Shown here: positions 1 through 64,000 of the stretch, one piece after another
Layout of the letters: each line of letters starts with the position of its first letter
Numbering within the stretch: the first letter of the stretch is position 1
NCBI GenBank assembly: GCA_964017185.1
Contig: OZ024875.1
Location: 64,723,043 to 64,787,042 of the forward strand
Reading direction: 5' to 3'
Source of the DNA: Rugalucina vietnamica
Taxonomy: Eukaryota > Mollusca > Bivalvia > Lucinida > Lucinidae
DNA length: 64,000 nucleotides
Program-made: the position numbers and the translations under genes
Notes under the pieces: generated by a model
Databases searched by the model: none
What the model was told of the DNA's origin: nothing
What the model saw: the letters and a program-made list of their open reading frames with translations, nothing else

Positions 1-41
1 TATAACATCGTGTTCTGTGCCTCTCTGTACATTCTGGAACT

Positions 42-218
42 ATGGGGTTCTTTGAAAAATTCAGTTTGAGGAAATTGTGTGCTGCTTTTCACAAAAAAGA
101 TTATCGGGAAATTGAGAGGCAACAAAACAAGATGGGGATACAGATTTTTTTGGCCAGAAGAGGTATTGGTTACTGCAAACCAGTAGCTATTGTACGACCA
201 ATGCCTCGAAAACCTTAG
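42..218 (+). CDS. possible small Polinton ORF, 58 aa
   Basis: An ATG-to-TAG frame of 58 codons with many Lys, Arg and aromatic residues. The upstream in-frame stop is at 3-5, so it is not obviously the tail of a longer exon. I do not recognise the product. It lies in the left part of the Polinton, upstream of the ends of the minus-strand genes. An ORF this short can occur by chance in AT-rich DNA. Confidence 0.25.
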   Translation: MGFFEKFSLRKLCAAFHKKDYREIERQQNKMGIQIFLARRGIGYCKPVAIVRPMPRKP

Positions 219-237
219 GAATCTCTTGTCTCTCATG

Positions 238-500
238 ACCAAACAGTCCTTTTCAGGACTACCAAATCTTCAGAAAGAATACCTTTGTAATATTGGTACT
301 GACCAAATCTTCAGATAGAATATCTTTGTAAGAAATTTGCTGACCATGTCTTCAGAAAGAAAATGTTTGTAAGAAATTTGCTGACCATTTCTTCAGAAAG
401 AATATCTTTGTAATAATGTTACTAACTTGTATAATGACCAATATTTCATGACTACCAAATCTCCAGAAAGAATACCATTGTAAGAAACAACTAACACAAT
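238..500. repeat. degenerate tandem repeat, left Polinton flank
   Basis: Four to five imperfect copies of a roughly 45-60-base unit containing CTTCAGAAAGAAT followed by CTTTGTAA. No gene is visible between 218 and 638 apart from short antisense frames. The position beyond the last left-hand gene would suit a subterminal repeat of the Polinton, but the terminus itself was not found. Confidence 0.55.
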
Positions 501-637
501 AAAACATTTTTTTCAATTTTAATTTGTACAAACAATTTTTAAGTGTACACATTTGAATAATATAGTCTCTAGAATTATTTGACTAATACAGTCTCTTAGA
601 ACATTTTGACAACAGTCACAGTTCATAACTTAAAAAA

Positions 638-1387
638 TCAGTTCAATGTCAATTTACTTAATGATTTCTTCAGCTCTTCTTCTGGATCAAGAACAATTTC
701 GTCACAGTTCTTAGCATCATGAGTCTCTGATTTACAGATGAAGCAGTATTTCCTCTTAGGAATCCTTCGTTTCGTCTTCTTTGGCTCAGCTGTCTTCTCT
801 ACTTTTCGCTGCTTGCTTGGAGTTGGCTCTGGCACATCTTCGTCACACATTCGCTTTCGTTTGTTTGTCTTTTCCACCACTGCAGTTGATTCAGTTGATG
901 TTGAAATTTTCTCTGGTTTTGTCTCATCTTTCTGTGGACACTTTGAAGCCCAGTGATCAAACGAACCGCACTTGAAACATTGTCCATGTGCTGGTTTTCC
1001 ATCTGGTTGTTCTCTAGCAAGCTTTAGTTTCAAACAATCGCTGGCCCAGTGTGTTGTTTCTTTACAGTAGTAACATTGTCCAAAAGGTGGAACAAGTTTT
1101 CCTTGTGCCCTCAGCATATCTTCTAATGGTTTTAGCTGTTGAACTTCATCTGTAGTGAGAAGTTTCTTCAAAGATATGAAGTGGTAGTAGATACTCTTAG
1201 TCTCACTGCTCATAGTTGAATCCATGTTTACTCTTTGACGATTTGAAGTAGAATGATTCTGTGAGTCTGTGTCACCGACTTTATACCCTGGCGCAGCATG
1301 CGTAAAGGTACCTTTCATCAATGATCGATGTTGATAGTAGATACTCTTTGGGTCATTGAATTTTTCTTTTCTTGGATCTTGTGACAT
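638..1387 (-). CDS. triple CCHC zinc-knuckle protein of the Polinton
   Basis: 249 aa. Three zinc knuckles of the form CX2CX4HX4C are visible: C105-C108-H113-C118, C137-C140-H145-C150 and C215-C218-H223-C228. A basic, Ser/Thr/Pro-rich linker separates the second and third. The N-terminal part repeats a motif of the form KSIYYxxxSLxK at about residues 14-25 and 64-75. Zinc knuckles of this type bind single-stranded nucleic acid in retroviral nucleocapsids and cellular CNBP-like proteins, so nucleic-acid binding is a fair inference; the role in this element is unknown. The ATG at 1387 is preceded at 48 bases by TATAAAA on the minus strand (1435-1441). Its last five residues, KLTLN, are the same as those of the next gene upstream. 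Confidence 0.75.
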   Translation of the reverse strand: MSQDPRKEKFNDPKSIYYQHRSLMKGTFTHAAPGYKVGDTDSQNHSTSNRQRVNMDSTMSSETKSIYYHFISLKKLLTTDEVQQLKPLEDMLRAQGKLVPPFGQCYYCKETTHWASDCLKLKLAREQPDGKPAHGQCFKCGSFDHWASKCPQKDETKPEKISTSTESTAVVEKTNKRKRMCDEDVPEPTPSKQRKVEKTAEPKKTKRRIPKRKYCFICKSETHDAKNCDEIVLDPEEELKKSLSKLTLN

Positions 1388-1434
1388 GTTGCTTGTTCAG
1401 ATTAGAAATGATAATGTGAGTCTGTTCTTCCAGT

Positions 1435-1441
1435 TTTTATA
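1435..1441 (-). promoter_or_regulatory. TATA box of the zinc-knuckle gene
   Basis: TATAAAA on the minus strand, 48 bases before the ATG at 1387. The spacing matches TATA boxes before other genes of this Polinton. Confidence 0.45.
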
Positions 1442-1444
1442 CGT

Positions 1445-1831
1445 TCAGTTCAGTGTCAGTTTGTCGATTGCAGAAATGAGATCTTCATATTCCATATCTT
1501 CCTCCTCACAATCTCTTCGAATATCTGTCAGTATAGATTCTAGATGAGAAATCACGCCGTCGTTATTGGCAACGTGAGTTAGCCAGTGGAGATAAGTTAT
1601 CGGACTGTCATCAATGAGTCTCCACATTTCATTTGCAATTTTTCTGCACCAATATTTGAAAGTACCAAATGTTTCCAATCTGTTCAACCACATATTGATA
1701 CCTTCTCTTGTTTTCAAGAATTCAGCATCGGTTGGTTCTAATGACAAAGTCTGTTGCAAAGCACACTTGTACACGTCAAACTGTAAGATCTGATCCAAAC
1801 ATACGGGTAGACTCTTTGTAATGCTATTCAT
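1445..1831 (-). CDS. unknown Polinton protein, 128 aa
   Basis: 128 aa, not recognised. It is rich in Trp, Leu, Asp and Glu, with an acidic C-terminal third around DCEEEDMEYEDL, and looks like a soluble helical protein. Its ATG overlaps the stop codon of the upstream gene (1828-2532) by four bases, ATGA style, so the two are probably expressed from one transcript. The last residues, SAIDKLTLN, share KLTLN with the end of the zinc-knuckle gene. The bases around the two stop codons (from 638 and from 1445) are also alike, TCAGTTCARTGTCARTTT on the plus strand. This suggests a duplicated 3' end or a conserved C-terminal signal. Confidence 0.6.
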   Translation of the reverse strand: MNSITKSLPVCLDQILQFDVYKCALQQTLSLEPTDAEFLKTREGINMWLNRLETFGTFKYWCRKIANEMWRLIDDSPITYLHWLTHVANNDGVISHLESILTDIRRDCEEEDMEYEDLISAIDKLTLN

Positions 1832-2532
1832 GATGTATATCCGAGCAGGTATCTGGAATAACTTGTTGGATACTGTAAAGTAACTTGATTATCTGCTTGT
1901 GTCTCGAACAACTTCCAGTTTCCAAATGATACCATGTCTCCGTCTTCGTGCTTTATATTGTCTAACAGTCTCCAATTCAAACACAGTTCACTCTCAGGTC
2001 TAATATGAAATGTTGATTTGGTTATTCCTAACATTCTAAGGCATAATAAATGCGGTCGACCTAATAATTTATGGACTTGATATCTATTCATTTCACGACT
2101 GAGTAACACATATCCATGGTACGTACTACTTCCCGCAGAAATGTATCCTGTCATGAAATGGTCCTTTAAGCATTGATGAAGTATTTGTTCAAATCCCAGA
2201 TCACGATAAAATGACCATGTTACTCGCCACAGTCTGGATGATGTCAGCGTAAATAACTTACGTTTATGTAAGTCATAAATTGCCGTGTGGAACTTCGTTC
2301 TCATTTCATCGGTCAGGTTTGGCATTTGATCTATGTCCAATAACATTCGCACCAATTCTCTGTGATAAGTTTCCCGAGATCTTGTAGACAAAGCTCTCTG
2401 TAGTCTTGGGAAGTTGACTTTAAACCACGCCTCTTGTATGTTCCATTTGAATGCGAGTCCTTTTGTAGACGAATACATCAAGTAGCTGAAAATATTTTCT
2501 TGGATTTCTGGTGGTATGTAGACTTGAGCCAT
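1828..2532 (-). CDS. unknown Polinton protein with F-box-like N-terminus
   Basis: 234 aa. The first 20 residues, with PPEIQENIFSYLMYSS, resemble the start of an F-box (proline, then Ile/Leu spaced as in a Skp1-binding helix). The match is by eye only and the remainder is not recognised. An F-box protein would recruit a ubiquitin ligase, a plausible host-interaction role for a virus-like element, but that is inference. The start is the ATG at 2530-2532, 30 bases downstream of a minus-strand TATATAAG (2562-2569). It overlaps the next gene by four bases. Confidence 0.6.
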   Translation of the reverse strand: MAQVYIPPEIQENIFSYLMYSSTKGLAFKWNIQEAWFKVNFPRLQRALSTRSRETYHRELVRMLLDIDQMPNLTDEMRTKFHTAIYDLHKRKLFTLTSSRLWRVTWSFYRDLGFEQILHQCLKDHFMTGYISAGSSTYHGYVLLSREMNRYQVHKLLGRPHLLCLRMLGITKSTFHIRPESELCLNWRLLDNIKHEDGDMVSFGNWKLFETQADNQVTLQYPTSYSRYLLGYTS

Positions 2533-2561
2533 GATTCTAAAATTGAATAATGTGAAATTGT

Positions 2562-2569
2562 CTTATATA
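2562..2569 (-). promoter_or_regulatory. TATA box of the left minus-strand genes
   Basis: TATATAAG on the minus strand, 30 bases before the ATG at 2532. Confidence 0.4.
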
Positions 2570-3525
2570 GCAGTAATAATACTTATGCATACGTTTGCGC
2601 ATGCGTAATACGTAATAAAATATTTTCAAAATAGGAACGTTACGAAATACTGAAACATGTGCAAAAAGAATTTCGAGAATCGATCAAGTCATAATAAAGT
2701 TACTGTAGATTTTAATTTCTAAATTTTACTTTTCTATTTCGCGCATGCGCAGTGGCGCGAAATTTAATTTTGAAATTTAACGTATTTGAGATATCCTACC
2801 ATATGCAAAAATAATTATGTAAATCGGATCAGTACTTTAGAAGTTAGGTTTTTTAAAAGCTAATACTTGTTATTTTCAGTTACAACACAGTTGTTCCCCT
2901 TGTAAACGTTATATGTAAATATTAACTTTAGTATCTTAATAGCTTTACCATTTGACTTTGTATCAACATGAATTTTTTTGTAACATGTTTTAAACTTATT
3001 GTTATAATTATGTTTATGTAAATTATCATAGCTGTTGACTTACTTTCATAGAAAAAAATATGTTTAACTAGTCCATGCAAATACTCAAACCCAATTTTAC
3101 TACGCAGGACAAAGTGATCCCTATATATAGTTTTTCACAACTTCTCAAAATTAGCTCAGCTCAGAGTTACCAGTTATTTGGAAGGTTATACCGCTTCAGC
3201 CCGTAGATATGAAGATATTGAACAAGCATTTAGAGGCAGGGGTGTGGAATGATATATCAGGCCACATCTAAGGGCGCTAGCTTGGCTAGAGAATTGTAAT
3301 AGGCCCCGCCTCAGAAACAGTCCGGTGCATGGTTCACATTCGGGTGTTTCACTTGCAATGGATATCTTCATCTCGCCAGGGATTCTGAAGTGCAGGGTAA
3401 TCCCAATATGATAGCTGGGGATTTGTGGTAGACCAACAAGGTCGATCAGTTGTGAGACTGGCCATATTTCTTGCTGTCAGGCGAGACAACATTTGACTAA
3501 AAATTTGTCATGTCGCGTCCCTAGG

Positions 3526-3533
3526 TATATAAG
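3526..3533 (+). promoter_or_regulatory. TATA box of the DNA polymerase gene
   Basis: TATATAAG, 55 bases before the polymerase ATG at 3589. Confidence 0.45.
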
Positions 3534-3588
3534 CTGAGACAGTCTGATATTCTGAATTCATTCATTGAATAAACTTCGAAGAGTCAAC

Positions 3589-6500
3589 ATGGCAAATAAA
3601 CGAAGACTTGTAGATTATTCTGATAGCGAAGAGAATGAAGATGAGATGATGAGGCCACCACCCGGCAAAAGGCAGAAAGTATCTGATGACAAATATTTTG
3701 ATATCAAGCTGAAGAGAGAGACTGAATCTAGATTGTTCAGATCGAAAGCCAAAATTTTCGAAGTGGATGTGAAGAAATTTCCTGAAGATGTGTCACCACT
3801 AGAGTTTGTTCCAAAGCTGTTTGACGATTTGGTGGATGCTATCAAGATACAGTGTAAAGTGGCGGGCGATGACAAAATCCGTATGACTGTCAACCATCCG
3901 GGCCTGAAGTTGGGAGTCTTTGTGACATGGCGTGATGTGTCCTCGTTGACTGGAGAAATCATCCTACAAGAAATCGAGAAAGTGATGCAATCCAATGACA
4001 ATTTCAAGATCAATGATGGACAGATGAGAATAGACGTGACAACGTGTAATCTCCCGACTGGTGCTGGAAGAAGAAAACCACTTCATCATGGACTGTATTT
4101 CGAGTCAGAGGCCATGAGACAGAATAAACGAAGCATTGTACAGATCGACAATACAGACGACGTCATGTGTATGGCTAGAGCTGTGGTGGTGGGGAAATGT
4201 AATGCTGACAAAGATGATTCAGGTTAGGATCTTGTAAAAACTAATTTAAGCCTACTAGTAATTTTATATATGAGTTTCAAGGTTATTCGTAATTATAGTT
4301 TATAAGAAATGTTTTCTTAGTATCTAATTGTTTACTTAGTTTTTTCCCCACTTTCTACTTTCAGATACTTGGCAGAAAAACTGGAATTACATCAGACGTT
4401 CAGACAGACCAAACCAAACTCGGGAAGCAAAGAAGTTACTGGACCAAGCTAAGATTCCTCATGACAAAGTCTGTGGCATTGAGGAATACAAGAAGATCCA
4501 GGATGTTCTGGCTCCAGATTACCTGATCAAAGTCCATTCACAACATCCTAAGGATGGACTGATCTTTCCACTTCAATTCAAGAAAAAACGAGAGACAAAA
4601 GTCATTCATCTGTACTGGAATGGAGACAAACACTACGATACAGTAACCAAGGTGACGGGACTGATGGGATGTGCTTACTACTGCGAGTATTGTGATAAGG
4701 GGTATACTCACAGAGGAGATCATCGATGCAATGATGGATGTGATGGTTGCTATAGTGACATTCCATGTATACCTGGACAGAAAGTCAAATGTGTAGATTG
4801 TAAGAGAACTTTTAAGAGTCAAAGTTGTTTTGATAATCATAAGGCAATTAAGGGTAGTCAGAAGAAATCTATTTGTCAACTTGTATACAATTGTGAAAAG
4901 TGTTCAGGTCGTATCATTGGTCGTAAAAAGAATCATGTATGTCCTGGTAATAGAAAGTGTAAGATCTGTAAGGAAATTGTAGGTCCAAATCATCAATGTT
5001 ACATTCAGAAGTATGTATCAAAGAAAAATGTATCTAAGGCAGCAGATTCAGATGCCGAGGAAAGCGAAGATGAAGAGAAATCAACTACAGGTCCGAAATT
5101 CGTCTTCTTCGATTTCGAGTCATCTCAAGAAACTGGAGAACATCAAGTCAACTTTTGCGTGGCACAAAGAGCTTGCGATTACTGCATAGATCTACCCAGC
5201 GATGAATACTGTCCAGGTTGCAGCACGTTACCAGGGGGACGAGAAGTTATCTTTGAAGGCTCAGATACGTTATCTAGATTTTGCGCTTGGATACTGGGAG
5301 ACGATAACAAAGGAGTGACATGTATAGCTCATAACTTTGGTGGATACGATGGACAGTTCATCTTGAGACACATCTTGGAAAATGGGACAATGAAACCTGA
5401 TGTGATCATGAATGGAAATACGATCATGAGAATGAAAATAGGTAAAGTGACATTCCTGGACTCGTACTTGTTCCTGCACATGAGACTTGCCAATTTCCCA
5501 AAGACATTTGGATTGAAGGAAATGAAGAAAGGCTACTTTCCTCATCTTGCCAATACAGAAGCAAATCAGGACTATGTTGGACCTTACTTCCCTGCAGAGA
5601 TGTACATGCCCGGACAGATGTCAGAAAAGGATAGGACCGAATTTTACAAATGGTACAACGACAAGGTAGAGTCTGGAACGATCTTTGACTTTAGACGAGA
5701 GATGGAAGAATATTGTCGGAGTGATGTGGATATCTTGAGACGTGGATGCGCTAGTTTCAGAAAGATCTTGAAAGATATAAGTGGTTTAGATCCTTTGATG
5801 GAATCCTGTACGATTGCCCAAGCCTGTTCCAAAGTCTGGAGAAAGAACTACATGCCAGAAAACTGTGTGGCCATCATTCCTCCAGAAGGGTATCCAAACC
5901 AGAAAAACTACTCGATCAAAGCAGTGAGATGGATTCAAAGTATAGCAAAGGAACAGGGAATAGAGATACAGCATGCATTGAATGGAGGAGAAGCTAGGAT
6001 TTGTGGACACTGCGTGGATGGTTATCACAGAGAATCTAGAACTATCTACGAGTTCCATGGATGTTATTGGCATGGTTGTCCAACACATTTTCCAGATAGA
6101 GAGACGATTCACAAACAAAGCTGTCAGACGATGGGACAACTGTATGCTAACACCAACTACCTGATGCAAAAATTCAAAGACAATGGATACCTCGTGATCG
6201 AGATGTGGGAATGTGAATATGACAAAAGGTACAAAGAGGATGAAGAATTCAGAAAGACTGTGGACTCTCACTTTACCAACTTAGATCCACTGAGATCAAG
6301 AGATGCTTTGTTTGGTGGGCGAACCAATTCAATAAAACTCTACCATGAAATCGACGAGACGTCACAGGATGAAATCAAGTACATTGATGTCTGTTCCCTG
6401 TACCCAACCGTATGCAAGTATGGACTGTTTCCCTTGGGTCATCCAACCATCCTATCTCAAGAAAACGTGGACAAAGACAATATTGAGCAATATGAAGGAC

Positions 6501-7669
6501 TGATCAAATGTAAGGTATTGCCTCCTAGAGACTTGTTTCATCCCGTACTTCCTTACAAATGTAACAATAAACTCATGTTTCCCTTGTGCAGAACTTGTGC
6601 AGAAAGATGTGATCCCTCACAAAAGTGTACACATTCAGAAGACGATGAAAGGGCACTAGTAGGAACTTGGGTTAGCATTGAGTTAAAGGCTGCATTAGAA
6701 AAAGGATATGAATTACTGGACGTGTATGAAGTGTGGCATTTCCCGGAGACGACACAATATGACAAGAAAACTGGCGAGGGTGGTATCTTCACGAAGTACA
6801 TCGATGTCTTCTTGAAAGTCAAGCAAGAATCGAGTGGCTATCCCGAATGGTGCAAGACCGAAGCTGACAAGGAAAAATTCATACGTGATTACTTTGAAGC
6901 AGAAGGAATCTCATTAGAAGAAATAGAGAAAAATCCCGGACTGAGAGCTATAGCCAAGATTATGTTGAACAGTTTGTGGGGTAAGCTGGCTCAGCGTGAA
7001 AAAATGACAAAGACTGAATACATATCTGACCCAGCCAAATATTTTGAACTGATAACAAATCCATCTAAGATCGTAAAGAATGTAGACATATACGGAGAAA
7101 GATTTGTACACGTGAACTGGGAAGAAACAGACAATCTTGTTGAACCTCACACTTGTAGCAATGTGGTTGTAGGTGCATTTGTGACGGCACAAGCTAGGTT
7201 GAGATTGTACGATAAGTTAGATAAACTGGGATCAAGAGTATTGTACTTTGACACGGACTCAATCATCTACGTTCACGAACCAGACGAATGGAATCCAGAA
7301 ATTGGGGATCGTCTTGGTGAATGGACTGATGAAGTACCAGATGCAAGAATTGTGAAATTTGTTGGTATGGGACCTAAGAACTATGGGTATGAGTATGTGG
7401 AGAAAGATGGACAAAGAAAATCTACATGTAAAGTGAAAGGATTGACACTGGACTATAACACGTCTCAGCTGATACATTTCCATCAGATGTTGGAATGGTC
7501 AAAGTCTGAAAGTAGGAACTTTTCAGTGACTGCCAAGTACAATAGAATCAAAAAGCACAGTGATAGGAAAGTGACCACTGAAGAACAAACAAAGACTTAC
7601 AAATTCACATACAACAAACGCGTGGTTCTAGTTAAAGGATACACGGTACCCTATGGATATGACTTGTAA
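3589..7669 (+). CDS. POLB: Polinton protein-primed family B DNA polymerase (two exons)
   Basis: DNA polymerase that copies the transposon, by protein priming in this family. Exon 1 is 3589-4222 and exon 2 is 4365-7669; joined they are 3,939 bases, 1,312 codons plus stop. The only upstream start in exon 2's own frame is a GTG at 4652, but the frame stays open back to the splice acceptor at 4364, so I use the spliced model. Visible motifs (residues of the spliced protein): Cys/His-rich zinc-finger-like region about 313-425; exonuclease motif I DFE at about 461; motif II HNFGGYD; motif III YCRSDVD; polymerase motif A DVCSLYP at about 886; motif B KIMLNSLWGK at about 1080; motif C DTDS at about 1174. 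All catalytic acids are present. Exon 1 has an acidic, Lys-rich start. The reading frame is intact, so the gene looks young or under selection. Confidence 0.93.
4223..4364 (+). other. spliceosomal intron in the DNA polymerase gene
   Basis: 142 bases beginning GTTAGG after AG and ending with a pyrimidine-rich tract and CAG. Removal joins the frame of 3589-4222 to the frame of 4365-7669 with no change of sense. Stop codons inside it (for example TAG at 4225-4227) rule out read-through. Confidence 0.8.
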
Positions 7670-8019
7670 GAGACTGAACAAATATGAACTGAACAAAAGT
7701 TGAACAGAATGATATGACTTGAACACAGAAAGTATACAAGTTGACAAAAAGGTTTTTTTTTTGTCGAAACTTTTTTTGCAAATGTTAAATACTGTTTCAC
7801 AAAGTTGTTTCCACAAAAGTTTTTGCAATTGTTTGATGTTAATTTAAAAAAATATTGTTAGGTGACAAGTTGTAAATTTTTTAGCAAAAACTTTTTCTAG
7901 GTGACAAGATGTCAATTTTTTTGCAGACATATGTTTTGTCATGCAATTAAAAAACATATAAAAACACATGTTTTTCTTGTTCTTTCATCAGTTTGTTACA
8001 CAGTTAAACAGTTACTGTC
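7670..8019 (+). promoter_or_regulatory. intergenic region upstream of the packaging ATPase
   Basis: 350 AT-rich bases with T-runs and no supported ORF. TATAAAA at 7957-7963 lies 57 bases before the ATPase ATG at 8020. Two copies of AGGTGACAAG(A/T)TGT occur around 7860 and 7900. Confidence 0.45.
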
Positions 8020-8709
8020 ATGTCGGCTATACAAGTTTTACAACAAGATATTGGTAGTTTGTTCTTCAAACATACTGCCAATATCTTTATATCTGGTCCT
8101 AGTGGTTCTGGAAAAACGGAATTTGTTAAGAAAATGATTGAATACAAAGAAGATTTGTTTGACATTCAACCACAACAAATTGTGTGGTGTTACAAAGAAT
8201 GGCAATCTGCCTACAATATCCTGCAAGAACGTGAAGGATCAAACATAAAATTCATTCTCGGCATCCCAGATGACGAGGATGACATCGTCACTGATGTCAG
8301 TGTACCACACTTAGTCATCTTTGACGATATGTTGGGAGACAAAGATGAAGAAAAAATTAAGTTATGGTTTACGAGAAAAGGACATCATAGAAATGCGAGT
8401 TTGGTCTACATCACACAAAACTTATTTCAACAAAGCAAAGCATCCCGCACAATAAGTTTGAATGCTCATTATCTGGTTTTGTTCCAAAGTCCAAGGGACA
8501 AAATGCAGATCAAAGTTCTTTCCAATCAACTGCAAACACCACACATGATTCCTGCCTTTAACGATGCAACATCAAAACCTCATGGTTACTTACTGGTCGA
8601 TTTGAAACCAACCACACCAAATTACTTGAGATTGAGAACAAATATTTTTCAACATTGGTTTACAAAATCAGATCAATCGGGACCAGTGGTTTATTTTCCA
8701 AGCGTATAA
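8020..8709 (+). CDS. ATP: Polinton genome-packaging ATPase (FtsK/HerA, A32-like)
   Basis: 229 aa. P-loop ATPase predicted to pump DNA into the capsid, related to poxvirus A32 and other packaging ATPases of the FtsK-HerA superfamily. Walker A GPSGSGKT is at residues 26-33, Walker B HLVIFDDM at 97-104, and a sensor-like YITQNLF about 30 residues later. The length is normal for Polinton copies (200-260 aa). The ATG at 8020 follows a TATAAAA by 57 bases. The stop codon at 8707-8709 lies inside the TATAAAA that probably serves the next gene. The ORF is intact. Confidence 0.92.
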   Translation: MSAIQVLQQDIGSLFFKHTANIFISGPSGSGKTEFVKKMIEYKEDLFDIQPQQIVWCYKEWQSAYNILQEREGSNIKFILGIPDDEDDIVTDVSVPHLVIFDDMLGDKDEEKIKLWFTRKGHHRNASLVYITQNLFQQSKASRTISLNAHYLVLFQSPRDKMQIKVLSNQLQTPHMIPAFNDATSKPHGYLLVDLKPTTPNYLRLRTNIFQHWFTKSDQSGPVVYFPSV

Positions 8710-8711
8710 AA
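8705..8711 (+). promoter_or_regulatory. TATA box overlapping the ATPase stop codon
   Basis: TATAAAA followed by GGG, 38 bases before the next ATG at 8749, overlapping the stop of the ATPase gene. Confidence 0.45.
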
Positions 8712-8748
8712 GGGTGTGTTTGGTTTGACATTGATCAGTTAAGTCATC

Positions 8749-9546
8749 ATGGCTGTAGGGAAAACATCTGTTAACTTGATTCGTGCACTTTACAATTTGA
8801 GCAAAGAACACGATGCTCAAAAACGAAAAACTTTGCTTAATGCAGGTTTAGCTGAAATGATCAAATGGTTTTCATTAGCAGCTCGTAAAATCATTGAGGG
8901 AAAAATGAAATTGCCTAAACAAACTAAAAACTTCATGGATAGACATAAAGATGATGTAAGAAAATTAGCAAGTGCAATGACAGATCCAGAAGTCAAACGT
9001 AGTATCATTCTAAAACCAGGCGGTGGTGGTTTCTTTGGTGGTGTAATTATCAGAAGTTTGATTCGATGGGATGGTACTAAACTCTTGAGACGTAAAAGAT
9101 CAACTCCAAAGAAATCTAAAACTAAAAAAAGACCTGCCAAAAAATCCAAAAAACGCATCAATGACAAATTTGTGACCAAAAGAAGAAATAAAAAAAGTAA
9201 ATCTGTAAGTCCTAATTCACCAGCAGTAGGTACAAGTTGGCAAAATCTAGGAATGTCTTCACCTGATGCCAATGCAAGACGAATGTCTTTGTCAATTGCA
9301 AGATTTTCACCACTTAGAACTTCACCTAAACCAATTGTTTCACCTCTGAATTCAAAACAACGTTACATCATGCAAAACAGTCCTACATTTCAGAAACGAC
9401 ACGGAACTATTCCATACATGCACTTGTTAGATCCAAAAGAGTTTGTCATGAATGATCAAACAGCATTTCCATCTGATGTTGAAAGAATAAAAAAAGCAAA
9501 ACAAGAACTTGTAAGAAGAACTGCTAAGAAACGACTTTTATTTTGA
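8749..9546 (+). CDS. basic Polinton protein with GG-hydrophobic segment (paralogue 1)
   Basis: 265 aa. Residues 1-90 look helical. Then come PGGGGFFGGVIIRSL at about 92-106, a very basic stretch (repeated Lys/Arg to about residue 150) and a Ser/Pro-rich C-terminus ending KKRLLF. The helical part followed by a double Gly and a hydrophobic segment matches the organisation of the next gene, so the two are probably paralogues. Proteins of this layout recur in animal Polintons. The charge suggests DNA binding inside the particle and the hydrophobic segment suggests membrane or capsid contact, but both are inference. The GG may be a processing site for the element's own protease. Confidence 0.7.
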   Translation: MAVGKTSVNLIRALYNLSKEHDAQKRKTLLNAGLAEMIKWFSLAARKIIEGKMKLPKQTKNFMDRHKDDVRKLASAMTDPEVKRSIILKPGGGGFFGGVIIRSLIRWDGTKLLRRKRSTPKKSKTKKRPAKKSKKRINDKFVTKRRNKKSKSVSPNSPAVGTSWQNLGMSSPDANARRMSLSIARFSPLRTSPKPIVSPLNSKQRYIMQNSPTFQKRHGTIPYMHLLDPKEFVMNDQTAFPSDVERIKKAKQELVRRTAKKRLLF

Positions 9547-9555
9547 AAAAAAAAC

Positions 9556-9562
9556 TATAAAA
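9556..9562 (+). promoter_or_regulatory. TATA box before the second GG-protein gene
   Basis: TATAAAA, 48 bases before the ATG at 9610. Confidence 0.4.
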
Positions 9563-9609
9563 GCTCAATGTCAGCTAAATTTTAACACAGTTTGCAAAAT
9601 TGCATCAGC

Positions 9610-10014
9610 ATGGCAGCTACTAAAACAAAGCGTCGTACTAGAAAAATATTAAAGAAAAAAAGTTTAATCAAATCGTATGGTTCTTTTCTTGAAGGACTGA
9701 CTCATTTACCACCTAGATGTCGTCAAAAAATGATCAATGATTCACCTAAAGAAGTCATCGACTCAGTCGGTGAATGTTGCCTGAACATTATAAAAGGCAA
9801 TGTCCGTTTGACAAAAGCTCAAAAACAAAAATTGCAAGCTCGACAACGTCACATACGTTTACTGAGTTCAAAGCAAGTGTCTGTGCCAGATAAAAAGAAA
9901 ATTATCAATCAGAAAGGAGGTGCATTGCTCGGTTTATTACTAAAACCTTTGCTGGCTCCCATTGTTGGTTCAGTACTTGGAAGTCTCCTCAATCCTCATC
10001 ATGGAAGGGCGTAA
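9610..10014 (+). CDS. small basic Polinton protein with GG-hydrophobic tail (paralogue 2)
   Basis: 134 aa from the ATG at 9610; an in-frame TTG at 9592 is not needed. The N-terminus is strongly basic (TKRRTRKILKKK). Then come a helical region with the pattern IIKGxVxLTKxQK, a basic RHIRLL stretch, and NQKGGALLGLLLKPLLAP leading into a hydrophobic C-terminus. I read it as the shorter relative of the preceding gene. Candidate roles are a virion core or membrane-active minor capsid component; neither is demonstrated. Its last bases overlap or abut the next start. Confidence 0.7.
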   Translation: MAATKTKRRTRKILKKKSLIKSYGSFLEGLTHLPPRCRQKMINDSPKEVIDSVGECCLNIIKGNVRLTKAQKQKLQARQRHIRLLSSKQVSVPDKKKIINQKGGALLGLLLKPLLAPIVGSVLGSLLNPHHGRA

Positions 10015-10015
10015 A

Positions 10016-10846
10016 ATGGCCATTGTTCCATTTAAACTTTGGGAAGACATGAAACGCTGGAAAGAAGAACAAATTCAAAAACCTAGATTACCACCTAATC
10101 CAAATGTGTCTGCCACAGCAAGTCTTCAGAGAGACTTATCTTCGGTCATGGCTGACCAAGACATGTCCGAAGCTGAAAAAGCTCAATTATTTGGTGAAAC
10201 TTTACACAAATTTCAATCGGCTCACAAAAAAGCTTTGCAAGATCAATCTTTAAAATTACCAAGTGTAACATCCAGTTCCTCTAGAATGAACCAACTTGTA
10301 TTAGATAGTGTACCTAGCACGATGAAACGAAAAGCACAACTTTTACTTAACATTTTAAAAGATAATCCAAACATGACTTGGGATGATGTTGGTACCGTAA
10401 AACTTTATGGTAAAGCTATTGAAGGATCTAATATCATTGACTTGGTCAATGATGTTTTAAGATATAGAAAAGGCAGTGAACCCACGGGATGGCAACCGTT
10501 TGCTGAAGGGTTAAGAGAAATGAATATTCCTCAAGATGTAATTGGAAATAGGGAAAGGTGGGAGTGGATGCATCGGGGCGTATCTCCTAGAACTCCAGAT
10601 GATAATTATGTCACACCAGCCCAAAAACGTGTTTCGACAGCACGTAAACGTGCAAGTCGTATTCCTGTTTCTAAAACACAGAAAACAACTAAAAGAAAAG
10701 TCAAATCAGAATTTACACCGTCCGAGCTAGCAAAAATTAAAAAGCAGTTGTATTCTCCTTTGTCTGCCACAAAAAGTTATATAAAAGAAGAAATGTCTAC
10801 GCCAAAGTTCCAACCCAAACAGTGGCTCACTTACGATGATCAATAA
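10016..10846 (+). CDS. conserved Polinton protein of unknown function
   Basis: 276 aa from ATG 10016, which follows the previous stop by one base and has a good AAAATGG context; ATG 10001 in the same frame would add five residues and overlap the previous gene. A central block with RKAQLLLNIL, then GSNIIDLVNDVLRYRKG and GWQPFAEGLREMNIP, is of a kind I associate with animal Polintons, where it has no assigned role. The C-terminal 80 residues are basic. The stop codon shares one base with the integrase ATG (10846). I cannot assign a function. Confidence 0.75.
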   Translation: MAIVPFKLWEDMKRWKEEQIQKPRLPPNPNVSATASLQRDLSSVMADQDMSEAEKAQLFGETLHKFQSAHKKALQDQSLKLPSVTSSSSRMNQLVLDSVPSTMKRKAQLLLNILKDNPNMTWDDVGTVKLYGKAIEGSNIIDLVNDVLRYRKGSEPTGWQPFAEGLREMNIPQDVIGNRERWEWMHRGVSPRTPDDNYVTPAQKRVSTARKRASRIPVSKTQKTTKRKVKSEFTPSELAKIKKQLYSPLSATKSYIKEEMSTPKFQPKQWLTYDDQ

Positions 10847-10890
10847 TGAATTTCGACAAATTGTATTATGATCCAAAAAGTCCTGCAGGT
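10846..10890 (+). pseudogene. INT: first 15 codons of the Polinton integrase, cut off by the LINE
   Basis: Starting at ATG 10846 the frame gives FDKLYYDPKSPAG, the usual start of Polinton integrases. It then runs straight into the 3' repeat tail of the LINE at 10891. The rest of the gene resumes at about 14664-14670. This is the 5' fragment of a gene split by the insertion. Confidence 0.75.
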
Positions 10891-10968
10891 CTGAATCTGA
10901 ATCTGAATAGTTTACTGGTGACACGCCAAATGACATTATTTCACCAGGGGGTTCGGATGGGGGAGAGA

Positions 10969-13900
10969 TTAGTCCCTTGAACGCACGAGTGAAGCGAACT
11001 TGGACACACAGTCATCAGACATTTCAGCAGAGGAGATAAGTGAATCAGGGAGGTCATTCCAGTCCCTGATAGTCTGTGGAAAGAAACTACTTTTGTACGC
11101 TTCTTTGCTAGCTGAAGGTATCTGAAAAGCCAAAGAGTGTTGATTTCTACAACGCCTATTCTTTGGGATAAGGTCATCTGTGGGTATTCTGGCTTTACCC
11201 TTTAGACCTTTGTATAGCAATATAAGTCTACTATCCTTCCTCCTTTTCTTAAGAGATTCCCATTTCAGTTGACTTAAAATGCCAGTCATGCTCCCAGTTT
11301 CAAAAACATAATTTCCCGTCACAAACCTTGCCGCACGATTTTGGACCTTTTCCAGTTCTTCCTGGAGGCCATGAGTGTAAGGGTCCCAAACTGAGCTTCC
11401 ATATTCCAAGACCGGCCGCACCAGTCCTTTATAAGCTGCTTCTTTCACATCTGGGGGACAAGAATACAAATTTCTCCTCAAGAATCCAAGAGTTCTGTTA
11501 GCCTTTGTACAAACATTGGAAATATGAGTATTCCATTTCAAATCATTTGTGATAGTTACACCCAGGTATTTTATGCTTTCAACGTTTTCCAGTACAGTGC
11601 CCTCAAGGGTGTAGTTAGCCTGTATCTTACTAGACCGTTTATTTGTCAGCTGCATCATGTTGCATTTGACGGGTTGAAATCTCATTCCCCATTTCCTAGC
11701 CCAACTGCCTAAACGATCAATGTCTCTCTGAAGTTTCAATGTATCCTCTTCATTCTTGATTTCACGATAGCAAACACAATCATCAGCGAAGAGTCTTATT
11801 TCAGACTCAATGTCTGCTGTGATGTCATTTATATACAAGGAAAACAGCAAGGGACCAAGAACGGTGCCCTGAGGGACACCTGACACAACTGGAGCCCAAT
11901 CCGATTTAATACCATTAAGCACTACCCTTTGTTGTCTGAAACAAAGGAAAGCATTTATCCAATTCAGTGTTGTTCCACCTATTCCATAGCTAAACAATTT
12001 GCTTTTAAGGAGTTCATGGGGAGGAGTATCGAAAGCCTTTTCAAAATCGAGTATAAAAGTGTCGACCTGGCCTTTTTTGTCTAAGATTTTGGCCCAGTCA
12101 TTTATCACTGTAGTCAACTGAGTTTCACAACTATGCCATTTCCTAAATGCGTGTTGCCTGTCCGACAAGAGTTCATGTTCATCAAGATGGGCCATAATAT
12201 TTGAGCATACAATATGTTCAAGAAGCTTACAAGGAATGCATGTCAAAGAAACAGGGCGGTAATTGCGGGCAAGTGACCTGTCGCCCTTCTTAAACAGGGG
12301 GCAAATATTAGCAAGAGACCATTCTTTAGGAATTTCACCTGTATCAATTGACTGCTGGAAGAGATGGGCGAATACCGGCCCTAATTCCATAGCCAGTTCC
12401 TTTAGGACTCTGGGATGAAGCTCATCAGGCCCTAAGGCTTTAGACGGGTTTAGACCTTTGAGAAGTTTGGTCACCCCTTCCTTTGTGACCACAATATCAT
12501 GCATGAATGGGGCAGATCTGTCCATAAGAGGGACCTGTTTGTATTCACTTTTAGTGAAAACATCCGAAAACTGACCATTAAATTCTTCCGCCTTTTCAAA
12601 TTCGGATTGTGCAATTCCACTTCCATTTCTCTTTTTCAACGGGGGAATACCTTGGGTATCTTTTTTCTGACTGTTTATGTACCTGTAAAAATCTCTAGGA
12701 TTAGCCTTAACATCTCCTACCAAGTTGTTCACGTAAAGATCATGCTGCTTCCTGATATCAGCTTTGATCTCTTTCCGTAAAGATTCAAATTTAGATCTAA
12801 ATTTTGCACTACCAGTCTTTTTAGCTTTTGCATGAGTTGCATTTTTTCTGCGAATCTTCCTTCTTATTTCAGGTGTTATCCAAGGGACAGAGGAAACTGA
12901 GCGACTAGTTTTTGAGGGGATATGTTTATCTGCCGATTCCTGTATGAACGATGTAATGAGATTGAAATTTTCCTGAACCGACCGAGTATCTGAGTAACCG
13001 TTGAAGTATCTTTCCTTTGCAAATTTAAGTGTTTCTGCTCTCATAGATTCATAATCACCTTTCTGATAACGATACACCTTTCTCCTAGGTTTCTTTATAG
13101 GAGGGATAGCAATTTTCAATGTGCCAGAAACAATGTCATGATCACTGAGCTTATCCGGGGAATGAATGTCTGCAAACTGACCAGGAAGAGAGGTCAAAAT
13201 TAAGTCCAAAGTATTTCTTTCTCTGGTGGGGAAATTGACTAATTGTTCCAAACCATGGTCATTCATGATATCTATCAAAATCTGACCCTCTGTCTGACTC
13301 AATGATGACCCAGATTTGCTGAGTCTGTCCGGCCATACAATATCTCTAAAATTAAAATCACCTAAAACGTGAATTAAGGGGGGTTTGTTGCCTTTGTTAA
13401 TATTTTTGATTTTGTCAAGCTGTTCTCTAAATAAATTGTCAAACTTTTCCAGGGAATTCAATAAGTCATTTCCATTGTCCGATACTGGTAAGTGACCATC
13501 GACAGGTGGTCGATACCAGCTAGCCACAAAGTGAGTTTTCTTATTTACAAAAAGTTTGACCCAAACTGACTCTGAGTCATTGTCCAATTCTGTGAGGGGC
13601 ATGTGTGGGATGTCCTTGTGCACAAGAAGCATAACACCACCACCATTTAAGGTTCTATCCTTTCTGTACACGCTGTATGGAAAGGATTCCAGAAATAATT
13701 CAGACGTTAATATGGAATTGTCAATTTTTGTCTCCTGAATCGCCAAAATCTTAGATTGATGAAAATCAATGAAGGCCAACAACTCAAGTTTTTTGCCTCT
13801 TATACTGTTTATGTTGATACTGGAAATTTTCAGACCACTAATAAAGCTGTTTTTGCTAGTCAAGGTTTCAGTGGACTTGGTTTCATGACCTTTTGCAAGT

Positions 13901-14655
13901 AGGTCAAACCTATTTTCACTTTCCAAGTTAAACTGTTCATTGAAAAACGAGTCTGAGAAATTGAAAAAGTCACATTTAGGGCAAATCCATGTACAGTTTG
14001 AGTTTTGCATCGTTTCATACTCTGAGTCTGACATAAAAGAACAGTTATTGTGCACCCACATTTCACATTTGTCACACTGGACAGCCTTATGGGAATTCAA
14101 AACAGCACCACTGCATAGGCTGCACTCAGCTTTGCAGTTTGAACAATACCAAGAATCATTACCCGACTCAATCTTTTGTAACTCAACGGGACCAAGATTT
14201 ACGCAAGACGCATGGAAGCGTTTCTCGCAATCTTCACATTTTACTGCTTTCTCGGCCGCCTTGCAATACTTCTTGCACGTGCGGCACTGGAACCTGGGGC
14301 CTGGGTTCATTTCGATATCTCCAGCCAAAATAATAAGAATCAACAAGTTTGTTCCCTTTGAAGGATTGAAACTGCGTAATCCTTCGGAGCCTCTTCGGTT
14401 ACCAATTTTCCTTGTGAAAGCCAAGCTCTGAGCAGTTCCACCAACTGACTTTCCAAATCCTATACTACAGTCCTGGTTTGAATCTAAAATATCTCCTGAT
14501 GTTGTCCACTTCCAAACACAAAGCCCGAAAACCATCAACAAAGCCAACCTGAGGAGCAGCGGACAAGACTTCGGTGTATGGAAACAACATACCAGCTCTT
14601 TTCCACCCCGACAAGTCAACCGCCCCGCAGTTGGACCGACAAAACCTGAAGCCAT
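10969..14655 (-). CDS. LINE polyprotein: 2A motif, PHD fingers, APE endonuclease, reverse transcriptase
   Basis: 1,228 aa, uninterrupted. In order: a hydrophobic N-terminus; a 2A-type motif GDIEMNPGP at 112-120; two PHD-type Cys/His fingers at about 124-174 and 178-228; an APE-like endonuclease from about 275 (NINSIRGK, QETK at 307-310, GDFNFRD, SDHDIVSG); and reverse transcriptase with TFILDFEKAFD, SGVPQGTVLGPLLF and the catalytic FADD at 956-959. It nicks target DNA and reverse-transcribes the LINE RNA in place. The domain order and the QGTVLGPLLF block fit the CR1/L2 branch. The ATG is very close to the 5' junction. Confidence 0.9.
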   Translation of the reverse strand: MASGFVGPTAGRLTCRGGKELVCCFHTPKSCPLLLRLALLMVFGLCVWKWTTSGDILDSNQDCSIGFGKSVGGTAQSLAFTRKIGNRRGSEGLRSFNPSKGTNLLILIILAGDIEMNPGPRFQCRTCKKYCKAAEKAVKCEDCEKRFHASCVNLGPVELQKIESGNDSWYCSNCKAECSLCSGAVLNSHKAVQCDKCEMWVHNNCSFMSDSEYETMQNSNCTWICPKCDFFNFSDSFFNEQFNLESENRFDLLAKGHETKSTETLTSKNSFISGLKISSININSIRGKKLELLAFIDFHQSKILAIQETKIDNSILTSELFLESFPYSVYRKDRTLNGGGVMLLVHKDIPHMPLTELDNDSESVWVKLFVNKKTHFVASWYRPPVDGHLPVSDNGNDLLNSLEKFDNLFREQLDKIKNINKGNKPPLIHVLGDFNFRDIVWPDRLSKSGSSLSQTEGQILIDIMNDHGLEQLVNFPTRERNTLDLILTSLPGQFADIHSPDKLSDHDIVSGTLKIAIPPIKKPRRKVYRYQKGDYESMRAETLKFAKERYFNGYSDTRSVQENFNLITSFIQESADKHIPSKTSRSVSSVPWITPEIRRKIRRKNATHAKAKKTGSAKFRSKFESLRKEIKADIRKQHDLYVNNLVGDVKANPRDFYRYINSQKKDTQGIPPLKKRNGSGIAQSEFEKAEEFNGQFSDVFTKSEYKQVPLMDRSAPFMHDIVVTKEGVTKLLKGLNPSKALGPDELHPRVLKELAMELGPVFAHLFQQSIDTGEIPKEWSLANICPLFKKGDRSLARNYRPVSLTCIPCKLLEHIVCSNIMAHLDEHELLSDRQHAFRKWHSCETQLTTVINDWAKILDKKGQVDTFILDFEKAFDTPPHELLKSKLFSYGIGGTTLNWINAFLCFRQQRVVLNGIKSDWAPVVSGVPQGTVLGPLLFSLYINDITADIESEIRLFADDCVCYREIKNEEDTLKLQRDIDRLGSWARKWGMRFQPVKCNMMQLTNKRSSKIQANYTLEGTVLENVESIKYLGVTITNDLKWNTHISNVCTKANRTLGFLRRNLYSCPPDVKEAAYKGLVRPVLEYGSSVWDPYTHGLQEELEKVQNRAARFVTGNYVFETGSMTGILSQLKWESLKKRRKDSRLILLYKGLKGKARIPTDDLIPKNRRCRNQHSLAFQIPSASKEAYKSSFFPQTIRDWNDLPDSLISSAEMSDDCVSKFASLVRSRD
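14296..14319 (-). other. 2A ribosome-skipping motif in the LINE ORF
   Basis: Codes for DIEMNPGP (residues 113-120), preceded by a run of Leu/Ile and AG. This matches the 2A consensus D(V/I)ExNPGP, in which the final Gly-Pro bond is not made. 2A sequences are known in APE-type LINEs of invertebrates. It would release about 119 N-terminal residues from the PHD-endonuclease-RT part. Confidence 0.75.
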
Positions 14656-14669
14656 GAGTTTAAATTCAA

Positions 14670-15734
14670 ATGATTAAACAAAAAGACCTTCAATCACTAT
14701 ATGAAGGTTATGCTGGTGAACAAGCTTTGTACAAGCTTGCTAGAAAATCTTCTAAAAATGTCAAATTGAAAGATGTCAGAAATTGGTTGAAAAAACAACA
14801 GACCTACACTTTACATAAACCTATCAGAAGAAAATTTTTACGTCGTAAGACTGTGGTTGCAGGAATTGATCATCAATGGCAAGCCGATCTAGCAGACATG
14901 TCAAAAATGTCAAAGTCCAATGATAAGTTTAGATATCTGCTTTGCATTATCGATGTGTTTTCAAAATTTGCATGGGTTGTACCCATTGCAGACAAGACGG
15001 GAAAAACTTTAGTAAATGCATTTAAACTTGTGTTGAAAAATGGGCGTCAACCAAAAAGTTTGCAAACTGACAAAGGTACAGAATTCAAAAACAGAGACTT
15101 TCAAGGTTTTTTAAAATCTAAGAAAATTCATTTCTTCACAACTGAAAACCCAGAAACAAAAGCAAGTATTGTTGAAAGATTCCAAAGAACTTTGAAAAGT
15201 CGCATGTGGAAGTATTTCACGCACAATCGCACTTTGCGATATGTTGATGTTCTTCCAAAATTAGTCGAAGGTTACAATCATGCATATCACAGAAGTATCA
15301 AACGTGCACCTGTTTCTGTGACAAAAGAAAATGAACCTCAAGTGTCTGAAATTCTTTTTGGCAAACCTAGAAAACTGCAAAAACAAACTAAAATCAAAGT
15401 AGGTGATTATGTTAGGATCAATAAAACTAAACGCACATTTGACAAAGGATATCTGCCAAATTGGACACAGGAATTGTTTCAGATTTCTGATGTGGTGAAA
15501 ACTCAGTTTCCCACCACCTATAAAATAAGAGATCTCGATGGTGAATCTGTCAGTGGTACATTCTACTCTCAAGAGTTACAACGTGTCGAAAAAGATCAGA
15601 TTTTTGAAATCGATTCGGTCTTAGCTCACAGAAAACGCAAAGTTGGGAAAAAGTGGGTTAAAGAAATCAAAGTACACTGGAAAGGATATCCATCTAAATT
15701 TGACAGTTGGATTCTAGAGTCTGATCTTGTATAA
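14670..15734 (+). CDS. INT: Polinton integrase, main part (DD35E, chromodomain), 5' end cut by the LINE
   Basis: 354 codons. Retroviral-type integrase that inserts the element. Catalytic residues in this numbering are D73 (QADLADM), D134 (QTDKGTEF) and E169 (KASIVERF), a DD35E spacing. TYTLHKPIRR at about 46-54 is typical of the family's N-terminal region. The C-terminus has an SH3-like region, then a chromodomain (SVLAHRKRK, KVHWKGY, SWILESDLV) that may direct insertion to chromatin. The ATG at 14670 is internal: the true start is at 10846, separated by the LINE, so the gene is disrupted in place although the remainder is undamaged. The stop overlaps a TATAAAA (15730-15736). Confidence 0.9.
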   Translation: MIKQKDLQSLYEGYAGEQALYKLARKSSKNVKLKDVRNWLKKQQTYTLHKPIRRKFLRRKTVVAGIDHQWQADLADMSKMSKSNDKFRYLLCIIDVFSKFAWVVPIADKTGKTLVNAFKLVLKNGRQPKSLQTDKGTEFKNRDFQGFLKSKKIHFFTTENPETKASIVERFQRTLKSRMWKYFTHNRTLRYVDVLPKLVEGYNHAYHRSIKRAPVSVTKENEPQVSEILFGKPRKLQKQTKIKVGDYVRINKTKRTFDKGYLPNWTQELFQISDVVKTQFPTTYKIRDLDGESVSGTFYSQELQRVEKDQIFEIDSVLAHRKRKVGKKWVKEIKVHWKGYPSKFDSWILESDLV

Positions 15735-15738
15735 AAGC

Positions 15739-16044
15739 ATGAAAATGGATTTTAAAAGTTCATTCAATCGCAGTGGTGATAACACTTCTGTGCAATCATC
15801 TGCAGACAGTAAAACCAAAATAGCTAAAAATCCTTTAACATTTTTCACTCAGATCATTGTAGTTTACATGATAATCATCACATCTCTAGTTCACATCAGT
15901 TTGAGAAGTCCAGATAAAGAATTGTGGTTGATTTTACTCAGCAGTTCGATAGGGTACATTTTACCATCACCTGGTCTAAAATTCAGAAAACAACAATCTC
16001 TGTCTTCTTCTAGTGACGAACTTTCAAAAGAAGTAAAACCATGA
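15739..16044 (+). CDS. small Polinton membrane protein
   Basis: 101 aa from ATG 15739; the upstream in-frame TTG is not needed, and ATG 15745 is an alternative. A hydrophilic Ser-rich N-terminus is followed by two probable membrane segments (about residues 34-54 and 63-79) and a Ser/Lys-rich tail. It starts five bases after the integrase stop and ends in an ATGA overlap with the next gene, so it is part of the capsid gene cluster. The function is unknown; a role at an internal membrane or in particle entry or exit is conceivable only. Confidence 0.6.
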   Translation: MKMDFKSSFNRSGDNTSVQSSADSKTKIAKNPLTFFTQIIVVYMIIITSLVHISLRSPDKELWLILLSSSIGYILPSPGLKFRKQQSLSSSSDELSKEVKP

Positions 16045-16886
16045 AAGATTTTTACTTGACATTACTCAGTGATAGTTGTTTGAACACTTTTCCAAGTAAC
16101 AAACAATCCAATTTTACGGTACGCTTAGATCATCCAATACAAATTGACAAAGAAAATTGGGAAGTTGCTCTTGCAGAAATTATCACTCCTGCAGAAATTT
16201 TAAATATTTCGGATGCCAACAATTTTTTCTTTCTAAGATTAACCGAACAAGCTGCAAAGAGACTCAAATTGTCCAGTAATGAAACAGAAGTATGTACGGA
16301 AAAAGATTTCTGTGTAGAGTATCGACTACAAATTCCAAATTCTAATTACACCTCTGCACATCACTTAATCCACGAGATGCAAAAAGTGATCGATGCTCGT
16401 TTCAAAACTGCATTGGACACAGCTAATCACTCAGTCATTCTGTCATATGGAAATAATAGCAAACGTACAAAAGTACGTTTCGTGGGAGAATATAAAAATG
16501 AAATGCATTTGATGTTTCCACAACCATTGGCAGAAATTCTAGGCGTGGATAAAACATTCTTTGATAAACCCATAGGAAACGATAAGTATCAGTTCAAATA
16601 TGGTGTAGATTTAAATACACATAGCAATCGTTTCTATGTATACTCAGATGTGGCAAATTACACTTATATCGGAGACGTTACTGCACCAATACTTAGAGTT
16701 ATTCCTTTCAAATACATTCAAGGAGAAATTCATTTTCATCAAGAGTTTTTGAATTTGCATTATGTGCCTGTTGCAAAATCTTACATTGATCAAGTTCACA
16801 TTAGTATAAAAGGTGATACAGGTGAAGATATTCCATTCATTACTGGAAAGACATTGATCAAGTTACATTTCAGACCCAAAGAATAA
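16041..16886 (+). CDS. PX: Polinton minor capsid (penton-like) protein
   Basis: 281 aa. The start MKDFYLTLLSDSC followed by NFTVRLDHPI and EVALAEIITP is the hallmark of the protein called PX in animal Polintons, proposed to be the single-jelly-roll penton at the capsid vertices. The rest is beta-rich with scattered aromatic residues, as expected for a jelly roll; the assignment is by sequence pattern and neighbourhood. It overlaps the small membrane protein by four bases and is followed after nine bases by the next gene. The ORF is intact and the length fits the family. Confidence 0.8.
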   Translation: MKDFYLTLLSDSCLNTFPSNKQSNFTVRLDHPIQIDKENWEVALAEIITPAEILNISDANNFFFLRLTEQAAKRLKLSSNETEVCTEKDFCVEYRLQIPNSNYTSAHHLIHEMQKVIDARFKTALDTANHSVILSYGNNSKRTKVRFVGEYKNEMHLMFPQPLAEILGVDKTFFDKPIGNDKYQFKYGVDLNTHSNRFYVYSDVANYTYIGDVTAPILRVIPFKYIQGEIHFHQEFLNLHYVPVAKSYIDQVHISIKGDTGEDIPFITGKTLIKLHFRPKE

Positions 16887-16895
16887 TAAAAAAAA

Positions 16896-17330
16896 ATGCG
16901 TACTCGTGGAACAATTTGTCAATATGGGTCGGGATTCAACGATTATCCCGTCTATCGTGGCGTTTCAAGACAATATGGAAATGGTTTAGGATCAATCTTT
17001 AAAGCTGCTTTGAGAACAGTTACTCCAATTTTAAAACCTTTAGCAAAAGTTGGCATACAGAGTGCGAAAAAAGTAGCAAAAGATCATGGAATTAAAGCTT
17101 TGAGAGAAATTGTTAAAGGTCAGAATGTCAAACAAGTTTTAAAACAGAGAGGAAAATCAGCATTGAAATCTTTTGGGCAGTCTACAATCGATCAGTTCTC
17201 AGAGGGTATAAAATCAAATCAGAAATCCAAAAAGCCTCAGTCCAAATCTAGACATCGACCTGTTCACAAAGGCAGGAGAACACTTACAAGAAAAAATCTT
17301 AGGTTTCCACCAGATTTTTTGAGTAAATAA
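16896..17330 (+). CDS. basic Gly-rich minor virion protein
   Basis: 144 aa. The N-terminus is Gly/Tyr-rich (CQYGSGFNDYPVYRG, RQYGNGLGSIF), followed by an amphipathic helical region with LRTVTPILKPLAK and a Lys/Arg-rich C-terminus. Proteins of this type sit between the penton and major capsid genes in Polintons and recall adenovirus minor core or membrane-lytic proteins in composition; that parallel is inference. Gly-containing sites near residue 31 are plausible targets for the adenovirus-type protease encoded downstream. Spacing to the major capsid ATG is six bases. Confidence 0.65.
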   Translation: MRTRGTICQYGSGFNDYPVYRGVSRQYGNGLGSIFKAALRTVTPILKPLAKVGIQSAKKVAKDHGIKALREIVKGQNVKQVLKQRGKSALKSFGQSTIDQFSEGIKSNQKSKKPQSKSRHRPVHKGRRTLTRKNLRFPPDFLSK

Positions 17331-17336
17331 AACAAA

Positions 17337-18641
17337 ATGATTCAAATTGGTTCTTGCGACTGCAGTAAAACCGAAATAGAAATGGAATCAGTTCCTCCAA
17401 CCATGACAACCATGGAGGATACTCAGTGGACAGATTATCATCCTATTGCTTCATTGGATAGTCATCATGCACCCATTGAATTCGTCATTCCACCACAGAC
17501 AGAAAATTATACAGATTTATCTCAGACGTATCTCTATCTGAGGTGTCGCATTTTGCAAGCTGGTGTTGGAAATGATCTTGAAGCCAACAAGAAAGTAGCC
17601 CCTGTGAATAATTTCTTTCACAGCATGTTTAGCAGTATCGATTTGTATTTGAATAACAAACTTGTGACAAGCAATATGGATACTTATCCATACAGAGCAT
17701 ATCTCGAAAACTTGTTTTCATTTGGTTCTGATGTAAAACAAAATCAACTGAAAGCTGGGGAATTTTGGTACCAAGATGAAACTGGAAAATTTGTTGCTTT
17801 TGATTCTGAGCCGATCAAAGCTCGCATGGCAGCTGTGGCAGAAAGTAAACCTTTGGAATTGATGGGACGATTGCACTTGGATCTTGCCATGCAAGAAAAA
17901 TATTTGCCAAATGGAATTGAGATCAGACTCAAATTGAATCGAGCTTCACCTCAGTTTTGTTTGATGGTCGGTGAAAATGATGCTTATCCCTCGGTAGTCA
18001 AAATTGATGTTGCTAAAGTCTCTGTGAGAACGGTACAACTTCTACCAGCAATCACAAATGATTTGAATCAGACTATAGCTCAGAAACAGGCAAAGTTTCC
18101 TATCAGAAGAGTAGAAGTCAAAACTTTCACGATTAACGCTGGATTGAGATCCAAAATTGAGGATCATTTGTTTCAAGGCCAACTTCCAAAACGTGTGTTT
18201 ATTGGCATGGTCACAAATGAAGAATTTAATGGAAGTTATGCAAGCAATCCTTTCAGATTCCAACATTTCAGACTAAGTAAACTGGATGTCACGTGTGATG
18301 GACACAATATATATGGCAGACCATTCGAACCAAACTTCAATGACGATCAGTATCTGAGATCATACATGTCACTATATCAAGCACTGAGCAGTCAGAATCA
18401 AGTTCAGAACTGTAACATCAGTCTTCAAGACTATAAAGACGGATACTGCTTCTGGGGATTCGATTTGACACCAGACCAAGGAGCTGACCAGAACCATCTG
18501 CACCCTTTAAAAACAGGAAACCTGAGACTAGAGCTTCAGTTTGCCAGACCACTTGACTACACACTCAACGTCATTGTCTACGCAGAGTTTGACAATCTGA
18601 TAGAAATAAACGGACTGAGAGAAGTGACCACAGATTATTAA
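17337..18641 (+). CDS. PY: Polinton major capsid protein (double jelly roll)
   Basis: 434 aa, the main shell protein. The pattern near the start (EFVIPPQTENYTDLSQTYLY), then NNFFHSMFSSIDLYLNN and YPYRAYLENLFSFG, matches the family known as PY in Polintons, shown by structure prediction to be a double-jelly-roll capsid protein like those of adenovirus and virophages. The C-terminal part (RLELQFARPL, NVIVYAEFDN) forms the second jelly-roll's last strands in relatives. It is intact, has the usual length, and lies between the minor virion gene and the conserved unknown. A TATAAAA at 17207-17213 could provide its own promoter. Confidence 0.88.
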   Translation: MIQIGSCDCSKTEIEMESVPPTMTTMEDTQWTDYHPIASLDSHHAPIEFVIPPQTENYTDLSQTYLYLRCRILQAGVGNDLEANKKVAPVNNFFHSMFSSIDLYLNNKLVTSNMDTYPYRAYLENLFSFGSDVKQNQLKAGEFWYQDETGKFVAFDSEPIKARMAAVAESKPLELMGRLHLDLAMQEKYLPNGIEIRLKLNRASPQFCLMVGENDAYPSVVKIDVAKVSVRTVQLLPAITNDLNQTIAQKQAKFPIRRVEVKTFTINAGLRSKIEDHLFQGQLPKRVFIGMVTNEEFNGSYASNPFRFQHFRLSKLDVTCDGHNIYGRPFEPNFNDDQYLRSYMSLYQALSSQNQVQNCNISLQDYKDGYCFWGFDLTPDQGADQNHLHPLKTGNLRLELQFARPLDYTLNVIVYAEFDNLIEINGLREVTTDY

Positions 18642-18645
18642 GAAG

Positions 18646-19071
18646 ATGCATCAGGGCTATTACATTGAGAAAGACCTGGAATACCAAGCAGACGTATACA
18701 GACAGACATTCTCGTCACATAAATCCAACGAACCAAGTGCCTTACAGAAAGAAGTGGAAGGACAAGATGTGAAAAGAGAAAACTTTCTCGTCAAAGCTGT
18801 ATTGATGAATCTGAGAGAAGGTGTCAGAGACTATGTTCGACATGAATGTCAGGGATGTAGAATTGACCATCCAAGTCAGAAATACTACGATATGTGTCTA
18901 TGGACCACTGCAGAAGAATGGATCACTGACTACAAGTACCATGAACCAGCTTTAGAATGCCTCAACATCTTTGATGTCCTCGAGGATTTTGATGATCTCA
19001 TGTGGGAACACATGATGGGATCACAGAGAAAGAGACATGACAGATCAGTGGAAGACATTCTGGGCCAATAA
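18646..19071 (+). CDS. conserved unknown Polinton protein (CxGC..HPSQ type)
   Basis: 141 aa, starting four bases after the major capsid stop. The block RHECQGCRIDHPSQKYYDMC contains Cys and His residues that could bind a metal, and resembles blocks I associate with a protein of this position in invertebrate Polintons; its job is unknown. The C-terminus is acidic, then basic. Another frame that overlaps its last 35 bases (19037-19180) may be its displaced C-terminus or a separate small gene. Confidence 0.65.
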   Translation: MHQGYYIEKDLEYQADVYRQTFSSHKSNEPSALQKEVEGQDVKRENFLVKAVLMNLREGVRDYVRHECQGCRIDHPSQKYYDMCLWTTAEEWITDYKYHEPALECLNIFDVLEDFDDLMWEHMMGSQRKRHDRSVEDILGQ

Positions 19072-19180
19072 ACTGTTAGAATCATACCAAGAAGCAACAG
19101 CAGCTGAAGAAGAAAGAACAGCTGAAGAAAACAACAAAGAACAAGATTGTCCAGAATCATCTCCACCAACAGAAAATTGA
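19037..19180 (+). CDS. possible overlapping small ORF before the protease
   Basis: 47 codons from ATG 19037, in a different frame from the gene it overlaps, ending three bases before the protease ATG (19183). The product would be Glu/Ala-rich and helical (ESYQEATAAEEERTAEEN) after a Trp-rich start. It fills the gap exactly, which supports coding, but it could equally be the C-terminus of the preceding protein after a single frameshift. Confidence 0.35.
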   Translation: MTDQWKTFWANKLLESYQEATAAEEERTAEENNKEQDCPESSPPTEN

Positions 19181-19182
19181 AA

Positions 19183-19761
19183 ATGGATACTATACAACTC
19201 AGCAGAATATTGAACAATATGCCAGTGAAAGGAGAAGTGTGTGCTAAAGACTTATTACCAGATAGAAAACCACTGCACACAAAAGCATACATAGTAAACA
19301 CAGACTTGTCAGATGATCCAGGAGAACATTGGACAGCAGTGTACTTCAGAGACGATAGAGTGATCTTCTTTGATTCCTATGGTTTGCCACCAGATGAAGA
19401 TTACATCCTACCATTTATCAAACGAAATTCAACTGGATGGATACAGAACACACAAGTGTTACAAGATCCATGGAGTAACACTTGTGGAATGTGGTGTATC
19501 TATATCATCTACCAGCTCAACAGAGGACATGATCTGAAAGCAGCTATTCACAAAGAGCTCAAAGGCACAGGAGAAGACTTATCTCAAAATGACAGAGACA
19601 TTGACATGTGGTTCAGAAAGAACTATGGAACATTTATCAAAGACAGTACAATGTGCAAGACAATTCCAGACATCCTTTTAAAACAAAGAGTACAAACTTG
19701 CAGATGTCTGCATAAAACACATTGTCTTTCAAAACAGTATCCCATGTACAGATTATTGTAA
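19183..19761 (+). CDS. PRO: Polinton maturation protease (adenovirus/Ulp1-type cysteine protease)
   Basis: 192 aa from ATG 19183; the upstream TTG in frame is ignored. Cysteine protease of the C5/Ulp1 clan, expected to cleave capsid precursors during maturation. The catalytic set is visible: H49 (GEHWTAV), D64 (FFDSYG), Q94 (LQDPW) and C101 (NTCGMWC). The length is right for the family. It is the last gene on the right; AATAAA at 19857-19862 is a likely polyadenylation signal. The ORF is intact. Confidence 0.9.
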   Translation: MDTIQLSRILNNMPVKGEVCAKDLLPDRKPLHTKAYIVNTDLSDDPGEHWTAVYFRDDRVIFFDSYGLPPDEDYILPFIKRNSTGWIQNTQVLQDPWSNTCGMWCIYIIYQLNRGHDLKAAIHKELKGTGEDLSQNDRDIDMWFRKNYGTFIKDSTMCKTIPDILLKQRVQTCRCLHKTHCLSKQYPMYRLL

Positions 19762-19856
19762 ATATGTTAACTTGTTGTTAAGAGTTACATTGTAAACGAG
19801 AACAGAGGGACGGTCCTAATCCTCTGTTTCATCGTGCATTCACAGTTAGCGGGACA

Positions 19857-19862
19857 AATAAA
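19857..19862 (+). terminator. polyadenylation signal of the Polinton right gene block
   Basis: AATAAA, 96 bases after the protease stop codon. Confidence 0.45.
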
Positions 19863-19971
19863 ATTGTTGAAAATGTTAGTCAGTCTTTGGTTTTCATTTC
19901 TCCTCTCAGGAGGTAGTAGTAAAGGGTTTAAAGTTTGACAATAACTAGCTGAGTTTTTGACGCTAATCAAT

Positions 19972-20158
19972 GTTCTCGAGATACGAGAACATTGAAAAGC
20001 CTCAATATATTAGGAAGACGCTATAAAGTTATGCCTTTTGACTAGTTGAGGTCTTGAGATACAAGACCAAGAAACAGTGAAACGCATACCACTTTAAAGC
20101 CTCTAAGGAAGCTATAGAGTCATGCCTCAAACAGAGTTGAAGTCTTGAGATACAAGAC
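19972..20158. repeat. three palindromic repeats near the right Polinton end
   Basis: GTTCTCGAGATACGAGAAC at 19972-19990 and GTCTTGAGATACAAGAC at 20051-20067 and 20142-20158. Each is an inverted repeat around GAGATAC. The spacers (79 and 91 bases) share words such as GAAGCTATAGAGT/GACGCTATAAAGT and TCATGCCT/TTATGCCT, so the whole is a degenerate tandem repeat of 80-90 bases. No gene is present from 19762 to 20340. Confidence 0.7.
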
Positions 20159-20359
20159 TAAGACACTCTTCAGACGCATTCAGCTGTATAGCAACAGAAA
20201 CTTCTACATACCCACACGACTGCCCCAGACAAGTCCAGCAAGTGGCACAATGTGACAAGTCTACCCAGAAACACATTACTTAAAGTCCCTGTCTTAACTC
20301 AAGGATACTTACCTACACATGCAACTTAGCTAGTTCATAAACTGAGACCCAGGGTGCGC

Positions 20360-20482
20360 GGTATGGCTCCATTTTCTGAAAAATTATAGCTCCATTTTTA
20401 TGGCTCCATTTCTAGCGCTACGCTTATCTGAAATGGAGCCATAAAAATGGAGCTATAATTTTTCAGAAAATGGAGCCATACC
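20360..20482. repeat. long hairpin, 53-bp arms
   Basis: Arms 20360-20412 and 20430-20482 are inverted copies with a 17-base loop. Inside each arm GGCTCCATTTT recurs. It could be a small fold-back element just beyond, or at, the right edge of the Polinton. Confidence 0.8.
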
Positions 20483-20548
20483 GCCGGCCATTACTACTAT
20501 CAGGCCACTGATACATATAGAAAAAGTATTTACAAAGTGTATTCAGTT

Positions 20549-20730
20549 GTGGTTCTGTCTGTTTTATGGTTTGGAGTCGATTTTTGTGCTGTTGGAACCT
20601 TGTATACGTTTTCATATTTTATTTAAGTTCGGGTAGTCGAGTGGACGCCTATTGGGAAATAGCTGTTCACTCGGCTTACGTTATCTTTTCTTAGTATAAC
20701 TACCCTTTTCCCACCCCGGTTTTTTGAGAC
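20549..20730 (+). mobile_element. diverged 3' tail of the Penelope-like element
   Basis: Recognisable by comparison with the better copies in this window (for example 51,420-51,733): the same order of GTGGTTCT, TGTGCTGTTGG, GCCTATTGGGAAA and CACTCGGCTTACG. It is non-coding. Confidence 0.6.
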
Positions 20731-20752
20731 GCCTACTACCTTGTTTTTTATA

Positions 20753-20968
20753 TGAGCCGCCTCGTGGTAAACCCAACAATGTGGTTTTCGTAAACCGACG
20801 TGCACAAACACAGAAAAGCCTAGAAGCTTGAAATTTTCATTTATAAATTGTAGGAATTTAGGAATTGTACTATCCAGGTAGCGAAAACAAAGGCGCTGAT
20901 CAGCTTCGCAGTTACTGCGTCTTTGTTTTCGCATATGCAGATTGTTGGTTTTCTCATGAGGCGGCTCA
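20753..20968. mobile_element. GAGCCGCC MITE, copy 1
   Basis: Inverted ends TGAGCCGCCTCGTGG... and ...CATGAGGCGGCTCA, internal word GCGAAAACAAAGGCGCTGAT. It belongs to a nine-copy family in the window. The flanks 20969-21285 show nothing else recognisable. Confidence 0.8.
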
Positions 20969-21285
20969 GTTATGTTGCTGGCAGTGCACGCATTGTATCT
21001 AATAAAATATAAAAAAAAGTTTGAAGAATTCTAGACTGCGAAACAAAACCGAGACGAAAAAAAAAGAAGATTGGAGTATGAGACTAAAAGAAATGATGCA
21101 GAAGGCTATAGACAAGGGTCGTGTAATAAAGACTTGCAAGAACGAAACATTCAGGATAAAGCTCTTGGGGTCAGTGTATATATAACCAAGAATTAATGAA
21201 TACTTCAAAAGGACATTAGGACAATCAAGAATTTTGAGCTATTGCGACACAATTGACAAAGAGAGAAGAAGAATTTATGAGGGAT

Positions 21286-21431
21286 CCATGACATTTCGTC
21301 AAAAACCATTTCGTCTAAAGGACATGTCATTTAGACGAAAAGTCCTTTAGACCAAATGTCCTTTAGACGAAATGTCCTTTAGACGAAATGGCATTTAGAC
21401 GAAATGGTTTTAGACGAAATGTCCTGCACCC
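21286..21431. repeat. short tandem and inverted repeat of TTTAGACGAAATG
   Basis: Six to seven units of about 17 bases carrying AGACGAAATG, bounded by inverted copies of GACATTTCGTC / GACGAAATGTC. It may be a compact fold-back element. Confidence 0.7.
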
Positions 21432-21454
21432 ATTTATGAGATAAATCATCAGGA

Positions 21455-21640
21455 AAACATGTCCATGTAAAGTATACCCATTGAACCCGACTTTTATATG
21501 GCAAAACTGTGGTATGCAGGGGTATACCCATTTTTCTTATTTTTGGTCCAAAACATAGATTCTGGGTGCTCGTTAGAACCGCCTCGATGAGGCGCTTCTA
21601 ACGTATACCCACATTTTATGTTTTGAGCAAAAATATTGAA
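21455..21640. repeat. palindromic repeat with GGTATACCC words, copy 1
   Basis: Contains GCAGGGGTATACCC, a central CGCCTCGATGAGGCG and AACGTATACCCACA. The better copy is at about 60,683-60,975, with fragments at 26,690 and at the window end. From 21,641 to 22,300 no gene or repeat was recognised. Confidence 0.6.
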
Positions 21641-22303
21641 AGATCGGCCCGTCCCTTAGAGTGTAAAGGATGTCCGGCAAAGTGTTCTCTACTATTGCTC
21701 ACCCTCTGAAACGACCTGTTGACTGACAATTCTACAAAAAAGGCCATCTGTAATTAAGAAACCTCCATTTCGTTTTGAAGCTTAGCAAGCGCAGGTGTTT
21801 CCAACAATATTTAATAGAGAAACTATAAAATTCGTTAGTGTTGACTTATGCAGAAGTTGCTTCAAAGTCCACAGTGATTCCGCAATCGTCCAACATTGAA
21901 CCTCAGTAGAAATCATTTATTGACATGAAGTTTGGGCTATATTGGCCATTCAGAGCTCAACTAATGTGTTAATAACTCCTAATAGCCGTAGGCATCTTGT
22001 CACTTCGTCATTGCTCTGGATAGTCATTTTCTCAGCGGCATAGTTGATTGCTTTGCTGAGTAAAAACTTCTTTAGCCTCAGATATTTCATTATTCCAACA
22101 GAGATATCTTTGCTCGACTTCTTTGCTACAGTACGAAAGGACATATTCTATATTAGAATCCACGAATGCAAGGCGTAACAATATTCTATTCAATGCTTTT
22201 CGAGTAGGAAGTTATGCTCCCTACAGTAAGGATTGTTTATTATATGGCAAGTGATGAAATATAGAGAAATATGTATTAAATATAACCAATATTTGAAAAA
22301 GTC

Positions 22304-22358
22304 ATATTTTCACATGTGAAAATATAAAAAAAGTTATATTTTCACATGTGAAAATATA
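22304..22358. repeat. tandem pair of a perfect palindrome
   Basis: ATATTTTCACATGTGAAAAT occurs twice, separated by a short A-rich spacer. Each copy is its own inverse complement. Confidence 0.7.
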
Positions 22359-22567
22359 AGATTTGGGAATACGCAAATTACGATTCCACCGTTTCATTTC
22401 TAATTTATACATAACTAAATTTTATAATCTATGCTATTGTTGACGCAATGAACGTTCACACACAATAGCGACATAATGACGTGACGTAATGACGTCATTT
22501 AAGATTTTGACGTCATATACTTTAGCGCGCAACGTTACAATGACTACATGCAATATAATAAAAAGAA

Positions 22568-22721
22568 AATTCAAGTTTTTGTCGTGAATATGAGTTTTAT
22601 TTCATCTCGTGAAGTGAAAAATTGTATATTTCATTCGTGCCTTCGGCACTCATGAAATATAAAAAAAAATTCACTTCACTCAATGAAATAAAACTCATAT
22701 TCACTCCAAAAACTTGAATAT
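22568..22721. repeat. hairpin-forming inverted repeat
   Basis: Arms begin TTCAAGTTTTTGTCGTGAAT and end with its near inverse complement; the loop contains GTGCCTTCGGCAC. Upstream, 22,440-22,550 is rich in TGACGTCA-like words. Confidence 0.7.
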
Positions 22722-22797
22722 CCTCTATTTATAGATCTACTTTTTGAAGCACTACTTAATAAGTGTCAATTCATCTTTCTCCACTAACCATTATGAA

Positions 22798-22971
22798 TGA
22801 GCCACGTCGTGGGAAAACCAACAGGCTGTACAATCACAGAAGATGGTTAGAAGCTGGAAATTTCCGTGTAGCGAAAACAAAGGCGCTGATCAGCTTCGCA
22901 GTTACTGCGAAACTGATATACGCCTTTGGTTTCGCATATGCAAATTGTTGGTTTTCTCATGAGGCGGCTCA
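22798..22971. mobile_element. GAGCCGCC MITE, copy 2
   Basis: Same ends and central palindrome as the family, shorter than the approximately 235-bp full form. Confidence 0.7.
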
Positions 22972-22983
22972 TAAAAAGAACGA

Positions 22984-23140
22984 CAAGTGAAACAAGTCAC
23001 CATAAAGTCAAGTTTCATTAGAGTTGTTAATGAAACTATCAGTCTCTATTTCCTAAAGGCTCCCTCTGCAGTATTACAATATCACAAAATCCGCCTTGGG
23101 ACTACAGAGCAAAGATATTTGATAAGATTTTGTGAGCTTG
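22984..23140. repeat. start of the A/B repeat unit, solitary copy
   Basis: CATAAAGTCAAGTTTCATTA and CCTAAAGGCTCCCTCTGC recur at about 32,140 and 38,600 as the first part of the duplicated units A and B. No gene is supported from 23,140 to 23,400. Confidence 0.7.
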
Positions 23141-23411
23141 AGGATAGCGGAAAGACAAGTAGTTATGTTTCCAAGAACTGGATGTATACGGCGACCGATG
23201 TCACGAACAAACGGATTAATTGGTAAACAATATACCGAGAACTCTGTAGCGCCATGTAACTTTTAAACGATTTAATGAAAACACTCAAAGCGATTGAGTG
23301 CCCCAAATCACGAAAGATAGCTCGATCGGTAGCATTGATAAGCTTTTGATCTTTTATATGATCTTCCTATATTATTTGTAACTTTTAAATCATTTGTGTG
23401 CCTGATAAAAA

Positions 23412-23586
<175 letters not shown>

Positions 23587-23789
23587 CATGTCTAATATAA
23601 AATACGAAAAACGAAAAAAAAGTCTGAATAATGACAATAATCAGTGTCCGTATTCACTGGAGGGCCGTATGAAAGATTGGTGAAAATGCTCTGTTTTAGT
23701 TAATTATGACAGTTATTTGTGTACAATAAATTATTTAACACTTCAAGCATGCTTTTCGGTTCTGATTTTGGTATAACTCGAATCTGTAA

Positions 23790-25003
23790 TGTTACGTCTA
23801 CACCGGGCCACGTTCTCACTACGTCCTAAAAAAATAAGGACGTAGTGAGGACGTGGTACGGTCTTGTAGGACGTGGTAGGAACGTAGTAAGGACGTAGTG
23901 AGGTCTTGATGGACGCGGAGGTCTTGGTGAAATTTTGAACATGCTCAAAAGAAACGTGGCGAGGACGGGGTGGAATTAGAACGCAGTAAGGACGTAGTAA
24001 GGACGTGGTAAGGACGTAGTAGGAACTTGTAGGACGTAGAAAGAACGTGGCGCAAACGTAGTGCGGTCTTCGTGGACGCGATGCAAATTTGTTGCAGACC
24101 ATCAAGACCTCGCTACGCTTCTACTACGTCCTCGCTACGTCCATCAAGTTCTCGACAAGACCATACCACGCTTCTTGTACGTCCTTACCGCGTCCTAGAA
24201 GACTGCACTGCGTTCTTATCACGTCCTAGCGGTTCCTAACACGTCCTTAGTAGGTTCTTATCACGTTCACACCAGGTTCGAACTACGTCCTCCACGTTTT
24301 ATTAATTTTGTTTTAATTGTCCCGTACCCTCAAGCAATTGCTTTCGCTTTTATTTAAATCATATCGAAATCGAAACTTGAACAGAGAAGTACTCTTGTAA
24401 CTTGCTCTCCTTCAAGGACATCATGCCTTACTTGGTGCACAGGCTGCACTTGTGCTATTTCACAGGAGGAGGAATAGAAGGCCAAGATCCTGTTGGGTGC
24501 GCCCTTGGCTATCAGCTGAAAGGAGGCTTCAGTATGGGCATTACGACCCACTACTAGCGGAGTTGAGGATAGAGGCATTCTTCAATTTCATGCGAATACC
24601 ACCGGAAATGTTGTCCGCCCGTCATTTTCTTACTGCAATTTCAAGCTGTTTCGCAACTTATCTGACTCTTAATACACGACTGATTAATATATTTACAGTT
24701 AGAACGTACTGGAAAAGTAGTTCGCGCGTGGTATGAACTGCTTGGTCTTTGTGAGGACGTAGCAAGGACGTAGTGGAAACGGGATGAACTTGGTGAGCGC
24801 GTATTGAGGACGTAGTGGAAACGTGAAGGACGTAGTAAGGACGTGGTGCGGACGTAATAAGAACGTGGCGGGGACGTAGTAAGGACGTAGTGGGAACTTA
24901 GAAATCCAAAATTGTTTCATTTTGTCCCCGTCCTCGCCACGTTCTTGAATTTTTAGAACGTGGTAAGGACGTAGTGAGAACGTGGTCAGGTGTAGACGTA
25001 ACA
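23790..25003. mobile_element. PIF/Harbinger-type element with GGACGTAG-rich arms
   Basis: 1,214 bp. Ends TGTTACGTCTACACC and GGTGTAGACGTAACA are inverted repeats that continue with CCACGTTCTCACTACGTCC, about 40 bp in all with a few mismatches. They are flanked by TAA at 23787-23789 and 25004-25006, the 3-bp duplication of the PIF/Harbinger superfamily. Both arms (23,800-24,290 and 24,740-24,990) are built from dozens of 10-11-base repeats such as GGACGTAGT and GGACGTGGT. The middle carries a transposase remnant. Confidence 0.8.
24427..24640 (+). pseudogene. remnant of a Harbinger transposase N-terminus
   Basis: The plus-strand frame reads RRRNRRPRSCWVRPWLSAER, then QYGHYDPLLAELR and FFNFMRIPPEM, the pattern that opens HARBI1/Harbinger transposases (Arg-rich, W-V-R-PW, FFNFMRM-type). 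No DDE catalytic core follows; only about 70 codons survive. It fits the TAA duplication of the element that carries it. Confidence 0.7.
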
Positions 25004-25037
25004 TAAGTTTCTTAAATTTGTAAACCAATTCACCATA

Positions 25038-25514
25038 TTTACATTTTTATTGCAATCGCCCTAGATGAAAGTATCTTTCTTGATGTTCTTCATTTCCCAA
25101 TGAAAAACATTAAGTCACGTGGTCTAGAGGTCACGCCTATGGGAGGGGCGACGTCAAAACCCATCCAGTGACGTTGTTTGTTTACTCTTGTTATCGTGAC
25201 GTTGGTCGCGTATCGCCATGACGTTAGGCGCGAAAATTTGACGTTTTGGCTGTTCCAAAATTACGTTAAGTCGGATTTAATGTCAAATGACATGGAAATG
25301 AACGGTGATATGCGCAATTAAAAATCTGATACTTTATTAATAATATAAAATGTAAATATAAGTATTGAAATTCAGATTTTAGCTTTCAGTAGATGATGAA
25401 AAACATTAGCTGTTTTAATGTCTCCGAGAAGCCCTTCGGGCTTCACAGACATTAAAACAGCCTAATGTTTTTCATCATCCAGTGAAAGCTAAAATCTGAA
25501 TTTCAATCCTTATA
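25038..25514. mobile_element. 477-bp insertion with a long hairpin, inside the Penelope-like copy
   Basis: The copy at 35,945-36,000 reads straight through this point (CACCATAAAATTCAGG), so this is an insertion. It appears flanked by TA. Its right third (25,363-25,507) is a near-perfect inverted repeat around GAAGCCCTTCGGGCTTC. Confidence 0.7.
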
Positions 25515-26116
25515 TAAAATTCAGGTTCCGAAAGGCCCTCACTTAAAAGCGTCTTTAACCCAACATTATATTTGGAAATCAATTCATAGTGTCTACGATA
25601 AAATTTAGAAAAGGTTTTTCGAAGTTTATGATACCGATAGCCCTGTTGGAGAAGTTTTGCCGTTAAACATTTATTTCGAGCGTTGAAGTCTGTAACATGA
25701 TTGCAGACTCTAGCAAACCTAATAAGTTGCGAAATGTATACACCATAAGAAGCACGGCGAGGAACGTCACCATCCAAAAAAGGAAAATTTACCATATCAA
25801 GATCAAAGTCATCGCGCTTATCATAGATTTTAGAAGAATCAAATCCATTTGCAACAGAAAGATGTAGATCTAAAAAGGGGGCTTCGGTATCTGAGATATT
25901 GGCCTTGTTCAACTGTAGTTCAGGTGGATAAATTTGATTGACCATACCTTCAAAATAAGGGTTGTCAATGTTCAAAAGGTCATCGAGGTACCTAGATGTG
26001 GAATTGAATGCCTCGATAACATTAGCTTGATTATCATGGTCAAGAGAATCCATGAAATCTCTTTCGTAGCAGTATAAAAATAAATCAGCTACGAGAGGTG
26101 CGCAATTTGTACCCAT
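25515..26116 (-). pseudogene. Penelope-like reverse transcriptase, C-terminal part
   Basis: About 200 codons from MGTNCAPLVADLFLYCYERD through the catalytic RYLDDLLNID, then APFLDLHLSVANGF, NFPFLDGDVPRRASYG and the conserved RHYELISKYNVGLKTLL. It copies the element's RNA in intact relatives. The 5' part of the gene is missing and the last 13 codons of the open frame come from the inserted hairpin element. The same family, more damaged, is at 35.8-37.1 kb. Confidence 0.75.
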
Positions 26117-26190
26117 CGGAATTCCAACAATTTGTCTGTATAATTTGATCCCAAATCTAATATAAATATTATCAAGGAGAAAGGATAAAG

Positions 26191-26689
26191 TGTCTTTTTA
26201 TCTTTCCAGTGATGCCTCATTTGAACTTGTAGCATCGGCCGTGGCTTGGAAAAAACAATGTCAAAGCTGACTAGTCGTCAATCCAGTTTTCACAAAATTG
26301 CTATATTGTAGACTCTTGTCTTAAAAGCATAGACTTTGAAGACAAGTTTCCTCATGAAAACAGATCGGTGCACACGACAAGATGTTAAGGTATGTCATAC
26401 TGCTTTTCCTGCATCATAATCATTTCCTAGATGGCAATATCAGGCTGCAAAGCACAACAGCAAACAAACAATTCTTTAATCTTACCAACAATATGCCGAA
26501 TTTGGTGCTGAGAAACCGGCCTCCTTTCCTCCTGAAGCACCACAGCAAGAGCCTGGAGAGTTTTTGGTGCCAGTATTCCACACCAGACCATATAATGCTG
26601 TCCCAGAATGTGTAACACTGGTTCAGCGTGAGGCATGTCTGGTGGATGGGTTGCCTAGTCCTTGACCTCAACGTTGTTCCGACGTAGGT
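26191..26689. other. no recognised feature
   Basis: Short antiparallel frames near 26,380-26,670 overlap one another and show no family pattern. Confidence 0.5.
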
Positions 26690-26835
26690 ACTCTTGGGTG
26701 ATACTGCCCAATATCAACGTCGATGCGACGTCATGATGACGCATCGACGTCGATCTGACGCGGTTCTAACGTGTACCCACAATCTATGTTTTGAGCAAAA
26801 ATAAGAAAAATAACAAAAATTTTCAGCTGAAAATT
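26690..26835. repeat. palindromic repeat with GTGTACCC words, copy 2
   Basis: A central palindrome CGATGCGACGTCATGATGAC... then TTCTAACGTGTACCCACAAT, shared with the copies at 21.5 and 60.8 kb. 26,836-27,439 holds nothing I recognise. Confidence 0.55.
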
Positions 26836-27439
26836 TTCAATTTCTAAAGCTCAAAAATCTCTGTTTATTTCATGGGCGTATTTTCGTAATGTTTTCAAGT
26901 CACGGTCGCAGAGAAGTATGTGTGCATGTCTTGATTCGAATAACTTAAAATATCTATCGTAGCAGTCTGAGCAACAAAGACAAAAAGGTCAATTGAAATG
27001 GTCAAAGGAAACAATGCTTCTATTACATATCCTACGATATTGTTGGTATTTTATGTACACTCAAAGCGATTGAGTGCTCAAAAGATGATTTTTGTTAACT
27101 GGTTAACCAAACAAAACAAACAATTATGAGTGGGTGACAAAATATTATATACTAAGGGTTATTTAAATGCACATGTGCGTTGAATAAAATCATAAATACA
27201 GTTTATTACAAGTCATGTTTACATACCATGTGCTTTTTATGATAATAAAAACAATTAAACTAATATGTCATTTGTAAGCGTTTTATAGCTACATGTATTG
27301 GAGAAAAATCGGCTAAAAGGAAGAAATAATATCCACTTTAAAGTTGTTTCCCCTGAATTGTTAGTGTCTATTTGACGGTATGTCTCAAATCACCAGATTA
27401 GCATATTGCAATTTACGGAAGTGGAGTTTGGTGATCATT

Positions 27440-27672
27440 TGAGCCGCCTCGTAGGAAAGCAAACAATGTGGTTTTCGAACAGGTCCGACACAAATCGGGC
27501 TGTACAATTACAAAAGCAGGCTAGAAGCTTGAATTTTCGGATTTAAGTAGAAGAGGAACTGTACTATCCGAGTAGCGAAAACAAAGGCGCTGATCAGCTT
27601 CGCGGTTACCGCGGAGCTGATCTGCGTCTTTGTTTTCGCATATGCAGATTGTTGTTTTCTATGAGGCGCTCA
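27440..27672. mobile_element. GAGCCGCC MITE, copy 3
   Basis: Near full length with both inverted ends and the central self-complementary AGCTTCGCGGTTACCGCGGA. Confidence 0.8.
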
Positions 27673-27938
27673 AAATTTTATAGGATTTCAGTAATATTGG
27701 GATCCTACCAGGGACTGTCGAGATCTGGGGACAAGGTTAATTTTTCAGGGAGCTGGTTGTGGGGGGGGGGTGCAATCAAACACTTTTGGGCTTAAGGGAC
27801 CATGGGGCATAGATCTGAGGAAAAACATTATAGGGTGCAGTGTAGAAAAGTCATTTTACTTTCTGGGAGCAGGCAGCTAATACCCCACCAAGCCTCCGAT
27901 GAGATATAGTCCGTTTTGGCATGGCGATTTGTGTACTA

Positions 27939-28517
27939 ACAAGATACAAGATACAAGACTTTATTTGACCAATTTTGGGCCCAGCAAGGGCATACAAAGG
28001 TGTTGTACAGAGAATAAGAGAGGAAATCCAAATCAGAGATGAGAAAACACAAACTAAAAACAATCTAATATAAAACAATGTATTAATCCAAGTGTTCATG
28101 CAGGTACTGACCAAGTTTGTGAAGTCTATCAGAGTTTTCATTAGTCAGAATCCAGAAAAAATTCTGGAAACTATCCAGCTCCATAAAATTTCTGTTGGAG
28201 TCATTAATGATTTGAAAAAAGCTGTTTCTGAACGTATTAAACTTTGAGCATTCCATCAAAAAGTGCTGCTCATCTTCAATAGCACCTGTAGAACATTTGG
28301 TACACAGCCTTTCTGACCTATCCAGCTTGATATACCCAGTCTCAATTTTAAGTCTGTGGGTAGAAATTCTAAACCTTGTAATACTCCTACGGTAGCTGGA
28401 ATTTCTTATCTCATTAATATACTTTTCACAACCAAAGTGAGTTTTAAGTTTACAGTATGTATCCAGCTTTCCAAAGCAATAAACTTGCCTAGTAGTGTAC
28501 CACTCATTTAGATACAT
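27939..28517 (-). mobile_element. 5'-truncated LINE, 3' end
   Basis: A minus-strand 3' terminus ending in AATAAAGTCTTGTATCTTG, with TTGTATC repeated as a tail. The end of the coding region is retained upstream. The 5' break is at about 28,517, inside an older coding remnant. 27,673-27,938 contains only a G-run and no gene. Confidence 0.75.
28083..28517 (-). pseudogene. C-terminus of a LINE reverse-transcriptase polyprotein
   Basis: About 144 codons with the Cys/His pattern CTKCSTGAIEDEQHFLMEC, typical of the region after the RT in several LINE clades, preceded by RFRISTHRLKIETG. There is no RT core, because the copy is 5'-truncated. Confidence 0.65.
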
Positions 28518-28652
28518 TAATATTATAAATGAGTATGAAGATTCTCCAGACGTGGTTGTATTTCATCCATTAACCAATGACATAAAAACTAAGGCAACAG
28601 ACGAGTGTGTGAGTCTTATGAAAGATTTAACGGACCATGTCGTATTATGGTG
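28518..28652 (+). pseudogene. possible coding remnant interrupted by the LINE
   Basis: 44 plus-strand codons read like protein (DSPDVVVFHPLTNDIKTKA, then DECVSLMKDLTDH) and stop at TGA. The pattern recalls SGNH-hydrolase-like modules of invertebrate retroelement ORFs (LTND block), by eye only. It begins at the LINE junction, so the rest may have been lost or lie elsewhere. Confidence 0.35.
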
Positions 28653-28918
28653 ATACTTTCTCGTAAATGCGAGATTTTACACAGAATATAGAAAATGTTC
28701 TCACTATTCAGCATCAAACATGCGTGATAAAATTTTTAAATGCACTATATTTTCGTGTGAGGTACTGCGGAGTGATATTTTTTTACCGGTGTGCCACCAT
28801 ACCTGTATATATAATTTACATTTCATGATGAACCGAAGTCACAGATGAGAGAGACTTTCGATCCGACCTCCGAAGAGGAAAGACGTGAGCTACAAACAGA
28901 CTAACTAAAGCAGCCGCC

Positions 28919-29617
28919 ATGTTGGAATTGCCACCAATCTTGATGACAGCCCTGAGCAGCTACGAGTTCCAAGGGAAAACGTTGTGGAACATTTCCGAGG
29001 GACTAAAGCATGTGAAAGTGGAGCTCACTTTCCTGCTTGCCGAAAAACCGACTGACCAACCGGCCCGGGCCGTGAAGAGGAAGCAGCGACAGCCTGCTTC
29101 GGCACCTGCGCCGAGACAACCTGAGCCAACTGCAGAGCCGACTCCCCAGCGTTCGACGCCGAAGCCAGCCCCATCGTCCACCCCGAAGAAGCGAGCACCA
29201 CCGCCACCAACACCGTCTCCAGCCAAGCCACCAGCTACCAACAAGCCGATGACCACCAGTACGTCATTTTCTGGACCGATGGAAGTCATCACATCGGCTC
29301 AACCCGACGAGCTGAACCGTGCTTTTACCCAACCAGCCCTCACTCCAACAACAGATGAGCGAAGGAAGATTACATTCAGCAAATATTCATACGAGCAGCC
29401 AGCGAAGTTCAACCTACGCAGAGTCTTCCGCCACCCAGTGGACAACGACACCCTCACCGTGATCGAGGCGACCCACAAGAAGAAAGAGAAAACATGCTTT
29501 TATGTCCACTGGGCTTCTTCTCCAGACTTGGCGTACTATCACTCCAAGCAGCCATATACCTGGGTGGTGGGAATACCTCGTCGGGATCACAGAATCGACA
29601 ACGCCGCTTCGCTATAA
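28919..29617 (+). CDS. proline-rich protein of unknown function, possible intronless gene
   Basis: 232 aa. The ATG has a strong context (GCCGCCATG). Residues 1-40 look globular (LPPILMTALSSYEFQGKT), 45-120 are a Pro/Ala/Thr/Lys-rich linker, and the C-terminal 85 residues look folded again (KFNLRRVFRHPVDND, TCFYVHWASSPDLAYY). The sequence is far richer in G and C than its surroundings. AATAAA at 30,017-30,022 could end a transcript. After the stop another frame stays open to 29,729 with basic, protein-like content, so the end may be frameshifted. I do not recognise the family; it could be a host gene, a retrocopy or ORF1 of an unknown element. Confidence 0.5.
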   Translation: MLELPPILMTALSSYEFQGKTLWNISEGLKHVKVELTFLLAEKPTDQPARAVKRKQRQPASAPAPRQPEPTAEPTPQRSTPKPAPSSTPKKRAPPPPTPSPAKPPATNKPMTTSTSFSGPMEVITSAQPDELNRAFTQPALTPTTDERRKITFSKYSYEQPAKFNLRRVFRHPVDNDTLTVIEATHKKKEKTCFYVHWASSPDLAYYHSKQPYTWVVGIPRRDHRIDNAASL

Positions 29618-30016
29618 TGAAAGCTCCATGATCAAGTCGGCTTTTAAGACCTTGATCAAGAAGAGGGACGGGACGATGGGACGTTTCATAAAGACAAAAC
29701 CACCCAGATCAAGACCGCAGAATTGGTAGCAGCGCGGACCTGAGGGAAATCAGCAAACACCTACACCAGCCAAAGCAAGATGAAAGCGGCCTTCTCATTG
29801 GACGGCGTTGATCAGACCACCATCGGACCACCATCGCATGAGTGCCTTAGCTTAGTACTCCTAGCCCTATTTAGGGCTCGCTGACATGGTGATAGGGTAG
29901 TGAAGCATGTGAAATTGACATGTTAGGAGATGAATTTATAAGCCATAGGCTTTCGTTCAAATCCTATTCTTTTGATATTGTATGTTTCATATATATGCAT
30001 GTATCATGAATTTGAA

Positions 30017-30022
30017 ATAAAT
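30017..30022 (+). terminator. possible polyadenylation signal
   Basis: AATAAA about 400 bases downstream of the proline-rich ORF, in AT-rich sequence. Confidence 0.35.
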
Positions 30023-30029
30023 ACGTTTA

Positions 30030-31765
30030 AACCAAATTGACATGTTTTCACATTTTGGAACCCAACTTTTGGACTGTGTTGCATTCCAAATTCTAAAACT
30101 GCCATTTTTAAACACTCATTTTTTTCTAGGTCAAACACTTTACATTGGGTGTGTTTGAGCCTAAGTAGGTCAACGCTTAACGTTGTCTTACTGTCAACAT
30201 TTGGCTGGGATTAACCCTTATTGGATGCCATTTGTTGCTTAGTGAGTGTAATAACTAATCCCAGTTGGCAGACTGGGGGTAACCCCTATGTGCCTCGGGT
30301 GCCCGGTTACCTTAAAACCAATTGACTTGAACCGAAGTGTAACGAAGAGCTAGCCATTTTATAGTTATATTCGTGCACCGTCAAAATTAGTTTGTAGAAT
30401 TAAGGACTTATGTGTGGTCACTGTATATACATGTTTGAAAATTTACCTGTATAAAAACATTGTTTATGAACGTCAACAATGTTACATTCTTTAGCATGCT
30501 TTATCATGGGGCTGTTGAATATGTTGCAAATACATGGATTTGCGCATACATGATTGTGAAGTGAGTGGTCAGCTCAGAGCAAGTAAGTCATATTTCAGTT
30601 ACTTCCGGGTTGAAATCGTTGGACCCATTTTTCTAAGCTTTTTGAAAAAAAAATAAGCCAAATTTTTCGTGAAACAAAAGGCATGTCATCTTTCAGCAAA
30701 CAATAAGCGCACACGAGCCGCCCCAAGTTACCCACTTTGAGAATTTTCCAGAAAAAAACATGTTTACACTAACTTTTCTCAGAGAAATACATTTCCATGA
30801 CCCCAAAATAACCTTAATTTTTCAGATTTTGAATCCTAGACATGTAGGCTTTGTGTAATTTTTATTCAAATGCATTCCATTTTCCAGGAAATGGGCCCCA
30901 CGAAAACCAGTTACATTTCCAATTCTAAATCAAGCTATTTAAAATTTTAAAAGAATAGCTATATTGAGTCATTCCTAGTATCTGTGACGTCTATAAACAA
31001 TAAATGCACATCATCATTTGATTGACAGATTAAAAAAACAGTAGATGTCTGTTTTACATACCCCACCCACTCATGTCAATACTGATAAATTCTTAAACCA
31101 GTATGTTTCTTAACAATAATGAGGCTAAGCTATATTTTTGACACTGTGACGGGCTTCCAGTAACAAAATGTCAAAATCGGCTGATTGATAATAATCTTGT
31201 TTCAGTAAGAAAATTCGTATATCACGCTACAGATTTTGGGACGGACAAAATCTAAAATTGGATCAGTATCTGTATCACATATTAAATACATGACCGCAAA
31301 TAAAATAAAAGTGAAGCGGAATCCTTTCTTAGATTTGGTTAACGCTTGAAGAAATTAATGCAAGTAGAGAAATTGCTAGAAAACGTTCACACTTAAAAAA
31401 AAAAAAAAAAAAAAAAGTATGTGTACCTTTTCAGTTGGCTATTGAGTCTTTACGTACCATTGCGGGTTCATTTAAGTCTTTTAACTATTTTGAATCATAA
31501 ATGTTTCTTGTAGGTTTGAGTATACTGAATGAAACGATTTCGTAACAAGAGCATTGGATGATGACCACTTTTATGGGAAAGCATTTTGAACCAAAGAAAA
31601 AAAAAAAAAAAAGCCTAATTTTATCATCTAATATGGTATTTGCATTTAATTTGGTACATTATGAAATGTCTTGGCTACGATTGAATTTGCCTTTCGCATT
31701 TCTTGATAGCACAAGTTCAAGTAGTATCGTCTCTCAGAACCCAGGATTCGCATAATTATGTGAAA
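30030..31765. other. no recognised feature, AT-rich
   Basis: Only A-runs at about 31,396-31,417 and 31,596-31,612 stand out. A 65-codon frame over the second A-run is not convincing. Confidence 0.5.
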
Positions 31766-31769
31766 AAGC

Positions 31770-31772
31770 TGT

Positions 31773-31860
<88 letters not shown>
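31770..31860. repeat. (CT)n(GT)n microsatellite
   Basis: About 60 bases of CT repeats followed by about 26 bases of GT repeats. Confidence 0.97.
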
Positions 31861-31926
31861 ACCATCACTTTGGCTGCTTTATGTGAGTGCCTTTCCCCAC
31901 AGTTTTGGATTATGTGTCAAACTAAG

Positions 31927-32116
31927 TGAGACGCATCGTGCGAAAAAAATTGCGAAGCTGATCAGTGCCTTTGTTTTCGCTATTGGGATAGTTCAGTTCC
32001 TCTTCTAATTCAATCTAAAATTTCAAGCTTCTAGCCTGCTTCTGTGACTGTACAGGTCGGTTTGTGTCAGACCTGGTCGAAAACCACGAAGACCAGTTTT
32101 CTCGCGTCGCAGCTCA
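31927..32116. mobile_element. GAGCCGCC MITE, copy 4 (degraded, inverted)
   Basis: The inner words occur in reverse order (TTTCAAGCTTCTAGCCTGCT, GTACAGGTCGGTTTGTGTC) with worn ends. Confidence 0.65.
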
Positions 32117-32332
32117 TTAGTAAAACAATGAAGAAAGTCGCCATAAAGTCAAGTTTCATTAGAGTTGTTAATGACAATATCAGTCTCCATTTCCTAAAGG
32201 CTCCCTCTGCAATATTACAATATCAGAAAATACGCCTTGGGACTACAGAGCCAAGATATGTGATCAAACGAGTGACAATTTAGCAATGTCTATGGACTGC
32301 TGCATGGGAAATATCTCCAAAGGAACAATATT

Positions 32333-32563
32333 TGAGGCACCACATGGAAAAACCAACAATCTGCATAGGCGAAAACAAAGGCGCAGATCAGTAACTGCGA
32401 AGCTGATTAGCGCCTTTGTTTGCGCTACTTGGATAGTACAATTCCTCAGATTGTACTGAAATCTGAAATTTCAAGCTTCTATCTCTTTTCTGTGCTTGTA
32501 CAGGTCGGTTTGTATCGGACCCGTTCGGAAACCACATTGTTGGTTTTCCCACGAGGTGGCTCA
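32333..32563. mobile_element. GAGCCGCC MITE, copy 5 (inverted)
   Basis: Ends are diverged (TGAGGCACCACATGG... and ...GAGGTGGCTCA). It is absent from the matching position of copy B (about 38,792), so it inserted after the duplication. Confidence 0.75.
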
Positions 32564-33320
32564 TTTATTACCCGCCTGGAGTATTGCGGTCAAAATAGCG
32601 AAAAAAGGCTAAATGGTGTCTACTGCGAAAAAGACCAATATCATAATTGTTCAAACTATTTTTCTGTCAAGACTATCTGACGTAACGTAACGCTTATCTC
32701 TTTGAATAAGAAAATGTTTTGCTTACATTGCATGCGACTCTTTTATGTTCCCAATCAAATGGTTACATGGCTATGACACCGCCTGACTGTACCGTCACCT
32801 GATTGATGGTAACCTTTCTCAGTACATCATTACTTCAGGAACGTTATTATATTTACCACTCTGGTGATTCGTTGATTTGATTCTTTGCACTGATTGTTTT
32901 ACTGATAATCTTGCTGACAATGCGAACGCTACAAAGAAAACAGAGGATACATAGTACAAAGTTGTATGACAATGTCGCTGACAGGTAGCGCGTCACGCAC
33001 TGACCTATCGCAGTCGGCCAATGGGATGTGGGAAATTCATGCGAGATGCTCTTGCTTTCTTCGTTAGTAAGTTTTAACCAAAATCGGCTATATCCAACAA
33101 TTCAAAGCGTCATATGCGGGTCTCCTCTGATCTGGAGAGAACGCGAAATGAGAAGATCGGAAACCTCACTTGATTGGGCTGCAAAATGCAACACCTATAA
33201 ATTGTCAGGAGTGTATCTGGAATAGGTGAATGGGAGGTCAAGGTAAAAGTGACGATAAAATACTGTATACAGGTGTATGTGCGTATAAATGTATATATAC
33301 ATATTAACATTTTAAGAAGA

Positions 33321-33516
33321 AAATGGATATCTATTCAGAAAACCAACATACAAGAAGCTTAGTCAGTCGGGAAGACCAATATCCGTTCAGAAAACCAACA
33401 TACAAGAAGCTAAGAAGAAGAAGAACATCTTTTCAGAAAACCAACATACCAGAAGCCAAGAATAAGAATATCTTTTCAGAAAACCAACATACAAAAAGCT
33501 GTCCTCCAACCACAGG
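33321..33516. repeat. purine-rich 40-46-bp satellite, unit A
   Basis: Repeats of TCAGAAAACCAACATACAAG and AAGCTAAGAAGAAGAA. The array is much longer in copy B. Confidence 0.85.
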
Positions 33517-35002
33517 CAATATTATATTATAAGAAACATAACTGAATACTTATTTATATCATTCAAGTATTCATGCGAATATGTTATTCCTCTTATTGCA
33601 CTCATAATGCAAAAATGCCAGTCGGCACTTTCATTTCCAAAAACGGTTTTGCAGAGAAAGCCCAAGACAGATTTGATGAAAATAGATTGAACAAATGTTG
33701 CAGTTTGGCCCGCAATACAACACAAATCCATTGAAGGATCGTATATTCGATTTAAGAAGGCGAATTACTGAGAATCAATTAGCGAAACGATTATATGATT
33801 TCTTTGTAAAAAAGCGAAAGAAAATCACTTAAAGCAATTTGTCTTGAATAATGCAGAAAATGGTAATAAATTGCCGCTGATAGATGGAACAATAAGACCA
33901 TTCTTTGCAATGTCATTATTGCTATATTGCTCTGAAATGAGGCTTTTGTGGTGATTCAAATGGATCAGCACTTTAGATGGATGCTTATGTCGTCAATCCG
34001 TAACTGACAAATATTTAAATATTTCCAGATAAATGAAATGCAAACTTGATTACCGGTAGCACTTCGATCACATAAATGATGCAGGGGAAAATACTGTAAA
34101 GTTCCAAGAACCGGCGGTCATACTAACGGTAAGTTACCTCCAAGCTACATGTTGTAGGATAGTCCTAGACGGGATATTCCCGTCGGTGTTTCATGATACC
34201 TTCACACCCCACGAGCGTGGAACGAGGTACCGACGTGTTGCGGAGTGACGATTAGTCATCTGATCTTCGACAGTGCCTTTTTATTGTTGCCAGTTCTGGT
34301 TGAAAACGAAATGGAACATAACTCAATCGCCGTGAAGATAAGCAAGCTTTGGGAAACCTCCCGTTTAATAATAATGTGCTCTCGTCAAAACTTTTGCAAG
34401 TAAGCCCTAAATTGTATAAACTAGAAGAAAGATGGAATCGATTCTAGGCTAGGTTGAAATTGAGCGCAATGAAGATTTAAAATTACCTTTTTTTTTTTTT
34501 TTGGAATTGTCATATTCAAGCGGAATTAAAATTTTCCTAAATAAGATGCCATGATCGTTATTTATGTGGAATTTATCTATAACGGATCGAAGAATTCCAT
34601 CAAATTTGCTCATGCGATATTCTAGTTTCTCTTTCTGCACTATTTTGCACTGACGATAATGTCAGCACAAGGACTTAAAAAGGTACAAGTAGGCAAAAAT
34701 CAGGAAAAGGCGCAATCAGAAAAAGATTCCCACTCCAAAAACCGAGGTGGGAAAAAACCAAACTAACAACAATCAGGCACTCATACCATGAAACATATCG
34801 TAAGACGAATGAGCAGCTATTTTCCCAATAGGTGGCCACTCAGCTACCTTAACTTAACTAAAACTATGAAAACACACATAAGGCGCCAACAGTACAAACA
34901 TTTTTTAAACACCAAGACATAAAACAAAAAGAACCACCACAGAAAATAAAATTAAAACTGAGATCCTTTAAGAGCAGTGAACATATTAATGAGAAAGGGG
35001 AT

Positions 35003-35046
35003 GGGCCATACCGCGGTTTCGACTATTGAAGTCTCGTCAGTGACCC
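35003..35046 (-). ncRNA. type I hammerhead ribozyme
   Basis: On the minus strand: stem I strand GGGTCA, core CTGACGA, stem II GACT-loop TCAAT-AGTC (four perfect pairs), core GAAA, a very short stem III (AC-CGCG-GT, self-complementary CCGCGG), cleavage triplet GTA, then TGGCCC pairing with GGGTCA (six pairs, one G-U). All invariant core bases are present. The short palindromic stem III suggests action as a dimer or in tandem copies. Confidence 0.82.
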
Positions 35047-35375
35047 TTTAGAATTTGGCAACATGGAGCCACAGAGAATAACTGAAATTTTGCAACGTTC
35101 AACAAGGTAGTCGATACAAAGACTAGTATTATCTAAATGAGACCAAATATATTAAACATTGGTTAAAAATGAACTTAACCGATAATAAATTTCTGATTTC
35201 TCATAATATCCTCGCTGATCTCAAAGGACCAAAAGGAAAATATAACCTGCACTATGGATGATGTACGGGGAGACTTTTTAGGGCCGCCACACGGCACAAC
35301 ACCAGCTGCAGTAATAGCAAATAAAATTAAAACTGAGATCCTTTAAGAGCAGTGAACATATTAATGAGAAAGGGG

Positions 35376-35396
35376 ATGGGCCATACCGCGGTTTCG
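35376..35396 (-). ncRNA. 3' half of a second hammerhead
   Basis: Repeats the stem III, cleavage site and stem I part of 35,003-35,022, then ends at the insertion boundary, so the CTGANGA half is absent. Confidence 0.6.
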
Positions 35397-35755
35397 AAGT
35401 ATCTCCTTGGAACGATCAGTAACACAAAGTAACAAGCGGGCTTAAACCGGTTTTACAGGCGCCTAACCTCACCCCCAGCTTCTGCAGTGGTTCATAACAT
35501 TTAGTTAGTTCTTCGGTCCTCGTGGTGAATCTCTAACTAGTCAATGAATCATCAAGAACAAACAAATAAATCATGATAAACATCCTGATGAATCAAAAAT
35601 CAGGACTCACAGATTGAGTAAGCTGCCCGACGATGGAGATCCCTGGGCGCCGGATAACATACTAACTCCGGAGCAAAAGAAAAACACCAGTTGGACCCCG
35701 GTGGGCCAAGCAACAGACAAGAAGCTCCGGCCCCAACCAACTAAAATGAATAGCT

Positions 35756-36330
35756 TTAAGTCGGGGCAATCATAGAGTCTGACACCCGACCCACCGGCGT
35801 GCAATTAAAGAAGGCAGCATAGTTATCAACCATGATTGAGTTAAAAACTAAGCATGCAGACTGTCGCATAACATTCAAGTTATAACCTATACGTCTGTAA
35901 CGTGTTATGATTTTTCTGAACTGAAAAGAAAAATCATTAATTCCTATAAGTTTCTTAAATTTGTAAACCAAGTCACCATAAAATTCAGGTTCCGAAAGGC
36001 CCTCACTTAAAAGCGTCTTTAACCCAACATTATGTTTGGAAATCACTTCATAGTGTCTACGATAAAATTTAGAAAAGGTTTTTCGAAGTTTAAGATACTG
36101 ATAGCCCTGTTGAAGAAGTTTTGCCGTTAAACATTTATTTTGAGCGTTGAAGTCTGTAACATGATTGCAGACTCTAGCAAACCTTATAAGTTGCGAAATG
36201 TATACAGTGTACACCATAAGAAGCACGACGAGGAACGTCACCATCCAAAAAAGGAAAATTTACTATATCAAAATCAAAGTCATCGCGCTTATCATAAATT
36301 TTAGAAGAAACAAATCCATTTGCAACAGAA
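35756..36330 (-). pseudogene. Penelope-like RT, C-terminal part, copy b
   Basis: Contains ISQLIRFARVCNHVTDFN, KLRKTFSKFYRRHYEV and LKTLLSEGLSEPEFYGDLVY, closely matching copy a but running further to RRIGYNLNVMRQSACLV. It is broken on its upstream side by the inserted tail at 36,332. Confidence 0.7.
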
Positions 36331-36331
36331 A

Positions 36332-36680
36332 GGTACAAGTAGGCAAAGATCAGGAAAAGGCGCAATCAGAAAGAGATTCCCACTCCAAAATCCGAGGTGG
36401 GAAAAAACCAAACTAACAATCAGGCACTTATACCATGAAACATATCGTAAACCGAATGAGCAGCTATTTTCCCAATAGGTGGCCACTCAGTTACCTTAAC
36501 TTAATTAAAATTATGAAAACATACATAAGGCGCCAACAGCACAAAAAAATTTAAACAGCAAGACATAAAACAAAAAGAACCACCACAGACGTATCGCCTT
36601 GGAACGATCAGTAACACAAAGTTACTGGCGGGCTTAAACCGGTTTTACAGGATCCTAACCTCGCCCTCAGCTTCTTAAAC
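36332..36680 (-). mobile_element. Penelope-like 3' tail inserted in the RT gene of copy b
   Basis: Starts AAAGGTACAAGTAGGCAAAG (the terminal tail in reverse) and ends near CCTCAGCTTCTT. AGATGTAAATCTAAAAAG is repeated at the junction. Confidence 0.7.
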
Positions 36681-37190
36681 CGTAAGATGTAAATCTAAAA
36701 AGATGTAAATCTAAAAAGGGGGCTTCGGTATCTGAGATATTGGCTTTGTTCAACTGCAGTTCAGGTGGATAAATTTGATTGACCATACCTTCAAAATAAG
36801 GGTTGTCAATGTTCAAAAGGTCATCGAGGTACCTAGATGTGGAATTGAAAGCCTCGATAACATCAGCTTGATTATCATGGTTAAGAGAATCCATGAAATC
36901 TCTTTCGTAGCAGTATAAAAATAAATCAGCTACGAGAGGTGCGCAATTTGTACCCATCGGAATTCCAACAATTTATCTGTATAACTTGGTCCCAAATCTA
37001 ATATAAATATTATCAAGGAGATAGGACAAGGCGTCACGCACATTCTGACAAGACCAAAATGTATACCGACTTTGGTCAGAGGAAGTGAAAAAAAGCCCAT
37101 TCCTTGAATCAAATCTATAAAATTTAAAAGCACTGTTATGTTCTGAAAATTGTTCCCTCTTTTGTTTGTTCACTTTAGGGGGTTAAGGCA
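36681..37190 (-). pseudogene. Penelope-like RT, central part, copy b
   Basis: Continues the family with MGTNCAPLVADLFLYCYERD and RYLDDLLNID. A premature TAA lies at 36,973-36,975 just before the conserved IVGIPMGTN, where copy a has CAA. Upstream codons (QKREQFSEHNSAFKFYRF, RYTFWSCQNVRDAL) remain readable. Confidence 0.65.
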
Positions 37191-37359
37191 AAATCTTATA
37201 GTCCCGAAATAAATTGTCCAAAATACCCCATATCCCAAATTTGATTTGACTAATTGGTCCAACCCAACGTCAGTTCAAATACCAAATATTCAAAAATCCT
37301 AGTGGTCAATACCCATATCCCAAATTAAAAATAAATGTTCAACAGTCAAACTTCTACAG
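37191..37359. repeat. CCATATCCCAAAT-type repeat
   Basis: Short words ATCCCAAAT and CCCATATCCCAAA recur here and at 59,062-59,200. It is not coding. Confidence 0.5.
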
Positions 37360-38385
37360 CAGGGATATCGGTATTATAAACTTCGAAAACATTTTTTTCT
37401 GAATTGTATCGCAGACACTACGAATTGATTTCCAAATTTAATGTTGGGCTAAAAAGTACAAGTAAGCAATGATCAGGAAAAGAAAAAATCAGAAAGAAAT
37501 TCCCACTCCTAAAACCAAGGTGGGAAAAACTAAATTGACAATTAGGTACTTACACTTTGAAAACATATCGTAACCCGCGTGAGCAGCTATTCCCCAATAG
37601 ACGGCCACTCAGTTACCAGAACTTAACTAAACCTATGAAAACGAACATAAAGTTCAAACAGTACAAGAATTCGACTCCAAAACATAAAACAAATGTAACC
37701 ACAACAGAAGCATCGCCTTGGAACGATCAGTAATATAAAATTACAAGGGGGCTTAAACCGGTTTTACAGGCGCCTAACCTCACCCTCATCTTCTGCAGCG
37801 GTTAACACCATTAAGCTAGTTGTGCGGTCCTCGTGGTGAATATGTAACTAGTCAATGAATCATCAAGGACAAACAAATAAATCATAATAACCACCCTGAT
37901 GAATCAAAAACGAGTACTCCACAGATTCAGTAAGCTGCCCGACGATGGTGATCCCTAAGCGCCGAATAACTTACTGAAACCCGGAGCAAAAGAAATTCAC
38001 CAGTTGAACCCCGGTGGGCCAAGCAACAGACAAGAAGCTCCGCCCCCAACCAAATAAAATGAATAGCTTTACGATGTCGGGGCCATCATAGAGTCTGACG
38101 CCTGCCCCACCGGCGTGCAATTAAAGAATGTTTCTTAAATTTGTAAATCAAGTCTTCAAGTCTAGTAAACGACACTTTTACGTGAGGGCCTTTCGGAAGC
38201 TGACATATTTTATTGCCCGCCGGTGTGTCGGGCATCAGACTCTATGACGGCCCGACAATAAGCTATTCATTTTAGTCGGTTGGCGCCGGAGCTTCTTGTC
38301 TGTTGCTTGGCCCACCGGGGTGTAACTGGTGTTGTTCTTCTGCTCCGGATTTCAGTAATCTATTCGACGCCCAGGGATCTGGTAT
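37360..38385 (+). mobile_element. Penelope-like fragment, plus strand, split by a minus-strand tail
   Basis: A plus-strand RT remnant (37,360-37,450, matching RRHYELISK coding sequence) continues at about 38,166-38,385 with the 3' untranslated blocks (GCTTCTTGTCTGTTGCTTGG). Between them sits a minus-strand tail. Confidence 0.6.
37451..38165 (-). mobile_element. Penelope-like 3' tail, minus strand
   Basis: Runs from the terminal AAAAAGTACAAGTAAGC to CCACCGGCGTGCAATTAAAG and a short coding end, without hammerhead sequences. Confidence 0.65.
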
Positions 38386-39865
38386 AATATACCTATATAA
38401 ATATACCTATTATACTTAACCAAAATAATCATTGGTAGTACCCATTTTTCGGCGCAAAAATTATAGAATCTTGTATTTTATATCACGTTACTAACCTGAT
38501 ACGTCATGATTTTGAGTCAATCACTACCTTTTTCTCCACACTTTTAGATTGGTTTCAGGTTTACTGGTCAATGTTTCAAACTAAGCATAACAATGAAGAA
38601 AGTGGCTATAAAGTCAAGTTTCATTAGAGTTGTTAATGAAAATATCAGTCTCCATTTCCTAAAGGCTCCCTCTGCTATATTACAATATCAGAAAAGTCGC
38701 CTTGGGACTACAGAGCTAAGATGTGTGATCAAATGAGTGACAATTTAGCAATGTCTTTGGACTGCGGCATGAGAAATATCTCCAAAGGAACTCTAGGAGT
38801 ACTGCGGTCAAAATCGCGAAAACAAGGCTAAATGGTGTCTACTGCGAAAAAGACCAATACCATAATTGTTCAAACTATTTTTCTGTCAAGAATATCTGGC
38901 GTCACGTAACGCTTCTAGGCGTACTTGCTGATTCTTATCATTGAATGAGAAAATGATTTGCTTACATTGCATGCGACTCTTTTATGTTTCCAATATAATG
39001 GCTATATGGCTATGACACCGCTTGACTGTACCGTCGCCTGATTGATGGTAACCTTTCTCAGTACATCATTACTTCAGGAACGTTATTATATTTACCACTC
39101 TGGTGATTCTTAGATTTGATTCTTTGCACTGATTGTTTTACTGATAATCTTGCTGACAATGCGAACGCTACAAAGAAAGCAGAGGACACGTAGTACCACA
39201 GCTGTATGACAAAACGAAATGAGCTATGTCGATGACAGGTAGCGCTTCACGCACTGACCTGTCGCAGTAGACCAATGGAATCTGGGAAATTGATGTGGGC
39301 GGCTGCTATTGCTTTTTTAGTTTGCAAGTTTTAGTCAAAATCGGTTATATCCCACAATTCAGAGCGTCATATGCGAGAGATCAAGATGAGGTCTCGTCTG
39401 ATCTGGAGAGAACGCGAAAGAAACCTCACTTGCTTCGGCTGCTAAATGCAACACCTATAAATAGACAGGAGTGAATCTGGAATAGGCGAATGAAGGTCAA
39501 GGTAAAAGTGACGATAAAATGCGTTATACTTGTATATGTGCGTATCTATATACATACTGTATTTAACTTTTAAAGAAGAAAATGGATATCTATACAGAAA
39601 ACCAACATACAAGAAGCATAGAGGAAGAAGAATATTTATTCAGAATTCCAACATACAAGAAGCTAAGAAGAAGAAGAATATTCAGAAAACCAACATACAA
39701 GAAGCTAAGAAGAAGAAGAAGAAGAATATCTATTCAGAATTCCAACATGCAAGAAGCTAAGAAGAAGAAGAATAGTATTCAGAAAACCAACATAATAGAA
39801 GCTTAGAAGAAGAAGAAGAATATCTATTAAGAATACCAACATACAAGAAGCTAAGAAGAAGAATA

Positions 39866-40251
39866 AAAAAATAAAACTGAGATCCTTTAAGAGCAGCGAA
39901 CATATTAATGAGAAAGGGGTGGACCATACCGCGGTTTCGGCTACTTAAGCTTCTTCAGTGACCCCATAAATTTGGCAATATGGAGCCAAAGAGAATTACT
40001 GTAATTATGCATCTTTCAACAGGATAGACGATACAAAGACCAAATGGGGCCAAATATACCAAACGTTGGTAAGAAAATGGATCTTAACTGATATTTTTCA
40101 GATTTCTCAAAATACCTTCGCTGATCTCAAAGGACCGAAGGAAAATATAATCTGCACTATGGATGATGAACTGGGAGAAGTTTTACGGCCGCCACACGGC
40201 ACAACACCAGCTGCAGTAATAGCAAATAAAAATAAAACTGACATCATTTAA
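39866..40251 (-). mobile_element. retrozyme-like hammerhead element, insertion 2
   Basis: About 385 bp within the satellite, with satellite units on both sides. The first bases (ATAAAACTGA at 39,871) repeat at 40,232, a 361-bp unit. By eye it is about 80 per cent identical to insertion 1 over the whole unit (shared GCCGCCACACGGCACAACAC). It lies away from any Penelope-like sequence, so the unit moves on its own. The 61-codon plus-strand frame in it is not conserved. Confidence 0.65.
39921..39965 (-). ncRNA. hammerhead ribozyme, diverged copy
   Basis: Core CTGAAGA, GAAA, CCGCGG stem III and cleavage triplet GTA are kept. Stem I is GGGTCA with TGGTCC (two G-U pairs). Stem II is GCT/AGC plus a closing A-C mismatch where copy 1 has G-C, so activity may be reduced. 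Confidence 0.65.
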
Positions 40252-40718
40252 GAATATTCGTTCAGAAAACCAACATACAAGAAGCTAAGAAGAAGAAGAA
40301 TATCTATTTAGAATACCAACATACAAGAAACTAAAAAGAAGAAGAATATCTATTCGGCATTTCAACATACAAGAAGCTAAGAAGACAAGGGAAAGTATTC
40401 AGAAAACCAACATACAAGAAGCTAAGGAGAAGAAGAATATTTATTCAGAAAACCAGCGTACAAGAAGCTAAGGAGAAGAAGAATATTTTATTCAGAAAAC
40501 CAGCGTACACGAAGTCAAGAAGACGTATATCTATTCAGAATTCCAATATACAAGAAGCTAAGAAGAAGCATATCTAGTACAGAAAACCAACATACAAGAA
40601 GCCATGAAGAAGAATATCTTTTCATAAAACCAACATACAAGAAGCCAAGAAGAAGAATATCTTTTCAGAAAACCAACAGACAAGAAGCTGTCCTACAACC
40701 ATAGTCAATATATATATA

Positions 40719-41652
40719 CACATGGAAATAAGTTAGGGAACACCTGTAATAATGTGACTACCACCTTTGGACTGTATGTATCCTTCTTTGTAAAATATAT
40801 GAAGAATGTTTTGACAACTTGTCAGAATCTGTAATATCCAAAGTTGCTTCTATGTGAAAATGGTTAGCATCAAACATTATCTGTGGTGGACAGCGGCCAT
40901 CTTTGATTAAGAAATTTTTTGCTAAATTTAAGAAACGCACTGCTAGTCGTTGCCATAACTTCATCATTTGAACTCGCATTGTCGTAATTTTTCGCAAGCA
41001 TAAATCTGAGACATTGCTTGTTGAACACTGATCACAAATTCTTTATTTTCTGACCGACTGTCGGCGGTAGGTCCATACTTTCCCCGGGGTAGGTTTCTTG
41101 GTCAAGTTTTGTTCTTTGGGTATACATTTTTCAGGTTGTAAATGTTGGGTCAGATATTCGATATGACCCTTTAGGAATCCAAACATGAACGTTCTGGTTA
41201 TAGTGCCCTAGCGGAATCATTCTTTTACGGCTTTATTTGCAAAATATCCATGAATTTTCCTTTCCATAGACATCAATGCAAACAGTAGATTTTGTATGAT
41301 TAGCTGCTTTAGAGATGACGCATGAAGTTTAAGGTCCGAAGTCGTTTTTTTCATTCAGAACGATCAGATTCAACATTTTATTCCTGTTTTGCTGTCAAAA
41401 ATTGAGTTTTGCGGAGTGCAGAAGCAAAAAGGCAAACTTGTATTCCGTAAAAGTGAAGTTTTTCACATATGGCATATTGTATCCTCCGTAGTACAAAGAC
41501 AAAATGTTGTGAATTTACATAAATTGGTCTGTAGCTAGGCCAAGGTATGAAATATATGTGATAAAAATTTCAGTATCGCCAGAAAAAAGGAAAACGGATT
41601 TTTTCAAACTTTTCCCAAGAGCTAAAAGTGTTCCCTAACTTATTTCCATGTG
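40719..41652. mobile_element. 934-bp Tc1/mariner-like element, TA duplication
   Basis: Perfect 25-bp inverted ends starting CACATGGAAATAAGTTAG, flanked by TA on each side; copy A has the uninterrupted site at about 33,515. The internal minus-strand frame of 79 codons (40,758-40,997) has no transposase pattern I recognise, so the element is probably non-autonomous. Confidence 0.8.
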
Positions 41653-43342
41653 TATATTATAAGAAACATAACTGATTACTTATTTATATCATTCAAGTAT
41701 TCATGCGAATATGTTATTCCTCTTATTGCACTAATAATGCAAAAATGCCAGTCGGCACTTTAATGAATCTTTTATTTCCAAAAAACGGTTTTGCAGAGAA
41801 AGCCCAAGACAGATTTGATGAAAATAGATTGAACAAATGTTGCAGTTTGATCCTCAATACAACGCAAATCCATTGAAGGATTGTATATATGATTTACACT
41901 CCCGGTAAAAAAATAAAAACATATTCCGCGTTTCTCCGCAACCATGGCAAACGCGAAATTTTTATTTCTCGGAGAAACACCGCGAAATAAGCCAGATAGA
42001 CGAAATCGTCTGCGCGGAATTTCGCTGTGTTTCTCGGTGAAATTTCTCGGTGTTTCTTCGAGAAAGGTAATTACCTGGATTTATCGATAAATCTCTTTTT
42101 CTCGGAGTTTCTCGGAGGAATTTAAAAGACAAATGCATGTTTATAATTTTTGAATAAATATAAAACAATTAATTAAAAAAATAATAAGTATTTGCAAGTA
42201 TGCAACTTGCAGATGTTACGTATTTGTTAAGATGGCTTATAATCCACATTAATATATTCTTGATTACATTAAAATTTATGATGACCTTTGTCACTTGTGT
42301 TGCTTGTAACACCATCATGATTATTCGATCTTTGAACAGAAGAATGGAAGCGAAAATCATTTAAAATATAAGGGCGACATTAAAAATTCGCACCTTGAGC
42401 ATTGTCCTTTCCGACAAAGAATAAAATTACCACACTTCTAGCGACTATGTGGATAATCAGAATCATTTTAATTGAATGAATAAATAAGTTTAATGGCATT
42501 TGATCAAAGGTATTTAATTATGTACAATAGCAATGATTTAACAGGCGGGTCAGTATAAACACAAGTCTTCAAAATAACATGCATATACCGGCCGTAGATC
42601 GAAATCGCAACTATTGTTTTTTTGCGAAGCGAACGTACTATCTATACATGTAAAATCATCGCGGCTTGTCTTACTAAATGTTCGGACCTTACTCGTCCGC
42701 CAGCATTTCTTGCTAAGCTGTTAACGTAACCGTTATCAAATATTGAGATTATGGTTCCATATAAATCGCAAATAATTTGAGCATTCGTACATGTACATGC
42801 ATATATACTTTTACGTTTTAGATCGAGACTACATGTAGTAGGAAAGAATTTGCATCAAAAGTTATTCTCCATGAACAACCACAATGCCGTTTAAATCATG
42901 AACTTATGGGATCGCCTAAATTGTGCCCTTTCGCCCGTAATATTCATAATTGTATGGTATTAACATACATAAATGGTCAACAAAATTTACAGAAATGACT
43001 GTTGACTGATTTGGCCAAGTGGTAGAATTTGCAGCAGTTTAAAGTTTGTATACTTAGACGGTCCCGGTAATTTTTAAAATAACACCAAAATATAAGGTCA
43101 TGTATTTGTTTTCGTGTAAAATGAGTGTATCCGTTCCTGCCTTCTACGGAAACATTAATAAAGGTTAAGTTTTAATGCGATTTAACGTGTAAATTTGATG
43201 TAAGATATCCATACGCCAGCTGAACTGTGTGCTAGTCGAGCTGCACATGTTTTTCGGAAACGATCAGGATGTGCGATTTTTGGAACAAGTGCACTTATTA
43301 GATCGAATACGGTGAAAAATTCATATCTATACATCTTGATCA

Positions 43343-43767
43343 TGTAACGGGATAGCTTCCCTTGGAAATATGCAAATTTCAAACTCGAGACTTTGTGAAT
43401 CGAGTAAGTGTTAGGTATATAGCGCAGTAAACCACCCTTGGTGGATGAGCATGCTTTTCCATCGACGGGGTTTGCTGTGGCTCGGCTCGGCCGCTCGTTA
43501 CATTTGGTGGCAGCGGTGGGATGATGGCAACCGCCAGACCGGGGTTGCCTTACCCATGTAGTCCCCAGGCCAAGACTCGGGGCGAGTCTTCTCGGAGGGG
43601 GAAGTAATGTAACGGGATAGCTTCCCTTGGAAATATGCAAATTTCAAACTCGAGACTTTGTGAATCGAGTAAGTGTTAGGTATATAGCGCAGTAAACCTG
43701 CCTTGGTGGATGAGCATGCTTTTCCATCGACGGGGTTTGCTGTGGCTTGGCTCGGCTGTACGTTACA
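43343..43767 (+). mobile_element. TRIM: miniature LTR retrotransposon
   Basis: Two 160-bp direct repeats (43,343-43,502 and 43,608-43,767), almost identical, each starting TGTAACGGG and ending TTACA (TG..CA ends). The 105-bp interior begins TTTGGTGGCAGCGGTGGGAT, like a primer-binding site after an LTR, and ends in a purine tract GGAGGGGGAAG just before the second repeat. It has no coding capacity. The right end is followed by an inverted copy of the LTR end, so the flank is rearranged and no duplication is visible. Confidence 0.75.
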
Positions 43768-43860
43768 TGTAACGTACAGCCACGTTACATGTAACGTACA
43801 GCCGAGCCAAGCCACAGCGTACAGAAATATCAGATTAAAGAAGTAGGGGGGGGGGGGGTT

Positions 43861-43964
43861 GTACTAGCTGAGTAGTGAAAACAAAGGCGCTGATCAGCTG
43901 TGCAGTTGATCTGCGACTTTATTATCGCATGAGTATAAGTCCAGCGTTCTCATGACGCGGCTCA
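43861..43964. mobile_element. GAGCCGCC MITE, copy 6 (degraded)
   Basis: Keeps GAAAACAAAGGCGCTGATCA and an end GACGCGGCTCA. Confidence 0.55.
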
Positions 43965-44017
43965 TATAAAAGTGGGGTATACATTACATGGACATGTTAT
44001 CATGATGTGTGTAAATA

Positions 44018-44257
44018 TGAGCCGCCTCGTGGGAAACCCAACAATGTGGTTTCCGAACAGGTCCGACACAAACCGACATGTACAGTTACAGAAAAGAGCT
44101 AGAAGCTTGAAATTTTGGAGTTAAGTAGGTAGAGGAGGAATTGTACTATCCGAGTAGCGAAAACAAAGGCGCTGATCAGCTTCGCGGTTACCGCGAAGCT
44201 GATCTGCGTCTTTGTTTTCGTCTATGCAGATTGTTGGTTTTCCCATGAGGCGGCTCA
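44018..44257. mobile_element. GAGCCGCC MITE, copy 7 (full length)
   Basis: 240 bp with clean inverted ends TGAGCCGCCTCGTGGGAAA / ...GAGGCGGCTCA, flanked by TA on both sides. Confidence 0.85.
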
Positions 44258-45871
44258 TATGTTGAGGAATACCTCATTCAATGTATATGGGTTTAAAGCA
44301 CATGAACATGTAAATGCGTTTGTTAATTTACTCGATTAATTAATTTATCAATTATCAGTAATTGATAAATTGTCTTTACTTGTCATTTTTCACCATGTAT
44401 CATGCACTTTCCTATGCACTTGACATTTCGGACCGCACCTTGTAAAAACAACATGCCTCCAACACAAAATGTTCATGGCAGAGTTGTCGTTATGCATGGC
44501 AATAGGTTTTGCGTTTATGCATTTAGCAAGAAAAACAGATGCTTAAAAAATGAAAAGTGTATAAATTGTTTTCTCGTTATCCGCCTTATTCTTATGTGAA
44601 GATTTGGTCATGAATTTGGAATGAAAAAAGTATGCGAACAGTGCCCCTGATAAACGAGTGATTTAGAGGTATTGACAAAACTTTGTGCTAGTTAAATACT
44701 GTGTATCCTTATCATCGAGAATGTTGTAATGCATATTCATATAGGAGTTAGGAGATCGCTGCAGGGTAATCGGGTCAATAAAATTTTACAAAAATAGCTT
44801 GCTCCATAAGCTGACAATGTGATGAAATTATGCCATTTCATTCTACATGCACGTTTCCATAGCTTGACATACAACCAGAACCAGAAAACATTTATTTCAT
44901 TACAATATGAATTCAAGAATGCGCAAAATGGTTCCCTATTATACTCGTACATAATTATGGCCTATTGCTTTTATGTTTCCTAGCTCAAACAAATGAAACT
45001 ACTTGGATAAAGAAACAAAGTACTTCTTAATTTATATGTCAAATGCGAGTCGAGTCATGCCTGACCAACCGTAACGGAAACCAGTGAAGAAGAGTGTGGA
45101 ATGTTTGCTCAGTAATTAATGTGCCTTATTAAAACGTGTCGAACTGTTAGAGGTGCCATATACAAAAACACTTATAAATACTGATCATTTAAAGGTCTGA
45201 AACTACTTTAATTATCAAAAATATGGTAAAATCGATTTTCACAATCGTGCACAATATTTCTCCGAGAAACACCGCGAACAGGTAAATCTGGACTTACCTG
45301 TTTTCATCGGTTAATACCTGCGGTCGCGGTGAAATTTCTCGGTGTTTCTCCGAGAAATCGAACTGAACGAAACGCGAAATATCTTAATGAAAAGAGAAAT
45401 TTAGCGTTCTTTCTCCGAGAAAAATAGCTTAGGGTCCTCCGAGAAAAGAGGGATATGTTGTTGATTTTTTACCGGGACTGTAAGAAGGCGAATTACTGAG
45501 AATCAATTAGCGAAACGATTATATGATTTCTTTGTAAATAAAGCGACAGAAAATCACTTAAAGCAATTTGTCTAGTATAAAGCAGAAAATGGCAATAAAT
45601 TGCCGCTGATAGATGAAATGATAAGACCATTCTTTACAATGTCATTATTGCTATATTGCTCTGAAATGACGCTTTTGTGGCGATTCTAATGGAACAGCAA
45701 TTTTAGATAGACGCTGACTTTGTCAATCAGTAACTGACAAATATTTGAATATTCCCAGATAAATGAAATGCAAACTTGATTACCGGTAGCACTTCGCGAT
45801 CACATAAATGGTGCTGGGGAAAATACTTTAAAGTTCCGAGAACCGGCGGTCATATGAACCAAGCTACATGT

Positions 45872-46669
45872 TGTTATATATAATTGATTCAATAATATTG
45901 ATTCTTTTAAAAGTTATTACTTATAATTTATATATATATATAATCAAAGGGGAGTAACCCAATTAATTAATATATATTTCTTTTTATGTTTCTACAATTT
46001 ATTATCTAGAACTTTGTAGAAGAATGTCATTGATTATTTTTATCACTGTTATATAATTTAGAAGTATAGAATATTCTATGAGCACTTTGTGGATAATTCC
46101 AGATGAAAATGGAGTGAGTGTTTTTTTTTTACCATAAGTTAAAAATATATTTGGACTATGTATACTGAGATCTCGAAGGGTCTAGTGGACTCTCGTTTAG
46201 TCTTGATGGTCGTTGCGGCCTTGAATTCTCTCTGGAGAATTCTAAATTCTCTTTGGAGAACTTAAAAGAACTTTCGTTTAGTTCTTTTCTTTTCTAGAGA
46301 AAAGTTTATTATATCATTCTCTAGAAACCTGGAGAATTTCCTTAGATGTATAAATATAGGTCCCAATTCAGTCGTAGGTATTCAGAAATTTGAAGTGATT
46401 TAAAGTATATAATTTTGGTTGTTTCACTAGTGTTTTGTGTGGATTAAAATATACATGTGCTCATATTCTGGTTACTGGATTGTGGACTTACATTTGAGGG
46501 ACAAGGACTTATTTGACATTAACTTTGTAAGTTATTTATTTATTTATTTACTTATCTGTTTGTTTGTTTGTATGTATTTGCAGCATTTATTTGTTTGATT
46601 AAATATTGTTAAGTTTAAATTACTTGGTTGTTTTTCGCTGTACCTGTCTAGTTACGCTAGGTCGTAACA
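45872..46669 (+). repeat. 5' LTR
   Basis: 798 bp, TGTTATATATAA... to ...GTCGTAACA. It differs from the 3' LTR at only a few positions by eye (a T-run length, C/T around 46,262 and one T/C in the TTTA repeats). The following TTTTGGGGGCTCTGAGCC is the likely primer-binding region. Confidence 0.92.
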
Positions 46670-46769
46670 GATTTTGGGGGCTCTGAGCCGGGATTGAACA
46701 TTTTGTGCACCTATTTTATTCTGAATTTGAAAAGATATTTATTGTTTGTCATAACAGCAAAAAGCAACC

Positions 46770-47597
46770 ATGTTATTCAAACTTGAAGATTTCATTGCTG
46801 CGCCTTCTCAAGAGCTGTTAAACTTGGCCAATAAGAGTGATCTTTTAGACATTGCTAGTCATTATAGCATACCTGATGTCAAAACATCTATGTTAAAACG
46901 TGAAATTAAGAATGTTATCATTCAGTTTCTTGTTGATGAGGAATTTTTTGAACCCTCAGCTACATCTCTAATTATGGTCTCACAAACCGACATACAGTTG
47001 AAAGAGTTAGAATTAAAAAGGCATCTTGAACTGGAAAAATTAAGATTAGAATTTGAAGAAAAAAGAAGGGCAGATAAGGAAGAAAGGGAAGAAAGAATGC
47101 AAAAAGAAAAGTTAGAGTTTGAAAAACAAAAATTAGTATTTGAAAGAGAAGAAAAACAAAAGCAAAGAGAAATGGAAGAACGACTTGAAAAAGAAAGATT
47201 AGAAAAACAAAGAGAGTTAGAAGAAAGGCTTGCAAAAGAAAAATTAGAGCAAGAAGAAAGAATTGAGGTTGAAAAAGAAAAACTGCAGTATAGTTTAAAA
47301 ATGAAAGAGCTTGAATTGAGCAGTAAATCAATGCCTCCTGTGTCTTTTGATCCTAGTAAAACATTTGATGTTACAAAACATATCAGGCTCGTTCCTCCAT
47401 TTCAAGAAAAAGAAGTAGATAAGTACTTTTTACATTTTGAGAAGGTAGCAGAAAATTTGAAATGGCCAAAAGAGCATTGGACCTTGCTTCTACAGAGTGT
47501 TGTTATTGGTAAAGCTCGAGAAATTTACACTCAGCTTCCACTTGATCAAAGTTCAGATTATGACACAGTCAAAAATCTGATTCTTAAGGCTTATGAA
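46770..47597 (+). CDS. gag: Gmr1-like Gag, N-terminal part
   Basis: About 276 codons belong to Gag. A short N-terminal domain (LLNLANKSDLLDIASHY, SAP-like spacing) is followed by a long charged coiled coil (residues about 70-190, many ELEKLRLEFEEK-type heptads) and the start of the retrotransposon Gag domain (VDKYFLHFEKVAENLKWPK). The open frame runs 32 codons further, but those are translated from the inserted Penelope-like tail. Gag would form the particle core. Confidence 0.8.
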
Positions 47598-47972
47598 GAA
47601 CTAACTAAATGTTGTGAACCACTGCAGAAGCTGAGGGTGAGGTTAGGTACCTGTAAAACCGGTTTAAGCCCGCCAGTAACTTTGTGTTACTGATCGTTCC
47701 AAGTCGATACTTCTGTAGTGGTTCTTTTTGTTTTATGTCTTGGTGTTTAAAATTTTTTGTGCTGTTGGCGCCTTATGTATGTTTTCATATTTTTAGTTAA
47801 GTTAAGGTAACTGAGTGGCCACCTATTGGGAAAATAGCTGCTCATTCGGCTTACGATATGTTTCATGGTATAAGTACCTGATTGTTAGTTTGTTTTTTCC
47901 CACCTCGGTTTTTGGAGTGGGAATCTTTTTCTGATTGCGCCTTTTCCTGATCTTTGCCTACTTGTACCTTTT
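47598..47972 (+). mobile_element. Penelope-like 3' tail inserted in gag
   Basis: Begins near AACTAACTAAATG and ends at CTTGTACCTTTTT. The Gag frame resumes at once (TATGAGTTAGTACC); TTATGA at both junctions is a likely short target duplication. Confidence 0.8.
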
Positions 47973-49124
47973 TATGAGTTAGTACCTGAAGCTTATAGGC
48001 AGAAATTCAGAAATTGTAGGAAAGAACATGACCAAACCCATGTAGAATTTGCTAGAACTAAGGAGCAATTATTTGATAGGTGGTGTTCTTCAAAGGATGT
48101 AAAGTCTGATCATGCAAAATTAAGACAGCTCATGCTTGTTGAAGAGTTCAAACGATGCATACACTCTGATGTCAAATCTTTTCTTGATGAAAGGGAAGTA
48201 GAAACTTTAGATGTAGCAGCACGATTAGCTGATGATTATGCTTTGACTCATAAGGTGTCTTTTGTAAATAAGCCTTACAAGAAACCTTTTAACCCTCAAT
48301 TTAAACCTAATACACCTCAGTCAAAACCATTTAACCCTCAACAGAGAAATAATTCTCCTCAACCTAATCCACAACCACAAGCTGGACTAACAGCTGATAG
48401 TTCCAGTCCTTCACATAATCCTAAAAATAAAGATACTAGTGAAAACAAAGGTCAAAGATCCTCATACTCACCCCGGCTGTTTTGCAATTATTGTAAAGGT
48501 GATGGTCACGTCATTTCTGAATGTGAAACTTTGAAAAGAAGAAAAGAGAGACAAAATCAAAATAATTCTAGACCAACAGGTCTTACTTCTTTAAGGTCAA
48601 AACCACAGTCTATTATTCAGGATGAAAATCCTATTTTGGCCAAAACGTCTGCGACTGATTGTATTATGGAGATTTATGAACCATTCTTATCAGAAGGTTT
48701 TGTGTCGCTTACTAGTGATTCTGCCCAGTCTACCCCTATTAAAATCTTACGAGATACCGGAGCTTCTCAGTCTCTTATTTTAGCAGATACCCTGCCTTTT
48801 TCCGAGAAGACTTCAACTGGGACAAGTGTCCTTATTCAGGGAGTAGAGTGTGGATTTGTTAATGTACCGCTCCATAACATTTATTTGTCTTCAGACTTAG
48901 TTTCTGGTCCTGTGGCTGTAGGTATTAGGCCTTCTTTACCTTTTAAAGGTGTTCACTTGCTATTAGGCAATGACTTAGCCGGAGATAAAGTTGTGGTAAA
49001 CCCACTTTTGACCAATACACCTTGTGAGAATCAATTGCCTGATCCCATTGAGCAGGAAATTCCTGATCTTTACCCTTCATGTGCCGTTACAAGGGCTATG
49101 GCAAAAAAAAGTCAAATTGAATGA
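47973..49124 (+). CDS. Gmr1-like Gag C-terminus, zinc knuckle and protease
   Basis: The frame continues Gag (LVPEAYRQKFRNC, HVEFARTKEQLFDRW, SCAN-like) before the ATG at 48,132. In numbering from 48,132: a Pro/Asn/Gln-rich linker (about 50-110), a CCHC knuckle CNYCKGDGHVISEC at about 118-131, and a retropepsin active site DTGAS at 208-212 with GNDLAGDK later. The stop TGA at 49,122-49,124 follows a run of eight A (49,103-49,110). The pol frame continues one base on, so either a programmed shift or an indel joins them. Confidence 0.82.
   Translation, partial: YELVPEAYRQKFRNCRKEHDQTHVEFARTKEQLFDRWCSSKDVKSDHAKLRQLMLVEEFKRCIHSDVKSFLDEREVETLDVAARLADDYALTHKVSFVNKPYKKPFNPQFKPNTPQSKPFNPQQRNNSPQPNPQPQAGLTADSSSPSHNPKNKDTSENKGQRSSYSPRLFCNYCKGDGHVISECETLKRRKERQNQNNSRPTGLTSLRSKPQSIIQDENPILAKTSATDCIMEIYEPFLSEGFVSLTSDSAQSTPIKILRDTGASQSLILADTLPFSEKTSTGTSVLIQGVECGFVNVPLHNIYLSSDLVSGPVAVGIRPSLPFKGVHLLLGNDLAGDKVVVNPLLTNTPCENQLPDPIEQEIPDLYPSCAVTRAMAKKSQIE
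49103..49110 (+). other. A8 run at the gag-pro/pol frame change
   Basis: Eight A's in an overlap where the upstream frame ends and the pol frame (offset +1) takes over. It is a candidate frameshift site or a one-base indel. Confidence 0.5.
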
Positions 49125-51120
49125 TGGGATACAGGATATTGACTTAACTGACACTTTTATAGGTCAGTCTTTTCATGATGAGATTTCAAAATCTCTTTCT
49201 TCAAGTCAAACTGACTTCAACAATCAAAGGTCAGACAATGACCTTTCACCTTCAATTTTTGACCAAGGTCACGAACAAATGTCAAGGTCACAACTTTGTC
49301 AAGAACAGCACAGTGATCCTGAAATCTCGCCTTTATTTGAAAGGGCTTTAGATGAAAATGAAATTTCTCAGGTTCCTGTTTGTTTTTATGTCAAAAATGA
49401 CATCTTACTGAGAAAATGGCGTCCTCCTGATGTTTCAGCGGAAGACGAATGGACCATAAATCACCAAATTGTGGTTCCTAAGGCTTATCGTCCTGAAATC
49501 TTAAACTTGGCCCATGAAACTCCCATGTCAGGTCATTTAGGGATAAATAAGACTTACCACAAAATTCTCAAGCATTTCTACTGGCCAGGATTAAAATCTG
49601 ATGTTTCCCAACATTGCAAATCCTGTCACACTTGTCAAATGGTAGGAAAACCTAATCAGACTATTCCAAAAGCTAATTTACAGCCTATTCCTGCATTTGA
49701 TGAACCATTTAGTAGGATTATCATTGACTGTGTAGGTCCGTTACCCAAGACTAAATCCGGTTGCCAATATCTCTTGACTATAATGTGTGCTTCAACACGT
49801 TTTCCTGAAGCAATTCCACTCAGAAATATCAAGACGAAAACAATAGTTAAGGCCCTTGTAAAGTTTTTCACACTTGTAGGTCTTCCAAAATCAGTCCAAT
49901 CAGATCAGGGTTCCAATTTTATGTCAGGAACATTTCAGCAAGTAATGCATGAACTTGGCATTAAACAATACAAGTCATCAGCTTATCATCCTGAAAGTCA
50001 AGGTGCTTTGGAAAGATTCCATCAAACTTTGAAGAACATGATCAGATCTTACTGCTTTGACACCGAAAAAGATTGGGATGAAGGCATACATTTGCTATTA
50101 TTTGCTGTCAGAGAGTCAGTACAAGAGTCTCTTGGGTTCAGTCCGTTTGAACTTGTTTTCGGACACACTGTTCGTGGACCTTTAAAACTTATGAAAGAGA
50201 AGTTTCTTTCAAGTAATGACAGTCCTTTGAACTTACTTCAGTATGTGTCTGACTTCAAAACTAGATTGACAAAAGCTTGGGAAGTTGCTCGGTCCAATCT
50301 TAAGTCAGCTCAGAGCAAAATGAAGTTGCATTTTGATGAAAATGCTCAGAACAGAAATTTTGACCCTGGAGACAAGGTGATTGCTCTTTTGCCCATTCCT
50401 GGCAGGCCATTACAAGCTAGATATTATGGTCCATATACTGTTGAGAAAAGGTTAAGTGATGTAAATTACATTGTTAACACTCCTGGGAGGCGCAAGCAAA
50501 AACAATTGTGTCATATTAACATGCTTAAAAAGTACATTGATAGGGATAGTGATAATGATAGTTCAGTTATTTCCTCAGTAAGCATAGTTAATTCTGTCCC
50601 TCATGAACAAAATCAGACAGACTTTGAAGAAATGAACTCTGTGAACTGTGAACCATTATCCTCAAAACTCCAGAATTCTGACATTCTGCATGACCTCGAT
50701 CAGAAACTGTCACATCTAGATCCGGACAAGAAACATGAACTAAAACAATTAATTCTTGAATATGAGCACTTATTTCCGGACATTCCATCCAGAACCGATA
50801 AAATCTACCATGATGTAGACATTATTGAAGGAGCAAAACCGGTGAAACAACATCCGTATAGACTTCATCCTGAAAGACAACAATATCTCAGGAAAGAAGT
50901 TAAGTATTTGCTGGACAATGACTTTATAGAACCTAGTCAAAGTGAATGGAGTTCTCCTTGTATACTTGTGCCAAAATCTGATGGGACATTTCGAATGTGC
51001 ACAGACTATAGAAAAGTAAATTCTGTCACAAAAACTGGCACATTTCCCATACCAAGAATTGATGACTGCATCAACAACATTGGTCACGCCAAATATGTGA
51101 CAAAATTCCATCTATTGAAA
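49112..51120 (+). CDS. pol: Gmr1-like pol part 1: integrase, then RT N-terminus
   Basis: The frame is open back to 49,024. Integrase comes first: the zinc-binding HHCC (HETPMSGHLGINKTYHKIL, then CKSCHTC), catalytic D in IIIDCVGPLP, D in SDQGSNFMSG and E in ESQGALERFHQT, then a GPY/F module (PLQARYYGPYTV). RT follows: WSSPCILVPKSDGTFRMCTD, PIPRIDDCI, and motif A KFHLLK at about 51,103-51,120. There the catalytic Asp is replaced by His (CAT at 51,109-51,111). The gene is then broken by a Penelope-like tail. Confidence 0.85.
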
Positions 51121-51732
51121 AGGTTTTGGTTGGGGCCGGAGCTTCTTGTCTGTTGCTTGGCCCACCGGGGTCCAACTGGTGTTTTTCTTTTGCTCCGGAG
51201 TTAGTAGGTTATTCGGCGCCCAGGGATCTCCATCGTCGGGCAGCTTACTCAGTCTGTGAGTCCTGGTTTTTGATTCATCAGGATGTTTATCATGATTTAT
51301 TTGTTTGTTCTTGATGATTCATTGACTAGTTAGAGATTCACCACAGGACCGAATAACTAACTAAATGTTATGAACCACTGCAGAAGCTGAGGGTGAGGTT
51401 ATGGCCATGTAAAACCGGTTTAAGCCCGCCAGTAGCTTTGTGTTACTGATCGTTCCAAGTCGATACTTCTGTGGTGGTTCTTTTTGTTTTATGTCTTGGT
51501 GTATAAAAATTTTTTTGTGTTGTTGGCGCCTTATGTGTGTTTTCATATTTTTGGTTAAGTTAAGGTAACTGAGTGGCCACCTGTTGGGAAAATAGCTGCT
51601 CATTCGGCTTACGATATGTTTCATGGTATAAGTGCCTGATTGTTGGTTTGGTTTTTTCCCACCTCGGTTTTTGGAGTGGGAATCTTTTTCTGATTGCGCC
51701 TTTTCCTGATCTTTGCCTACTTGTACCTTTTT
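51121..51732 (+). mobile_element. Penelope-like 3' tail inserted in the RT gene
   Basis: About 610 bp, the longest plus-strand tail: GGTTTTGGTTGGGGCCGGAG ... to ...CTTGTACCTTTTT. It is non-coding and splits RT between motif A and the YIDD motif. Confidence 0.82.
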
Positions 51733-52674
51733 CCATTTATAGACAGTCCAAAGGAGATTTTAGAATTTGTTACTACAGAAAGACAATTTCGAAATAAACT
51801 GAAAGCGCTGAAATGTTGCTTGGTTCGCTTGGTTAATAGTTTGATTTTCGGTCTGGATGGGTGTAAAGCTTACATCGACGATGCCATCATCTACAGTGAA
51901 GAGTGGAAACAACACCTGGAGATCATCAGAGAATTCTTCAAAAGACTCAGTGATGCTAAACTGACAATAAACTTACCGAAAAGTGAATTTTGCCATGCTA
52001 GTTTGACATTTCTAGGACATATTGTTGGACAAGGTCAGGTCAGACCTGTAGAAGCCAAAGTTGAGGCTATATCAGATTTTCCTGTACCTACAGGAAAACG
52101 GCAACTGATGCGCTTTTTGGGTATGGCTGGATATTACAGAAAGTTCTGTAATAATTTTTCAGTTATAGCTGAGCCTTTGACAAATTTACTTGGTAAGAAG
52201 GTCAGGTATGTTTGGTCTGAGGCTTGTCAGAAGTCTTTTGATCAGTTAAAGGCCATACTTAAGAGTGCTCCAGTTCTATCAGCACCACGCTTTGACAGAG
52301 AATTCAAAATGGCGGTGGATGCAAGTGATGTTGGTGCAGGCAGTGTATTGTTACAAGAAGATGACAATGGTGTTGATCATCCTGTTTGTTACTTTTCAAA
52401 GAAGTTTGACAAACATCAAAGAAATTATTCTACTATAGAGAAAGAATGTCTATCTCTTATTCTTGCCCTTCAACACTTTCAAGTGTATCTGTCTTCTGCA
52501 AATTCACCAATTGTCGTCTTCAGTGATCACAATCCACTGACCTTCATACACAAAATGAAAAACAAGAATCAGCGTTTGCTCAGATGGAGTCTCATGTTGC
52601 AAGAGCACAATCTTGACATTAGACACATAAAAGGTAGAGATAATATAATTCCAGACACCCTTTCAAGAGCTTGA
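51733..52674 (+). pseudogene. pol: Gmr1-like pol part 2: RT C-terminus and RNase H
   Basis: Begins in a worn stretch: the RT segment between motif A and YIDD is altered, probably by compensating frameshifts. It then regains the family pattern: LVNSLIFGLDGCKAYIDDAI (catalytic YIDD), SEFCHASLTFLGHIV, RFLGMAGYYRKFC. RNase H follows with MAVDASDVGAGSVL, STIEKECLSLILALQHF and FSDHNPLTFIHK. It stops at 52,672-52,674 shortly before the purine tract and 3' LTR, with no integrase after RNase H. Confidence 0.82.
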
Positions 52675-52746
52675 CAGTTTTGCCTTGTATGTTTGCATAT
52701 GAGTATTGCAAAAGAAAGTTTTATTTCACAAAACTTTCTTTTCGTT

Positions 52747-52758
52747 GAAGAGGGGAAG
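52747..52758 (+). other. polypurine tract
   Basis: GAAGAGGGGAAG immediately before the 3' LTR, the expected plus-strand primer. Confidence 0.75.
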
Positions 52759-53555
52759 TGTTATATATAATTGATTCAATAATATTGATTCTTTTAAAAG
52801 TTATTACTTATAATTTATATATATATATAATCAAAGGGGAGTAACCCAATTAATTAATATATATTTCTTTTTATGTTTCTACAATTTATTATCTAGAACT
52901 TTGTAGAAGAATGTCATTGATTATTTTTATCACTGTTATATAATTTAGAAGTATAGAATATTCTATGAGCACTTTGTGGATAATTCCAGATGAAAATGGA
53001 GTGAGTGGTTTTTTTTACCATAAGTTAAAAATATATTTGGACTATGTATACTGAGATCTCGAAGGGTCTAGTGGACTCTCGTTTAGTCTTGATGGTCGTT
53101 GCGGCCTTGAATTCTCTCTGGAGAATTCTAAATTCTCTTTGGAGAATTTAAAAGAACTTTCGTTTAGTTCTTTTCTTTTCTAGAGAAAAGTTTATTATAT
53201 CATTCTCTAGAAACCTGGAGAATTTCCTTAGATGTATAAATATAGGTCCCAATTCAGTCGTAGGTATTCAGAAATTTGAAGTGATTTAAAGTATATAATT
53301 TTGGTTGTTTCACTAGTGTTTTGTGTGGATTAAAATATACATGTGCTCATATTCTGGTTACTGGATTGTGGACTTACATTTGAGGGACAAGGACTTATTT
53401 GACATTAACTTTGTAAGTTATTTATTTATCTATTTACTTATCTGTTTGTTTGTTTGTATGTATTTGCAGCATTTATTTGTTTGATTAAATATTGTTAAGT
53501 TTAAATTACTTGGTTGTTTTTCGCTGTACCTGTCTAGTTACGCTAGGTCGTAACA
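52759..53555 (+). repeat. 3' LTR
   Basis: 797 bp, starting TGTTATATATAA and ending GTCGTAACA; nearly identical to the 5' LTR. Confidence 0.92.
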
Positions 53556-53600
53556 ATGTAGATGGCTGTATGATGGTTCTAGACGGGATATTCCCGTCGG

Positions 53601-54322
53601 CACTAACAACTTTCTATGCTCCTTTTGCTCTTGCATAATTAGTAGCCATATTTGTTTTGGTAATTTAAATATTTTCTTTTTTTAATTACTTTTTGATTCC
53701 TTGCAATGATAAGTGAAGGAGAACTAAAACAGTGCATTTATAAATATAAATTAATAAAAAATATGATTTTGAAGCGTCAAAGAATACCTATAAATAGGAA
53801 ATTCAGTACCACTTCCTGTGTTTACATGTTTTTGGACACTGAAATATAGTCTTTAAATGAATTTTCCTGAGCCAGGTCAGACTTTTCCTGGAAAGAATGA
53901 TGTCTATATTTTCATAATATATCAAAATTATTTTGAGTCACACGTTTGCTGCGAGAGTCATGGCATGTTTTTGGACCCTACTTTTTGTTTACATAGATGA
54001 CCATATTTGGAAAGTAAATAAATTATTTTTTTTATTTTGAATCAATTTTTCTTTCAGTTTCACATTCGCAGATAGGGAATACTTAAAAAATATGTTAACA
54101 ACAGAAAGAAAATAAAATTTGGTTGTTTAATGACAAAATTTTGTGAATTTCTAACTGTCAGATTTGAATTTGCTTATAAATATTCATGTAATAACCCCTC
54201 CTTATTTATCTGAGCATGCTCAGTGATGCTGATTTATTGGAAAATACAGATCTAAAAATAGATTTTGGTGGGATTCCAGCTTTTCACAGGAGCAAAGACA
54301 AAGAAGGAAAAAGTTGTTAGTG
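53601..54322. mobile_element. 722-bp MITE, 5-bp duplication
   Basis: Ends CACTAACAACTTT and AAAGTTGTTAGTG are perfect 13-bp inverted repeats. GTCGG flanks both sides (53,596-53,600; 54,323-54,327), while copy A has a single GTCGG (about 34,180). No ORF. Confidence 0.82.
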
Positions 54323-54489
54323 GTCGGTGTTTTATGATACCTTCACACCCCACGAACGTGGAACGAGGTACGAGGAACCGAAGTGTAGCGGAGTAAAGGT
54401 TATTGTCGCCGCCAGGTAGCACTACATATAGGTGAGGTCTCGTTAGATCTAGCGAGAATGGGGTGAAGCCAGCTGATCTACAGTTTTTA

Positions 54490-54925
54490 ATGACGAAGTC
54501 TTAAGTTGGTCCACCGGGGTCCAACTGGTATCTTTCTTTTGCTCCGAAGTTAGTAAGTTATTCGGCGCCCAGAGGTCTCCGCCGTCGGGCCGCTTACTGA
54601 ATCTGTTGAGTCCTCGTTTTTAATTCATCATGATGTTTATAATGATTTAAAGGCGATACTTCTGTGGTGGTTCTTTCGTTCTGTGTCTTGGTGTTTGAAG
54701 TTTTTTTGTGCTGTTGGCGCCTTATTTATGTTTTCATATTTTTAGTTAAGTTTAGGCAACTGAGTGGCCACCTATTGGGAAAATAGCTGCCCATTCGGCT
54801 TACGATATGTTTTCATGGTATAAGTACCTGATTGTTAATTTAGTTTTTTTCCATCTCGGTTTTTGGAGTGGGAATCTTTTTCTGATTGCGCCTGTTCCTG
54901 ATCTTTGCCTACTTGTACCTTTTAA
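54490..54925 (+). mobile_element. Penelope-like 3' tail, plus strand
   Basis: Carries TCCACCGGGGTCCAACTGGT, GGCCACCTATTGGGAAAATA and the terminal CTTGTACCTTTT. It is truncated at its upstream side. 54,926-55,198 holds no feature. Confidence 0.75.
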
Positions 54926-55396
54926 TGTGTCATTTCTCGCTGTCAAACGCAGTTTCGGTCACGTGACGAAAGTGACTTTGTTTCAATTGTACTTCCGCGG
55001 CAGAAAAGTAGTGCGATTTGAGAATGGAGAATTTTCTAAATATGTATAATGTAGGCAAATTTAGATAAATGATAACCTGCCTGATATTGTAAGGCTACCC
55101 GTCGCAATCAGAATCGACATTATACCTTAAATGTGCAAAATGAATGACACTGTTGTTCAGTGTTATCATACTGTTGTTATCATATTTATTCGCCAGGGGC
55201 TCGTTTCACAAAGCGTTTAAGACATATTTTATCCTAAGTTTGAACTTATTACTAATTTCGGTATAAGATATGTCTCATCCTTAAGATGTCCTAACTTTAG
55301 TCCTAACAATAGGACACAGCTTATGATTGCACTTATTTAATAGTAAACTAAAAATTGCCGACGTGTTTATGTGAAGGGAAAACACAACAAAATATT

Positions 55397-55466
55397 ACCA
55401 AGACCGGATTCGAACTCGGATCGCCTGGACAGAAGACAACAAAGCTTACCACTGAGCCACCGAGTT
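55397..55466 (-). repeat. tRNA-derived (SINE-like) sequence
   Basis: On the minus strand TGGCTCAGTGGTAAGC is an A box and GTTCGAATCC a B box, at tRNA spacing. T-stem and acceptor pairing are broken, so this is a tRNA-derived repeat, not a functional tRNA gene. Confidence 0.5.
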
Positions 55467-55514
55467 ATATATCTTAATCATTGGTTCAGTATTGATAAAG
55501 GCCTACATTTTATT

Positions 55515-56140
55515 TTAGTTTGTTTGAGTTAATGCTTAACGCCCCATTCAACAGCTATGTTCAAGCCGAGACGTTGCCTCCTATTCATGAGGCTTCAAAT
55601 ATACTCAGCCAAACTTATAACGCAACAACGATTTATTTGTTATGTTATACAAATAAACTTTATTTCCACTGGATTACATTGCCGGGCGATTGACACATCT
55701 GGTTGTAATATTCTGTAGTATGCGCCTGAAGAAATTAATCATTTTTCACGATCCAAAAGGAAGACTGACTTCCAGAATCTCTCAGATGTCGCAAAATATT
55801 CTCATTCGAGCTCAATGGTCCATACTCTGAAAGCCAAATTGTACCCTTTTAATTTATAGGCGATTGCTGACCAGCATATATATGGTAGACTGTCTTACAT
55901 TTCATTGAAATGCGAAAACATGCCATAATCGTGATGCGTTGTGTTTGGCTCAGTATACAGTACCAAAGTAAGGCTTACGTGTATGGATATTTTACCTAAC
56001 CACGGTTTCTAGGCAGGCTCAGACCTGAACGGTTAACCAGTAGCCTAATCAGATGGACAGTCAGTAGCGTATAAGCTTTGCTTGGAGCGGTACAAGCAGC
56101 CCATCCCATCTATTATTTCTCAGGGCCCCAATGGGCCCAA
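55515..56140. repeat. dispersed repeat, copy 1
   Basis: Blocks AATGCTTAACGCCCCATTCAAC, GGCTCAGACCTGAACGGTTA and ACAAGCAGCCCAT recur at 63,640-63,925. Confidence 0.65.
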
Positions 56141-56404
56141 TTTTTATTTTAACTGCAAACATCATGAACTGTATACATAATTGCGAGTATACCTAGACCT
56201 ATATGGCAAATTGACTATATTTCCCCAAATGATAAACAGATCGGCCGCCCGATGCATCAGGTTTATCATACAGTGTATAAGGCAAACACTGGTGTTTCGA
56301 TTTGCAGATGAAATAGCCTATAGCATTACAATGAAACAGTTGGTAGATCTAAGTGCATGTATTTATATTGAAATAGAAAGAAAAAGAGAAAAAAGAGAGA
56401 GGAA

Positions 56405-56490
56405 TGGATTGGATCTCGGATCGCCTGGTTCATATTATGGCAAAAATACTAATTGAAATACTTGCATAAATCCACTGAGCTATCACCAAT
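56405..56490 (-). repeat. second tRNA-derived sequence
   Basis: The minus strand reads GATAGCTCAGTGG (A box) and GATCCGAGATCCAATCC (degenerate B box) with a stretched middle. Confidence 0.35.
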
Positions 56491-56682
56491 ACTAAATCAA
56501 TTCTATTATTTAACATACTTGTTTGTTGTGTTTGAATCTTATGAGCAAGTCACAACCTCAAACAAGTCTTACCGTTAACATAGATCACAAGTCACTCCCA
56601 GTAAGATTAATCTCGACCATAAGATAAGATATGTCCTAAGAGCTTCGTGAAACGAGCTACAGTATTTTGTGAGCATTCCTCA

Positions 56683-57880
56683 TTGTCGCCGACATGTAGG
56701 TAGCGTTCCGCTACACATTGACCAAAATGATCTGGGTAATTCATGTGGGATACTTCCTACAAATTAGGGCGTCATACGCGAGAGATATAATGATCTTGCG
56801 AGAACAGATTTAGAAAATGGCCAGAATATTAAGCGGAAAGACCACAAAATACAAAGAAAGACAACATGCGTGAATTTTATTTTAAGCTGTATTCAAAGTT
56901 TACATTTGCTGCTGCCATTTTCATGCTTTAAGCCTCGTTTCCACGGACAATTTTTCTTCGACGAAGATTATTTGCCACAGAAACTTTGGCAATGAGTTTG
57001 CGTTCACACACAGCAAAGATTACTTAATATTACTTAGCTCGCTCACTTTTGTCACAGATATTTGACGATGAAACTTCGCCGAATTAAATTTACACAAGCA
57101 TATTTTTCTGCGACAAACCTACTTTGTCAACGAAAAATTGTCCGTGGAAACGAGGCCTTATGAATTTCACTACTTTTGTACTGGCGAAAAAAGGACAGTT
57201 GTTTTCTATTGTTTGCCAAAATCAATTTCGTTGTTTCAAGGCAGAAGTAAATGAAGGTGAACCGGATTACCAAACGTTAAAGCGAGTCAAGACAGAAGTA
57301 TGACTGAAATATTGTTGACCGGGTCGTTAAACAGTAAGACACGCGAGGCAGAATAAAAAAAATATACGATTTATTATTTGCAATAGTAAACAACTACATA
57401 CAGATGTTCATATTTTTGTAAAATCTGCTATTTCAGGGCTACTCAGCCCTTTGAATTTTTATAGTTGCCAGTTTTGTTTAAAAAATCGGAAGTTGACTTA
57501 ATCAAAGTAAATATGAGCAAGCTTTGGGAAACCTCCCATTTAATAATAATATACACGTCAAAGTTTTTACAAGCAAGCCTAAAACTGTATATATTATAGA
57601 AGAAGGATGGAATCAATTCTAGCCTAGTAGGTGAAATTGAGCGCACTGAAGAATTGAAATTACCCTTCACTGTGGAACTGTCATAGTCAAGCGGAATTAA
57701 AATTTTCCTAAATAAGACGCCATGATTGATCGTTATTTCTGTAGAAGGTATCAATTACGGCTATATGTATATATCAATCAAAGAATTCCATCACATTCGC
57801 TCATGCAAAAATCTAATTTCTCTTTCTGCACTTTCTTGCACTGATGATAATGTCAACGCAGGGACTTAAAACACGTTCCT
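56683..57880. repeat. duplicated unit, copy C (diverged)
   Basis: Resembles copy A at its start (CGCCGACATGTAGGTAGCG vs the 32,990 region) and end (AGCAAGCTTTGGGAAACCTC, as at 34,343). It has no gene. Confidence 0.6.
56931..57157. mobile_element. 227-bp Harbinger-type MITE
   Basis: Ends AGCCTCGTTTCCACGGACAA and TTGTCCGTGGAAACGAGGCC, flanked by TTA on both sides (56,928-56,930 and 57,158-57,160). Confidence 0.8.
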
Positions 57881-57969
57881 CGTATTAAATCAATAAAATT
57901 TACAAGTGCTGTTATGTTCAGAATATTGTTCTACCCTTTGGTTTGTTCACTTCAAGGCTTTATGCAATA

Positions 57970-58674
57970 TAAGGTACAAGTAGGCAATGATCAGGAAATG
58001 GCGCAATCAGAAAGAAAATCCCACTCCAAAAACCGAGGTTGGAAAAACTGAATTGTCAATAAGGTACTTATACTAAGAAAACATATCGAAAGCCGAGTGA
58101 GCAGCTATTACCCAATAGGTGGCCACTCAGTTACCCGAACCTACATTAAAAAAATATGAAACCGCACATATGTGCAAACAACAATTCAACACCAAGACAT
58201 AAAACAATAAGAGAACCACAACAGAAGTATCGCCTTGGAACTATTAGTAATATAAATATACTGGCGGGCTTAAACTAGTTTTACATGGCCATAACTTTAC
58301 CCTCAGCTTCTGCAGTGGTTCACAAAATTAAGTTAGTTGTACGGTCTTTGTGATGAATCTCTAACTAGTCAATGAACAAATAAATCATGATAACCACTAT
58401 GATGAATAAAAAAAACGAGGACTCACAGATTCAGTAAGCTGCCCGACGATGGTGATCCCTGTGCGCCCAATGAGTTACTGAAAAGTCCGGAGCAAAAGAA
58501 AAACACCAGTTGAACCCCGGTGGGCCAAGCAACAGACAAGGAGCTCCGGCCCAACCACATAAAATGAATAGCGTTAAGTCGGGGCCATCAAAGAGTCTGA
58601 CTCTCGGCCCACCGGCGTGCAATTAAAGAAGGCAGCATAGCTATCAACCATGATTGGATTAGAAACTGTCCAAA
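57970..58674 (-). mobile_element. Penelope-like 3' tail, tandem member 1
   Basis: A minus-strand tail from AAGGTACAAGTAGGCAATG to CACCGGCGTGCAATTAAAG plus a short coding remnant. It is directly followed by another in the same orientation. Confidence 0.75.
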
Positions 58675-58675
58675 A

Positions 58676-59061
58676 AAGGTACAAGTAGGCAACAATCAGG
58701 AAAAGGCGCAATCAGAAAGAGAATCCCTCTCCAAAAACCGAGGTGGGAAAAAATCTAAATTAACAATCAGGCACTTATACCATTAAAACATATCGTAAGC
58801 CGAATGAGCAGCTATTTTCCCAATAGGTGGCCACTCAGTTACCTAAACTTAACTAAAAATATGAAAACATACATAAGGCGCAAACAGCACAAAAAGTTTA
58901 AACACCAAGACATAAAACAATAAGAACCACCACAAAAGTATCGCCTTGGATCGATCAGTAATATAAAATTACTGGCGGGCTTAAATCGATTTTACAGGTA
59001 CCTAACATCACCCTCAGCTTCTTCAGTGGTTCACAACATTTAGTTAGTTGTTCGGTCCTCG
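58676..59061 (-). mobile_element. Penelope-like 3' tail, tandem member 2
   Basis: Starts again with AAGGTACAAGTAGGC and ends near TTGTTCGGTCCTCGG. The head-to-tail pair is usual for Penelope-like elements. Confidence 0.75.
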
Positions 59062-59200
59062 GTACAAACTCCCCATATCCCAAAACTAATTTCACTGATA
59101 ACCCAAAAGTCAAGTCCAGTACCGCGTATTCCAAAATTACTACGGGTCATTTAACCATGTCCCAAAATATAAATGTTTGAATGTCCCGTATCCCGAAATA
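59062..59200. repeat. CCATATCCCAAA-type repeat, copy 2
   Basis: Words CCCCATATCCCAAAA and CCGTATCCCGAAATA, as at 37.2-37.36 kb. Confidence 0.45.
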
Positions 59201-59215
59201 CCCGACTTAGATAAA

Positions 59216-59445
59216 TGAGCCGCCACATGGGAAAACCAACAATCTTCATAGGCGAAAACAAAGGCGCAGTAACTGCGAAGCTGATCAGCGCCTTTGTTTT
59301 CGCTACTCGGATAGTACAATTCCGTTTCTTCTTAAATCCCAAATTTCAAGCTTCTAGCCTGCTTCTGTGACTGTACAGCCTGATTTCTGTCGGACCTCTT
59401 AAGATTTGTTGTTAAAAATTGTTGGTTTTCCCACGAGGCGGCTCA
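59216..59445. mobile_element. GAGCCGCC MITE, copy 8 (inverted)
   Basis: Inverted ends TGAGCCGCCACATGGGAAA / ...CCACGAGGCGGCTCA. 59,446-59,984 shows no supported gene; short overlapping frames on both strands have no family pattern. Confidence 0.8.
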
Positions 59446-59984
59446 AATGCCCGGCCGGTGAGTGGATTTTTGCGATAAGGTGTCGTTGGACATAATTATT
59501 CGCCATCCGTAGTCTTTTAACAGTGTCTTTTCATGATGCAAGAAAAATTATTCTGCTTCTCTTGGTCAACACATTGTTATGTTGTTGGTGTTATTTGTAA
59601 GCTAAATGAATAAAGCGGTAAACAATGTATTTTTATTCAATTTCTTGCATGCATTTAAAGCTATATTTTCTTTTATAAATTTATTAGAGATTTTTTGACA
59701 ATTTTGGGCAACGTCACCATTGACGCCAATTGATGAGAAAGTGGCTTGAAACTGAAAACTGCAACGTCGAAACTTCATCAAATAATCTGTGGACTGTTTG
59801 GTGATAGCGTTCTGCGCAGAATGTGCTGTATGCCAGATGAAGAGGGAGTTAGACAACATGGGACTATAAAGAGACAATTGACAAGAATCGCCTTAGATTG
59901 TGTTCAGAAAAAAATGCAAAACAATGATCACTAGTTTTATATTTTGGAGTTTTTTAATTGCAGACTACAATAATCTTTGTTTAT

Positions 59985-60523
59985 TATGCCCCCAACTTTG
60001 AAAAAGTTGGTAGGGCATATTGCTTTGGGCTTGTCCGTGCGTCCGTGTGTCCGTGTGTCCGCACCACTTTTTTCTTAACTTTTAAACGGTGGATGCTAGT
60101 GTTTTGAAATTTCATATATGGATTCCTCATGAAAAAAAAGATGACCCGTATTTTTTTTTCTTTTCTGAGTTATGCCCCCTTTCTGAATTATCTCCCTTTG
60201 AAAAAAAAATCTTGAAAATCTTGTGTGCGAGATATCTCAAAAAGTATTTAAGCTAGTGCTTTCATTTTTGGTATGTTGATTGGGGCCAAGGAGTAGATCA
60301 CCTGATTAACTTTTGAGAACTTTTTGTCAAATTTTGACAAAATTACGGAATTTTGAAAATTTATCAATTTTACCACTTTCGGATTTAAGTGTGCATCTGT
60401 TATCACTGTTAGTCCTCAAGTTTGCTATTTGTGCCCAGGTCAACTCTGTTTGCTTACATGATTTTCAAAAAATAATAAAAAAAACTGTGCCAGGTTAGTG
60501 GCAAGCATACAGTTGGGGGCATA
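59985..60523. mobile_element. 539-bp element with TATGCCCCC ends
   Basis: Inverted ends TATGCCCCCAACT / AGTTGGGGGCATA. The interior has tandem GTCCGTGTGTCCGTG words. It is a type of dispersed repeat common in molluscs. No ORF. Confidence 0.7.
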
Positions 60524-60682
60524 GTGTTTTACAAACACTTATTTCTAGTTGTTACATTCATTTAACTTCTACATGAAAATATGTTGACGGGAGAGGAAAG
60601 ATACTTTATCTTGCAAACATAAAAATACACTGAAGTCTATGGAGTTTTCCGAAAGTGGCGAAATATTATCATCGGTATAAGA

Positions 60683-60975
60683 TGTCCATGCAATGTATTC
60701 CCCTTTTATATAGTAAAACTGGGGTGTACAGGGATATTCCGTTTTGTTTTTTTGTTTTTTTTTTGTTTTTTTTTAGGTTGTGAGTACTCGTTTTTACCCA
60801 ACACATAGATTGTGAGTACTCTTTTGAACCACATCGCCTCGCTGAGGCGGTTCTAACGAGTACCCACAATCTATATTTTGGATCAAAAATAAGGAAAATA
60901 GGTATACCCCTGCATACCCCAGTTTAGCTATATAACAGTTGGGTTCAAGTGGGTATACATTATACGGCCATGTTT
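60683..60975. repeat. palindromic repeat with GGTATACCC words, copy 3
   Basis: Arms with AAAACTGGGGTGTACAGGG and CCCTGCATACCCCAGTTTA, central CGCCTCGCTGAGGCG. It is the most complete member of the family also seen at 21.5, 26.7 and 63.97 kb. 60,976-61,620 holds nothing recognised. Confidence 0.65.
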
Positions 60976-61623
60976 TCGTTATTGACATGGGCATATTTTT
61001 GCAGTGGTCCATTGCAATGCGACGTTTGTGCAACCATACACATAACAGTTATTTATCATCATCATCATTTTCGTAACCGTCTGCTATATGTATACTGTTT
61101 ACATTATGCAGTTTGATATCTTGGAGACCTCATTTCTTCCATATTTCTATCAAATTCTACTAAATTATTCAGACAGTTCCTTCACTTTGCCGAGTCTGGT
61201 ATAATCATGTCATATTTTATCCCCGGTTGATTTAGTATTGGCATTTTGTACTGAACCAAATAAAGCATTAACTCTTGATACCATTATTAAGGGATCTACA
61301 TATTTTATGACATTGCTAACCAGAATTCTGGAAATAGAAGACGGATGAAGGAGAAAATAATCCATTTAATCAATAAGCCAGTCAATGCATAAACGTATAT
61401 GAAAAGTTTTCGGCAAAACTGAGCTATCTAGAACAGGCAAAACAGCCGAGTGCATGGCATTACAGAAACATGCTATATGCAATGAAAGGCGGAAAACAAA
61501 AATCAGTTGAAAAAAAAATGATATTTTTCTTGATTTTAAAATAAAAAATAACAAAAATAACCTATTTAGCTGCAGGACCTCAAATATTAATGTTGATACT
61601 AAATTATTCTGTTTCTTAGAAAA

Positions 61624-61735
61624 AGGTACAAGTAGGCAATGACCAGGAAATGGCGCGATCAGAAAGAAATTTCCACTCCAAAAACCAAGGTGGTGAAACC
61701 TAAGTTGACAATTAGGTACATATACTGAGAAAACT
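61624..61735 (-). mobile_element. short Penelope-like 3' tail
   Basis: AAGGTACAAGTAGGCAATGA onward for about 110 bases, matching the terminal part of the other tails. 61,736-62,468 has no feature I can support. Confidence 0.65.
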
Positions 61736-62468
61736 GCACAATGGGAGTACAGCGTCGCGACAAAGGTAGTGCCTTATTTCGTATTACTTAGAATTTTTCG
61801 ATTCCAACAGAGGTTCCATAAGAGAGTGTTTCTTGCTTTTTATAAAACCTTGGTCGTCTCGTGTCAAAATTGTCCATCAAATGTCATTTGAATATCTTAT
61901 CCCAATATTCCACTCAGCAAATATTCCTGATAACCTGATATTGCGCGGAGGGCCTCTAGAAAATGATGTCTGATATTTTCATTAGAAACGTTAATTAAAA
62001 TGCTCCCGGTCTTGACTTCTGTCAAATGCTGGCATATTTATGTCACTAAGATGACAGTTTTCGCTTGCTGGCAAACAGGACTAAAAAGCGAAATGTTTGA
62101 ATTTGGCGAAAGTTATGCTGTAATTACCATACGAAAATTGATTCTACGATCACTTGCTAGACGTTTAAGACTTTTTGTAGACTAAATCAAGAAATTCAGT
62201 ATACACAAGATTTACATGGACATCTCTCGTATGTTCGCCCCAAAATTCATCCAAATACATGTAATAATGTAGAAAAAACACATAGTGCACTCGAAACTAT
62301 TCTCTCGCGGCTCCATGCTCATTCTTGGAGGTAAAGATAACACCTCGGTCACATTTCAAATGCTACAGAAAAAAGCTGCCATATAGTACATGAAAACGTG
62401 TGAAAAACTTCCCATATACTGTACGCTTCAGTTGGATATATCCCAATATGGTATTATTTGGGAAATTG

Positions 62469-62532
62469 CTAAGATAAGATCCGTTAAGATCCGATAAGAT
62501 AAGATAAGATATGATAAGATAAGATAAGATAA
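62469..62532. repeat. (GATAA)n microsatellite
   Basis: About 64 bases of AAGATAAGAT-type repeats. 62,533-63,190 shows no gene. Confidence 0.85.
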
Positions 62533-63190
62533 TTTTATTATAGTGACATGTGTTATCATATATATTATAATACAGGCAGTGAAAATAACGTGCTCAACAC
62601 CCGGCCGCATTAGACCTAGTTTGGACCCAACCGTGTTCCGATATGGAGACCTCTAATATATTTTCAAGTCCCTGACTACATTGGGCCTACATGTCACTTA
62701 GCTCATAAATATAATAGTGGGTCAGTAGTAGATTCAGTTCATCTTTCGGTCAATTTCGGTCAATTTCAAATATTCTATTTACAAGCAACTTCATCTGAAA
62801 CTTCAAGAATCGTCACCGTCGTAAAATCCGTCGTAAAATTGGCATATCGCTACGCGTCGTTCATGCGAAAATCTAATCTTTCTTCTGAACTAATGAAATA
62901 GTCCATTCTGTCGAAAATTTGGAATCAGAAATGGCAATGATTCTAATCATTTTTGTCACAGAAATAAATGGGAAAGCGATCTGTTCAATTAAATTCATAC
63001 GCGTTCTGTCAAAAATTGGTGACTCATATAAACTGATTGCCATATCATAGTTCATCACTCAAACAAAATGGAAAAAATGAAAGTGTTCTGATTTTCATTG
63101 ATTGCTCAGAAGCTACATATCTCCAAGAGCCGGAAGAAACACCACAAATATACTCGCTCCAAGTTATCCAAGCCGAGTCCTGGGAACATA

Positions 63191-63426
63191 TGAGCCGCCT
63201 CGTGGGAAAACCAACAATGTGGTTTCCGAACAGGTCCGACACAAACCGGCCTGTACAAGCACAGAAAAGCGCTAGAAGCTTGAAATTTCGGATTTAAGTA
63301 GAAGAGGAATTGTACTATCCGAGTAGCGAAAACAAAGGCGCTGATCAGCTTCGCAGTTACTGCGAAGCTGATCTGCTCCTTTGTTTTCGCAAATGCAGAT
63401 TGTTGTTTTTCCCATGGGGCGGCTCA
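63191..63426. mobile_element. GAGCCGCC MITE, copy 9 (full length)
   Basis: 236 bp with ends TGAGCCGCCTCGTGGGAAA / ...CATGGGGCGGCTCA and TA on both sides. Confidence 0.85.
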
Positions 63427-63639
63427 TATTGCACAGCATTGAGTAAAGTGGTATTAAAAGAAGACATTTATTTTGAAGACAGTTGAAAGAATGTATTAAA
63501 ACCCATTGCATTAGACAATGGTCATCTGTATAATAGAATATACATATAAATGGATAAATGGGTCTTCTTGCAACCGACAGAAAACTGGCTTATGCAATCA
63601 AAAGAACTCTTCATCGGACGTGAATACTGAACTTGTTTG

Positions 63640-63925
63640 TTTGAATTGATGCTTAACGTCCCAGTCAACAGCTAATGGTCATGTCGGGACGCTGCCTTCA
63701 TTTTATGGGACTTTTACCCAAAATTAGGACGTCAGGACATCCAAAAAGTGCTTCGAATATAACCACCCAACTAAACCAACAAGGCTTATATGTATGGATA
63801 GTTTGACATGAACCACTTTTCCTGGACAGGCTCAGACCGGAGCGGTTAACCAGTAATCAGATGGTCAGTCCGTAGCAAAGAAGCTTTGCCTGGAGGCACA
63901 AGCAGCCCATCTATTTGGCGGGGGC
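63640..63925. repeat. dispersed repeat, copy 2
   Basis: GATGCTTAACGTCCCAGTCAAC and GGCTCAGACCGGAGCGGTTA match 55.5-56.1 kb. Confidence 0.65.
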
Positions 63926-63964
63926 CCAAGTGAATACTGAGTGTCTTTCTCCATCACGAAAACG

Positions 63965-64000
63965 TGTCCGTGTAATGTTTACCCCCTTGAACCCCACTTT
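63965..64000. repeat. palindromic GGTATACCC-family repeat, cut by the window end
   Basis: GTGTCCGTGTAATGTTTACC followed by CTTGAACCCCACTTT matches the start of the copy at 21.46 kb. Confidence 0.5.

Follow-up and report, generated by a model that had tools for sequence, protein, structure and literature searches.

An animal retrozyme in Rugalucina vietnamica with a fixed insertion end and a 41-nt element in common with a Penelope-like element

Metazoan non-LTR retrozymes are described as short tandem arrays of units of about 150–450 bp in many copies, with a type I hammerhead, a low GC content (<50%) and no protein. They lack LTRs, a primer binding site (PBS) and a polypurine tract (PPT), and their RNA self-cleaves and forms circles in tissue. 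According to PMC7229834, the units of Mytilus galloprovincialis measure 350–390 bp, the mussel genome holds about 5000 hammerheads and target site duplications (TSDs) of metazoan retrozymes, when present, are longer than 4 bp. The enzyme that copies animal retrozymes into DNA has so far been a guess, for which the same paper puts forward Penelope-like elements (PLEs) as a strong candidate. Plant LTR retrozymes are likewise non-autonomous elements with a hammerhead and a circular RNA intermediate (PMC4918200, PMC7229834), but they carry a type III hammerhead, LTRs, a PBS and a PPT over about 700 bp, and Gypsy was suggested as their partner. Among the PLEs themselves, the lizard Penelope/Poseidon element PAc (Anolis) starts reverse transcription inside its RNA, 111–118 nt into the ORF; its hammerhead cuts at position 26 and the first 172 nt of the RNA are needed (PMC11167929).

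The window analysed here is a stretch of 64,000 nucleotides of contig OZ024875.1 of the bivalve Rugalucina vietnamica, whose genome assembly comprises 1,089,854,562 bases in 47 contigs. An insertion of 1.2 units with an exact period of 375 bp was found at 34945–35396, inside the tail of a PLE; its RNA corresponds to the minus strand. The element belongs to a known kind, the animal non-LTR retrozymes. What is new is the position of the insertion ends in samples of copies from the genome, and a 41-nt element common to the retrozyme and a PLE. The features of the window are the following (all on the minus strand).

34945..35396, minus strand: retrozyme insertion, 1.2 x 375 bp
34941..35022, minus strand: repeated end, 3' copy, with the fixed 3' terminus of the insert on its low side (34944/34945)
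35316..35397, minus strand: 5' copy of the repeated end (putative second pass over the template), which begins at the hammerhead GAAA
35003..35046, minus strand: type I hammerhead, with a predicted cut between 35009 and 35008
35260..35300, minus strand: 41-nt element, identical to one in the 5' region of the PLE
34677..34944, minus strand: 3' part of the PLE tail, downstream of the insert in the RNA sense, with the fixed PLE 3' end ...CTTGTACCTTTT
35397..35980, minus strand: PLE tail upstream of the insert in the RNA sense; target with the 3-bp duplication TTC
35756..36259, minus strand: C-terminal fragment of the PLE reverse transcriptase
39867..40253, minus strand: copy 2 of the retrozyme, 1.03 units long, in a 46-bp minisatellite
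39921..39964, minus strand: hammerhead of the second copy; stem II pair 2 changed from A-U to G-C and pair 1 broken (A.C), judged by eye
40165..40205, minus strand: 41-nt element of the second copy, with 36 of 41 positions as in the first

The original prediction had described a protein-free 375-bp unit, repeated 1.2 times and cleanly inserted into a PLE tail, and these points held. The two repeated ends differ at 1 of 82 positions, and the sole mismatch, at 34943, lies outside the insert. The two sides of the PLE tail meet at the insertion point in seven of the eight other window copies printed (one of these seven uninterrupted tails diverges a few bases further on; the eighth copy is too diverged). 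Both flanks carry TTC, i.e. a 3-bp duplication. No stop-to-stop frame of at least 150 aa overlaps 34945–35396, and the GC content of the unit is 38.1%. The second copy, 84% identical to the first, was absent from the original prediction. Other mobile DNA was also noticed in the window: a Polinton/Maverick-like gene set at 3556–19761 (PolB, A32-like ATPase and an integrase with a chromodomain, assigned with Pfam), a PHD-finger LINE on the opposite strand to it at 10969–14673, and a Gypsy-like element at 46755–52674 broken by PLE tails at about 47595–47974 and 51126–51732.

The hammerhead had been predicted on the minus strand with every invariant core base, a four-pair stem II and a six-pair stem I, and all of these were recovered at 35046–35003 (CTGACGA, GAAA and GTA; stem I with one G.U pair), together with a stem III of two pairs closed by a CGCG loop. 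The pattern search that had been proposed as a check succeeded: a strict scan found this hammerhead as the only one in the window, and 30 mononucleotide shuffles gave a single match. The Rfam part of the check succeeded only below the cut-off: RF00163 scored 15.6 bits on this hammerhead against a cut-off of 34, and no hammerhead was reported in the window at the gathering score. The free-energy minimum is another fold (-12.5 kcal/mol versus -8.6 kcal/mol for the hammerhead). The low Rfam score and the more stable alternative fold would both suit a chance likeness in an unrelated repeat, which the genome-wide counts make extremely improbable. The pattern CTGANGAN{8,20}GAAACCGCGGTATGG, matched exactly, occurs 2666 + 2728 = 5394 times in the genome, close to the number given for the mussel in PMC7229834 (about 5000), and because the reversed pattern occurs 0 times a chance hammerhead was excluded. 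Exact cores thus number thousands. Conservation was followed in 112 hammerheads of regular length from 66 loci; irregular ones were left out, and copies from the same array are not independent. All 12 pairs are kept in 93 of the 112. Among 37 distinct hammerheads, stem II pair 2 is A-U in 20 and G-C in 17, so that it is paired in every one of them (maximum in shuffled sets, 33), a compensatory change that also argues against chance. No excess over shuffling was seen for the remaining pairs in stems I and II, and the counts for stem III say little because the extraction fixed most core letters.

Two samples of genomic copies were used to map the insertion ends. The insert as a genome query gave 90 matches from the best 40 of 3841 candidates scored; 39 loci of the best matches and both window copies made up sample 1 (50 arrays), in which young copies with a length of at least about 1.2 units are favoured. 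Sample 2 was drawn from 30 loci at the first places on one contig (C1) that matched the hammerhead pattern, each locus thus needing a hammerhead core; two loci already counted (L050 and L074) were dropped, leaving 35 arrays. Positions are given as an index, the RNA position counted from the predicted self-cleavage site. The 3' ends fall at index 57–74, a stretch of 18 nt, in 46/50 arrays of sample 1 and 29/35 of sample 2 (75/85 in total). They lie at 62–65 in 49 of the 85 arrays, the commonest positions being 64 (22/85) and 63 (16/85). Each of the four misses in sample 1 is an array that has been broken up; the remaining half of L011, L017 and L030 ends at 60–70, and the break is bordered by PLE sequence in L016, L017 and L030. 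In sample 2, L061 is also split, with the other half ending at 63, and the remaining five misses (L048, L060, L062, L071 and L076) are diverged copies whose mapped end stops short, at 21–47. One 18-nt stretch common to 75 of 85 arrays fits the expectation that the junctions would reveal where such an RNA enters DNA. In the window insert, 34944/34945 is inferred to be the start of reverse transcription, about 64 nt 3' of the predicted cut.

The 5' ends occur all round the unit, though unevenly: index 325–374, in or just before the hammerhead, holds 20/50 + 10/35 of them (30/85 arrays). Since the sample 1 query and the sample 2 pattern both favour this region, the excess was read no further than as a possible stop; sampling explains part of it only, and the rest is possibly due to a stop at the folded ribozyme. 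Array lengths range from 0.2 to 5.4 units overall. Arrays with the fixed end measure 65–829 nt in sample 2 (19/29 shorter than one unit) and 83–2013 nt in sample 1. The whole pattern suggests that reverse transcription begins at a fixed point and terminates freely, the cleavage site being passed once or several times. Unit-length copies had been anticipated elsewhere in the genome, and arrays of up to 5.4 units are indeed dispersed over many contigs; with the type I hammerhead and the protein-free short tandem arrays, these many dispersed copies agree with the retrozyme-like identity first proposed. One 65-nt piece starting from the cleavage site (L049:2941) was considered as a product of cleaved RNA and rejected, as its flank resembles a decayed hammerhead by eye; it was kept in the counts. 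No sharp peak of conservation was seen along the retrozyme unit, and exact retrozyme patterns were absent from viral contigs and prokaryote genome contigs.

Head-to-tail tandem arrays of similar units would also be produced by satellite DNA spreading through unequal crossing-over or DNA circles, with no RNA step. The single fixed 3' end with variable 5' ends (75/85), the dispersed sites and the precise empty site are, however, marks of reverse transcription, and satellite spread is very unlikely. The retrozyme might instead be moved by a LINE as an ordinary SINE, the 41-nt match being a sequence capture with no function: a fixed 3' end with 5' truncation is LINE-like too, and a PHD-finger LINE is present in the window. 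Against this, a target duplication of at least 8 bp was found in 0/74 arrays, and the 41-nt identity, its equal distance from both insertion ends and the roughly 300 occurrences of the PLE version would all be accidental, so that LINE mobilization is judged improbable. Duplications of at least 5 bp occur in 16/74 arrays versus 15% in the control, barely above it, whereas metazoan retrozymes are credited with TSDs of more than 4 bp when present (PMC7229834).

Three further retrozymes (L013, L032 and L039) also lie in PLE tails, near tail coordinates 178–202, and L009, less clearly, at 261–269, near the site of the window insert. In L013 about 29 bp of extra sequence (2199–2227) stand at the 5' junction. 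Nesting occurs both ways, with PLE copies inside the retrozymes of L016, L017 and L030, and within the hammerhead in L017 and L030. A strong target preference for PLE tails was considered and dropped, the bias being slight (PLE tail covering 9.8% next to retrozyme junctions versus 6.5% farther off).

Copies within an array were compared with copies of other arrays in 42 arrays of sample 1 (three shorter than 200 nt and five under 93% identity were left out, and unit positions 52–79 were not used). Copies differ at 1.43% of positions within an array (0.0143) versus 3.48% between arrays (0.0348). The within-array difference is the lower one in 37/37 arrays with enough overlap, although barely so in L030, L036, L038 and L045. 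Variants carried by all copies of an array also occur in other arrays in 64/92 cases, whereas 123/172 of those present in some copies only are private (Fisher p 1.7e-10 for the contrast). On the whole, one RNA copied several times and then mutated in place would leave such a pattern, part of which could be imitated by gene conversion within arrays. The other 49/172 within-array variants recur in other arrays, one of them in 16 others, and are not predicted by a single circle unless mutations recur.

These recurring variants bear on a reading with the same element and the same PLE enzyme in which, in place of a circle, a linear multimer transcribed from a homogeneous tandem array serves as the template. 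Uniform source arrays would also yield a fixed 3' end, lengths above one unit and units that resemble one another, the 49/172 variants common to other arrays would be accounted for, and in the lizard PLE hammerhead activity is not needed for insertion in vitro (PMC11167929). Yet intact hammerheads (93/112 with all 12 pairs) should cut multimers, and a copied older array would pass on its internal differences, whereas 123/172 within-array variants are private. Circles are moreover the main form in a mussel retrozyme family (PMC7229834). A linear template is on balance rather unlikely, though it deserves more weight than the other alternatives considered here, and a circle is the template preferred below.

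The surrounding PLE family is abundant: its reverse transcriptase (RT) gave at least 102 matched places scored among 33,627 candidates in the genome. Many of the matches have a 640-aa open frame, and several stand in runs spaced about 4.2 kb apart. Locus L084 spans one such tandem junction; tandem copies give pseudo-LTRs. Ahead of the RT in L084, a GIY-YIG-like stretch scored below threshold (E 0.0055). The profile RVT_1 was not found in the 640-aa PLE piece; it was sub-threshold in the relative P0015 and precomputed for the relative P0131. For the RT of the partner, nothing credible was returned among solved structures or in NCBIfam, and a structure model of the protein was unusable (mean pLDDT 42.6). 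The RT was recognised by its motifs. Naiad-type PLEs have permuted domains, with the GIY-YIG before the RT, and in-frame TGA codons. The candidate partner is like them in its GIY-YIG-like stretch before the RT, its in-frame TGA codons and its tandem copies; it would be placed among PLEs by its motifs, the sub-threshold GIY-YIG match and its layout. At L084:848–3301 the only interruptions of the reading frame are TGA codons, which by eye lie close to the GIY-YIG motif and ahead of the RT; they possibly encode selenocysteine, as in Naiads. Two RT relatives (P0160 and P0165) are filed under Thiodiazotropha. Since Thiodiazotropha are clam symbionts, these records may hold host DNA.

In the window tails the PLE has a fixed genomic 3' end, which falls at ...CTTGTACCTTTT or beside it (10 places printed, of which 20704 is not a true end). 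Tail pieces start at tail coordinate 1–7 in 49 of 65 cases, and the other 16 are cut inside the tail. In tandem copies PLE sequence runs past this fixed 3' end, as expected of PLE insertions that end at an internal reverse-transcription start. No hammerhead, a motif known from PLE pseudo-LTRs, was found in L084, where pattern matches lack hammerhead stems by eye and Rfam gave none at E up to 10, nor in L078–L083 by pattern and eye. A stretch of the PLE tail (L084:292–356) resembles a type-P1 twister (RF03160, 20.8 bits for a cut-off of 67.2, E 0.46). It recurs in the window tails at 35396–35453 (minus strand), 36576–36645 (minus), 47656–47725 (plus) and 51412–51481 (plus), and the window retrozyme is inserted inside one such stretch. 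Among 18 distinct sequences one P2 pair of this twister-like fold changes on both sides and is mostly still paired, and two palindrome pairs (CCGG/TCGA/CTAG) likewise change on both sides.

A stretch of 41 nt is identical in the autonomous tandem PLE and in retrozyme positions 83–123; the identity was found in L084 (E 1.6e-16 versus the unit references) and in L083. The gap between the insertion end and this element is 17–18 nt in the PLE, and in the retrozyme 18 nt in 22/75 arrays and 19 nt in 16/75. A pattern joining the PLE tail end to the element (gap of 14–28 allowed) had 312 genome matches versus 0 for the control, and 51 of the 55 matches listed with letters have the same length. The matches include at least one chimera: at C1:17008497–17008542 (genome G000) a PLE tail end is fused to retrozyme sequence near the start site, which could have arisen by insertion at the shared start site or by a template switch to it. 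The version of the element carried by subfamily B, which is older, gave 0 exact matches beside the tail of this PLE. The 41-nt copies fold alike because they are identical. An outer stem round them was considered as covariation between PLE and retrozyme and was rejected, as shuffled flanks pair as well in 886 and in 652 of 3000 trials (22–30%).

The distances can be set beside those of the lizard element. By arithmetic on PMC11167929, the hammerhead cut of PAc lies about 85–92 nt from the start of reverse transcription, compared with about 64 nt here, and some 55–60 nt of RNA are needed beyond the start, the zone in which the 41-nt element stands. Because of this location the 41 nt were read as a recognition element for the PLE protein. 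PAc differs in being autonomous, with a C-terminal GIY-YIG and its own hammerhead, whereas here the ribozyme element is separate from the candidate PLE. The best reading of the sequences is that the 41-nt stretch is the reverse-transcription start signal of the PLE, presented by the retrozyme on a circular or at least multimeric RNA. The original prediction had left to another element's machinery the task of reinserting the RNA; a candidate can now be named, the same PLE family that hosts this copy, through the common 41-nt element. Neither a fixed insertion end nor a PLE-common element is given for metazoan retrozymes in the available part of PMC7229834, or reported in the titles and abstract openings covered by a partial literature survey.

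The following route is considered probable from the genomic sequences. A non-autonomous animal retrozyme would be transcribed and its transcripts trimmed by the hammerhead to 375-nt monomers, which a cellular ligase would close into circles. The PLE protein would bind the common 41-nt element on the circle and, where the target is nicked, begin reverse transcription from the fixed site immediately 5' of that element. Copying would proceed toward the RNA 5' side, covering anything between part of one turn and over five turns, after which the cDNA would be joined, mostly with little target duplication. As the element is located 3' of the start site, the template has to extend beyond that site, as would a retrozyme circle or, for the PLE, a head-to-tail RNA or a circle. 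A retrozyme circle would offer the start site and the element in the right order endlessly; a PLE transcript would do so only if head-to-tail or circular.

A broader reading is put forward tentatively, as possible but doubtful. The 41 nt might be a portable PLE start signal and retrozymes minimal circle-making parasites of PLEs, while the PLE itself would move through a large circular RNA trimmed by the twister-like fold instead of a hammerhead. With the signal 3' of the start, only a tandem or circular RNA, which runs on beyond its own end, could then be copied.

For animal retrozymes, the insertion ends of many copies, and a 41-nt stretch at the same distance from the retrozyme end as from the PLE end, point to a specific candidate partner and to a precisely placed putative start. 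Which enzyme copies these RNAs into DNA can now be tested with a single purified protein and a single RNA of 375 nt, and the arrangement hints at a general rule of recognition by PLE enzymes.
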